This document shows, piece by piece, positions 1-64,000 of a stretch of DNA of 64,000 nt; position 1 is the stretch's first letter; each line of letters begins with the position of its first letter. Source of the stretch: Siphonodentalium dalli (Eukaryota; Mollusca; Scaphopoda; Gadilida; Siphonodentaliidae); contig CP136064.1 of assembly GCA_032622095.1 (NCBI GenBank), positions 129,443,605 through 129,507,604 of the forward strand, given 5' to 3'. Position numbers and translations under genes: made by a program. The notes under the pieces are model-generated. The model made no database searches, was not told the origin of the DNA, and saw only the letters and a list, made by a program, of their open reading frames with translations.

Positions 1-602
1 GAAGTGCCCCCTTGCCCTCAGTCAGGATGGCCAATGAGGGGGGGGAGAGAAAGTGCCCTTCAACACATTTGAAGTAAAGTTAGCTTGGTCAACCATTCTG
101 TTTTCTAAACTGTAAATACCAATAAATTTTACAATAGGTGATGACGTAGCAAGTGCAATCTGGAGTAGATAGACTAGGGTCCACAGCACAACATGACTTG
201 TGTTACATACCGGTATTATTGTATTGGATCTTGGGCTGCTATCCCATGCAGGAACTACCAGTATACAGTTCAAACAAATCCTTATTAAATATAAAAAATA
301 GAGGCCAATGAATCACTAATATCCTGTGTTAATTGCACAGAATGCCAACCCAGTGGGATACAAATGAAGTACCACCTAATCAATTACAGTATCGATCAAC
401 ATCTAAATCATCTACTGAAACTGATCTTCTGTATGTTATGGAACGTTTGATATTCACTATCTCGCCATTTGTCAATCAAGAACTATGAAGAGTTCTTTAA
501 TTTTTCTGTTGAGACTGAGATATTCATTCCAAATGTATCGGTGTTGGCTTATTAACCCTTTCTTGACTGGAGCTTCCTGAAATTATTGAATAAAACCCTG
601 TG

Positions 603-774
603 CCAATGCATTCTCTTATATATGTGAGTCTCCCATATTGCGCCTCGCATACCGGTATATATATGAGAATGCATTGGCCTAACAAAAATTACCTTGATTT
701 TGTAAGCCACTGCATTCTCTTATATATGCGAGGTTCCCTATTGGAGCCTCCCATATATAAGAGAATGCACTGGC
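603..774. repeat. Two adjacent hairpin repeats (603-677 and 706-774)
   Basis: Each unit is an imperfect palindrome. 'ccaatgcattctcttatata' at 603 returns inverted at about 658-677. A second, related palindrome lies at 706-774. Both arms contain GCATTCTC and TATATATG. They look like two copies of one short foldback MITE. Apparent ORFs here arise from the repeats. Confidence 0.6.
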
Positions 775-904
775 ACATGGTCTTTAATGCTGCACCAGCA
801 CCAGCTCCCATCAAGAATGGGTTGATATATGTGATTACATACATTTTCATTATGTTATGTTGAGTATATATTTTGATGTGCCCTCCAAAAATAGTTTGCC
901 CCAT

Positions 905-933
905 CAGCCCTTTTTGCTTCTGGCGTCCCTGGT
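905..933. mobile_element. Isolated hAT-type end (same family as 38883-39014)
   Basis: The reverse complement begins CAGGGACGCCAGAAGC, the same terminus as the 132-bp element at 38883. The other end is not recognised. The G-rich text and 'aaagtgcccttc' at the extreme left of the window may belong to the same decayed copy. Confidence 0.4.
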
Positions 934-1272
934 GAAGGATCTCAAATCATATTATAAATGGTCTGACAGAGGGACATACATGTACAGATGATTGATGCCT
1001 AAGACTGTGTGCAAAAATATATCCAGTGTTGTGATTGGGTTAATCCTACAAGCTCAAAATAAATCCATAATTAAAAGATATGACACAACCCACAACAGAT
1101 CTCTTCAGACAAGCAGATATGTAGTCAATATTTCCTAGAAATAAAACCTGGGATTGTTCTCAGCATGAGAAACATGGCCCTGTGAGAACTTGTTAGGCAG
1201 ATTAAAGTGAAGTTCCTGTGGCGTTAACTTCACAAGCTCAAAGTTACCTAACAAGTCACAGGTAATACTTAC

Positions 1273-1320
1273 GAGCCCCACAACAATCATCTTGTAAGAG
1301 ACAAATGGAGGATCATTCCT
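1273..1320 (-). CDS. RNF215: Candidate RNF215-like exon 7 (membrane-proximal)
   Basis: This is a 48-bp candidate, 16 codons in phase 0, with a strong donor (CTC|GTAAGTATT) and a weaker acceptor (gcggactag). It reads RNDPPFVSYKMIVVGL, which could be the juxtamembrane part and start of the transmembrane helix. Exon 6 runs into it without a frame break. The short length and poor acceptor keep it provisional. The hAT derivative 1390-2563 lies in the intron between it and exon 6. Confidence 0.42.
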
Positions 1321-4300
1321 CTAGTCCGCTAAATAATTAAATGTTAGGGGACAAGAAACTCATGGTTATGATATGATATGTGTTGGATACAGGGATGTGG
1401 CTAGAGGGGGTGTGTGGGGGGGGGGTGTCTCACCCCCCCCAGCAGAGAGCTATATTTTCAATAGTTGGAAATTTCATACCTGCCACAACGAAATTTCACA
1501 CCAACAATAGGTTGAAAATGTTCTTGTAGTTTGATTATAAAACAATTTATTGGGGGAATTTATTGTTTTTCGACCAATATTTGCATATGTTCCTATTTTT
1601 GGTCAAAAATTTTGACAGAAATGGTCATCAGTTGGAAATTTTCCAACCTTATGGGGGTGACAGGTTGGAAATTTCCAACACTTGGAAAGCTTGTGTCCTG
1701 GTCTCTCCCCCGTGGCCAGTCAAAAACTTCTAGTTAATTTAAGAAAACAATATTGTCATACAATTGATCAACATTGTCATTGGAATTGTCATCAGTTGGA
1801 AAATTTCCAACCTAAGTGGGGATGTAGGGTTTGAAATTTCGAACAGTAGGAAGGCTTGAGGCTAGTCTAGATGTTAGGATTTTGCGATTTTCTTGTTCAG
1901 ATTTCAAAATTTTCGCACACCGGGCCGAACCATGGTCGGCCCGGTGTGTCATTGCCCCATTCACATGGCCAATACAAAACTGCTAATTAGTTTAGCAAAA
2001 CAATATTTTACTACATTTGGTCAAACTTGTAGACTTAAATGGTCATCAGTTGAAGAATTTTCCAACCTGAGGGGGAGTATGAGGTTTGAAATTTCCAACA
2101 CTAGGAAAGCTTCAGTTGAGGCCAGTATTGATGCTAGGATTTGCGATTTTCTTGTATAGTTTTCAAAATTTTCTCACACCGGGCCGAACCGGTGTTTCCT
2201 GGTCTGTTGTCGGTAGCTGTGTGCATTTGTCTGGAATTAGATCACTAGTTGTTTTTTTTTGGGGGCAATTTTCAGGTTAAAATATCTTAATGTTCTCATA
2301 CTGGGAAAATAGAAGCATGGCTTATGAATATATAGGAAATTAGACCTGAGCATGAGGTACAAGGGGGGAGGGGGGTGCAAATGGAAATATGCAAAAAGTT
2401 GTGCAGGTATGACTCCGACTCAAGGGGGGGGGGTGCAAATTGAATTATGCAAAAAGTTGTGTTTGTGTGATTGCGACTCAAGGGGGTGGGGGGGGGGGGG
2501 GGTGCAGTTGGAAATTCCCAAGGTGGACACCCCCCCAGCGGAGACCCTCTAGCCACATCCCTGGTTGGATATGATGTGTTGGATACAGTAAGAGATAATG
2601 TACATGTACCTGTTATTTGCATGGATGTTAAAACTTAATATGCCAAAAAAATAGCATGTCAGCGTATAATAGCTGAACATCCCTATAAATGAATCATTAG
2701 ACCATTCCTCTGTGAACTGTTTGAGTATCTGAACATTGCTACACATTATGAATGGCTTATTCCAATGTATACATGTACTTAGAAAATTATGATATTAAAT
2801 AATATATATAGATATCATACCAATCCTTCATCACTATCAGTCCTTCCAAGGCAGACAACTCCATCCCATTCCACATAGGTCTTGCCACTGTACCGTCCAC
2901 ACATACCCCACAATGCTATTGTTGTAAAATACTGCAAAGAAAACAGGAGACAGCAAATTCTGTTAACAGGTAGGCCTACATAAATTAAGAATTACAATAA
3001 AAGAAAAGTAACTCTAAATATGTTGCAAATATAAAATGGATGCATTTTATCTTTAAATGAGAATTGTTCCCAAATGTTCCCAAATTAATAGACCTTCAAT
3101 TCAATTTAAACCCCTGTCACACTCAGGCCGGCGCTCTCACTGCGCTGCAAAAGTACCAACATATGAGTAACACGCAGGAGGAGCGCCGAAAACTGTCGAA
3201 AATTGTCAAACTTTTAAAACAAAGTATGCTCCTATTGCGTTCCTACTTTGTCAAGTCTCACGCTCTTAGTGCGTTCAAGTCGCTGTCATTGTGATGCTAG
3301 TACGTTCACAATAAGTTCGCAAAACGTTCTCTGCGCTGGCGCGGAGAGTATAGATAGCGCCTCCTGCGTTCTCCAGTCATAGTCAGTTTTTATGTTGTGG
3401 GGAAAATACCCAACACTCCGCAATAGATTAGCTGTCCGTTTAAACTACTGTCACACTCCGCTGCGATCAGGCCGGCGCTTGCATTGCGCTGAAAAATAAT
3501 CAAAGCGGCAAGCAAAGCGCAGTAAGGTATCCAAGAACGTATTGGTGACGCAGTGGACACTGGCTAGGACGGGAGAGGGTCCCCGTGATCGCCCCAGAGC
3601 GCCAGAGCGCCGCGTTTGTTTTGTGCATGCACAAAACAAGCGCAGAGGTTCGGCGTTCTGACCAGGCGTAGTACCGTCGCCATGACAACGCAAAGCGTAC
3701 TAACAACGCAACGACAACGACTTGAACGCATTAAGAGCGTTTACGGCGTGGAGGAAACGCAATGAGAGCGCGTGAGAATTGACGTGACAAAGCAGGAACG
3801 CAATGGGTCGTACAAAGAGCGCGACGAAAACGTGATAAGCGGGATAGGAGCATAGCTTGTCACGCGCGCCGCATGTATAACTGGTGGGGGAGTTTCTTGT
3901 TTCGCGTGCGGGCTGACATTATCAATGGGTATTTTATAAGTTTTATTTATAGAATGGGAATTTTTGGGATGATTAAAAGTCAAACTGCAAGCTAGAGGCC
4001 GAGTCCCGTAAAAGGTGCATGTAGTTGGGGAAATTCACTTTCGTTTATTGTGTTAATCAACGTTGATTAATGTTGATTTTTGGTTTGTGATAAACTATAT
4101 GTCAATTACAAATAAAATAAATTTCTGCAGCCCACTGGGGGTTGTGGTCGGAATCGGTCGAGTCGGCCACCGGTTCGTTAATTAGGTGCTGGTTGTTATT
4201 GTTATTTAACGGAATTCTGAGTTGGTCATTCGCAAAACCAATATATTTTATATTCTACAATTACATTCTTGGTTTATAATATATGATCTTGAGCGCGTTA

Positions 4301-7300
4301 CCATTTCTGACATTGGTTCCCTTGTTTTAACAGATTGAAAATTTCTGACAATTTTCCGCGCTTCCACTGTGCGTTACTCGTATTTTGATACTTTTTCAAC
4401 TCAAATCAAACGCCAGCCTGATCGCAAAGACACACGCAATACAACTATATAATTCAGACATAACATATATCTACCAAAGACACACGCAATACAACTATAT
4501 AATTCAGACATAACAGATACCTACCAAAGACACACACAATACAAATATATAATTCAGACATAACAGATACCTACCAAAGACACACGCAATACAACTATAT
4601 AATTCAGTCATAACAGATACCTACCAAAGACACACGCAATACAACAGTTGGTGTGAGCAGACGCATTTCAAAGTGGGATCGTACTGTAAACCTGCTGTAA
4701 ACGCCGGAAGAACGCCATGTATAACGCTTGGGCGTAGAGCGAGCACCAGAGTCACAGTGGCAGCACAATGTGGACGTTCTATGAGCGGGAACCAGTCCAT
4801 AACACCCCATGACAGCGCAGAAAGAGCGCAATAAGTTTTGGACAGAGCCTCATTGAGCGTATTAAGGGCGGGAAAGGCACGTAGTGAGAATTTGATTAAG
4901 CTTACTGTAGTCGCAAAAGACAAGATTAATTCCTTGCTGCGACCACGAGAAGCTAATATGCGCTTTTGCTACGTCCACATAACGCTCACGTCGCTCGCTT
5001 GGCGCTTTGCGCTGTCACGGCGACAGTACTACGTCCTTGTCAGAACGCCGAGCCTCTGCGCTTGTTTTGTGCATGCATAAAACAAGCGCGGCGCTCTGGC
5101 ACCTATGGGCAACCATGAAGATCCTCGCCCGTTGTAGCCAGTGTCCACTGCGTCGCCAATCGGTTCTTGGAGACCTTAGTGCGTTTAGGTGGGCGCTTTG
5201 ATACTTTTGCAGCGCAATAAGAGCGCCGGCCTGAGTGTGACAGGGGCTTTAGTACTTCTGGAATTTGGCAAAAAATAAATTCATTTGGCAAAAATATTGG
5301 CAAGAGAAAAGTTTGGTCCAGCGCCAAATCACCAAATATGTTATTCAACCCCGATAATTACCCAATACGTTATTCAGCCTCAATGATTACCCATTACGTT
5401 ATTCAACTCCGATGATTAGCCAATACAAGGCTCAAAATAAGTGGCCGGTCATGGTCATGGTCATTGTCCTACGAAAAATAGCCAATGACCAGTGCACTTC
5501 TGTATCTGTCGGACATTTTGTCCAATGCAATGGGTACATCCAAGGAGCCATTACTGGCCAAATTGGACATTGAACCTAAAATATAGTTCTTTTTTAATTT
5601 CTGATCAATTCAGAGTGAATATAATTATGTCGTTTGTGAATTGAATGTGTATTTATGAATCGACGTAAAGTTTTTGAATTTTTAAAAACAAAAATAACAT
5701 GGTGGCAATGGGACGCTCACTAAAATGAGCACATCACTGATGAATAATAATTTAAATACTGTCTCATACAGTACATCTGAAAATTTGACAGGCACCATTT
5801 TGAAATGACCAACACCATCCATTTGGTGCCTGTCATTTTGACAGTCAGTAAAAAAAATACATTGTTCAACCACGATGATTACCCAATATGTTATTCAACC
5901 ACGATGATTACCCAATACGTTATTCAACCACAATGAATACCCAGTACGTTATTCAACCCCAATGATTACTAAATACGATAGTCAACCCCGATGATTACGC
6001 AATCTGTTATTCAACCCCGATGATTACTAAATACGTTATTCAACCCCAATGATTTCCCAATACGTTATTCAACCCCAATGATTACCCAATACATTATTCA
6101 ACCCCAATGATTACCCAATACGTTATTCAACCCCGATCGCCTGATGATTACCCAATGTTATTCAACCCAGATGATAACCAAAACGTTATTCAACCATGAT
6201 AATTACCCAATATGTTGTTCAACCCCGATGACTACCCAATACGTTATTCAACCCCGATGATTATCATAACCCAATATGTTATTCAACCCCGATGATTACC
6301 CAATATGGTATTCAACCCCAATGATTACCCAATATGTTGAAAAAATGAGAATTGGTTATCTAAACATAATTAATTGAGTTCAGCAGAGTTTAGCAATCAC
6401 ACACCTTGTAGACAAACCATATATTGCCAATGTAAATAACAGATGAATTCTGTCGGCGACCAATTACCACCACATTGTTCGAGAATACATCTAAAATTGG
6501 CTACATTGGCAACTTTGTTCTCCGATTTTTGTGATTGCATTGCATTTGTGATGTGCTATCTAGATACAAAATGAGACGACACCAGCATCATGCCGAATCG
6601 AAAATATCAAAATCAGCGCACTGATTCGGTGTCAATCTCGAAATCGGGTGGCCGATGTCGACAACGAATCAGATCTAGAATATTTGCAGGTCCCTGTTTA
6701 AACTCAATAGCAACAAGACACAAACAAAAACATAATTATTGGAGAAGCAGTCGACCGCGACAATGCTTGTAAACAATACACACGTGGCGGTCGGTATACT
6801 GGACGGTTCAGCGCCGGTATACCGGCCGCTGGGGTATTTGGAGGTTCACGCTGCGGCCGGTTTTCCGGCCGCTTGGATTCAAAGGGTTAAGGGAATATTA
6901 TACCATATTTGACCTTTTAAATGACATATATGTAGTTATTATGGGTATACCAAGAACTTGAAACATCGTAGCCACCGTGCATGTTCTTGGTTGGCGGTAA
7001 CACAAAGGCATATAAGTGTTAATACTTAACTAAGTACTACAAGTAGCTGCATGATGGGTCTGTTTGGTGATCAAAATTCATTGAGTTGTGTAAAGGGGTG
7101 TTACTTTCAAAAAGTTATTGTGAATCGAACATTTATTCATGACATATGAGATATATAGAACCATATTTGAAGCTCGAAAGCAAAATAAAAATATACTGGT
7201 ACCAAACTTTTGCGAGTCTATGAATTAATTTATCGACGGACTGGAAAATTAAAAAACTGCCAGATCTAACAGACAAGACATTTCGAAATTGTAAATGATC

Positions 7301-10300
7301 AACTATAAGAGATATCAGAAGTGTACAGCACAGCGTCTGCACTGCATTGGTGATTTTGAATTAGCTCCATGTGTGGAAAAATTTAAAGTAAGACATATAA
7401 TTTAGAGCCGTCTCCTCAGAAAACTTAAAATGCGAATATCACTGCTCTGCATATACATGTATCAGTATAATTTATAAATTTTAAATTAATGTTTTGATTT
7501 ATTTTAACTATATCACTTATGGATTAGCCAAAAGAGTTACCAGTCGAGAGGAGTCACTAAATCGGGGAATCTCGAAAACTAGAGGACTTTTTCGATCAAA
7601 GCAGCTCTACTATGTCTAGGCCATGTGACTATAGACAAAAAGAATTTTAAAGCAGCTAGTCCACGTCTGCCCGTTCAAAACCCGGATTAAAGCTGATGGG
7701 AGTTTTCTTTTTCATAAAATCTATTATGGCAAATTAGTAAGCTTATTTAATAACGTGTTCACACTCTTGTCAAACCGAGAATACACTACAAACCGAGAAC
7801 AAGCTCAGTTAATTAATCACTAACGTGAGCCGATACACTGCATGTTAAAACGAGATTTCCGCTAGGTATAATGATTTAATTGGTTAAGAATATGTCGGTT
7901 AAATGCATAAAAGTACACATTTTAATTAAAATATCGATGTCTACTGCATATGTCCGTAATGTCTACTGATATTTTAAGTATAACACATTATATAATGCAT
8001 ATTTGGCATTTTAAATTAAACTTGTTCTCGGTAAATTTTACCGTAAATATGGAGTGCGGTGCACTTCTGATATCTGATAGCTGATCGTTTAGACAATATC
8101 AAAACGTCTATCTGTTAAATCTGGCAGTTTTATGTTCTAGTCCATCGATAATTTAGCGATGTTGTTCGTGGACTTGCAATTGCTATTTGTCCAACATTTT
8201 GGTATGTTTTTATTTCGCTTTCGAGCGTCAAATATTTTAGTCGTAATCTTGGCCTAAATTAATTGGTTATATATTCTGTTTTGCGTAAGTATATCAGCTT
8301 TCTATGCGCTGTCTCATCAAATGTTCGATTCGCTTTCATTTGCTGATTTCAGAAGAAACACCTCTTTGTATTTTTATCACCGATCAGGCCCACCATGCAG
8401 CTAGTTCTTTGTTAATTAACACCTAGGCACGGCTCATGCCTTTGTGTTACCGCCAACCAAGAACACGGCGGCTGCGATGTTTCAAGTTCTTGGTGAATCG
8501 GTACCCAAAATAACTAAAAGGTCAAACATGGTATAATATTCACTTAAGATTGATTCATGTATATACACTATAATTGAAGATAATTGTGACTTAATTATTA
8601 ATTTTAGACTAGTTCTCGGTAAATAGTATCTCCATTGTGTTGTATATGTGAAAATTAAATTATGTCCATTGCAAACATTTCATCAATTAATGAGGGCTGC
8701 AGTGTGTGGATCTGGCGGTGACGTTTATGACATTGTTTTTTTTGCCAAATGACCCCAAAATGACTCGTTCCCATCTACATGTCAATGTCAACAGCTATGA
8801 CAAATTTCAAAATGATACGATCGAAAGTAAGACCTGTAGCCCGTGCCAAAGGATTTAGTCATGTAAAGAGTAAATTCCAAGATGCTGCTGGCGGCCAATT
8901 GTTTAGGCCGAATTACTAATGGAAATTGTACTAGCAGATGGACATTTCCATACGGGCACACCAGATAGATGACAGATACCAAGCCATGGCAATAGATCAA
9001 ACTTTACAAGTAAAGTTGAGCTAAAAAGGAATGTCTGTGCTTGAGGGGAACATTGTGGATAGTCTACCCTTGGTACCAATATCTCTCTCAGCTAACGACT
9101 CGGGAGATATTGGTTCCTCTGGAAGACACTTCACAATGCTCCCCTCAAGCAAAGACATCACTTTTATAATGATAACATTGAAAGATGATATAGTAAGACA
9201 ATTGTTTCATTATGTACATGAGGGTTTATCAATTTATCAGACCTTGGACATTCGCTTTGGAAGTTGAATACCTAGGTTGAAAATATAATACCCACCTGGC
9301 GGTTGTAGAATGAGGTATTGAAAGTAATCTCTATGAAAGCACTGATTTTCCTACAAGGGAGAAAAATATCTAGATATGTGCTGCTAATTAAGACTACAGT
9401 AAAACCTCTCCAAACCGGACCCTCTATAAACCGAATCCCTCTTCATTCCAAACAAATTGTCTGGTCCTGAATTAACCCAAGTGCATGCTCACTAAAAATT
9501 ACCTCTGTAAACCGGAAACTCTCTATTCTGAACATCGGACGGCTTTTATAGTCCAAAAGTGAACGAATACAATAATTTTTACCTCCGAAATCCGAACACG
9601 GAAAGCGATACCAACCGAACGCACGTGCAGTAGATTTAAAATACTTGATGCTGAGATAATTTTGGCTCTTATGTAGACTGGATATCCTTTATAAGTTTAA
9701 ATTTCTGGTCTATACATTCAACTCTGAGTGGTCGCGATGGCTCAATCATTGTGACAGGTTGATTAAAACTTTATTGCCGACAATACAAGTGCTACCATCG
9801 TATGGTTTCAGTTAATTAGTGTTTAGTTTGGACTGTGGTCGTAAACATACAGATCAGTGATTGATGTAAAAACATAGTCTCAGCACTCTAGTACATGTGA
9901 AGTCACCATTGTTCACTCAAAGTGTTAAATAAGCATACAGTTATCTAATCAGACAGCTGCCGTTATAATCCGGTTCAAAGTGTTCACCGAAAGAAACACC
10001 AAAATTAAATTGGTACAAATATTCAATAGTACCAAACTAACGATGTGACATTTTAAAAAATCACCGTCAAATTTATCTTTTCCATGATTCCTGTCTTATC
10101 TATACATGTATTATATCTTAATAGACCATGTTTTTAATTCTTATTAAAACATGTTTTATCTATTGTTATTTATATTTTAGTTGGTACTTTATTGAATACA
10201 GTTTAAATAATCAATAATCAGTTGGTTGTGCTTCGACAACTCTTAGCTTTAGTAATGACGTCAATACATTCTGATCGTAGTGTGATTTTCTATAAACCGA

Positions 10301-13300
10301 ACACCTCTCTAAACCGAACAGAAGGGCTGGTCCGAAGGGTGTTCGATTTGGAGAGGTTTTACTGTACCCAATGTTGGTTCCCCATCTGGCACTCATTTTT
10401 TCAGTATGTAGACCAACATGTAGTCTAGGGCCCTGCGAATCGATTCGATTCGATGCGATTCGGAATCGTTTGTCTGATTTGATTCGATTCGAAATCGGCT
10501 ACCATGATTCGGAGTTCATCGAATCTTTGGTGACAGGTGCATTTCCATGATTTCTACGGGCCACAGTGCTCTTACCAGAAAAGAAAATTCACTATAATAA
10601 CATAGTAAACATCTTAAACATACGCACATACCGTTATGTCCGATGGCAGGACATGCAATGTTATTGCCAAATAATTTAATCATACACAGTCATTCCACAG
10701 AATATTATAAAACCACTGGTTGTCACACATTTAGCCATTAAAGTTACTTCTCGATAACCTAAATTTCTTGATTACTTCTGCTATTGATATTACAGCACTC
10801 ATAGCAGCATCGTGCCAAATGACCATGGCTATATACTGCGTGCCTAAAATGTACACGGAAACTATTCAATACTTTTTGCGATATAAAGGGGATTCCGATG
10901 CTGCATACACATTCCTTCAACTAGTATTGCTCTGCCATTACATTTACTGCTCATTACCCATCAGCATTTAGGTGCATAAGTACCTAGAAAAATCAACAAG
11001 ACTCGATCAAGCTAACATTTGCAAAGATATGTAGTTTCAGAAACTTAAAGGACTTATTCGCTCTAGAAACTACAAAACGCAATCGGAAAGCCCTCCCTGT
11101 TGTGATTAAAATGATCCAAGTCCCATTCCGATCGCGTAATAAATAACCCGTAAAATAAATAAATAATACCACCACCGGTATTCGGAGATTTCCGTGACTA
11201 AACTACGAGTGACGTACTTGTGGGGAGCGAATTAAAAACACAGATTCGGAGCCGGAGTTTATTATGCAGACTACGAGGACGTAATCGTAAGTCAGCCGAT
11301 ACTAAAATGCGGAGTCGTATGTGCGCGCGTGTGGTGTATAGATTACGTTACGCTTTGGCCGTTTATCTGGAATAGAAGACAATAACTATGTGAATAAAGT
11401 AATTAATAGCCCCTAGAATGGTTGTTGTTTTTGTAGCCATTAATAATTAACATGCCGGCACGTGTCTGTTTTGATAAATAGATGGCAGTAATTAGTGCTT
11501 TGATTGTCTCGCGTATTCATTCGGTGATTTGTAATCACTCAGTGACTATTCATCAGTGTCAGTCGCGAACTTGTTTGCACTCTAAAATGCCACAAAGTGA
11601 ATAGAAAGAATTCGAACATTATCGCTCTGGTCATACATATATAAGAAGCGCCCAAATTTGTATAAACACTGGGCTGAATAATGTTAACTCTATTTATGCG
11701 CCTTTGTTTTGTGTTTGTTTGTTGTTTTACTTTCGATATAAATATCCCGAGTATCTGTAATCTCCACATATTCCAAGATGGCTAGTAGATGAAGTGTGTT
11801 CAGTTGTGAGCGGGCTAGCGATGCATTATTTAGTACCTCCAAAAAGACAACACAGTGCGTAATTTAGAACGCTCTTTATTGTCTACCGCTTTTGGGAGAC
11901 GGAAGCATGGACGCTCTTTATATTTAATTGTCACAATACAAAATCACCCATGACATATCGAAATAGAGCACGTTCATAATTGAGAACGCTCTTTATTGTC
12001 TACACCGCGACGAAAACATGGACGCTCTTTATTAGAGGCAATCATTGGAGTTTTTCTATGCTAACAATTCAAAAAAATCCTCTCTAGAAAGTCAATGTGT
12101 GACATCAAAACGTAAAATAAAACAAACAACAAACTGAAAAACAATGCCAGGCTAGCCTTCAATTAAAAAAAATGTCGTTATGCCAAACTGAAGCCTAACT
12201 AATAATTATTGTAGTTTCAACAGTCTGTTGTGTATTCGAGTGAATTATTTTGTTTACTCACTTATCGATCTTGACTGGAAGGATTTTAGCAAGCTGTTCA
12301 CAGTCGTGCACTTCTCCACACAAAATGTTTCGTGTGAAGAAACAGACAGGAACATTATTATGACGAATTTAAGCCATCATGATACATGTACTAGTACAAT
12401 AACTACCACCTTTTTAATCACACCCATTTGTATTTAATTGTACGCATATAGCGCACAACTGGATGACACTAATGTGTAAACTAGCTTCCGAAATTGGTAC
12501 CATACAACGAAGAATGAAGTACCGGTATATGGCCTAACTTGTATTCTTTCAGAAACAGTTAAATTAGTTTCGCACGAAATTCCGCTCGCTCATTGCATTT
12601 CTGCATAAATTAATCTCATTTCAAATAACTTTTATCGCATCAAAGTGCATTTTAGCCATCATTATTCGTTATATAATCCACATTCTAGCAAAGCCAGTTC
12701 ATAATTCAGCACATTCAAACAGTTGTATTCCGTGATCGCTATTTATCGTAAAGGCTAAGGTAATTATCCAGCGTAATTTATCAACTCGTTACGCGATTGG
12801 CGGAATTATTTCAAGCTCCAACCACCGCTGTCATCGGTAAGCGTCGATGCAGATGATCGGTCATGTGACCGCGTTGTGGTCATGTGATCGCACTCACTTG
12901 ACTGACTTCGGATATTTCCGCGATTTTTTTAATATCATAATAATATAAATACTTTCTGCTCGATTTTGAATTTTCTTGGCGAAATGGGTCTGTTAGACAT
13001 ATATTATTAGTATTATGACGATAATTTTTTTTTTTGAGAGAGACTAATTCCTTTAACAACTCTTGTCACAGTACATGCAAAATATTTCTGGAACACCTGC
13101 TGTGGCAGTTAATCGATCAGTTGTAGTGTTGAAACGATTAGTGGTTTTGAGGAATCGACTAGTCGCCAGAGGGAATCGACTACTAGTCGACTAGTCGGAC
13201 CCCTTCCGAAACTTACCGTTTTGTGCTCATATACGTATATAATTTGCCGTTTGTTTTGAGTACCAGTAACCAACTTTGCATTTTCGAACGCAACGCAAGA

Positions 13301-16300
13301 CGTGATTTAACACTATTTGCCGTGATTATTTGGCTTAATATCACTGAAGGTTAATAGGTTATTAATTTGTCCCAGGTATATGATGTTTTATGACAATCAA
13401 ATTACCATCCAGTTGATGTATGTATCTAAACGGTGGTGACAACACCTGATCGATCGCGGAAACGCTACGGATTACAGAGTGGAAGCGCGTGCAACAATCA
13501 GAAACCAGTGCGTACAAGCCTTTTATGCTCGCAGATGTCATGTACATATATCGGACACGGAATGTGGTAAAGTTCCCTGTATATATAGAGTCCGCATATA
13601 TTAAAAATGGGCCATGCATTGCGTACATAATGTTGTTCCTTGTATTCAATGCAAGGTCACGATATGACATAGCTTAATCACGGACAGTCATTTTCCCGCC
13701 AAAACGCACGTGTTTTCACTGTTTGATTTGATCGCGTACATAATTGTCTCTCGTGCATGGTACATTGTAAATATATATACAATATATACAATTTTACTCG
13801 CGAGTCCCCGAATACACAATCGATCGTGTCAGTTTCAGAAATAAAACTGCGCAGACCGCCGATGTTAATAGTACATTTCAATGCGATGTCGTAAGTTGTA
13901 TATTTAGCCCGATTCCAGGAATTTGCGTGATCCAGATTACGTTTCTGGGAAAAGCTTTGTCACCGCCCAATTCCGCGAAGGATTTAAGTTTGAGGGGCTA
14001 AAATACATTGTAATTTTTCACAAACACAGTGAACACAGCCCATAAACGACGTGGGATTTCCGAAGTGACTCGCCAGTTTAGTTCGAAATACGTGACGCTA
14101 TTCGATGCATAGCATGGCCGACCGCGGGTTGGCTTTATATTTATATCTATAATACAATATATCTAGAACGTGCGATCGTATACGCTCAGCCATGCGTCAG
14201 TTGATGCATGTGGTGGTTGTAAAAAATATCACACAATTTTACAAATAAACTTTAAAGGTATACTGACATAGTGCTTCAATAAACTATAATATATTGGACT
14301 TCTTATTAAACTTAAAACTTAATAATGTCACCTCGCAACTAAATTGATTGAAGTTGAGTCCTGCACACCTGCAAACACGTTGACCAGTTATCACTCAGAT
14401 CAATTCCGTCATGCCGAAATAGACACGGTTGCGATAGGCGCTGATTCTTTGAAGTTGATTATCAAAGCCGGTAGTCTCGATTTCAAAGAATAAGCCGCCG
14501 CGGCGCCGACAAATACATTGAGTTGAGGTCATTTGGGGTTCGCGCTCGTGCATGACCACCAAGTACTGAAAGCAGTTATCGCATCAAAGAGACAACAAAG
14601 AAGGCTTTAACAGGCTAATTGTGATTGTGTATTTCGATAGCCTGATTGTTTAAATTGTTGAGTTATTCGGCAACGGCACTGCTTTCGCGATGGCATAATG
14701 GCGGTGGGTGTGTTCCGACTATTCGACTAGCGATTTCGGAATCGACTAATTTAATAATCGCGTCGATTTCGATTAGTCGATTAATCGTTTCAACACTAAT
14801 CAGTTGATCAATCTGTGTACACTGTTCACTAGCCAATCAAAAGCGATGCATTCATGACACCACTTGATCACTGGTAATTGATGTTTGATTGACAGCACTC
14901 ATATAAATTTCAACTTTTGTGTGCGTCTTTTTGATGGCAATAATCTCAAAGTGTTACTATTCTGGTGATTATGGTGGTTCTCTTGTGAAATGGCGGATTA
15001 AATTATAAGAAATAACTCTTGTTTCGATTAAGGTTATGAGTTATAACAAGAAAGGTTTGAAGATAAATTTACTATAAAGTATGGTGGCGCTACTCGCGTT
15101 ATAGAATTTATCTTCAAACTTTGTCATGAGTATTTTTGTAAACATTGTCCGGTAAGTCTGTCTGTTCAAGTGACAGACAACACAATCATCGCAAGTGTAC
15201 ATGTAGCGAAAAATACTGCGCTATTCAACAAAATGAAACAGGCATCACGCGGTACGCTTGACCATATTTATGTCGACATTTGTTCTCTCATGCATGTATG
15301 CTCTTTATATCTGTACTCAACAATTGCTTAGCACAGAAAGTTCATAGAGGTGTGTAGACAAACGCATAATCTGCAAATATTGTACTACATCGACGATCGC
15401 CAAGCAATTTTATGTGTTTCTTCGAAGTTCTATGTATTAGAACTTGAATGGCTCAGTAACAATGATTTGATTCGAGATTCGATTCAATTTCGAATCGTTT
15501 GCCTGATTCGATTCGAGATTCGATTCGAAATGAAAACACCCGATTCGCAGGGCCCTAATGTAGTCTGTGTAGAATATTACTGAAACTCCTGGCGGCCCAT
15601 GATGAATTAAGTTATGAAGCTTGATGTAAATCCATGTACATTGTATATATGGTCAACGTTTAAGACAATTCAGAAACTGATCACATTTTATTATTCATTT
15701 CTTTCACTGCTGATGTAAGTGTATCAATGCTCCTAGAACCCATTCCTGATAAAATTAAATGTTGCATGTCGAACAATCTTTTTCACCTCAGAGAATCCTT
15801 GTCTCTAGATAAAAGGCCAGTTTTTTTTAATTTGTTGGTATAGAGATAATTATTTTAAAAGATAAGTTAGGAGGAAGGGAAAAAATGAAATTATGTTTTG
15901 CATTCTTATGTTTTTCATTTCTATAAAAAAATCAGGTATGAAGATAAAACAAATCTTAAAATGAATGTAATACATAAATGTAATACATATCATTTTTAGA
16001 TGTAATGGTGAGTTGAACAAGTATGTAACAGATGTAAAAGAAGGCATTCAGTGGATATGTTTAAATATTAGCAAAGAATGCTAGTGCTGCATTTGGTTAG
16101 AAAGGCCGTTTCTGCCAGGTGAACAAGGTGATATCTGATACAGTGAAACCTCTCTAAACCGAACACCCTTCGGACCGGCCCTTCCGTCCGGATTAGAGAG
16201 GTGTCCGGTTTATAGAAAATCGCGTCACTGTCGGTGATATATTGCCGCCGTTTAATACCAAGAATGACCAAGATTGTATTATTGATTAATGAGAATTTAT

Positions 16301-19300
16301 TGAATAATTACAAGAACGAAATACATGTAAAATACAAACATAACAAATTATATAAAACATATATAGAACATGATTTGTGCAACTAGTCTGACTTTAGAAA
16401 GAAACTGGCGTATTTTTGTCAAAGTCTATAATGCTGTCGATGTCGGTGATGGATAGCTTCTTGGCGATCTCTGATAATGGAATCTCGTCGTCTGGGTCGT
16501 CGTCGGCGTAGAAACTCATCTCTGGAAAGCCACAGTTGTTAAAGCGTTGAGCTGAGATCTTTAATAACTTTGACTTTCTGGTCTAGAGTTAACTCTGTTC
16601 GATGTCGTTTTCGTGAAGGCTCAGTCATTGTGAAAGATTCAAACTGTTATGCTGACTATACGCCAACATCGGGCACTTATAGCAATTTATTGTTTTGACA
16701 ATGGTTGTAAAAACAGAGTCCAATTAACTCGACACAATAACTGTTGCAAAAACAATATGTCAGTGCTCTAATTCTCGATCTGTGACATCACCATTGTTCA
16801 CTCAATGTGTGAAATGAGCGTAGATATCTAATCAGACTCCTGTTCAGACAATCCAGTTCAAAGCATACGCCGAACAAAAGAACGCTAATTAAACGGTCCG
16901 CTTATACTGGAGTACGTAATCGCTATACTCTCGTCTCGTCTCGGAGGCAGAGGTTCCGGTATGTGGAGGTTTTACTGTACTGGTAGGTTAATCCCAATTA
17001 CAATCAGCTATTCTGGCTATCTTTGTTGCTCAATAATTATTATAATTCATAATAATTGTTTTTGCTATATTACCAATTAGAAATAAAAAAAGAGCTGATT
17101 GCAAAAACAAAATTCCCAAAATGTGAAAACTCAAGTCGTGTTATCAGATTGTTGTCAAAGTCCACTACCAAGCTGACAGATCTAATTAGATATGACAGAT
17201 AAAGAGAAAACATGTCCATGTCAGCAATGTTGACATTCGACAATATCAATATCAAACAAGCAGTCGCAGACGGCAGTATCCCCCGCCGAATTGTGCAGTT
17301 GGGGAAGTGCATTCTCAATAATGTTTGCGTTCTCAGTATGTGCTAAACAAGAGGTGGGATTTTGTCAAAAAGCCTGGCTTGCGAACTCATTTTAGGTACT
17401 GGTCATGGGAACGAATAAACCAAAAATCTTTTTAATCCGTTGACATTCGTGGAAATTAGCCCTGTGACGTCGTCCATTTGCACCAAAAAAATATAAACAA
17501 AGTCCAATTACTCTGCTGAAAACATCCGACCGGACCTGGTTTGCGAACTCGTTCTAGATACTGGTCATGTGAACTCATATACCAAACATCTTTTAAATCC
17601 GTTGACATTTGTGGAAATGAGCCCTGTTACAGACGTCGTCCATTTGCACACAAAAAAATTAACAAAGTCCAATAACTCTGCTGAAAATATCTGGGCGGAC
17701 CTGGTTTGCGAACTCGTTCTAGATACTGGTCATGTGAACTCATATAACAAAAATCTTTGAAATCCATTGACATTTGTGGAAATGAGCCCTGGGACGTCGT
17801 CAGACCTGTTAAGTTTTGAAAATGTCAATCCGTGAGATTTTTGCGGGAGGTATGCCCAAATATGTTCATGTTCCAAAAATAATTTTTATGATGAAGATTG
17901 CATAATTTTTATGAGTTTCTATTTTATAAATATATAGACCTAAATAAAATGGCAATGAATGTCCTGTTGGTAATTGTAATAGAGCTGCTCTGTGTGGGAG
18001 ATGCCACCATTTATTAAAAAGAAAGAAGCAGATCACACTTCGTAAAAATACTCAGAATTCCACCGGAAACAGCCGGATATGCGTGAAACCGAAAGTACAA
18101 CATCGTAATAAACGACAAAATGGACTCGTCTTACGGTTTACCCCACAAAAGAAATGCACACATTCCACCATTTATTAAAATTTTTTAAGAAGCAGAAACT
18201 TTGTTTAAAGTTAGTCAAAACGAATCCGAGTTACACAGGTGACAACAAGACATGTATGCGTGAAACCGAAAGTACAAAATGACCCGTCTTAAAAGTTTTA
18301 CCCGCAAAATAAAAGACACATTCCGTTCTCAATGCATACCACTATCAGTGAACTTAAATCATAAAGTATCCATTACTTATGTTCATCAATGAGGCCTCAC
18401 AATACAGCTGCACACTTGTGATTAAACGTATTGTTTTATTTCGTTTGCAATGCATGCCACTAATCCGTTACTAAGAAATGTTCATCAATGAGGCCTAACA
18501 ATACAGAACTTTGCACACTTGTGATTATACGTATTGTTTACTAAAACAACACCCTCCATACGTGTGGCTTCACCAGAGTGTGAAAATCAATTAATATCAG
18601 TCACAGTTCACCACAAATTGAGTCTTCAATCAAAAGTTACCGACGATACATTCTGTGAATGTTAATGTGTGGGTATTTACGGTACCGGAAATAAGGAAGT
18701 CATTTGGGGAATTCCCGCAAATGCACGAATTTAAAAAATAAAAAAAACTTCGTTTTGGGATTTTCAATGTGGGGTTTTGACGAATCCGTGAGAAATTGGG
18801 GGTTATCCGTGTTTGCGGAATTGCCGTGGAAATCCGTGAGTCTCACGGACAATCCGTGGAACTTAACAGCTCTGGACGTCGTCTATTTGCTATTTGGTAA
18901 ATTCGACAAAAATAATAAACAAAGTCCAATAACTCCGGTAAAAATATCTGGCCAGACCTGGCTTGCGAACTCATTCTAGGTAGTGATGAGCCGATAATCG
19001 GGAACGACAATCGGAATCGGCCGATTGTGGCCCATCGGATGACAATCGGTACTCGGGTTTGAACATCGGGATTTCCGATTGTCTAAATAATAAATAGGTG
19101 CTTGTTTTTCTTCAATAAACTGTTTTAAATATGACGGTGTTTTGTTGAATACATGACCTGTAAACACTGGGAAAGTGATTCCAAACACAAACTTGATATA
19201 CAGACATGTCCTCTTCAATACCCCGGCCGTACCTGGGTCTATGTTTGAACAATACATTAGTGGGGATCAGTGGGAAGCACGTGACACTTTGTGTTAGAGT

Positions 19301-22102
19301 GAGGCTCCAAGCATGATGCCGTGATTACGCATAATCATTAATTATTGGCATACCGGAACAGTCGTTTCAGTCGATTGATTTCGTTAGTATTATGATATAC
19401 ACAACGTACATATCATGGGACTCATGTACGCCCATAGGTAACTTTATTGTTCGTCAACATGTAGACATTTTGATTTATGTCAGACTATCAAAAATCAAGA
19501 TGTATGCATACGGAGTACAACAGAACTATCTATATAGTACATATATACAGCGTAACAGGTATAAACTATACTATAGAAACCGAAAGTGCATGTCTCGTGA
19601 CTTTAAATACTAAGTCAAAGACAATGTCATTTCATCCAGTCAGCCTCATGTGACGTCACGTATAGTCACCACCAATGATTATTATGATGACCACGCTGAA
19701 ATCGAATCGTGTCTGTGAAATTGACATGAACATGGTGTAACTTGCAACTAGTTCAGTCGGCTCATTTCCTTTGATGTGATGTCTTTGAATTGGGATCAAA
19801 GAAAAATTCCGTTTGATGAATTGTTATTAAAAATGAACCGTGGACATGTCGTCATGCACGTGGCTACATCAAACTTTCAAACAATTTGTTGTGGAATAGC
19901 TTAAAATACATGGGTATGTTGCCTGTATTCGATCACAAGTCCGCCCATGCCCACCTATATACTTACCCAAACATATGTATACTGTGTGCTGGCATATTAC
20001 TTTGTTTGTTGCTTGCTGCTAATTCTAAGTATTAAATAACACATATAACATATTCTGCTATAATTATTGAAATAATCGGAATCGGCACCTGAATCGGCCG
20101 ATTGTGATCTCAAATAATCGGCAATCGGCGCAAGGCTCTATTTGACAATCGGCTCATCACTAATTCTAGGTAATGGTCAGGTGAACTCATATTCCAAATA
20201 TCTTTGAAATCCGTTGAGATTTGTGGAAATGAGCCCTGGGACGTCGTCTATTTGCTATTTTCGTAAATTCGACAAAAATAATAAACAAAGTCCAATAACT
20301 CCGGTAAAAATATCTGGCCAGACCTGGCTTGCGAACTCATTCTAGGTAATGGACAGGTGAACTCATATACCACAAATCTTTGAAATCTATTTACATTTGT
20401 TCAAGTTATGACTCTTACAAATTCGGGACGGACGGAACCCATTACTATATCCCCCGCAAATTTTAAATTTGGCGGGGGATAAATATGTTGATTCAGTTAA
20501 ATCCATACCTAGTGATTATTTCTAAGAAGCTTGTGATGTTGTCCTCATTATCAATCTGTATAACAGGTCCGCTGAAGCGTTGTCCCACATCAAGCTACGA
20601 TATAACCAGTATTTATTAATATATAAGAACATTGAATCAACTCAGATGAAAAAGATTGCTTTAGAGGTTACATGCACCTCACAACACCCAGATATTAGTA
20701 ACTTAATAGTAAGGAATAACAGGTCCCAGACAAAATTAGTCTTTAAATTATAGTACCTAATTATATAAGACATTTGCTATTTGACATTGGTGCTAAAATG
20801 CCTACTGTTACTAATCCGATAGTCATTCAATGCTTAAATTAAAGAATAATATATTTGTAATGAACATAATGATCATCAGGAATGACTGCTGATATTTAAG
20901 TAACACACAGAAATTCACAAAAGAAGGCCAAGTTCTGATTCCGAGTGACAACACGTTTGGCTGTTATCAGTCATTTTGATCTCGAGCCATCATGACCGTT
21001 TACAGCCACTATGACAGTGATAGTGTTATAGAATACCTTTGATAGAGCATACCTCTTTGAGAAGTTTCTGATTTAGAGACAGTATTATAATTGCAGATGC
21101 ACCAAAAAGAAAGGCTTCCTTCACCTGAAATGTATAATGCATTAATCAAGTAACTGAAATTAACACTGGAATCCTCTAGAGAAGATATGTTCACATGTCA
21201 CATGTTCTATTTTATACGGATATATAAATTTAATAGGATTGATACTAGTCTTGGTGTACTGTATCTTTTTGGGATTATCTTCAGCCATATTAATTTGACA
21301 TATAGTAATGCCCTAAATAATCGACTCCTTGACCACAGCGGAATTATGGGTAATTTTTCAGGATTTAGTCAGAAATATGGCTTGTTGCCATTCATCGAAA
21401 AGTTCTCACTGAGAGCTTTCCGATGAATGGCAACAAGCCATATTTCCAACTAGATCCTGAAAAATTACCCATAATTCTGCTGTGGTTAAGGAGTCGATTA
21501 TTTAGGGCATTACTGTAGTTGTGATTAAATTTCTGTATATGTATGACATGCTTCATTGCTTCTTCCAGACTCTCAATTGAATAGGACAACTGACATGAAA
21601 TTTAGTTAGGCAACTTTATAGGTATTTGGAATTTTGGAATAGATGTATTGGTCCACATACGTTTTTTGTCCAATGGATTATTAATTGACTAAGGTACTGT
21701 AAGGTATATGATTAATCATGTGATCGCCCTTGTACAGAAGTGTCAACAGGGTGTAACAAATTTCCAAGTGCTGTTATTTTGATAGCAAGAGCAATGTTCA
21801 CTAAGGACTTTTACTTATTGAAGCGCAATACGAAAATTTATTTACCTTACCTTGTCAATGACATTAGAACAATTCTTCAAAGTGCTGTCTTCACAAGATG
21901 TTCCACCGCCACTATCAAAATAGATGACACCAATCCAGTCTTTTGATAGCTTGGTAAATCTGGTGTCATCGCTGTCTTCCAATAACTGAAAAATTATTAA
22001 TAAAATAGTCAGCAAATATATATATATATATATCTTTAATTCCTCCATATAAATGAAGATATGATATACACATACAAGAACAGATCGGCCGGGCACACGA
22101 AC

Positions 22103-22139
<37 letters not shown>

Positions 22140-22152
22140 AGAGAGAGAGAGA

Positions 22153-22214
<62 letters not shown>

Positions 22215-25200
22215 GGAGGGAGGGAGGGAGGAGAGAGAGAGAGAGAGAGAGAGAGAGTATGGGAAAATAGAATGAAATGAGTTAAGTTAGAGAAAAGTGG
22301 GGAGAAACAGAGAGGGGTTAATTGAAACTAGATAATCCTAAATTCACGGAGAACTGTAGCACCCAGCCGACCACACAACCAGATGTTCACTCACATCACA
22401 ATTGTCAGACACCATTGTTGGAAATTACAAACAAATAGTAGACCCAATATAACACCATTGTATATAAGAGGGCTACCAATTATTTATATTTGCCAACAAT
22501 GGTGACTTTCATCTCCCACTGACTACATGTATATAAGTGACAAACAATTATGACGCCAATGACGAACGATGGTTCCATTCGCACCACAGCGCCCTAGTCG
22601 CCTTCAAGAAGTTTCTCAATATGGTTTGAGGTGGAATGCATGCAATGTCCAAAAGTTCAATAGGCAAATAGCCTAGAAAGAGGGCAATAAGTCTCTGCTG
22701 ATCAAAAGAAATGATTACGCGACGATGCAAGTTCCGGGCAAACCGCTATAATGTGTTGCGGTAGGTCTTTATAACTTCGCGCACATAACAGGCACTGAGT
22801 TTCGCCAGCAAACTTTCGGTAACACAGTAGCTGTGTCGCGATGAAAAATGACTCCTTCTCATCTGGGTACTTTTGGCAGACTTTCCATAAAAACGATCAT
22901 TCTGGACTGCTGTGAACCAAACGAAATCTATCAAAGGTGGGTTCCGTGCGTACCCTGTGAGACCATTCAGATTTCCAAACATGACTGCCCTGTTTCGATA
23001 GGGTTTTCCAAACTGTTTTCTCTGGAAACAGAGCTGTTGATATGTATTGAGACATATAGGAGGACAAACTCCAGTTATCAAGAATACTGGATAGGTCCTG
23101 AAAAAACACATTCTTCAATGCAGTGTTGGATTCATATGAAAAGCTCAGTAATCTGATAATAAATACATCTTTAACAGTTTTTTTAGACTCGAGTAAACAA
23201 AATGACGAAAACAAGGACATCACTTAATACCTGAACATAGAAACTTTCCTTAAGGCCACAAATAGTGTTTGAACTCTTAATTACAGCATACGTTTTATTA
23301 TGTGCTAGCAAATAACAGAGGATTGTAAATACATACATAGCTGATGGGATCAGGTTACTATGGTTTCAGATTTTCGCAGTTTTTACCTAGGAACCAGTTT
23401 ATTCAACAAGTACAACACCAAGTATGGCATATGCCCATAATGCTCAGTTTAGAAAGTGGGCAATACTACATATTTGTATGGATGTGAAGAGAAGATGTAG
23501 AATCTTGCTATTTCCAAAAGGGTAATAACTCTGACAAAAAGACTTGGACAAAATATGTCAGTATCCTATCAATCCTGGTCTATTAGCATTCCAAAGAACA
23601 TTCAGGTATGACCATTTCTACTGGAGTTACAATGCAAAATGTGTACAGAGTGAAAATTCAATATAATTCTATAAGCCTGAGTCCAAAAAAGGCTATAACT
23701 CTAGTAACAATGAATTTACAAACCCCATAGTATAAAGTGGGTATCCTTTCCCCATAAACTGGGCTTCAACATACCAAAGCACAAGCTAACCCGATGATCT
23801 ATGCTCGAGTATTCTTTTTATTATTTATTTGTATATGAATGTTTGTACCTTGAAAATCATAAAAATAACACCAGAATAACACCGTAATTTCACCAGAGTT
23901 CTCCAATTTGTTACAAGGTGTATAAAATCTCTATACAAAAGCATTGAGAGTTCGTTTTTTTGCAAATTTGTCACCCAGACACACAATTTTTTATACACGC
24001 AGCAACATTCAATTGTTTTTCACCCTCTGAGTTTGACGACAAACAATGTAGGAAACTTGGAGAGAATTCAGTTGGAAATTGTCCAAAAAACGCTCCGGTT
24101 CACCAATGATTTATCGGTTCGTTCACGCAATTAAATTAACATCTACATGTATATAATGAATTGTAATCTATATGGCACATTTTTCTATCTAATGTTGGCT
24201 AAATAGTGTCAGGTTTAAAATACTCATTCCATTCAATTATTGGCATGTTTTAAAGACACGATCCGATTCGATGGTCCCTGTATCATCCAGTTACAACAAC
24301 AGATTTAATTTTTACTTTTAATTAGGAATAAATTTGCGATCACCACTGATGAGATCGAGCAGTAACCTTGCATGACCTCTTGTAACGGTGTCTGTACTAT
24401 TTCTGGGAGAATCAGCAAAATTTTTGCCAGGCCGTCATATATTCCAGGTGCATTGTGAAAAATAACACCCGAAGAAATAGTAATTTAGAGGGGTTAAATC
24501 AGATTGTATATCTTTAAATGATACCACTTTCTGAGTGTCTGTTGCTTATCCCATTACTATGTATATGTTCAATGTAGTTCTGGTCTAGCGAACTAGTATG
24601 CCTAGATTTTATCGTGGTTGTTTAAATTATTGTCATCAATGTATTCTAATGAATAAGCCTTCATTTCAATTGGTATGTATGACAAGAATACACGGTAACA
24701 TAACTACATAAACATGCAAAATTAACCTGGCATTATAATTGTGTTACTGTAGTATGCATCCAGGACTAGTGGCTGCAATCCCACCAGCTCGGATATTTCA
24801 CCATAGAGATTTCCGCTCAATTAAATTTAGTTTCTTGTCGGGTGACGCATTCATGAGTTATTTCCATTTTGATTACTTCCACTTTCGGATACTCTTCCAC
24901 GTTCTAACATTCAATCATCACATAATATAAACCATATGCTTACATATGTGAAGTGAGATAAGACTGAATTAACGATTAGACACTTGTATAACCGTAGGTC
25001 TATAAGTGCATGTTGCAAGTAAATGGTAGTAGATACACCAACATATATCATTATAATAGTGTGCATATATATATGCATATCCACCTATAATGAGCAACAT
25101 CAAGACATTATAACCACCTCATCTATGGGGACATTCTTAAAAGGAAGCCCTTTCACACGGAGTTGAGAAGCGTATCAGTCTGATCATTAGTTCGAACCCA

Positions 25201-28200
25201 CTTCCTCTGGAACAGCACAACGCACTTCCTCCGAAATTGCATTTGTGACCATATATGATTACTGGTACTGGCGTATGCATGTAGATATATCAGAGTTACA
25301 TATAATGCCCTAAATAATCGACTCCTTAAATAACCACAGCATAATTATGAGTAATTCTGCTGTGGTTAAGGAGTCGATTATTTAGGGCATTACTATATGG
25401 AGGCAGGGACTCAGTATGAGTGTTCATTACTTCATACTGGCATGTGATTAAAGGTACTCAACCTGATTCAATGGTCCCCATATAATCATTTTCCAACAAC
25501 AACAACAATTAATTGCCCAAATATAAAGCTAACCACTGTTAACTATAGTATAAAATTGCCTGAAATGTGTTATTTATCAACATGATGTTCGACAAAATTT
25601 GGCCTTATTATCAACACAAGGCCTTTTTGATTTTTGAGTTAACCATCTTTATCCACAATTTGGTCCGAGACCGTCGGCCTGTCAACCTTTTACTGGGCCA
25701 CTAATAAGTCTTGATGGTGAAAAATAATGGATTTCAAAAATTTATTTCAAATAACTCTGAGCTTTGTTAGGTGGGTTCCTCGACTCGAATCCATTTTTTT
25801 TGTTTACGTCCGAAACCAAATAAATAGTAATTGAGAGGCACTTAATCGGATTATGCACCTTTAACTCAGTGACCGTGAACAAATTCCCATAAAAATGGCC
25901 AATTTACATGCAACATCAGCCAACATACACATGTACACATATATACCACACGTATAGATGGACCCCTGTGGTTTCAATTATATTGGCATTGTGTTAAAAG
26001 CAGTGAAGGATCCAGGAATATTTTGGGGACACCTGTTTTCAGGCAATAATATGCAGAAGGCATATCCCGAAGGCCTGAGCGGGGGAGGTATGGGAGGGGG
26101 TGTCCCCCCCCCCCCTGCTGATGATGGGGGGGGGGTCTGGGTATTCTACCCCTGGATAATTTTTGAAAATCCATTGCATTGAGAGCTAATCTAGGTCTCT
26201 CGGAGTCAGTATTTTGAATTTTACTGAGAAGTCAATTTGATCAAGTTTCTCAAGTGTAACTGGAAATTTGTATATATGTATGGGATTGGAAATGCTAAAA
26301 AGTTATTGTCAGATATATTTTGGTTCAATGGATTATGCTTATCCTGCTTGAAATGAGACTTATCGTTATCACTCTAATTCACATAATAGGCGATTTTCTA
26401 AAATTCAAGTGAGAGACACATAAATAATATACTAGTAGTGCCGAAACAATGTCTATTAAGTTAGTAATTACTATTAGTACTAATCTCTATTAATTATTCA
26501 TTTGATATTATGACATCCCACATGATAACCATGCAGGTTGATTTGATCCAATTGTCACTGTTCCTGAACTGTATTGTGTAATTTCACTTGAATTTGATTG
26601 AAATACTAAAGTCTGAAGGCTGAATGATAACAAACCTGCACTCAAACTTTGAAGTTTTCACAGATGAAAGCTAGATAAAGACAAACATACCCTACAGTAT
26701 GATTCCAACTGCATGTAAACTTAAATGTCTTATGTCAATATATATAAATGTTTTGTATCTTGTTATGATATGAATTGGGACCTGAACTGGAAAAGAAAAA
26801 AAAAGAAGCTTTTTTTGGGCCCCTGGAGTTTGGGCGCCCAAACCGGTAAACTGTATAAAAACCGGCCTGGACATGCATGTCCCTGGTTAAAAGCAATCAC
26901 ATTGAACTAAAAAGAAAATAAACAGAAAATAAAGAATACATATAACCTGTGTATACATGTATGTGTATTCATATGGGAGGCCGTTTCCACATTTATTCCT
27001 TATTAAGCGCAAATCATTTGTTCTTAAGCATAAATAATTGCGGTTAAGCGCAAATAAAAATTCATATGCATTGATTCCCCCCCTGAATTAATGATAAATG
27101 GCACAGGCCAAAACACACCACTCAAGTCTATATAGGCCCACCATATGAGGGAAGCAATCCCAAGTAACCCCTAATTCCCTTTTTATGACCGTGGAAATGG
27201 TATAGATCTGTGCAGGATATGTCTCTTTTATAAACTATACTAGCAGGTTAGCCGGCCAATGGCGTAGTTCGTCTCATGGCTTTGTTCGCAAAAGCAATTG
27301 CAACAGCTTCCGAGACACGTATGCTGCACGTACATGTAGGTGTAATATTTCGTCAAAATCCGCTAGTTTTACCCGATTTGACCTTGAATTGATCATTTTC
27401 AAGGTCAAGGTCAGGTCGGGTCACAATTTAATCCGTCCATGACACTTCCCGCACAATAAAGGACACACACATATATATCATTTGTGGGTACCCGTTTCAA
27501 GGTGAAGATCACCTCGGGCGGAAAACTGACCCGATGAAAATCTCCCCCGTTCCTAGGAAGCCCTAAGTACGTAAGAATCACACAACACGCTCATGTCTGG
27601 ATAGTCATTCTCACGTGTGGACCCAGACGTAAAACGCGATTAATCCCACAGTGCCGTTTTTTGTGACTAGGTGTGGAGAAGGGGTGCTCGGAGCTTCTCA
27701 GAAACGGCGCGACGACGCGTCCCATGGGTTTTTACCCTTAGATGGGAAGTTTGGTGTCGATTTTCGATTCTATAAAGTATATATATACACACATATATAT
27801 ATATTTATATACGGAGTTCTCAAAGTATATAGTAGACTAGCAGGTTAGCTGGTGGCAATCGTCAGAAACATGACAATTTTTTATTTTTTTTATTAATTTT
27901 TTTAATTATTTTTTTAATTTAATTTTTTGTTTTTCAATGAGTTATGTGTGCCTTTTTAATTTACTGGTTAAAACTGTGCCTTTTGAGTTTTTGAATTTAA
28001 TTTTTTGTTTTTCAATTTTACCCGATTTGACCTTGAATCGATCATTTTCAAGGTCAAGGTCACAATTTAACCCATCCATGACACTTCCCGTGGATAGCAA
28101 GTTTGAGCTCTATCGGTTCGAGTCTATAAAGGACACACACATATATATCATTTGTGGGTACCCGTTTTAAGGTGAAGATCACCTCAGGCGGAAAAACTGA

Positions 28201-31200
28201 CCCGATGAAAATCTCCCCCGTTCCTAGGAAGCCCTAAGAACGTAAGAATCACACAACACGCTCATGTCTGGATACAGTCACGCTCACGTGTGGACCAAGA
28301 CGCAAGAATCACATTACACGCATATGCTCTTTATCAACGGCACTGCGGATACGAACGCTCATTAACTATCAACGCGATTAACCCCACAGTGCCGAGGACG
28401 GTCATTTTTGTGACTGGGAGTGGAGAATGGGTGCTGAGAGCTTCTCCAAAACGCTGCAATGGAGCATCCCGTGGTTTTTTAACCTTAGACAGGAAGTTTG
28501 GTCTCAATCGGTGCAGCCGTTTTCGATTCTATAAAGTATATACACACATATTTACACACATACGTAGTTCTCAAAATATATAGTAGACTAGATCTCTGCG
28601 ATGGAGATTCAAATTCTTGGGGGTAGGGATGCTGATAATATGAAAATAGGTTTTTTTCCCATTTGAAGACAATAAACTTTGTACACCATATGAAGGAAGC
28701 AAGCCCCCCAGTAACCTCTAATTCCCTTTGTATGGCCATGGAAATTGTATACATGTATATCTGTGCAGGAAATGTCCCTTTAATCTTGAACTCTGTGAGT
28801 GAGGCACCAATTCTTGGGACACCAGGGGCAGAGATGCTGATATATTGCATATGGAATTAAGTTTTTTCTTCAACTTTCGAGTCTGTATGGGGTTACTACT
28901 ATGAGATGGACTCAATCATTCACAATTGGAGGGAAGTAAGGGAGTGTTAGGTATTTGCGCTTAAGCTAAAATTAGTTACGCTTAAGCTCAAATGATTTGC
29001 ACTTAAGCGCAAATAAATTGTTAGACACATATTTGTACTCAAGTGAAAATGATTTGTGCTTAAGAGCAAATTATTTACACTTAATCGGAAATATTTGCAC
29101 TTAAGCGCAAATAAACAATAAATGTGACAAGGCCTCCCATATATCCATGCATTGGTACAATTTTAATAGACCATCAACATAAATGATATATGCCACAAAA
29201 TAACAATTTCAACATGAACATGTCGATTTTAGGTACAGTAATGCCCTAAATAATCAACTCCTTAACCACAGCAGAATTATGGGTAAATTTTCAGGATTCA
29301 GGATTCACTGAGAGCTTTCAAATGAATGGCAACAATCCATATTTCGAATATAATTCTGCTGTGGTTAAGGGGTTGATTACTTAGGGCATTACTGTACTTA
29401 TATCAATGACGGGATGTCTACAAACAATTTGTGTGTATGTTTATGACACAGGAATGTCCATTTAGTATAGAAATCAATCAATATTAGAGCGTTTGTGCTA
29501 TTTTTATTAGAAGAAAAGCTACCTTTATTGGATAAAGTACAACACATAAACAATTAAATTTTCTCATAATCCAGGCACATACGGTACACACTATAGGCAC
29601 ACGTACTGCCATACATGTATAGACATCACCCAAGAGATGTCATTCAAAAGAAGATCTCTATGCCAGTTTCAAAACAACTGCAGATCATCATCGATTCCAG
29701 TGGAGTGTCTGTGACCAATTATATGACAATGCGGAAAGAATCTGGAATCAATTATGATCTGCAGTTGTTTTGAAACTGGCATAGAGATCTTCTTTTGAAC
29801 AAATCTCTTGGGTGATGACTACCAGTGAAGTGATAAATGGAGTTCTCAGTTGATTTTGAAATGTGCATGAAGATCGAGTTCAACATTTCATGGAATGGCC
29901 CAGTAGTGATTACAGAACACAGTATCACAACAACAAATCAGTGAGAAAAAATCAAGATGCGTTATGTTGTGACCTGTGTGATCAATGGATTCACCTCCGC
30001 TGCTCTAAATTACTAAAAACAGATTTCATGAAGCTAGCTAATGATGATAGCCCATGGTTTTGCTACCATTGTAATGAGACGTTATTTCCATTTAATCACA
30101 TGGAGGAAGAGGCACTGTTTCGACTGGCATTATTTGACATGAAACAAGAATATGCTCACACAAATTCAAATAAATCATTTTTAATGAACCCATTCACTCT
30201 AAATGATGACTTCCGTGAAGAACATCAAATGGATGATGATGACTACAATTTAAACCCAGTAAATCCTGAAAACTCCTCTAATTATACCCTCCTTGATGAA
30301 TTTAACGATAAATTGAAAATAATAAACCAAAATGTGTCATCATCAATGATACACTTCAACATACGTTCACTATTAAAATATATGGACAAGTTATCCACTT
30401 TCCTGTATACCTGTAAACACAGATTTGATCTAATAGGCGTTACTGAAACTTGGCTCAAGGATGAATCTCCTGTGGATCTAACCAAAATGGGAAGCTATAG
30501 CTTATATGAGAAACATAGGAGTGATAGAGGTGGGGGTGGAGTTGGACTTTATGTACATGAAAGCATTGAAGCACAGGTACGATCAGACTTGTCTTTGTTC
30601 AGTGAGAACTTTGAGAGCTTATTTATTGAAATTCCTGACAAAAACAAAAAAAACAAAAAACAAGTAGTAGGATGTATATATCGAAGCCCAAATTCTAATG
30701 TCGATGACTTTCTTGAAAAACTTGAAACAGTATTAACCAAGATACATAAAGAGAAAAAAGATTGTTTCCTAATGGGAGACTTTAATATAAACATAAATAC
30801 TAATAACACCAGCGGAAACAACTTCCTTAACTTACTAAAGTCATTTATGTTCTTGCCATCAATAACGAAACCCACTAGAATAACTGAGTTCAGTGCAACA
30901 CTTATTGACAACATATTCTCCAACTGTCTCCTCTCCTCATCTATCAATGCTGGTATATTCGTGGAAGACATTACAGACCACATGCCTATCTATCTCCTTT
31001 TGAGCAATGGAACTAAAACAATGAATAAGAAAGACGTATTTATATGGCAAAGAGACTATTCAAAAAGAAACAAAGAAAATTTTATAACCGAAATATCCAA
31101 AATTGACTGGACTATGGTGTTAGACAACCAGGATTGCAACAAAGCCTACAATTCTTTCCACGAAACATTAACAAACATTTACAATAACAATTTTCCAAAC

Positions 31201-34200
31201 ATCAGAAAGAAAATCAAACCTTCTAATCATTGCAATCCATGGATAACAGCAGGTATACTGAATTCCATTAGAAGAAAGAATAAACTATATAAAATATTCA
31301 TTAAGAACAGAACATACTATAATAATGATCGATACAAGAAGTATAGGAATAGACTAAATTCAATTATCCGTACTGCTAAACAACACATAGGAAATTCCAA
31401 CAATATGAAGGTAATATCAACAAAGAGGAAATTGCTACCAAATTCAATGAATTCTTCGCCAATATTGGACCAACCCTTGCTTCAAAAATTAAATCTAACA
31501 AGAATCCAGCAGATTACCTTATATAATCAACCTAAGTGTTCTTCATTCTTTATCCAACCAACAGATGAACTTGAAGTCATAGAAATTCTCAAAAATATCA
31601 GTGCAAAAAAGGCTGCCGGTATTGATGATCTCAAGTGTTCAATATTGAAACATTGGAGCGAATTTATTATTAAACCCATTACACATATATGCAATCTTTC
31701 TCTTGCTAATGGAATATTTCCAGACCTCATGAAGATAGCAAAAGTTGTACCTATTTTCAAAGCTAAAGACCCAACCACATTAAGTAACTACAGGCCAGTC
31801 TCTGTGCTACCTGTATTTTCCAAAATCCTAGAAAAAATGATGTACAACCGACTGAACGGGTAGGGTTCTCTATTCCGAAGGTTCGCTATTCCGAAGGTTC
31901 ACTAATCCGAAGGTTCACTAATCCGAAGGTTCACCAATCCGAAGGTTCACTATTCCGAAGGTTCGCTATTCCGAAGGTTTTCTATTATGGGAGTTTTTAG
32001 CCAGAAATGAATCAAAATTTGCGCCCCCGTACATTTATACACCCCAATCTAATATCTAATTTGTCCCGGATGTCGGTTATTAATAGCAAGAAGACAGTAT
32101 CAGTTTATCATTTTAATATTATAGAAAGTTGAAAACACAATGACTGAAATAAACAACGAGTTAGAGATGCATTCTACCCGAACTGGCAATCTGTACTTGA
32201 AAGAAACATCAACATTAAAATCAATACAAAGTCAGAATTGCAGTTAGGTCCATTCAGCGGTATTCTGCTATACAGTAAGTTATAGCGCTCCAGTATTGAT
32301 TGACCGTAAGAGCCCCACTGTTATAGTCCGCCTTTAGCATTTGGGACATTATATTAATCAAAATAACTCCTATGTAAATCATTTATAAATCAGATGATAT
32401 ATTGAAGTTATATAGACGTAAAATAACTAAAATATGTCGTTTAGTCCTCAGCCGATAGACGACATATATGTCGTTCTACTCGCCAAAGGGTTAAATCTCA
32501 AGGAAACCCACGAAAACAAAAATCACATTTATTTTTTTAATGTTTTAAGTTATTTCCTTCATAAGAGTCTTCGTACTAAAGAACCCTCTCAATATACTTT
32601 AGAATATAGAATTAACTTTTAAAATAACAAAAACCTTCGGAATAGCAAACCTTCGGAATAGTGAACCTTCGGAATAGTGAACCTTCGGATAAGTGAACCT
32701 TCGGATTAGTGAACCTTCGGAATAGCGAACCTTCGGAATAGAGACATGTTCCCGACTGAACAAATACCTAACCAAATACAATATTCTATATAGAAGTCAA
32801 TATGGCTTCAGAAAGAATCACTCAACTATTCTGGCACTAACTGATCTCTTAGAGAAAATTACCCAAGCCCTAGATAATAGAGAACACACCATTGGGGTAT
32901 TCCTTGATCTATCAAAGGCATTTGATACAATAAATCATAATATAATGCAAAATAAACTTGAAAACTATGGATGTCGTGGGGTTGCACTGAACTGGTTCCA
33001 AAGCTATTTGACTAATAGCAAACAATCTGTACAATATGAAGGCCACTTGTCTTCACAAACAGATATAATATGTGGAGTTCCACAAGGATCTATACTTGGC
33101 CCTCTACTCTTTCTGATATATATGAACGAACTTCCAAATATTTGTAAGGACCTGAATCTAATACTATTTGCTGATGATACAAATGCATTTTACTCTAATA
33201 AAGATATAAATAAGGCATATGATATAGTCAACAAAGAAATGGAGACAATGAGCAAATGGTTTCTTGCTAATAAACTATCTCTAAACCTAGTAAAAACTTA
33301 ATTATTACATGATATTTACGAATACAGATCTATGCAAAAAAATAACTGTCCTACCCGAGCTCAAGATCAATGAAAATCTATACAAAGAGTTAAAAACACT
33401 AAATTCCTAGGAATTAATATTGAAGAAAATTTATCATGGAATATGCAAGTGGAATCTATTACTAAAAAACTGTCAAAAAATTTAGGAGAGTCATGAGAAA
33501 AATCAGTGACTTCATACCCAGAGATACAATGAAAACAATCTATTCTGTACTGATTATCCCACATCTCACATATTGTAATGCCATATGGAGTGCAACAACA
33601 AAGAAAAACCTTGAAAATCTTATAAAGATACAAAACAAAGCTATCGCCACACTATCTTACAAATAAAAGGTCAGCAGACCACAGTGTCCCCCGACAACAT
33701 GGCAAGTCGATGCCGCTTTGTTAAAGAAATTAAAAAAAATTGTTGAAATTTTCTAAGTCGAAAAGGGTTAATAACTCCATAAAAAAAATATTAGCTATAT
33801 AGATGTTGCAAATCACGAACATTTTAGGAACAATATCCCAGAGTTTCAAATCTCTACATTTAAAACTGTAGGAGGAGTTGATTACACCATGAAGGTACCC
33901 AATCTCATCCAAAAGGCAAAAATGTTCCAAATTTTCTAAGTCAAAACCCCCCAGAAAATATGGAAAAAAGGATATTTTTTATTAGCTATATAGATGTTGC
34001 AAATCACCAACATGTTAGGAACAATATCCCAGAGTTTAAAATCTCTACATTTAAAACTGTAGGAGGAGTTGATTACACCATGAAGGTACCCAATCTCATC
34101 CAAAAGGCAAAAATGTTCCATATTTTCTAAGTCGAAAAACCCCCCGAAAATATGGAAAAAATGATATTTTTTATTAGCTATATAGATGTTGCAAATCACC

Positions 34201-37200
34201 AACATGTTAGGAACAATATCCCAGAGTTTTAAATCTCTACATTTAAAACTGTAGGAGGAGTTGATTACACCATGAAGATACCCAATCTCATCCAAAAGAG
34301 GGTCATTTCTATAGTCCTCCAACGGAAACGTCGGGGGACAAAAAAAGCATACCAGAAATATGCAGGGACCACAATTTGCTAACATTGATGAATGACATTG
34401 GAAACATGCAACTAATACAAATTTTACATGATTTCCATCAAAAGAAACTCCCCAAATCGCTGTCTTCAATATTTACTAATATACATGATATCCATAACCT
34501 GACAATACACGGTTCAAAGTAAATTCAAATCTGTATTGTGAATTCAGAAGAACAAAAAAAGCAAGAAGTGTCATATCAACCAGAGCCAGATGTCTATGGA
34601 ATGAACTCCCATGTGATTGTAAGCTTCGCGTAGAAACTAGTGACAAATATCATAAGTACCTAAAATCACATTTCATTAATAAATACACCCCAAATATCAA
34701 ATAACAATCCAGTTTGTATGTATTCTCTCCCCTATTATATATACTAAGGCAATACCAGCCAGCAGTCCCTTACAGCAGAGACTGTCCAGAAGAGGGGGCA
34801 GAAATTAATGAACTTCTCTTTATTCTCATAGTAATATAATCCTCCCTCTCCTGGCTAGCTCTCCCGGTGAGGAACAGGCCAACCAAATTTATACCACATT
34901 TCCTCCATGTGTTACTATTTGTCACTCATCTGAACAACAGTGCAAAAATAATCAACTTGTCTATAACCTTAACCAATTCCTCAACCAAATCAAGCAGTAT
35001 TCACACCCATATTTCAATGATCACCTTAAATACTAGCTGGTATTCCCCACATTATTGAAAATTGCAAGACGATCGCGCAGGTCTCAGCATAAAGACATCA
35101 AGATAATCATATTGGCTACCAGATAAAGCATAACAAAAAAAAATAATGACTATAATCACCATCTCACAACCCGACCCCCCCCCACCCCATGCCCCCACCC
35201 CTTCTTGCCCATGCATCTCTATACAATAATACACACATTGTAAATACGCACCCGCACTATATAAATACGTACACATAACACTGTATCATTATAATATAAG
35301 CATAAGGGCCCTGCCCTTGCAAGTTAAACTTTTTGTGGGGTCCTGTTGATATATATATATTATAATTATATTGAATACGAAATAAATCTTATTGAATCTT
35401 GAATGTATATATAGCTGAAGGGGTCATTGCATGTCGCCACATTTTGGGGTGTTAATTTGGTAGACCTACGGGCCCATGATACAACTTATGAAAAGGTATT
35501 TTGGGTATGGTACCCATACTAGTACAGCTTGACTTTTGTTGCGTTTTCAGCCCACACGATACCCAATTCTTGCATCTGATCACATACAGGTACGGTACAT
35601 GATCGATGCATGGGTACCCTTACCGAAATCACAAGCCCTCGGTAAGCATTCAGGAAGGATTTGAATGCTTACAAATGAAGACTTAAATGAATCCTTATCT
35701 CAATCAATGCAATGGGCCAGTTACAGGAAAAATAAGCACTCGAAACAGAATTTAGCCCTCAATAGGGCCGACTTATTTAAATGAGCTAAGTACTCCCATA
35801 AGCACTCGAAGGCTTATTATGCCTTCGAGGGTTTAGCTCATTTAAATAAGTCGGCCCTATAGAAGGCTTGTTGGTTCCCGTAAGCACTCGAAGGCTAAAT
35901 AAGACTTCATAATTTGCATATAAGGCTTCGAAGGCTTATATTTAAGGCTTCGAAGCCTTATATGCAAATGATGAAGGCTTAAATGAAGCCTTACGAACCA
36001 TGTCTCGAATGCTTAAATTGGTCCCCGAATGCTAAAGATTATGGTGAAATGATGGCCTGTTTTCATAGAGTTACCTATACTGCATGGAAATGAGGGATAA
36101 CTCTATGCAGGATGCATGGGAATATGGGTGGTGTCATCAAAATTGGCTAGAAATAACAAAACAATTATGAAGTGATAACAATTTTATATTAGTGAAATGA
36201 ACAATTTTGAGTATATATGTATATATCAAGAATTTATGTTAGCTGTCACTATCATGTCCATGTTTAATGCAATTTGATTTCTGTACTCTCAGGCTCCGTG
36301 TAGGTCACCCCTTAAGCTAATAAATTGTTTAGGATATATGTCAATTCCACTGGCGATGCATGTAGTCTCAGTCTTCTTTTCTGGGAGTCGTTTTCAAATT
36401 CTGAAATGAGAAATAGTAAACAAATTTTAAATTATGTTTACATCAGAAATAACTGAAATGATATTATTTGTTTCAGAAAATGAGTTATGTGAATGATACA
36501 GTTGTTTGTAAATATATCAAAATTGTATTGGACTGAATATTAATATTTTTAGCTAGCATTGAACTAGTAAAATGCCCAAAAAATGATATAGGTGATGTTT
36601 TTTGTGGATTTAACATCTGATAAACCAACCTTTGAGTGATACTCAGTTTATGATATCAAAATGCAGGCATATCCAAAATTGAGATTAGATAGCTGATTAG
36701 ATATTCTAAATGTGTGCATTAACTGGAAGGAAATGGTTCAAATAATAAGAAAATAAGATATCCAATTTATAATATAATGCTAGTTTTACAATTCTAATAA
36801 CTTACTTTTTGCATTAATGCCCTTTGCTGTCATTTTCTTGTTAAATAGGAAATCATTGGACCATGCAGCGATATGGTCTCATATAGGTTCCTATATCAAT
36901 ATTGCTCCTATAGGATATACATCCAACATGGCGGCGTGTCCCGTATCCAATCACGTGATTAAGAACGCTCTATATTACTAGTTTTGGAACCCATTGGCTC
37001 CCCTGCATTTAAATTACCAATTAGGTTCAAACAAGACGTGTATAATGTACTTGTTCAATATGCCAACATTATCTTCCTCTGAAATTGATGTTATCATGCA
37101 TATACTAATAATTAATTAATTATGAATAATAAATAGATTATGTACACTGAAAATTCATAAAACACCAGAAGTCCACACAACCTTTTTAGTATTTACCCAA

Positions 37201-39643
37201 ATATCAATTCATGCAGTTAATTGTCAACAGATGGAGATTGTCAGTTTAAAAATCAATGCACAAAATTGAGCAGTTATTTTAAAGAAAAATTATGATACCA
37301 TGCATTTATTTAATGCTGAATTTTTTAAATAACAGTTAAATAGATGGTATAATTATTTTCTTTGCTGACCCCAACATTATTTTTGTAACTCCATGCAAAT
37401 TGTAATGCTGACAATTAATTGACCTGTATCTGTCAGGCAACCTCAGCAAAATTTCATATTTTTTGGAGACCTGTCAATTTAAAATGTTATTATTAACTAT
37501 AAATTAAATTGCCAGTGATTTATAATACTTAAATTACGAATAAAGTATAAATATAAACATCATCCTATATGTTATAATTTGATAAAATAAATGCAAAGTA
37601 TTTTCTCACCTGAATTTAAACAATAAGTAAATAATCCTGCATGTGACATAAAGAAAACCAATATAAACCAGGATCGACTTCCCATTGTGAGCCATCCAAA
37701 GTTTGTGAAATTTGAGAAAATTCCATCTGGTCTCAATTTGCATTGAGGGAAAGTCAGGGTGATTACATAACAGGTACTCATAGACACAGAGTGAAGCAGT
37801 TGTCCCAATTAAATAGTAGGATTGATTACAATGTTAAAGTGATTTATTACTGGCAATGAGATGAATCAGACTTATACAGGGATGTGGCTAGAGGGTCTCC
37901 ATTGGTACCTTGGATGATATAGACTAGCTGTTCTGAATTATCAGTGGGCCAACACATCTTGAGAAAAATATAGAGATCTTGAGAAAATTGCAAAATCTCC
38001 TATAAAATTATTTATTGCTTTAGGTTGTCTCAAAATGTTCTTATCCATGGCAATTTTCCTATAGGAATTACGGTCCTATAATTTTCCTAATGTGAATCGT
38101 CATTTCCAATATGAATTTCCTATAGGTTCCTATATGACATTTCCATATGGGGTCCTACAAGTTGAAAAATTATTAATTGTATTAATTATTTAATTAATTT
38201 TAATTTATTAAAATTCGGATTAAACCACAATATTTACACCATGTGAAACTTGACAAATTCTGAATATTTTCAAATGTATATTGCCAAACAAATTGTTAAA
38301 ACTACAAATTTGCCATATAATTATTAATTTTTCCATATATTTCTCCATGTTGGACTTGGTTAATTTGCAGATTCAGAACAGTTTTGTATTGAAATATTCT
38401 AAGTCGAGCATCGAGGGCTAAGAGGCCAACAATATATTGAAGCCTTAATTTGAATGCTGATTTTAGAGTCATATGTCTGGCTGAAGTCTAAATTTTATTA
38501 GTTAACAGAAAATGTTAGCCTTCGCCACAAGCCCTCATTTTCCAGAGTGCTTATGTGGGAGACCTAAGGATTCGATTCCTTATCGAGTGTTTATACCTGC
38601 ACTGCATCTTAATCACTCGAGTCCTAAGCGATGCATTCGAGTCCTAAGCGAGTGCTTACTGTGATCGATATAAGCACTCGAGTCCTAAGCGAGTGCTTAC
38701 TGTGATCGATATAAGTACTCGAGTCCTAAGCGAATGCTTATTGTGATTGACATAAGCACTCGAATCCTTGGCGAATCCTTGTTGAAGGCTTATTAAGCCT
38801 TCATGCTCGGTAAGGGTATAGTCATCTTTAAATCTATTATTCTTTAGTACTGGTACCTCAAATTTTCTTTTTAATGCATGGCCAGGGACGCCAGAAGCAC
38901 CAAAGGGCAGGGGGGGGGGGGGGGGGCAAACCAGTCAGGAGGGCACTTTTCGACTCCCCTGGGCCAGGGCAAGGGGGGCAAATGCCCCCGCATGCCCCTT
39001 CTCCGGCATCCCTGTGCATGGCAAATGACATAATATTAATAAGCTAAAGAAAGCTGATATAGATTCTATATAACATAAACCGACAAAGGTCAGCTTGAAC
39101 TGAATAAGCCTTTGTACGGTACCGGCTAAAACACCTTTTCCCAAACCTGGCCGGGTACCGTACTACCAGGCCAGCAGTGGCAGCACACCAAAATGACAAT
39201 GTACATGGACCCCTTCAGTGCTTATGTATACAAGTATGTATACAAGTTGACCTACATATAGGCTACAATAAAAGTCAGTTTATTGACTTTATATCCTACA
39301 CAAATTGACACAATATTCAATAACATCCTACAGTAACATATAGAATCATAAAACATGGGCTACAAAGTATAATCAGACCTACATGCACATGCTGCAGTTT
39401 CCCTCTAGATTCTTTAATTGCACCTGACCGTACAAATGCCCCCACTATTTTGCCAGATGACATGACCACTTCATCTCGAGATCGTTTAGAATCGTCAGGC
39501 CTCACTTCAATGAAGGCAGCCCTGTCTGGCGTACACAGAACTGGATTCAACAGAAACACAAAACAAACCAAGAAGAAGAATGAAAACGAGCAAAAATACT
39601 CAGATTTTCTGTGCTTCGTTCGTGGTAAATGCATCACCACCAT
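1273..39643 (-). CDS. RNF215: RNF215-like PA/RING E3 ubiquitin ligase gene (partial, 5' exons; span includes introns)
   Basis: This is a multi-exon gene on the minus strand, rebuilt from splice signals. Exons lie at 39643-39383, 21985-21851, 21124-21053, 20594-20509, 9341-9296, 2931-2821 and probably 1320-1273. The first six sum to 237 codons without a stop, and phases agree: exon 4 ends two bases into a codon and the 46-bp exon 5 restores the frame. The product has a signal peptide, then a lumenal protease-associated-like domain with landmarks DWIGVIYFD, FGASAIIILSLNQ, LDVGQRFSGPVI and ALWGMCGRYSG..WDGVVCLG. From memory of the family, the order and spacing match RNF215 (WIAVAYV, LGASALLLLILN, LDISQLLLRPVIV, LTLWTTCG..WQDLVCLG). 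RNF215 is a single-pass membrane RING E3; its membrane helix and RING should lie left of the window. Introns 1 (17.4 kb) and 4 (11.2 kb) are swollen by transposons. No similarity search was possible. Confidence 0.8.
1390..2563. mobile_element. Non-autonomous hAT element with 8-bp TSD
   Basis: The terminal inverted repeat CAGGGATGTGGCTAGAGGG is perfect over 19 bp at both ends, and the element is flanked by the 8-bp duplication GTTGGATA (1382-1389 and 2564-2571). CAGGG ends with an 8-bp target duplication define hAT. The interior has three diverged copies of a 'cagttggaaatttccaac ... cgggccgaacc' unit (about 1625, 1790 and 2040) plus G-runs. It has no transposase. It lies in an intron of the RNF215-like gene. 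Confidence 0.88.
2821..2931 (-). CDS. RNF215: RNF215-like exon 6
   Basis: The exon is 111 bp, 37 codons in phase 0. Its acceptor is ttctttgcag and its donor is TTG|GTATGA. It encodes YFTTIALWGMCGRYSGKTY, then VEWDGVVCLGRTDSDEGL. The ALW..CG..W..VVCLG signature, with two cysteines, is the feature that points specifically to RNF215 among PA/RING ligases. It should be the last lumenal segment before the membrane helix. Confidence 0.85.
3111..5246. mobile_element. 2.1-kb TIR DNA transposon, non-autonomous
   Basis: CCCCTGTCACACTCAGGCCG and six further bases are perfectly inverted at both ends (3111-3136 and 5221-5246). Flanking TTTA on each side may be the target duplication, but this is uncertain. 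Inside is a longer imperfect inverted repeat (about 3448-3790 against 4830-5220), each arm carrying a self-complementary 'gttttgtgcatgcacaaaac' core. Much of the element is rich in CG and GCGC, unlike the AT-rich surroundings. No transposase was seen, and the superfamily is undetermined. Confidence 0.75.
4425..4644. repeat. 50-bp minisatellite (about 4.4 units)
   Basis: The unit begins caaagacacacgcaatacaa. Starts at 4425, 4475, 4525, 4575 and 4625 give an exact 50-bp period. It lies inside the TIR element 3111-5246. Confidence 0.9.
5335..6345. repeat. 29-bp minisatellite in two blocks
   Basis: The unit is gttattcaaccccgatgatt followed by acccaatac. About three units lie at 5335-5430 and roughly seventeen at 5860-6345, separated by about 430 bp of unrelated sequence. 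Units vary mainly at cccc[ga]atga and by small indels. No coding potential was seen. Confidence 0.85.
6770..6886. repeat. GC-rich palindromic patch
   Basis: The patch contains 'gccggtataccggc' (6812-6825) and 'gcggccggttttccggccgc' (6853-6872), both self-complementary. It directly abuts the TTAA element that starts at 6891. Its origin is unclear. Confidence 0.5.
6891..8543. mobile_element. TTAA-flanked TIR element, 1.65 kb
   Basis: Ends are about 115-bp imperfect inverted repeats beginning GGGAATATTATACCAT on the left and GTGAATATTATACCAT on the right (reverse complement). Both arms contain aagaacttgaaacatcg and ttggttggcggtaacacaaa. TTAA occurs immediately outside each end (6887-6890 and 8544-8547), as in the piggyBac and Kolobok superfamilies. 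The interior has no transposase. Confidence 0.82.
9031..9158. mobile_element. 128-bp foldback MITE
   Basis: 'tgcttgaggggaacattgtg' on the left is answered by 'cacaatgctcccctcaagca' on the right. Inner arms (accaatatctct and gagatattggt) also pair, so nearly the whole unit is one hairpin. No clear target duplication was seen. Confidence 0.7.
9296..9341 (-). CDS. RNF215: RNF215-like exon 5 (46 bp)
   Basis: This small exon has acceptor ggaaaatcag and donor CAG|GTGGGT. With the two bases carried from exon 4 it reads SAFIEITFNTSFYNRQ and ends in phase 0, as exon 6 requires. IEIT matches AEIT at this position of the family. Its 46-bp length (1 mod 3) exactly repairs the phase left by exon 4. It sits 55 bp from a pogo/Tigger insertion (9397-10364), upstream of its acceptor. 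Confidence 0.75.
9397..10364 (-). mobile_element. pogo/Tigger-type deletion derivative (older copy)
   Basis: TIR CAGTAAAACCTCTCCAAACC on the left matches the inverted ggtttggagaggttttactg-type right end, and TA flanks both sides (9395-9396 and 10365-10366). A minus-strand ATG at 9749 starts MIEPSRPLR and runs to DQKFKLIKDI before a stop. This is a decayed start of the pogo/CENP-B-like transposase that is better preserved at 16628. Confidence 0.82.
10426..15557. mobile_element. 5.1-kb hAT-like element with 8-bp TSD
   Basis: The ends are TAGGGCCCTGCGAATCG and its perfect inverse, flanked by the duplication ATGTAGTC (10418-10425 and 15558-15565). Subterminal arrays of gattcgattcga lie inside both ends (10438-10515 and 15469-15536). 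The interior has no recognisable hAT transposase or BED finger. It does contain two 'aacgctctttattgtctac' blocks (about 11867 and 11985) and the nested element 13124-14798. At 5.1 kb it is long for a non-autonomous copy. Confidence 0.85.
13124..14798. mobile_element. Nested 1.7-kb hAT-like element with 8-bp TSD
   Basis: The ends are TAGTGTTGAAACGATTA and its inverse, flanked by ATCAGTTG on both sides (13116-13123 and 14799-14806). Subterminal ctagtcgatta-type motifs repeat at each end. It lies wholly inside 10426-15557, so it inserted later. No transposase was seen; minor ORFs here are not convincing. Confidence 0.87.
16141..16977 (-). mobile_element. pogo/Tigger-type deletion derivative (younger copy)
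   Basis: TIR CAGTGAAACCTCTCTAAACC on the left and ggaggttttactg on the right are flanked by TA (16139-16140 and 16978-16979). It carries both termini of a transposase gene joined by an internal deletion (see the separate entry). It is the same family as 9397-10364. Confidence 0.85.
16394..16628 (-). pseudogene. pogo/Tigger transposase remnant: N-terminus joined to C-terminus
   Basis: From the ATG at 16628 the minus strand reads MTEPSRKRHRTELTLDQKVK, then VIKDLS, the start of the CENP-B-type helix-turn-helix. It meets a stop within a few codons. A second frame then gives FNNCGFPEM, an acidic DDDPDDE stretch, and PLSEIAKKLSITDIDSIIDF before a TAA at 16394. This is typical of the C-terminus of Tigger/JRK-like transposases. 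The DDE core is absent, so it cannot transpose itself. Confidence 0.75.
17801..18874. mobile_element. hAT derivative in the tandem array, 8-bp TSD
   Basis: The ends are CAGACCTGTTAAGTT and, inverted, CAGAGCTGTTAAGTT. The duplication GACGTCGT flanks it (17793-17800 and 18875-18882). Subterminal 'atccgtgag' and 'ctcacgga' motifs occur at both ends. An ORF at 18704-18979 crosses the right boundary and is spurious. No transposase was seen. Confidence 0.85.
18981..20162. mobile_element. hAT-like element in the tandem array, 8-bp TSD
   Basis: The ends are TAGTGATGAGCCGAT and its inverse, flanked by ATTCTAGG (18973-18980 and 20163-20170). Subterminal runs of aatcggaatcggccgat-like sequence occur at both ends. 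The interior is non-coding as far as I can see. Confidence 0.88.
20509..20594 (-). CDS. RNF215: RNF215-like exon 4
   Basis: The exon is 86 bp, with acceptor ttatatcgtag and donor AG|GTATGG. It encodes LDVGQRFSGPVIQIDNEDN, then ITSFLEIIT, ending two bases into a codon. It aligns to the LDISQLL.RPVIV..SSNVTKLLDAL segment of RNF215. The acceptor has a weak pyrimidine tract, but continuity with exons 3 and 5 is strong. Confidence 0.8.
21053..21124 (-). CDS. RNF215: RNF215-like exon 3
   Basis: The exon is 72 bp, 24 codons in phase 0. Its acceptor is tacatttcag and its donor is GTATGC. It encodes VKEAFLFGASAIIILSLNQ followed by KLLKE. This is the most conserved PA-like segment: the Gly-Ala-Ser-Ala turn before a hydrophobic strand, as in RNF215, RNF43 and ZNRF3 relatives. 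Confidence 0.85.
21303..21515. mobile_element. Hairpin MITE, TA-flanked, copy 1 (213 bp)
   Basis: The whole element is an almost perfect palindrome: agtaatgccctaaataatcg on the left, cgattatttagggcattact on the right, with TA outside both ends. Related copies are at 25299-25395 and 29236-29394. The better ends read CAGTAATGCCC, consistent with a Tc1/mariner MITE. It lies in the intron between exons 2 and 3. Confidence 0.88.
21851..21985 (-). CDS. RNF215: RNF215-like exon 2
   Basis: The exon is 135 bp and exactly 45 codons in phase 0. Its acceptor is aatttttcag and its donor is GTAAGG. It encodes LLEDSDDTRF..KDWIGVIYFD, an acidic loop, then NVIDK. WIGVIYFD corresponds to the first core strand of the PA-like fold (WIAVAYV in RNF215). 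Two cysteines flank the acidic loop. Exon 1 GKLQHVH joins LLEDSDD in frame, matching GRLLLMDIVD of the family in spacing. Confidence 0.82.
22101..22258 (+). repeat. (GA)n low-complexity tract
   Basis: GAGA/AGAG repeats with gggagggaggga near 22214. The Arg/Glu-rich ORF through it is a simple-repeat artefact. It lies just 5' of exon 2 of the RNF215-like gene. Confidence 0.95.
22407..22506. mobile_element. Short foldback MITE
   Basis: 'acaccattgttgg' near 22410 is inverted as 'ccaacaatggtga' at 22493-22505. The interior includes another 'acaccattgta'. No target duplication could be defined. Confidence 0.5.
22540..23135. other. Island open in several frames; unexplained
   Basis: Over about 600 bp three long frames stay open (121 and 108 residues on the minus strand, 102 on the plus), and the GC content is higher than the surroundings. 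On the minus strand an acceptor-like tgtgttttttcag (ending near 23097) and a donor-like CAGG|GTACGC (near 22953) bracket a phase-0 stretch reading DLSSILDNWSLSSYMSQY. No family was recognised. It could be a cassette exon of the RNF215-like gene or an old transposon fragment. Confidence 0.3.
23230..24240. other. Intronic stretch, nothing recognised
   Basis: Part of intron 1 of the RNF215-like gene. It contains phrases such as 'gggtaataactctgacaaaa' and 'aaaggctataactctagtaa' that resemble decayed units of the array at 53385, without a clear period. Confidence 0.5.
24254..24513. mobile_element. TTAA-flanked MITE, degenerate copy
   Basis: The left end is AGACACGATCCGATTC, the right end is aatcagattgtatatct, and TTAA lies outside both (24250-24253 and 24514-24517). 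It is related to 25452-25860 and 43256-43724 through 'atggtccc' and 'aacaacaa' near the left end and 'aatagtaatt.agagg' near the right. Confidence 0.6.
25140..25225 (+). repeat. Possible tRNA-derived SINE head
   Basis: 'gttgagaagcgtatcagtct' followed by 'tcattagttcgaacccact' resembles a degenerate tRNA: an anticodon-arm-like segment and a GTTCGAACC B box. No A box of good quality and no tail could be defined. Confidence 0.3.
25299..25395. mobile_element. Hairpin MITE, TA-flanked, copy 2 (97 bp)
   Basis: This is a shorter internally deleted copy of the 21303 family. The arms 'atgccctaaataatcgactc' and 'gagtcgattatttagggcat' are perfect and TA flanks both ends. Confidence 0.85.
25452..25860. 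mobile_element. TTAA-flanked MITE (409 bp)
   Basis: The ends are AGGTACTCAACCTGATT and, inverted, AGGTGCATAATCCGATT. TTAA lies immediately outside (25448-25451 and 25861-25864). The right part includes 'ttcctcgactcgaatcca' shared with 43256-43724. Confidence 0.8.
26001..26885 (-). mobile_element. hAT derivative with 8-bp TSD (family member 1)
   Basis: The duplication GTTAAAAG flanks it (25993-26000 and 26886-26893). The ends are cagtgaaggatccag and, inverted, CAGGGACATGCATGTCCAGG. The same family occurs inverted at 58399-59228, partially at 54359-54749, and probably at 62244-62520. It contains G/C homopolymers that create spurious ORFs, and has no transposase. Confidence 0.82.
26974..29139. 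mobile_element. TA-flanked composite element with 'AAGCGCAAAT' ends
   Basis: The ends TGGGAGGCCGTTTCCACATT and ggcctccca are inverted with TA outside (26972-26973 and 29140-29141). Multiple 'cttaagcgcaaat' motifs crowd both ends. The interior holds a tandem duplication (27240-28610). The superfamily is unknown. Confidence 0.6.
27240..28610. repeat. Two tandem copies of a TCAAGGTCA-bearing repeat
   Basis: The segment from 'acccgatttgaccttgaat' (27371) through 'acacgctcatgtctggata' (27602) recurs at 28021-28273 at high identity. Downstream text ('gcttctc.aaaacg', 'ttcgattctataaagtatat', 'tatagtagactag') also recurs. Each copy holds TGACCTTGAA facing TTTCAAGGTCAAGGTCA. Confidence 0.8.
29236..29394. 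mobile_element. Hairpin MITE, TA-flanked, copy 3 (159 bp)
   Basis: The ends are CAGTAATGCCCTAAATAATC and its inverse, with TA at 29234-29235 and 29395-29396. It is the same family as 21303 and 25299 and shows the most intact termini. Confidence 0.88.
29624..29817. mobile_element. Foldback MITE (194 bp) just 5' of the LINE
   Basis: Arms of about 65 bp: 'catcacccaagagatgtcat' and 'gatctctatgccagtttcaa' on the left are mirrored by 'ttgaaactggcatagagatc' and 'aatctcttgggtgatg' on the right. Confidence 0.8.
29863..31857 (+). pseudogene. LINE ORF2, 5' part: PHD-like finger, endonuclease, start of RT
   Basis: This open frame runs from the ATG at 29863 to the transposon insertion. Residues about 27-70 hold a PHD-like finger (CCDLCDQWIHLRCSKL .. 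WFCYHCNETL) whose first two cysteines are missing. Residues about 165-390 are an apurinic-type endonuclease with HFNIRSL, GVTETWL (metal-binding Glu), CIYRSPNS, MGDFNI and ITDHMPIY (catalytic Asp-His). From about residue 585 the reverse transcriptase begins (AAGIDDLKCSILK, NYRPVSVLPVFSKILEKMMY). The frame ends at a stop created two codons into the inserted element. The transposon duplicated CCGACTGAAC; without it the frame would continue. Confidence 0.9.
31858..32751. mobile_element. Foldback (FB)-type transposon inserted in the LINE RT
   Basis: The target duplication CCGACTGAAC is 10 bp (31848-31857 and 32752-32761). The inverted ends are tandem arrays of a 16-bp unit, ttcactaatccgaagg and variants: about seven units on the left (31866-31980) and seven inverted on the right (32633-32742). 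The outermost bases (GGGTAGGG against GGAACATG) are not complementary. Inverted arrays of short tandem units with 9-10-bp duplications are the hallmark of Drosophila FB elements, placed in the MuDR superfamily. The 650-bp core has only a 62-residue frame (32434-32622) with no recognised domain. Confidence 0.85.
32752..33301 (+). pseudogene. LINE ORF2, middle part: catalytic reverse transcriptase
   Basis: The frame continues from the foldback insertion: QYGFRKNHSTILALTDLLEK, then VFLDLSKAFDTINH (first catalytic Asp), GVPQGSILGPLLFLIYMN, and ILFADDTNAFY (the FADD catalytic pair). All RT motifs are intact; the frame then hits TAA at 33299-33301. The region before the first ATG (32945) is coding too, since it is the continuation of the frame interrupted at 31857. 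Confidence 0.88.
33302..33663 (+). pseudogene. LINE ORF2, thumb/C-terminal region with frameshifts
   Basis: Shifted frames keep FLGINIEENLSWNMQVESI, then RKISDFIPRDTMKTIYSVLI, PHLTYCNAIWSATTKKNLEN and LIKIQNKAIATLSY. These are typical of the region after the RT fingers and palm in CR1/jockey elements. At least two frame disruptions are present. It ends where another insertion begins. Confidence 0.8.
33664..34337. mobile_element. Second insertion in the LINE, with 191-bp tandem repeats
   Basis: The LINE protein stops being recognisable at 33663 and resumes at about 34341. TGTCCCCCGAC at 33685-33695 is inverted at 34330-34340. ACAAA at 33659-33663 and 34338-34342 may be a 5-bp duplication, but it is low-complexity and only one of these two boundary sets can be right. 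The interior is three units of about 191 bp ('ttagctatatagatgttgca' at 33791, 33982 and 34174). The superfamily is unknown. Confidence 0.55.
34341..34703 (+). pseudogene. LINE ORF2 C-terminus
   Basis: The frames read KSIPEICRDHNLLTLMNDIG, then QLIQILHDFHQKKLPKSL, and after a stop RRTKKARSVISTRARCLWNE with LPCD. The FR..R..SV...RARxLWNxLP pattern closes many CR1/jockey ORF2 proteins. The final frame ends at TAA near 34701. One in-frame stop near 34520 splits it. Confidence 0.75.
34704..35403 (+). other. LINE 3' UTR and tail
   Basis: Non-coding. It includes C-rich runs (35167-35210), 'gggccctgcccttgcaag' (35307-35324), and the terminal 'aataaatcttattgaatctt' followed by gaat. ORFs at 34867 and 35052 are not supported. 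Confidence 0.65.
35617..38816. mobile_element. 3.2-kb TA-flanked element with subterminal palindromes
   Basis: The ends CCCTTACCGA and TCGGTAAGGG are inverted with TA outside (35615-35616 and 38817-38818). The right subterminal region has about four copies of 'gcactcgagtcctaagcgag' (38612-38770) and the left has 'aagcactcgaaggctta' and large inverted repeats such as 'gggccgacttatttaaatga' (35767) against 35836-35857. The interior is AT-rich and non-coding, with its own inserted hAT end at 37877. The 10-bp TIR is short, so the call rests mainly on the matched subterminal motifs. Confidence 0.6.
37877..37900. mobile_element. Solitary hAT terminus (family of 1390-2563)
   Basis: CAGGGATGTGGCTAGAGGG followed by TCTCC is identical to the inverted right end of the element at 1390-2563. 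No partner end was found nearby, so the copy is truncated. Confidence 0.6.
38883..39014. mobile_element. 132-bp hAT MITE with 8-bp TSD
   Basis: The ends are CAGGGACGCCAGAAG and, inverted, CAGGGATGCCGGAGAAG. TGCATGGC flanks both sides (38875-38882 and 39015-39022). It contains a G-run of about 17. Confidence 0.88.
39383..39643 (-). CDS. RNF215: RNF215-like exon 1: signal peptide and start of lumenal domain
   Basis: The exon has 87 codons from the first ATG (39643); a second in-frame ATG lies at 39634. A basic stretch (RTKHRK) is followed by a strongly hydrophobic run (SFFFLVCFVFLLNPVLC), a typical signal peptide with likely cleavage before TPDRAAF. Downstream residues AAFIEVRPDD, SSGKIVGAF and ESRGKL fit the poorly conserved start of the RNF215 lumenal domain. 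The 3' boundary is chosen at GTAGGT (intron starts at 39382). A GTGCAT site six bases earlier keeps the same phase, so two residues are uncertain. It faces the plus-strand gene across a 341-bp promoter. Confidence 0.72.
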
Positions 39644-39984
39644 TGACCTGCACTTTGATAAATAGTTATGCAGACATTTCAGTCACCAGTTTGAATTACA
39701 TTTCGCTATCGTTACAAAATGTGCACATTTCTATTTCTTTGACAACTTGTCAGACAGGCGAAACGTTGACATTGCAGCTATTTGTTTACGTTCTGCTAGT
39801 CTCGCGAGAAAATTTGTTTACGTTCTGCTGGTCTCGCGAGAACTAAACACTTCTCCCGCTGGAATTTCCACGCGTGATTGACATTTAATTCCCGCCCAAT
39901 ATAATGCGGCTATCCAATCAAACACGACGACAGTGTCCGCCCCCATTGTAAAACGTCACTTCCTGTAAATTGTGTATAAATTCA
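39644..39984. promoter_or_regulatory. Bidirectional promoter between RNF215-like gene and a plus-strand gene
   Basis: The two start codons point away from each other across 341 bp. The interval contains a 32-bp direct repeat (39783-39842) with a TCTCGCGAGA palindrome in each unit (39800-39809 and 39832-39841). It also has inverted CCAAT-type boxes near 39895 and 39913, a CRE/ETS-like 'acgtcacttcctg' near 39954, and 'gtataaa' near 39974. TCTCGCGAGA is a known core motif of TATA-less, often bidirectional, housekeeping promoters. Promoter activity is inferred. Confidence 0.7.
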
Positions 39985-40085
39985 ATGACTGGCGGCCACT
40001 TCAACGCAATAGCGTTTAATGCTAATGATATAACCAACTGTGGTGAAGTGTCGCGTGTGATAAACTTTCTGTTGAAAACTATCAG
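39985..40085 (+). CDS. First coding exon of an unidentified divergent gene
   Basis: The ATG at 39985 opens a frame reading MTGGHFNAIAFNANDITN, then CGEVSRVINFLLKTI, ending at a perfect donor (ATCAG|GTAAGC). The exon has no in-frame stop and ends two bases into a codon. I do not recognise the protein. The peptide has no signal sequence or obvious motif. A possible next microexon, 'atttggc...gagaa' near 41117-41143, is bounded by ctatag and GTAAGC and keeps the frame, but it is weak. The rest of the gene was not found in the window and may run beyond it. Confidence 0.5.
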
Positions 40086-41935
40086 GTAAGCAACTTGTAC
40101 TGTCCAATCAATACCAATGTATTATACAGCGTATTAATTCATGTGTTTGTATGTGTACATGCTATATTATTAACACTTTATGTATTTATATAGGCCTAGT
40201 ATCTAGAATAAGTCGGTCACTACTAATTAAACACCCGATGGTCGAAACTGAGGCTGGAACGCGATTGGTTGACACTGGTGTGCCGTGGGATACAAATTGA
40301 TGTCCCCACCCGCAGATGCATTTGTAGTTACTCATTCTTATTGCTCCATTATGTGTCATGCAATGTTAACTTATTTGACATCACATTATTATTGCACTAC
40401 AATAAATATTTGGTTTTGTCTGTAGAGGGTATACAGGTATATATGTCTGTTGATTATCTTATAGTCAGTAAGTGGAGTAACACTTGTAAACACTTTTGCA
40501 ATAATACGCAAAATTGCAGTAAATGCACCTTTATAACAAAAGAAAGAGCACGCATGTACGGTACATGTAGGCTACAGCGCATATATTTGATATGGTAGCC
40601 TATGTCCGCTCTGTATTATACCCCGCTGCATGGAAAAAACAAGTGTCCACTTAACCGCGGTGCGGTTTGCGTTGCCACCGCGGCCAAACTGCAACCGCGG
40701 CTCCACCGGCTGACTGCAGTTGGGTCGCGGTGTACTTGCCGTTCGGCCGCGGTGTAGTTGCCGTTCACGTTGAGCCGCGGTGTACTTGCCGTTCAGCCAC
40801 GGTGTACTTGCCGGTCGGCCGCGGTGTAGCATACTTGCCGTTCTTAGAAGATGTTGAAAAACACAAAGAGGGCACCATAAATGTGGTTTGATTGAGCCCA
40901 TTGTTTAAATACCGTCAGCCAGACGATCTATAATGTTTGAGGTCTATTAAATCCGTCTGATGACAAGGTGTGATAATCTTGTAAGTAGTCAACGTCCTAC
41001 CGGTAAACTGTCATAAAATCAAGGTGTCATAATCCATCCTGATTAGAAGAGGCCCCCGCTGTTAATAGTAGGTGACACGGAAGTGTGATGTTGCCGACAA
41101 CAAGCTCCTTCTATAGATTTGGCAGCGCGTGTCTTTTTGAGAAGTAAGCATTGGAATGTCGTGCACACGTGACAGCTTCATCATTAGAGAATTGACTCAC
41201 CATCTTGCCATTTAAGACTGATTATAAAATGAGGATTATGGATTGTTGTCGCATCTACATGTAGCTCCTTTGAACTATTTGTTTGCCCATGTTTAAATAT
41301 TTGTTAAATTGTTATTGTGATGTTGTTTTCTCTTTTTGAAATATATATTTTTTAGATTAATTAAAAATATTATTTGGTTTGAATTATACTGACTACATCC
41401 ACCCATGTGGACATCCTTTTGGAATTTACTGCCGTCCATTGAATGTATAATAATCTGTGCCAGAATTTTCTTCAGAATGAAAAATAAAGAGCGTTTGTGC
41501 GTGATAATTCATTAAGGTATTTTTCGCCCGCGAAGATTTTATGAACCTAAATGTTTCAAATCCTTTCAATACCGTAGTTACTTTAAAGACAAAAGCCGCG
41601 GCAGCCTGCATGCCAATGGACCTTTGATGAAACTTGAAAGGGAATATCTATGAGAAAGTGACATGTAATCATGTTCACTCAAACAACAGTTACGATGTAG
41701 CAAACAATGTCGATTGCTACACAGTCCTCGCGCCCAATTTCTGAATAATGCTGACATAATTCGCGAGCACCCTGGTGCACCTGGCATTTTGAGATATACA
41801 GATGTGCGAAAAAATAACGGCGATTAATAACTTCCCAATCAAGGGTTTCACTCACTTTTTTTTGTGGCAATATACGTAATTACAATACTTTATGTAACAA
41901 AATAAAAATAACATGCAGTCATTGCAGTGGAAATA
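40086..41935. other. Probable first intron of the divergent gene; no exon confirmed
   Basis: Apart from the CCGCGG minisatellite and a weak 27-bp candidate exon near 41117, nothing recognisable was found. Confidence 0.4.
40654..40846. repeat. CCGCGG-rich minisatellite
   Basis: Degenerate units of about 22-33 bp built on 'gccgcggtgtacttgccgtt' run through this stretch. ORFs in several frames derive from the repeat. Related single units sit at about 52965-52995 and 57000-57035. Confidence 0.75.
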
Positions 41936-42746
41936 CACTCTTATGACTAATGTGTAGGTTTTCTACACAATGTGTTGCCCTGCTACACAATTATTATTCA
42001 ATTTTGATCTTAAACATATTTGTGTAGTATATGTGTAGTTTCATATTCGTACACAAATTGTGTAACAATTTTTACACATAAATGGGTAAATTTGTACACA
42101 TTTATACACAACTGTGTGCATAAAATTAACACATATCCCTTACACATTTTGTGTAGGTTCTTACACACAAAGTTTGTAGACAAGAAATGTAAGTTCAGTA
42201 GTCCGACCTGTGGGAATAGTATTAAAGATATATGCAGATTTATATGTTAAAACTTTCATGGTGCATAGTGGTATGTAGTAATTTGTTCTGTACTGTGTGA
42301 GTTTTTGTTTTAAATGAACAAACCAGGGTCGTGGCGTGATTGCATTATATTAGTATTATTACAACAATAATAACAAGAGTCTTAAGGGCAGTAATCGCCA
42401 TGAAAGTTTTAACAAATAAATCCTGATATATTATTAATACTAATACTATACCCACAAATCGGAATTCTGAACTTACAATCCTTGTCTATATACGATCTCT
42501 GTAGATTGCATTCTGAAAACAATTCTCAAACAATATGGCCGACATGCAGAAGAAGATATGAATCTGAAAGTACCGCAATGCGCATGCTCTACGTTCTTAC
42601 ACAATTATGTGTAACAAAATATACACAATATTAATATAATGGCCCTTGGTCCATGTAGTTATATGTAAAACTACACATTGATGTGTGTATTAATCGTGTT
42701 TACTCATTACATGTGTAATCATTTCTACACATTAGTTATAAGAGTG
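41936..42746. mobile_element. TA-flanked TIR element rich in TGTGTA motifs
   Basis: The ends CACTCTTATGACTAATGTGT and, inverted, CACTCTTATAACTAATGTGT are flanked by TA (41934-41935 and 42747-42748). More than twenty TGTGTA/TACACA motifs crowd the two end regions, in both orientations, while the middle (42230-42590) is ordinary. No transposase was seen. Confidence 0.78.
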
Positions 42747-43255
42747 TAGCTAATTTATTTCAAACACAAACATCATCATGTTTAAGACTGTATGCTGTAT
42801 GTTTGTTATATTATATGAATTTAATGTCTTTATATTATGTTATGCATTGTGATTAAATTTATTTTATCATGTATTTCACTTTCTAAATTATTATTTCCCC
42901 AAAAACCTCAAATGATACAAAACACCCTAGACTAACAGTCTAGAGTCATCAGTTAGTTAATCCGATTACCTATACCGCTACTAGTAAGCACATAAGCCGC
43001 TTATACACCTTTTAATTGGAGCCGGCCGCATACACTTTATAGTGTGTTTCAGGACGAAAAAGTTGAATAAAATCAACAAATTTGTGAATTTTCCGGGAAA
43101 CACGGCACCAGTCTGAGCGCATGCCGCTTCCCTTTTAGTCCATGCAACATGATTAATATGCCCATTTACCCTATCCACGCAGTCCGCCCCTACCCGGGCT
43201 ACCCCAACCTATGTCCATTTTATTGGATTTGAGGGGGGAAATTAAAGGTACTCAA

Positions 43256-43724
43256 TCTGTAAAGAGGGTCCCCATCTCAACAGATTCCAACAACAACAAT
43301 CCGATCAGAGGGTCCTATATTACTATTTCTTTGGCTTTGGGGGTAAAAAATATTTGATTCGAGTCGAGGAACCCATCAAACAAAGCTCAGAGTTATTAGA
43401 TATTGATTTTTGAAATTTGTTAATTGCTCGAGATGAGTACTGATAACTGCCATCAATTTGGTAACCTGCTCGAGATTTTAAGCCAAAACTCTATTCAAAC
43501 AGACAAGGATGGATAACTCTATAATCAAGTGGTAATAATAACGAAATTTTGACTGTCTTCTGAGCCAGAAAGAATTCCCGATAATGAAAAATAATAGAGT
43601 TCTAAAATCGATATCTAACAAATCTGAGGTTTGATGGGTGACTTCCTCGACTCGAATCAAATATTTTTGACCCCCGAAGCCATTGAAATAGTAATTGAGA
43701 GGAGTTTTATCGGATTGAGTACCT
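43256..43724. mobile_element. TTAA-flanked MITE (469 bp)
   Basis: The ends AGGTACTCAATCTG and, inverted, AGGTACTCAATCCG have TTAA outside (43252-43255 and 43725-43728). Longer inner arms also pair: 'ttcgagtcgaggaacccatc' against 'gggtgacttcctcgactcga'. It is the best copy of the family seen at 24254 and 25452. Confidence 0.85.
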
Positions 43725-43728
43725 TTAA

Positions 43729-46560
43729 TAACAAACCAAGCAAATAAATGTCACACTTTATCATTTTCCCATTTATTTTCGCTCGATCAACGAAACGGGA
43801 ATAACTGAGAATGTGCTATATATAGTATACTTCCGTTGCGAAAACGAAAGTAGCGTGGTTCTCCGATTTTTATATTGGGTAGGCCTATACTGCATAGTTA
43901 ATTTTCTTAACTATGATATATATAACATGCCTATAATAAACACGGCGCCGCTGTGTATTCTAATGTTTATTTATTTATGAAACTCTATTTCTCATTCACC
44001 CTTGAATGAAGTTCTTTAATTACAGTAAGCATGTGTGTTGAGATACTATACTTGTCAATATATGTCATCGCTGTCCGTGTTTTTACTGAAAATTTAGATA
44101 CCTACATAAATTATACCAGGAATAGACACTATGACATGCATGACGTATATATATTGACCGCATGGCTTTTTGTGCACGCAAGGTTTCCCCCAAATTATCT
44201 GCACTTTCTGATCGGGGATATAGTGGTCTTCATAACTTGTTAACATGACAATTTTTATTCTAATATGGTGACTAAAATCTTATCTGTAGGAATGTTGGTA
44301 GAGAATACAATAAACTGGTGTAATTTTGACTGCGTTACGCGACACTTTATTTACAGGTATGAAGTCTTCAGATTTCAATAGCTTGTTAATGCATAATAAA
44401 ACCGAAAAATTAAATAAATTGAAAAGCATACCGCCCCGCCCGCCCGCCCCTAATGTTCGGGGAAACGCGTACATTATTCATTTTGACCTTATACACGCGT
44501 GTCCCATCACAATTCTGAAAATTTTCAATACACTATCACGAACTCGAATTTGCTCTATATATATGATTTGGAAGTTGATATTATAAATTGTGGGGAATTA
44601 GCAATAGAGCTTTAATAACTTATGAGAGGACCGGGGATCTTCAGAAAGTAACAGCAACAACACCTGGTTGGGATCTAATTCTATATTATGATTTTATACA
44701 AGTCATACCCTGATGCGAGAGAGTAAATGTTATGAATATGATGAACATGTTTGAATGAGTAATCAATAGAATATGAATCATATATGTAGGTAATAGAAGT
44801 TATAGAACAGTTATGCATTCTACCTTGTAGGCATTATATATGAAATGTTAATATTCTGATAGTCATGAATTTGTCGAGAAGTCACCAGATTATGTTATGT
44901 ATGTCAACTGAAACTGAGCATCACATAAATGAATATGTCTAACACCAGCTTTGATAACGTATATACTGGACTTGAGTAAATTAATAACACCATCATTAAG
45001 AATAGGAATAAAGAAATGGGTTACTGTTGTACACCGCCATGTGTGGCTATTATTAGTTTCTTAGAACTAATACTTGACCCTGCCTATAAGGCTAGGGATG
45101 TTGAATTGTATTATTATTTGACACGCCATATATGGTTATAATTAGTTACTTGGAACTAATATTTGACACCGCCTACCAGGCTAGAGACATGGTCCTTAGA
45201 GTGATACCTCATGAACCATCTGAATAGAATACTATTAGGAATTAGACCATGAACTTGCTTCCATAATTATCCTTTAGATAGGGATATTTGTCTAACCATA
45301 CTTGTTGACTCATACATAGTCTGGATGGGTAACTAATTCATAAATATTGGAGTAGGATTAATTCAATTGAACTGAAGACGTGATGACATAAAGTTCTCCT
45401 ATTGGTTATAAGATAGGTGTAATTATATTTCAACATATAAGTCTGAAATTAGCACTAATGTAAAATTTGCCATGTAGCAATTAAGTCATGATCATAGAGT
45501 TAAAGTCATAAACATAATAAATAGAGAGCATATATATAACTTAACTTTGGTTTATATTTCCATGAATACATCCTCAGCATATCAACTGCATCCTTCATCT
45601 TCTTCAAGCACAGACTACCTTCTTGGTCCCAATAAAGACCTATTTTATCCTATGTGATAATACTTTTCATTGGCCCATGTATTACAATAGGTGTCATATT
45701 TGTCGATTGTGTCAAAGCCGAGTGATGGTGACATTTGATTAGATTAGGTGCTGATTGCCACCTGCCAGGGGCAAGGTGGTAATTACCTCAGTTACCATAT
45801 AATTAATTGACTTGTGTTAGGTAAGCCTTTCTTTGTTTATGTTTTTATCAGATAACATAAGTGGTCTTTAATCAGCTTTGTACTATAGAAGCAGGCTTAA
45901 TTAAAGAACCTCATAATTGTAAATCAGTAAATGAAGCATTGTACTATGCTTCATTAAGAACTGGCATTAAATGTACTCTAGTTTGAAATGTCTATAAGAA
46001 ATTATTGTTACTTGAAAATTGGGTTTGTTATAACACCATCATTGTTTGTGTAATCTTTATTCAGTTCATCCTCGGATGGCATACCGTTGAATTATAGAGG
46101 AAATCGTAAAAAATGTCGCAAATTTCCAGTTTCTGGCGCTCGCAGTTAATTTTCACTGAGCAATGGATTTGCCACATGCATATGGATCGAGAATATTACA
46201 CTTTTATTTAATATGCTCATTTGACCATATTTAAAAAAAGAATAGCCACTCGAATAAAAACATGGGAATAATTTAATTTACTATTCTCGGTTATGGTGTC
46301 CCACTTTGCAGACACATGTTGTTTTCGGTAGGTTAGGGTAGAGGTGTGAATAATCCTCTTAATGACTACTTAGGCCCTTCCTAGTTGGTTTGATTGGATT
46401 CGGTTTTTTTCTGCCCTTTTGATTATGGGAAATAACGGAGGTTTGGGTTGCATTTATGACTGTTTATTAGTTATGGATAATATAAAATGCATGCAAATAT
46501 TATAACACAAAAACATGAGGTACAAACATTAACGAATTATAAACAGTGACAACAACATGC
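43729..46560. other. Non-coding stretch with one short direct repeat
   Basis: AT-rich sequence without a supported exon. An imperfect direct repeat of about 87 bp lies at 45030-45105 and 45118-45190 ('ggctattattagtt.ctt.gaactaatactt'). ORFs at 44031, 44280 and 44326 lack support. Confidence 0.6.
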
Positions 46561-47440
46561 TCAGTGACCGCACAACTTGGCCACTTCGTCCAGGAACTCT
46601 ATACTTCGTCTATTTCACCTGCCAAGTACACTCTTGAAATGCCGTCTTGAATTTTCCAAGGCACGATACTTTCTTTTCTGTGGGTTCACTTTGCCGCCCG
46701 CACTTATCTGTAATATTTTACATCATATGTCGGTGAAATGTTGATTCCTAATTCTGCTGATTTTTGCTTGAGAAGACCCAAGAATCTGATGTATGTTTGT
46801 TGCGTCTTGTTCGGCAGGAGTCCATAAACCAGGGGAACCATTATACTGTCGAGGAATGCGTGGACTGAATATATTTGAAGAAACATGTTGGGAGATTTCT
46901 CGAATGTACCATCGGCGTAGAAACGATCAGCATCGGCAAGGAACCTAAGGTTGCTGTCTGTTGCGAAGATCAATATCTTGTCACTTCCACCATTGGATGC
47001 AAGAAGGAAGTTTTCGTTCGCGGTTGTCATGGTATATTGCTCAGGCAAGTTGATATCGGCACGGGCTTTCGGAAGAACTGGTGTGGTTTTGGAACGAGAA
47101 CGGTATAGCGATGATTTCATACTGTAAAACGTTGGCACTTTGCTGATCAACATTGGGTCGGTTTCGTCGGTTCTAAGCGAAGTCAGCTCTTCTGGGTATA
47201 GATTGATGAAACTGTTTTACAAGCATTCCGCACTGTCGATTTCAGGTTTGATACAAACATGTCCACAGAAACTTGATCAAAATCCGTTATATGGTTATGA
47301 GGAGTTCCCGCTGACGAAACAATGTCATTCTTTGTATTAATAGTAGCACTACAAGTCTTTACACAACAAACCCAATGAATATTTTCCACACGCCGATATC
47401 TGACTCTTTATTTGTTGCCGTTGTAGATGAGATGCCTGCG
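46561..47440 (-). pseudogene. FLYWCH-MULE transposase, internally deleted (diverged copy)
   Basis: Read on the minus strand, a FLYWCH-type zinc finger comes first (RVRYRRVENIHWVCCVKTC, INTK, PHNHITD). A frameshift follows, then SLRTDETDPMLISKVPTFYS and the start of the MULE catalytic domain: FLADADRFYADGTFEKSP (first catalytic Asp in the ADGTF motif) and VPLVYGLLPNKTQQTYIRFL. It then jumps to the C-terminus (ISAGGKVNPQKRKYRA). The second Asp and the Glu of the DDE triad are deleted, and in-frame stops occur. Mutator-like element; not functional. Confidence 0.8.
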
Positions 47441-47895
47441 CCCCTGCTGTTTGGAATAAACTATGCATTAACTAGATAATTTGCCATTTTGATTTTTGAA
47501 AGATTGGCCATAGTCCAGTCCTTATATACAAAAAATATTCATGGTGAACATTAGTTAGTGTTATTTACATATGCGCGAAAAACAAGTGACAACAGTATAA
47601 ACACGTTTAAGGTGGCCTGGACACAACATTACATATTATCTGTGAACATTAGTTACATATGCGCGAAAAACAAGTGACAACGGTTACCGTGGCCTTAGTA
47701 TAAACAAGTTGGCCTGAACACAACGCTTAACTTGGATCGGCCTAATTGCCAGCGTTGTAACAACACAACCGATCGCACCTTGAGTTAATCCCCTGCCGCA
47801 TGTCTGCAAACTGAGACTAACCCGTCAAAGTATACCACATTAATTACTAATTTAATAAGAACAAAATATCGGTAAGCTCATCCCACTGCCAACCA

Positions 47896-48874
47896 ATGGA
47901 GCTTTCCACAGAGGCCACACCCACAGCGGTAGTCCCACCCACTGGTAAAAATACTTTTATCCACATAAATATTGTCTGTTACCCGAGATCGACAACCGAA
48001 GTGAACACATCAGCACTTGCCCTTATGTTAACTAGCTGAAACAGACTCATGTATATGATTCGTTCAAATTTGATCTTTTAACCATTTGATTTAAAAAAAA
48101 TTATTTAGATTCAATTTTTTTTTTAGATTGAACTTTGATCTGCTGTTGAACAAAAACTAAATATTTTGTTTAATTAAAATTTTTAAATAATGTTTTTTTT
48201 ATTTTATTTTTAGATTTTTAGATTGAATCTTAAATTTTTTTTTTAATTTTGTAATTTAAATTTTGTTTTACTTAATTAAATTTTGTTTTTATTTAATTTT
48301 AAAATTTTATTTTTAGATTTTTAGATTGAAACTTCTTGCTAAAAAATATAAAATTTGAAGAAAAAACAATTTTTTTTTTTTTTATTTGTTTCAAAAATTT
48401 AATTTAAAATATAAGTTCGTTATAACATCTGCCGTTGTACCCCGAGGCACCACACCAAATTTGGTTAAAATCGATCAAGGGCTCTGGAAGAAAAATTGCA
48501 TACAGAACAGACAGATCACTGACCAGATCTAAACCAGAGAACATACATTCGTTTTGCCATTAAATGTGAAAATTATGACAAGTGTCATGCTAAACGAAAA
48601 ACATTGTTATAATCACGGATAAATTTATAACATCATGCCGCAAATATAAATCTCAGTATATTATGATTTGACAACAAAAAAGTTGTTTGAATATAGCCAA
48701 TTTAACACTGAATGTATGCATGGATATCAAAATTAGGGTGAAGAAAGATGGCGTCGAAAAAAATCTCCGCAGCCAGCGGCCGGCTCGGTATCTGATTGGT
48801 CGAATATATTCTAATAAATTGCCTTTGGGCGGGACTACGCTGTGGGCGTGGCCTCTGTGGAAAGCTCCATTAAA
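47896..48874. repeat. Inverted repeat pair within copy A
   Basis: 'atggagctttccacagaggc' and about 24 further bases near 47896 are inverted at about 48829-48874 ('gcctctgtggaaagctccat'). The pair recurs in B (about 50530 and 51511) and the right arm in C (about 55550). It may be the TIR of a 0.98-kb element, but no target duplication is visible. Confidence 0.6.
48420..48540 (+). repeat. Dispersed 'accaaatttggttaaaatcg' repeat
   Basis: A short module, 'cgaggcaccacaccaaattt', 'ggttaaaatcgatcaaggg' and 'gaacagacagatcactg', occurs here, in copies B (51060) and C (55100), and in diverged form at 60095-60185. A looser relative ('aagtttggtctcaatcggtg') lies at 28492. Confidence 0.6.
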
Positions 48875-49251
48875 GCAGAGAATAAAATCTCACAAACAAA
48901 TCCTGGATGATTGACAGGTGTATGTCGACGCAATAGCATGCACGGGATCGATTGTTTCCGGGGGTACCTGCACGAGGTGTCAATAATCACGTACTTCAAT
49001 CATTTGCCGCTTATAGTCTATTCCTCTTTTCTGTTGGTGTTTCTATGGTTTGTCCTCTCTTTTTGTAGGTTTTTAATGATTTGTCAATTTGGGAACGAGG
49101 GTTTTGGAACCTTTGGTGCTGATTCAATGTTGATGTCAGGAAATAATCTATGTCATGTTTTATTTATTTATTGATGCAAAATAATTAATAAAATACATAC
49201 AAGGAGATAACAAACATATAACAAATACATGACAATACTTTAACAAAAAGC

Positions 49252-49809
49252 TCAATGGCGAACTAATTTAGCGATTGAATCTAAGTATTCTACAACGTCG
49301 ATCTCGTTTTCCCTGAATATTCGCTTGAATTGTCTAAGAGACGCGTTGACAGCCCGATATTTTCTTCTCTGTGGTTGAACTTTGCCGCCACCAGTCAGTT
49401 GAAGTATCGTCGATTCTGTATAGGCTTGTTCTTTTTTTATGTGGTCGATCATGTCGAATATATTTGGTTTTGAAGCTGCTATATAACCTTGAAGTTTTCT
49501 GTGCCACCATTCGACGTGGTACGGCCTTCGCCACCTTCAATCAACTGCATAGTCACATAATCGGAAAACTTTGTCAAGAAAATGGATGTGTCGTACCTGG
49601 TCAGAATCGGCTAGATGGTTGTGTTGACTCATTGAAGAACTAACTATCTCGTTCTTTGTGTTGATGGTGGCACCACAGCCATTCTTAAAACACACCCAGT
49701 GTACATTCTCGGATCGACGTCATTTGATGCGGAATTTGAAGTCGTTGAAGACCAGGTGTTTGCCTCGATCGTTGGCGATGAAGAATACATTTACTTGAGA
49801 ACTTGCCAT
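49252..49809 (-). pseudogene. FLYWCH-MULE deletion derivative, copy A
   Basis: On the minus strand it encodes the same N-terminal FLYWCH finger and C-terminal tail (HVEWWHRKLQGYIAASKPNI .. GGGKVQPQRRKYRA) as copy C, with the whole DDE core missing between them. A serine codon of the FLYWCH region is a stop (TGA) here and in copy B. Confidence 0.8.
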
Positions 49810-51890
49810 GACGAAGATAGAACATTGAATATGATCAACATTGTAGAGACATGGGGGGTTTTTATAGCTCAGTACGATCGCTCAATACGAATAACAGTTT
49901 ACTACTATTTCACTGAGTGAACATGAAAATCGCTCATCTGATGACGACTCATGTGAAACTCGTTTAGCGGCATGCTAAAACAACATTGCAAACGGGAGCC
50001 GGGAAAACTGTTATTTAATTAATACAGACTATAGGCTCGACGATCACACCTTTAAAAATCTGCGTTATCGTGGAAACAGTGGGGTTAAATATAAATGTGA
50101 TTCGTCATAATGACCGCAAAGTCGATATTATGTACGGATTTAAATTTCCTTTAATTAAAAATACTAACCTATTCATGGTGAACATTAGTTAGTGTTATTT
50201 ACATATGCGCGAAAAACAAGTGACAACAGTATAAACACGTTTAAGGTGGCCTGGACACAACATTACATATTATCTGTGAACATTAGTTACATATGCGCGA
50301 AAAACAAGTGACAACGGTTACCGTGGCCTTAGTATAAACAAGTTGGCCTGAACACAACGCTTAACTTGGATCGGCCTAATTGCCAGCGTTGTAACAACAC
50401 AACCGATCGCACCTTGAGTTAATCCCCTGCCGCATGTCTGCAAACTGAGACTAACCCGTCAAAGTATACCACATTAATTACTAATTTAATAAGAACAAAA
50501 TATCGGTAAGCTCATCCCACTGCCAACCAATGGAGCTTTCCACAGAGGCCACATCCACAGCGGTAGTCCCACCCACTGGTAAAAATACTTTTATCCACAT
50601 AAATATTGTCTGTTACCCGAGATCGACAACCGAAGTGAACACATCAGCACTTGCCCTTATGTTAACTAGCTGAAACAGACTAATGTATATGATTCGTTCA
50701 AATTTGATCTTTTAACCAGTTTGATTTAAAAAAAATTATTTAGATTCAATTTTTTTTTTAGATTGAACTTTGATCTGCTGTTGAACAAAAACAAAATATT
50801 TTGTTTAATTAAAATTTTTAAATAATGTTTTTTTTATTTTATTTTTAGATTTTTAGATTGAATCTTAAATTTGTTTTTTAATTTTGTAATTTAAATTTTG
50901 TTTTACTTAATTAAATTTTGTTTTTATTTAATTTTAAAATTTTATTTTTAGATGTTTAGATTGAAACTTCTTGCTAAAAAATATAAAATTTGAAGAAAAA
51001 ACAATTAATTTTTTTTTTATTTGTTTCAAAAATTTAATTTAAAATATAAGTTCGTTATAACATCTGCCGTTGTACCCCGAGGCACCACACCAAATTTGGT
51101 TAAAATCGATCAAGGGCTCTGGAAGAAAAATTGCATACAGAACAGACAGACAGATCACTGACCAGATCTAAACCAGAGAACATACATTCGTTTTGCTATT
51201 AAATGTGAAAATTATGACAAGTGTCATGCTAAACGAAAAACATTGTTATAATCACGGATAAATTTATAACATCATGCCGCAAATATAAATCTCAGTATAT
51301 TATGATTTGACAACAAAAAAGTTGTTTGAATATAGCCAATTTAACACTGAATGTATGCATGGATATCAAAATTAGGGTGAAGAAAGATGGCGTCGAAAAA
51401 AATCTCCGCAGCCAGCGGCCGGCTCGGCATCTGATTGGTCGAATATATTCTAATAAATTGCCTTTGGGCGGGACTACGCTGTGGGCGTGGCCTCTGTGGA
51501 AAGCTCCATTAAAGCAGAGAATAAAATCTCACAAACAAATCCTGGATGATTGACAGGTGTATGTCGACGCAATAGCATGCACGGGATCGATTGTTTCCGG
51601 GGGTACCTGCACGAGGTGTCAATAATCACGTACTTCAATCATTTGCCGCTTATAGTCTATTCCTCTTTTCTGTTGGTGTTTCTATGGTTTGTCCTCTCTT
51701 TTTGTAGGTTTTTAATGATTTGTCAATTTGGGAACGAGGGTTTTGGAACCTTTGGTGCTGATTCAATGTTGATGTCAGGAAATAATCTATGTCATGTTTT
51801 ATTTATTTATTGATGCAAAATAATTAATAAAATACATACAAGGAGATAACAAACATATAACAAATACATGACAATACTTTAACAAAAAGC

Positions 51891-52448
51891 TCAATGGCGA
51901 ACTAATTTAGCGATTGAATCTAAGTATTCTACAACGTCGATCTCGTTTTCCCTGAATATTCTCTTGAAATGTCTAAGAGACGCGTTGACCGCCCGATATT
52001 TTCTTCTCTGTGGTTGAACTTTGCCGCCACCAGTCAGTTGAAGTATCGTCGATTCTGTATAGGCTTGTTCTTTTTTTATGTGGTCGATCATGTCGAATAT
52101 ATTTGGTTTTGAAGCTGCTATATAACCTTGAAGTTTTCTGTGCCACCATTCGACGTGGTACGGCCTTCGCCACCTTCAATCAACTGCATAGTCACATAAT
52201 CGGAAAACTTTGTCAAGAAAATGGATGTGTCGTACCTGGTCAGAATCGGCTAGATGGTTGTGTTGACTCATTGAAGAACTAACTATCTCGTTCTTTGTGT
52301 TGATGGTGGCACCACAGCCATTCTTAAAACACACCCAGTGTACATTCTCGGATCGACGTCATTTGATGCGGAATTTGAAGTCGTTGAAGACCAGGTGTTT
52401 GCCTCGATCGTTGGCGATGAAGAATACATTTACTTGAGAACTTGCCAT
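51891..52448 (-). pseudogene. FLYWCH-MULE deletion derivative, copy B
   Basis: Nearly identical to copy A, including the stop in the FLYWCH region. The C-terminal tail differs from A by Gln to His (RHFKRIF). No catalytic core. Confidence 0.8.
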
Positions 52449-53384
52449 GACGAAGATAGAACATTGAATATGATCAACTTTGTAGAGACATGGGGGGTTT
52501 TATAGCTCAGTACGATCGCTCAATACGAATAACAGTTTACTACTATTTCACTGAGTGAACATGAAAATCGCTCATCTGATGACGACTCATGTGAAACTCG
52601 TTTAGCGGCATGCTAAAACAACATTGCAAACGGGAGCCGGGAAAACTGTTATTTAATTAATACAGACTATAGGCTCGACGATCACACCTTGCCGGCGATA
52701 TTTTTGCAGGCTCGTCGGCAAAGTGAGAATAAGCCCGATGCATGACTATGTTTTTATATTTGACAACAAAGTTCCATTAAAATCTGCGTTATCGTGGAAA
52801 CAGTGGGGTTAAATATAAATGTGATTCGTCATAATGACCGCAAAGTCGATATTATGTACGGATTTAAATTTCCTTTAATTAAAAATACTAACCTTCGTAT
52901 ATTTCTACTATAAAATACTTGTTTTAAACTCGAAAAAAAGACGACACAAACCAGAAATATGTACTTGCAGTTCGGCCGCGGTGCTCAACTGCAGTTATCC
53001 CTGCATGGGTTAATTTGGGGAAACACTTAGAAGCCATTCTTTTCCCCATTCATGTCAAAACAATATAGCCAGTTGTTTACACAGTAACCAGTCAGCTAAT
53101 CACACTTCAGAGGGTGAGATGGCATCAGCCCAGAACATGTGATGCGCTTCAGTGCGACGACTGCCTTCAGTGTGGACAATAATCACTTTCAGGTGCCAAC
53201 TTTTTTATGTGTCATTGGTACGAAGTGTCCAGCATCTGCAGCCTCTGCGATTATGTCCAACGGCAATGGTTGGGTTCCACCACCTTTGTAATCGAAGAGT
53301 GGAGCAATTTCAGACATGAGCAATCTGCCTACCGACAACCCTTTCTCTTAGAGAGAGAAAGGGAGAGGAGATTTGCATTCAGAT

Positions 53385-53960
53385 TTGCTCAAATGAGGTC
53401 ATCAGGTCAAATGGTTGTGAATCCAGTTCCATAATTCTATCCCTCCATAGTAATTCTTAAAATAACTTCTCCAGAACCATAAGACTAAATATGTTCATAT
53501 TTGGTGTGGATGTTCCCTGTGTGACTCACTTTCAGATTTGTTCAAATGAAGTCACCCGGTAAAATAGTTGTGAAGCCAAGGACATTATAACTCTTTTCCT
53601 CCATAGTAATTCTTAAAACGAATTATTCTCCAGAGCCACAAGACTGAATGGGATCATATTTGATGCGGATGTTCCCCAGGTGACTCACATTCATATTTGT
53701 TTAAATGAAGTCGCCAGGTCAAACACCATACATGTAGTTGTGAATCCAGTTCAATAACTCTTTCCATTCATAGTAATTCTTAAAATAACTTCTTCTCCAG
53801 AACCATAAGACTAAATTGGTTCATATTTGGTGTGGATGTTCCCTATGTGACTCACACATTCAAATTTGTTCAAATGAGGTCACAGGTCAAATAGTTGTGA
53901 AGCCAGGGTCATAACTCTTTTCCTCCTTGGTAATTCGTAAAACGACAAATCAGGCCGATA
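53385..53960. repeat. About 160-bp tandem repeat, four units (copy B)
   Basis: Units share 'tcaaatggttgtgaatccag', 'catagtaattcttaaaataa', 'ccagaaccataagactaaat' and 'ttggtgtggatgttccc', with starts near 53405, 53567, 53735 and 53889. The same array recurs in copy C (about 57425-58000). Such ataactc-bearing arrays are familiar in bivalve genomes. Confidence 0.8.
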
Positions 53961-54358
53961 TAGCATACATTTTGTATGGAGATTCCATATGCGACTGGTA
54001 TTCAAAGTTGTTCAAATGGGGTTACCAGGTCAAATATGGGTGGATTCAGGGACATACTGGTAACCCTTTAAACCCGGCCTCCCGAAATATTGGGCTGCAC
54101 ACAACTGGCTCATTACCAATATTTGTAACTGGTATAAACATCGAGATACTGACCAAAAATGACTTAAATAGCTGTCCCGCACTTATGCGATATTTAGGGT
54201 GTCTGTACCAAGTGTATGGAAGATTCAACATCTATAGTTCACGTAGTTTGCGCATGCACATAGTATATATAAATGATAAAAATCTACTCCACATCAAACG
54301 TACACGCAAATTTAGCAACTATTGTATTGCACTCTGATAGTAATTGTGTATCTCATGT

Positions 54359-54749
54359 CAGGGACATATCCAGGTCGTTTTTCATACCGTTTACCATTTG
54401 TTTTTTTTTTTTAAATTCAGGTCCCAATTCATATCATAACAAGATAAGATATATCTGTTTATATGTTTATATATATTGACATAAGACATTTAAGTATACA
54501 AAAAGATTTAAGTTTAACAGTTGGAATCATACTGTATTAAAAGTATGTTTGGCTTTATCTAGTTTTCATCTGTGAAAACTTCAAATAGTTTGAGTTCAGT
54601 TTTTTTATCATTCGGCCTTCAGACTTCAGTATCTCAATCAAATTCAAGTGAAATTACATAAACCTGGTTATCATGTGGGATCTCATAATACCAAATGAAT
54701 AATTAACATAAAGATAATTAGATTAGTATTATTCTAGTAATTACTAACT
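54359..54749 (+). mobile_element. Truncated hAT-family element (family of 26001-26885)
   Basis: It begins CAGGGACATATCCAGG and matches the copy in C at 58399 until the duplication breakpoint at 54749. Confidence 0.7.
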
Positions 54750-55929
54750 AAATTCCCGCTATATTTTCCCATTGGAAAATGCCAATAAAGTCAACAGCCC
54801 AGCACACGACGTCATAACGTCATTTAGCAGCGAAGAGGTTAATTAAAATTTTTAAATAATTTTTTTTTAATTTTATTTTTAGATTTTTAGATTGAATCTT
54901 AAATTATTTTTTTTATTTTGTAATTTAAATTTTTTTTTACTTAATTAAATTTTTTGTTTATTTAATTTTAAAATTTTCTTTTTAGATTTTTAGATTGAAA
55001 CTTCTTGCTAAAAAATATAAAATTTGAAGAAAAAACAATTAATTTTTTTTTTATTTGTTTCAAAAATTTAATTTAAAATATAAGTTCGTTATAACATCTG
55101 CCGTTGTACCCCGAGGCACCACACCAAATTTGGTTAAAATCGATCAAGGGCTCTGGAAGAAAAATTGCATACAGACCAGAACAGACAGACAGATCACTGA
55201 CCAGATCTAAACCAGAGAACATACATTCGTTTTGCCATTAAATGTGAAAATTATGACAAGTGTCATGCTAAACGAAAAACATTGTTATAATCACGGATAA
55301 ATTTATAACATCATGCCGCAAATATAAATCTCAGTATATTATGATTTGACAACAAAAAAGTTGTTTGAATATAGCCAATTTAACACTGAATGTATGCATG
55401 GATATCAAAATTAGGGTGAAGAAAGATGGCGTCGAAAAAAATCTCCGCAGCCAGCGGCCGGCTCGGCATCTGATTGGTCGAATATATTCTAATAAATTGG
55501 CTTTGGGCGGGACTACGCTGTGGGCGTGGCCTCTGTGGAAAGCTCCATTAAAGCAGAGAATAAAATCTCACAAACAAATCCTGGATGATTGACAGGTGTA
55601 TGTCGACGCAATAGCATGCACGGGATCGATTGTTTCCGGGGGTACCTGCACGAGGTGTCAATAATCACGTACTTCAATCATTTGCCGCTTATAGTCTATT
55701 CCTCTTTTCTGTTGGTGTTTCTATGGTTTGTCCTCTCTTTTTGTAGGTTTTTAATGATTTGTCAATTTGGGAACGAGGGTTTTGGAACCTTTGGTGCTGA
55801 TTCAATGTTGATGTCAGGAAATAATCTATGTCATGTTTTATTTATTTATTGATGCAAAATAATTAATAAAATACATACAAGGAGATAACAAACATATAAC
55901 AAATACATGACAATACTTTAACAAAAAGC

Positions 55930-56190
55930 TCAATGGCGAACTAATTTAGCGATTGAATCTAAGTATTCTACAACGTCGATCTTGTTTTCCCTGAATATTC
56001 TCTTGAAATGTCTAAGAGACGCGTTGACCGCCCGATATTTTCTTCTCTGTGGTTGAACTTTGCCGCCACCAGTCAGTTGAAGTATCGTCGATTCTGTATA
56101 GGCTTGTTCTTTTTTTATGTGGTCGATCATGTCGAATATATTTGGTTTTGAAGCTGCTATATAACCTTGAAGTTTTCTGTGCCACCATTC
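55930..56190 (-). pseudogene. MULE transposase C-terminal tail, copy C
   Basis: The minus frame reads HVEWWHRKLQGYIAASKPNI, FDMIDHIKKEQAYTES and GGGKVQPQRRKYRA, then ends. It is typical of the C-terminus of animal FLYWCH-MULE transposases. It is out of frame with the FLYWCH ORF upstream. Confidence 0.75.
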
Positions 56191-56214
56191 GACGTGGTAC
56201 GGCCTTCGCCACCT

Positions 56215-56487
56215 TCAATCAACTGCATAGTCACATAATCGGAAAACTTTGTCAAGAAAATGGATGTGTCGTACCTGGTCAGAATCGGCTAGATGGTTGT
56301 GTTGACTCATTGAAGAACTAACTATCTCGTTCTTTGTGTTGATGGTGGCACCACAGCCATTCTTAAAACACACCCAGTGTACATTCTCGGATCGACGTGA
56401 TTTGATGCGGAATTTGAAGTCGTTGAAGACCAGGTGTTTGCCTCGATCGTTGGCGATGAAGAATACATTTACTTGAGAACTTGCCAT
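56215..56487 (-). CDS. Intact FLYWCH-domain ORF from a MULE derivative (copy C)
   Basis: This 90-residue frame starts MASSQVNVFFIANDRGKHLV and holds a FLYWCH-type zinc finger: FKFRIKSRRSENVHWVCFKN, GCGATINTK, then HNHLAD with the Cys-Cys-His-His ligands visible. It terminates (LCDYAVD) just past the deletion junction that removes the DDE core. Copies A and B have a stop (TGA) where this one has Ser. As it stands it would encode a DNA-binding domain without nuclease. Expression is unknown, and it may simply be a fossil. Confidence 0.6.
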   Translation of the reverse strand: MASSQVNVFFIANDRGKHLVFNDFKFRIKSRRSENVHWVCFKNGCGATINTKNEIVSSSMSQHNHLADSDQVRHIHFLDKVFRLCDYAVD

Positions 56488-57424
56488 GACGAAGATAGAA
56501 CATTGAATATGATCAACTTTGTAGAGACATGGGGGGTTTTATAGCTCAGTACGATCGCTCAATACGAATAACAGTTTACTACTATTTCACTGAGTGAACA
56601 TGAAAATCGCTCATCTGATGACGACTCATGTGAAACTCGTTTAGCGGCATGCTAAAACAACATTGCAAACGGGAGCCGGGAAAACTGTTATTTAATTAAT
56701 ACAGACTATAGGCGCGACGATCACACCTTGACGGCGATATTTTTGCAGGCTCGTCGGCAAAGTGAGAATAAGCCCGATGCATGACTATGTTTTTATATTT
56801 GACAACAAAGTTCCATTAAAATCTGCGTTATCGTGGAAACAGTGGGGTTAAATATAAATGTGATTCGTCATAATGACCGCAAAGTCGATATTATGTACGG
56901 ATTTAAATTTCCTTTAATTAAAAATACTAACCTTCGTATATTTCTACTATAAAATACTTGTTTTAAACTCGAAAAAAAGACGACACAAACCAGAAATATG
57001 TACTTGCAGTTCGGCCGCGGTGCTCAACTGCAGTTATCCCTGCATGGGTTAATTTGGGGAAACACTTAGAAGCCATTCTTTTCCCCATTCATGTCAAAAC
57101 AATATAGCCAGTTGTTTACACAGTAACCAGTCAGCTAATCACACTTCAGAGGGTGAGATGGCATCAGCCCAGAACATGTGATGCGCTTCAGTGCGACGAC
57201 TGCCTTCAGTGTGGACAATAATCACTTTCAGGTGCCAACTTTTTTATGTGTCATTGGTACGAAGTGTCCAGCATCTGCAGCCTCTGCGATTATGTCCAAC
57301 GGCAATGGTTGGGTTCCACCACCTTTGTAATCGAAGAGTGGAGCAATTTCAGACATGAGCAATCTGCCTACCGACAACCCTTTCTCTTAGAGAGAGAAAG
57401 GGAGAGGAGATTTGCATTCAGATT

Positions 57425-58000
57425 TGCTCAAATGAGGTCATCAGGTCAAATGGTTGTGAATCCAGTTCCATAATTCTATCCCTCCATAGTAATTCTTAAA
57501 ATAACTTCTCCAGAACCATAAGACTAAATATGTTCATATTTGGTGTGGATGTTCCCTGTGTGACTCACTTTCAGATTTGTTCAAATGAAGTCACCCGGTA
57601 AAATAGTTGTGAAGCCAAGGACATTATAACTCTTTTCCTCCATAGTAATTCTTAAAACGAATTATTCTCCAGAGCCACACGACTGAATGGGATCATATTT
57701 GATGCGGATGTTCCCCAGGTGACTCACATTCATATTTGTTTAAATGAAGTCGCCAGGTCAAACACCATACATGTAGTTGTGAATCCATTTCAATAACTCT
57801 TTCCATTCATAGTAATTCTTAAAATAGCTTCTTCTCCAGAACCATAAGACTAAATTGGTTCATATTTGGTGTGGATGTTCCCTATGTGACTCACACATTC
57901 AAATTTGTTCAAATGAGGTCACAGGTCAAATAGTTGTGAAGCCAGGGTCATAACTCTTTTCCTCCTTAGTAATTCGTAAAACGACAAATCAGGCCGATAT
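57425..58000. repeat. About 160-bp tandem repeat, four units (copy C)
   Basis: Counterpart of the array at 53385-53960, with only a few differences. Confidence 0.8.
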
Positions 58001-58398
58001 AGCATACATTTTGTATGGAGATTCCATATGCGACTGGTATTCAAAGTTGTTCAAATGGGGTTACCAGGTCAAATATGGGTGGATTCAGGGACATACTGGT
58101 AACCCTTTGAACCCGGCCTCCCGAAATATTGGGCTGCACACAACTGGCTCATTACCAATATTTGTAACTGGTATAAACATCGAGATACTGACCAAAAATG
58201 ACTTAAATAGCTGTCCCGCACTTATGCGATATTTAGGGTGTCTGTACCAAGTGTATGGAAGATTCAACATCTATAGTTCACGTAGATTTGCGCATGCACA
58301 TAGTATATATAAATGATAAAAATGTACTCCACATCAAACGTACACGCAAATTTAGCAACTATTGTATTGCACTCTGATAGTAATTGTGTATCTCATGT

Positions 58399-59228
58399 CA
58401 GGGACATATCCAGGTCGTTTTTCATACCGTTTACCATTTGGGTTTAAAAAAAAAATTCAGGTCGCAATTCATATCATAACAAGATAAGATATATCTGTTT
58501 ATATGTTTATATATATTGACATAAGACATTTAAGTATACAAAAAGATTTAAGTTTAACAGTTGGAATCATACTGTATTAAAAGTATGTTTGGCTTTATCT
58601 AGTTTTCATCTGTGAAAACTTCAAATAGTTTTGAGTTCAGTTTTTTTATCATTCGGCCTTCAGACTTCAGTATCTCAATCAAATTCAAGTGAAATTACAT
58701 AAACCTGGTTATCATGTGGGATCTCATAATACCAAATGAATAATTAACATAAAGATAATTAGATTAGTATTATTCTAGTAATTACTAACTTAATAGACAT
58801 TATTTTTGTACTAGTATATTATGTATGTGTCTCACTTGAATTTTAGAAAATAGCCTATTATATGAATTATAGTGTTAACGGTCTTATTTCAAGCAGGATT
58901 ATTTCATAATCCATTGAACCAAAAGATATCTGAAATAACTTATAAGAATTTCCAATCCATAGATATATATAAATTTCCAAAGTTACACTTGAGAAACTTG
59001 ATCAAAGTGACCTCTCAGTAAAATTCAAAATACTGACTCCGAGAGCCCTAGATTAGCTCTCAATGCATTGGATTTTCAAACATTTCCAGGGGGAGAACCC
59101 CCAGACACCCCCACCATCAGAAGGGGGGGGGGGTACCACCTCCCTCACTCAGGTCTTTGGGATATGCCTTCGGCATATCATTGCCCAAAAACAGGTGTCC
59201 CCAACAAATCCCTGGATCCTTCACTGCC
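58399..59228 (+). mobile_element. hAT-family element, fuller copy, inverted relative to 26001-26885
   Basis: The left end is CAGGGACATATCCAGG and the right end is 'tccctggatccttcactg'. The interior matches the inverse of 26001-26885 for most of its length ('ttcatatcataacaagataa', 'catgtgggatctcataatac', 'gactccgagag'). No 8-bp duplication was found; a second similar end follows at about 59275-59318, suggesting a rearranged or stacked insertion. Confidence 0.7.
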
Positions 59229-59339
59229 AGTACAGAATATTTTAACATCCCAATTTATATAGGGACATCCCAAAATACAGAACAGGTGTCCCCAAAAAAT
59301 CTCTGGATTCTTCCCTATGATGTGTAGATCTTTGAAACA

Positions 59340-60680
59340 AATCCACATTTTAAATTATCGTCGCATATTCTAGTTTTTGTGGACTAGTTTGGAAAATGTC
59401 ACTCGGTGTGCAGGAGTGGATGTATTTGCGCATGAACATATCAATTAAATGGCAAAATGTACATATTAGTGTATAAATCCCCTTTATTATAGGCAAGGTA
59501 CGTCTATACAGTTTGCACATCGTCTTAGCGAATTACTTACGACATAAAATAACTTGGTATCATTGTATGCCTCAGAGTCCATGGTCAATCCCAGTTACGC
59601 ATTTGCTTAGCAATCATTACTACACATTTTACAGGGTTGGGGTACCAGCTCTGGCCAAATATGTGACATGCTTTACCAGTAGAGTGTTTGTCGGTTTTAT
59701 TTCATGACATAGTGCATTAACTAAAGGGAAATAACTGTTTCACCTCCATTTGTGTGTGTCTCCATATTATTGGTAGTTGACTAGCAACCGTTACTAAGTG
59801 GTTACGACTTTATGACTTAGCAAAACCTATCCATCTTTAAATTACTAATGGCTTAGCATGAAGGACCATGTGAAGTTTTGAATACATGCTGCCTTTAGAA
59901 CATTACCAACACCAAACATATAAAGTGTATCTAAAACAGGGTATAAAATGCACAGGTGTCGATCGCTGTGGGAAGCCAGGGTTCAAATGGTTAAACAAAG
60001 AATTTAATTTAATTTAGATTATACTCCTTGCTCATTTTTTATTTTTTATAATAAATATTTTGTTTACTTTAAAATTTTGAAAAACTAAGTTATTTCATCC
60101 ACGGGGTACCTTAAGTCACCCAACCAAATTTGGTTGAAATCGGTCCAGGTGTTCTAAGAGATTAAATACGAACAGACAGGTGGACAGAAATATAGCTTCT
60201 TACCCTTGCAAAATGAAGGGTCAATCACTTCTGTTAAATTGTTCTTTCACATTCACAATGCAACAAAAAATCATCTCTTTCACTAGCAATAACATTCTAG
60301 TATGCCACTCTCATATGTCCTTGGATGTGGATTGGGAATTGCACACATCTGACACTCTGTTAAACAAACAACATAAGCTATCTGGTGAATATTTATATCA
60401 TCCATTTAAATGACATTAATTCTCGTATGTTCTATGCAGTTCATATGGCAGGTGTTACAATATTATGCATATTAGTGATAACAGATTAACTTGAACGGCA
60501 ATTGGCATTTGCAAAAAAAACATGCCATTCTGATTGTATTCGCTTTTCCACCATAAACAGTTTTATTTGTTGTACGGTAAGTAGTGGTAAGATTGGTCAG
60601 TCTATTATATTTAGAACACTACACAGTACACAGTGGCTAATAGTAATACAATGAATACACATCAAAACTTAATACACTTG
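59340..60680. other. No supported gene
   Basis: Apart from the dispersed module at 60095-60185, nothing recognisable was found. ORFs at 59513 and 60180 have no identifiable features. Confidence 0.6.
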
Positions 60681-60683
60681 ACA

Positions 60684-61770
60684 TAAACACATCAAAAAAA
60701 GAAAGTCCCCCCCATATATAATGTGTAATATTTTCGGAGATAATGGTTGGATTTTGGTGAAACTTTCCACAAATGATTACTGGAGCTAGAGACGCAATCC
60801 GTGCGAAGGACAGCCATGTAAGTGGTGTTACGGACGACTGAGCATGAGTTGATTGGAGGAGGGGTGCTTTTCAAAAATGGCAAACACAGGTAGAGTGATC
60901 TCGGCAACAGTATTGGTTACTTGATTACACATTGTGCACTGTCTGTAGTTTTTGTCAGAAAATGATGTTGTGCCTCCCCCTGCATGCTTTAGAGCATAAC
61001 TTTGCCAAATGGGAACAGTAAGTACCCGGTCCATACTCATTCCCTTCAGTCATCCCATACCCCTTTAGCTGGGAAGGTTGAAATCAACTAGTGATAGGTC
61101 GAATACCAACCAAAAAACAGGCATAGCTATTGGCCTTTTGGGGGTGAATTTCTCCGTAAAACATGTTGCCCGCCATATGGGGTGATGCCAAAAACCATAC
61201 GGAATTTAAGACAGTGAAACCAGCATATTGGCAATATCGCAGATCGCCCAAGAACTGGAAGACTGAGGATTACAACCGCTAGACAAGATCGTTATCTAAC
61301 AACTTACATTGCGTAGGAGGACGTCCAGGAGTGGTATGTATCAGCACCAGAACATTTATGAGAACAACTGAAGAGAGCTGTTGATCATCGGGCCAATGAG
61401 CACACCATGATCGGTGCCATGAACTGTCTGTTTCAGTACGAATATATCTAGAGGAACATTACAAAGCGCAGAATCTCCCCTATCATCAATAGCATGCTAT
61501 CCCGAATTCCCAATGCCAGCAGGCTATCCAGCGACACGGTGGCTACACAATATTGATTCATTGAATACAATCTCATTGTTATCTCTTTTGTCATTTTTTA
61601 AATCTACCCCACTCCCATACAATCGATGCTCAGCCAGCCGTAACACAACGCACATGGCTGTCCTTCGCATGGATTGTGTCTCTAGATTCATCAAAATCCA
61701 CCCAATATCTCCAAAAATATTACATATTATATTAGGGGGGGGCTTTCTTTTTTTGATGTGTTTGGTTATG
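60684..61770 (+). mobile_element. Tc1/mariner-type element with long TIRs
   Basis: The ends of about 160 bp are inverted: 'acatcaaaaaaagaaagtcc' and 'cgaaggacagccatgt' on the left, 'acatggctgtccttcg' and 'ctttctttttttgatgtg' on the right. TA lies just outside, though the exact outer base is uncertain. A decayed transposase fragment lies between the arms. Confidence 0.78.
61105..61470 (+). pseudogene. Tc1-like transposase N-terminal fragment
   Basis: Reading across frames gives IAIGLLGVNFSVKHVARHMG, then GNIADRPRTGRLRITTARQD and RYLTTYIA. This matches the paired helix-turn-helix and the GRPRxTTxRQDRY linker of Tc1-family transposases. Stops and frameshifts follow, and the DDE catalytic domain is missing. 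Confidence 0.72.
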
Positions 61771-62049
61771 ATGTAATTCATTCTCCATTCATGTGTCACA
61801 TTTTGTCGTGGATTACTGGCCTCGCATGCAATTTATGAGATTAATATGGTGCACATCATAATGTACAATGTCGTTGCTCACTATTTTTTTAGAATCTCAC
61901 AATTTCCGAAGTTAACAAGTCTGGGTATGTTAAAAGAGATACAGCTTTTGGTTGTTAAATGCCGAGAATCACTGAGAATCATGGTAGAAATCATGTTTTT
62001 TGTTTCTACATCCATGGTAAATATTGCGACGAAATAGTCATGCAAATAA

Positions 62050-62790
62050 TTTGTCATGCCAAGAAATTTCATGGCATTAGCTGGAAATGATTTTGGTGGA
62101 AAATCTGACCATGTGGTATTCAGAATCCCAAAGCGGGTTAAGTTACAACCACTGCAGATATTTATACCTAACACTAAAGTGGCACAAATTTCACACTATT
62201 ACTTACAAGTTCCAGACTTTACATGGAAAGACGAGGAAATATTCAGGGCTGTTTAGATACCTGTTACAGGTTTGGGCGCCCAAACTCTAGTCGCCCAAAT
62301 GTTCCCAAATTCTTAGTAGACAGTATTTTATCAACATGAATTTTCAACTTTTTCAAGGCATAATTAAAAAAAATTAACAATACATTGTGTAAATAGTAAA
62401 TATGTATTTGCAATTGGGCCTTTAGTTGCATGTCAAATGTTTTATAAGAACAATTGTGTCATCTCAAATTATTATCTCACCCGAAACAGGTGGCCCCAAA
62501 AATTATCTGGATTTGTCCCTGAAAGATTACCATGTGGCATTATTGACATATCATATATGTATTGTATATATATATTGAGGGGCTACTACAGTCCTTCATA
62601 CCATATGCTAAACTGGTATAAAATACATTATTACTGGCTGGGCTTTCCATGGAAACGATTTGGCGGGAATGCTGACCATATGGCTTTGTTAACATGACTC
62701 AATGTGTTTCCAAAAGGGACCGGGGAAATATTCTGTCAGATATTTATACATGACGTGATGGCAGTAAAATGGCACAAATACAACATTGTT
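62050..62790. repeat. Diverged direct repeat flanking a hAT-like remnant
   Basis: 'tggaaatgattttggtggaa' (62079) and 'ctgaccatgtggtattcaga' recur in altered form at 62650-62690, and 'taaagtggcacaaatttcac' at 62174 recurs at 62766. Between them 62244-62520 shows 'cagggctgttt..ttgggcgcccaaact' and ends 'ggatttgtccctg', resembling the 26001 hAT family, but no duplication is clear. Confidence 0.5.
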
Positions 62791-64000
62791 ACTCAACTAT
62801 TTTGAAGTTACTGCTCATCAGAATCTATACTTTGGTGCATCATCTTGTATCAGAGTATTTTTTCTGTGGTCGATGGTGACAAGTTTTCAGGTCTCTCAGT
62901 GGAATAAAAAAGTATATTTTGCCTGGTCCTTGGCCATTGCTGGGCCACAGTTTTCTTTTATAAAAAAAAACCTTTTGTGACTTCTATTGATTATGAATGT
63001 ATATACTAACACTTCAACATTTCATGAGTCGTGACATCACAGAAATCGAGTTCATGGGCAATTTTCTTTGATGGCACCAGTCTCTTTGATGTGATGATTG
63101 GCTTGACTTTCCTTACCCAGAACTTTTAGACAACTCCACATGCCACCTGCTACTGATCATGTCTAATTCACTTCAGTTCAGGCATAACATGGATTATTCC
63201 TTGCAACCTGTTAATCGTCAGTGTCGGTGGTCGACTTCCTGGGGGAAAATGGGATTGAGCTTGGGCTCAGACAACATTTACATGTTTGGCAGATAACAAT
63301 ACCAAGTATACTGGCTGCTAATTTCCTAGCACACCTGTATGTACTAATATCAATACCAAATCAAGCTGATATGCTAACTATGCGGAACATCCGAGGAGTC
63401 TATAATACCCCAATGTATACCAAGGGATCGAACTACCCCCATTATAGGACCTACTGGGCATGTAATATAATGCACAATGACTAGAATGGACACAGATACG
63501 GAGTTTGAAATCTTACCCTGATAACATCAGAAACAGTTACCCAGTTGGAATAAGCAAAGGGCAAGTTATATATTTTATGTTTTGTCACATTTCAGTATGT
63601 CTTTATTTGGTTATCAGTATAATAGGATGCATAAAATATCCATAAAACTATCATTCTATCCATCACATTTCTTGAAGGTGGATGTGAATGTCAGGTTTAT
63701 CTGTCACTACTCATCTATCTTGATCGTGCTTCATCTTATATGATCTAAATCATAAAATTATAGGTGGCAAGGCAAATAATGTTGATTGAATGTTAAAAGG
63801 GAATGTTGGAGAGATAACATTGTGTGGCTGTTCGATCTGGAAACTCGTTAGACAGCCGAGTGAAGTGTCAAGTGGATACTTGTAATCATGCTGACAACAC
63901 CACAACATCCACTGTTAAATCTGCTTACATGTGATATGTGATGATACATGATACACACATGCAGCCATAAATGAAGTGCCACATTCATTGTTTTCTGACA
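62790..64000. other. No supported gene
   Basis: The sequence is unremarkable and AT-rich. The ORF at 63221-63484 has no recognised domain or splice context. Confidence 0.5.

Follow-up and report, generated by a model that had tools for sequence, protein, structure and literature searches.

The FB elements of Drosophila have a variable core between long inverted arms that are made of short direct repeats, which is also the layout of the insert described here; their unit lengths and sequences differ from those found at this locus. The arms of Galileo, likewise from Drosophila, are longer than the ones reported below. The TU elements of the sea urchin, the subject of a 1983 report cited in PMC4079207, are said to possess inverted arms of approximately 15-bp tandem units like those of the present insert, and reportedly are flanked by an 8-bp duplication, as against 10 bp here.

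According to the available excerpt of PMC4079207, foldback elements are also named in rye, Arabidopsis, sea urchin and Chironomus, and Tetris of Drosophila virilis is an apparently non-autonomous foldback element with 8-10-bp duplications, placed in Mutator by its authors. Unlike the insert described here, Tetris has arms of up to 1,735 bp with units of about 220 bp (PMC4079207, same excerpt). Together with the root-knot nematode elements covered by the excerpt of PMC3169594, these cases indicate that the sequence-only reading of the locus, which held FB architecture to occur only sporadically outside Drosophila, understated its spread. The nematode elements constitute Tm1, a Mutator/Foldback family of Meloidogyne assigned to the Phantom subclass. 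As far as the excerpt of PMC3169594 goes, the arms of Tm1 consist of a tandem unit of about 14 bp and are on average 93.15% identical; outside them lie two asymmetric 7-bp motifs, A1 (CGGTTAA or CGGATAA) and A2 (CCTACCC). Of the 53 complete elements, 45 have flanking duplications of 8-10 bp, and in the isolates of M. incognita and M. javanica studied there a single Tm1 element carries the code for a Phantom-type FLYWCH-MULE transposase.

Among the literature matches listed, judged by title and the start of the abstract, we recognised none that describes an FB-type element in a mollusc, and three bivalve papers, in the passages available, mention foldback only in connection with Tetris. Foldback elements are known already from Drosophila, Chironomus, sea urchin, nematodes and plants; what is new is the element presented here, of which no description was found.

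An insert within a LINE reverse transcriptase

In the 64-kb window, i.e. the whole stretch of DNA analysed, a LINE is interrupted by an insert of 894 bp (31858-32751) that is bracketed by two copies of CCGACTGAAC (Table 1). The 5' frame of the LINE, which includes an endonuclease domain (Exo_endo_phos, E 1.3e-9, Pfam), enters the insert by one codon and then meets a stop; the open frame of the 3' part starts inside the right arm of the insert. As to the LINE itself, its frame opens with a PHD-finger-like stretch ahead of the endonuclease (E 8.4e-5, 23 bits versus a Pfam cut-off of 24), and downstream of it lies a tandem repeat with a period of 192 bp and 2.7 copies (33789-34298).

Table 1. Components of the insert and of its host LINE, in window coordinates
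Feature	Position	Strand	Description	Basis
Host LINE, 5' part	29860..31863	+	PHD-finger-like stretch, endonuclease, reverse transcriptase start	Pfam
Target-site duplication, left copy	31848..31857	+	CCGACTGAAC, 10 bp, identical to 32752-32761	direct reading
Left tip	31858..31866	+	GGGTAGGGT, nine bases, non-inverted	direct reading
Left arm	31867..31981	+	seven 16-bp units, commonest form about TCACTATTCCGAAGGT read inward	repeat search, TRF
Core	31982..32629	.	648 bp, 32.6% G+C	longest stop-to-stop frame 63 codons
Right arm	32630..32744	-	seven 16-bp units mirroring the left arm, 96.5% identical	repeat search
Right tip	32745..32751	-	CATGTTC, seven bases, non-inverted; GAACATG read inward	direct reading
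Target-site duplication, right copy	32752..32761	+	CCGACTGAAC	direct reading
Host LINE, 3' part	32726..33301	+	remaining reverse transcriptase	Pfam RVT_1, E 1e-28

Joining the flanks after removal of the insert and one duplicate leaves the frame open through the junction and yields a 132-residue piece, of which residues 25-127 match positions 5-99 of the RVT_1 profile in one stretch (E 1.6e-17), with the junction falling after residue 53. In the control comparisons the left part alone has no Pfam match and the right part alone, at E 1e-28 over a longer stretch, starts at profile position 22; because the right part matches only from that position, it is the left flank that contributes the first approximately 17 RVT_1 positions. 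Against PDB sequences the joined piece obtains 12 matches at E up to 1, of which the best is the LINE-1 ORF2 protein 8sxt_A (E 1.3e-8), followed by R2 proteins. The two alignments inspected, those with 8sxt_A and 8c8j_A, are gapless at the junction and have a two-residue gap five residues beyond it. A search for LINE relatives with an empty site in IMG/VR, where animal elements are not expected, returned 10 pattern matches, with 0 confirmed.

A 10-bp duplication by itself is approximately a one-in-900 event, given that a shared word of at least 10 occurs in 22 of 20,000 random 30-mer pairs drawn from the window, and is not decisive alone. It becomes convincing because dropping the insert and one duplicate yields an open reverse-transcriptase frame across the junction; the earlier proposal that the duplication accounts for the break in the LINE frame thus stands. 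The insertion had in addition been called dated, which holds in the relative sense that the element arrived after the LINE and is otherwise unsupported. The inverted arms, together with the duplication of 10 bp and the restored reading frame, support the initial identification of a foldback transposon within a LINE reverse transcriptase, and we assign to a foldback-type transposon a probability of about 0.93. With its exact empty site, this clean FB insertion provides reliable ends for an element that we have not found described.

Mirrored arms and unlike tips

The arms form an inverted pair of 115 nt each, 97% complementary and 648 nt apart (repeat search), and TRF assigns them a period of 16 with 7.2 copies at 31864-31979 and 6.9 copies at 32632-32741. 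The ends are accordingly mirrored arrays of a 16-bp unit, with seven units in each 115-bp arm, rather than simple terminal inverted repeats, as the sequence-only reading had recognised; the unit pattern that it gave fits, apart from a misprinted '[ai]' and the outermost unit of both arms, which has T in place of [ag]. At up to two mismatches TATTCCGAAGGTTC finds 15 matches in the window, 14 of them inside the two arms, whereas chance would give 0.38 on average across the window and 0 of 100 shuffles reach 15; the sole match outside the arms, at 45213, has two mismatches.

The two arms are in register, with 108 of 112 positions in agreement and the units sharing the same outside-to-inside order, and when the units of the right arm are put in random order, just 511 of 100,000 orders match the left arm equally well. 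Position-specific variants common to both arms include TCT in unit 1, TCG in unit 2 and TAATCC in unit 3. The mean identity among the units of one arm is 0.90 and 0.89 for the two arms. Since the unit order is the same and the arms are more alike (96%) than the units within an arm (approximately 90%), it is probable that one whole arm was copied from the other, or that the arms were homogenised, after the array had formed, as opposed to the two having grown separately. The single-strand fold of the insert, at -182.6 kcal/mol versus a mean of -73.2 (SD 3.9) for 20 shuffles, none of which is as good, mainly restates these inverted arms. In the interval 31800-32800 a histone hairpin as in Tm1-HH was not found by Rfam searches up to E 5, the sole match being bxd_5 at 15.3 bits versus a gathering cut-off of 50.

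The arms stop short of the duplication, leaving 7-9 bp at either end of the insert, and these two tips do not form an inverted pair. The first seven bases of the left tip, GGGTAGG, are the exact complement of Tm1 motif A2, a match which assumes that the motif is written as the right end of the top strand, this strand not being stated outright in the excerpt of PMC3169594; its statement that the right arms of Tm1 terminate with A2 favours, without proving, the strand reading that fits. The six Tm1 tip words, counted on both strands, fill 14 of 63,994 window positions, from which the probability of such a match across the two ends is about 4e-4. The right tip fits neither form of motif A1, and on reading the sequence motif B (GGA) of Tm1 is absent after either tip. 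Most arthropod MULEs have G/C at the first three end bases (excerpt of PMC13359780); the left end starts with three G/C bases and the right tip does not.

Comparison with Tm1 and the putative transposase

The element resembles Tm1, as portrayed in the excerpt of PMC3169594, in having arms composed of short units in tandem (mostly 14 bp in Tm1, 16 bp here) with non-inverted tips of about 7 bp outside them, and duplications that are mostly 8-10 bp in Tm1 and 10 bp here; the non-coding members of Tm1 are of a comparable size at about 1 kb. One tip word is further identical as the complement. It is unlike Tm1 in the second tip, in motif B and in the sequence of the unit. We also considered the 16-bp unit as a counterpart of Tm1 motif C, which it resembles by eye, and rejected this, the likeness being at chance level (360 of 5000 shuffles and 244 of 5000 window 16-mers are as good). 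The arms here, at 96.5% identity, compare with the 93% average of Tm1, and their unit numbers are equal (7+7), whereas the arms of one Tm1 element can differ in this respect. Finally, Tm1 has a transposase-bearing copy, whereas the element here is known from one copy without a long ORF (Tm1 features again from the excerpt of PMC3169594).

The length of the duplication and the layout make a Mutator-like (MULE) link plausible: 10 bp lies within the Mutator-like range of about 8-11 bp, and the available part of PMC6446971 lists 8-10-bp duplications for Phantom in its Table 1, where the Phantom row, as available, lists no mollusc. A foldback transposon with a Mutator-like transposase as its mover is, in our judgement, likely, and that this mover was of the Phantom type in particular is an even call. 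A non-autonomous foldback element would have moved by cut-and-paste into the older LINE, duplicating 10 bp of its target, its ends being recognised by a Mutator-like transposase encoded at another genomic locus, perhaps one of the Phantom (FLYWCH-MULE) kind. The repeated 16-bp units would probably furnish multiple binding sites for such a transposase, as reported for Galileo of Drosophila, in whose foldback arms the internal repeats are said to contain extra transposase binding sites (excerpt of PMC4079207). The two unlike 7-9-bp tips would then lie at the cleavage points.

Recurrence of the unlike tips in further copies would offer a way to study end recognition and cleavage by foldback MULEs, and would also bear on the repeated origin of FB arms versus descent from a Phantom-type ancestor. 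A more speculative extension, which we regard as unlikely, is that the element shares an old lineage of Phantom-type foldback MULEs with the nematode Tm1. The ends would then be polar and differ in role: GGGTAGG would be conserved as a cleavage signal for the transposase, with free turnover of the opposite tip and of the tandem units.

P and hAT elements make 7-8-bp duplications. It is unlikely that the structure derives from a different superfamily (P/Galileo-like, hAT-like or unclassified) with arms that acquired the FB layout by convergence: the layout is indeed known with unrelated transposases, such as the P-type enzyme carried by Galileo (excerpt of PMC3169594), and no transposase is tied to the insert, but the 10-bp duplication fits Mutator, with 8-10 bp in Tm1 and Phantom as far as the excerpts cited above go, and the unlike tips fit the sub-TIR layout of Tm1 and MULEs.

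With regard to candidates for the Mutator-like mover, a FLYWCH zinc-finger fragment is present at 56215-56538 (-) (Pfam, E 1.2e-6). Near copies of this stretch occur at 49537-49881 and 52176-52499, the Pfam FLYWCH match itself being for 56215-56538. An ORF at 46704-47216 (-) may resemble the start of a MULE transposase domain. Pfam gives no match for it at E 0.01 or better and, up to E 10, just a weak and unrelated one to Lactonase (E 0.25); NCBIfam, PDB sequences and the phage set yielded no match, and IMG/VR yielded 5 pattern matches of which 0 were confirmed. In the neighbour of this ORF, FLYWCH is not detected for 47186-47407 and is weak (E 0.23) for 47228-47407. The regions 46704-47407 (-) and 56215-56538 (-) are perhaps decayed Phantom-like transposons. 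The ORF and the FLYWCH fragment lie 14-24 kb from the insert, and nothing links either to it.

Local repeat growth, database searches and other repeats

Tandem arrays are common in the window, with 62 TRF rows, some of them overlapping, and the structure is seen in one copy with tips that are not inverted, all of which would accord with a local satellite expansion or a replication-repair (template-switch) insertion. Against such an origin, the LINE frame is restored by removing the insert and exactly one 10-bp duplicate, and mirrored seven-unit arms surround an unrelated 648-bp core. Further, no other array of the 16-bp unit and no second copy of the insert occur in the 64-kb window, where the best blastn match outside the insert has E 0.047. 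We consider local growth of this kind very improbable; the structure is a transposon insertion and not a satellite expansion. Least credible is an assembly or cloning artefact in the form of a false hairpin or chimera: inverted arms are prone to assembly errors and near-identical direct blocks are found in the same window, within 47536-58794, but the LINE is exactly continuous across the site apart from the 10-bp duplication, and the arms, with 4 differences in 115 positions, do not look like a folded-over copy.

An animal transposon would not be expected in microbial and viral collections (IMG/VR, GTDB contigs, phage and plasmid sets), and negative results from them carry little weight. An exact 15-mer matches 20 stretches in IMG/VR, once each, and a two-unit pattern has 0 matches there. 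In GTDB contigs the two-unit pattern has 1 match, in a Nostoc MAG, with no 16-bp array at that place; it looks to be located inside a group II intron reverse transcriptase. By blastn the insert has 0 matches in phage records; in the plasmid set it matches 2 Neisseria gonorrhoeae records over 9% of the query (81.6%, E 3e-6), which we take to be a chance short-repeat similarity.

Other repeats in the window include large direct repeats of 1.9-4.0 kb with 98-99% identity, at 47536-50052, 50170-52690, 50805-54753 and 54839-58794, representing either recent tandem duplication or an assembly effect. Three palindromic stretches (21301-21517, 25303-25392 and 29230-29400) have TAATGCCCTAAATAATC in common near their ends and are probably one family of hairpin-like miniature transposons. 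Further long palindromes, at 592-784, 9024-9165, 29620-29821, 35900-35981 and 42177-42488, are perhaps other miniature inverted-repeat elements.
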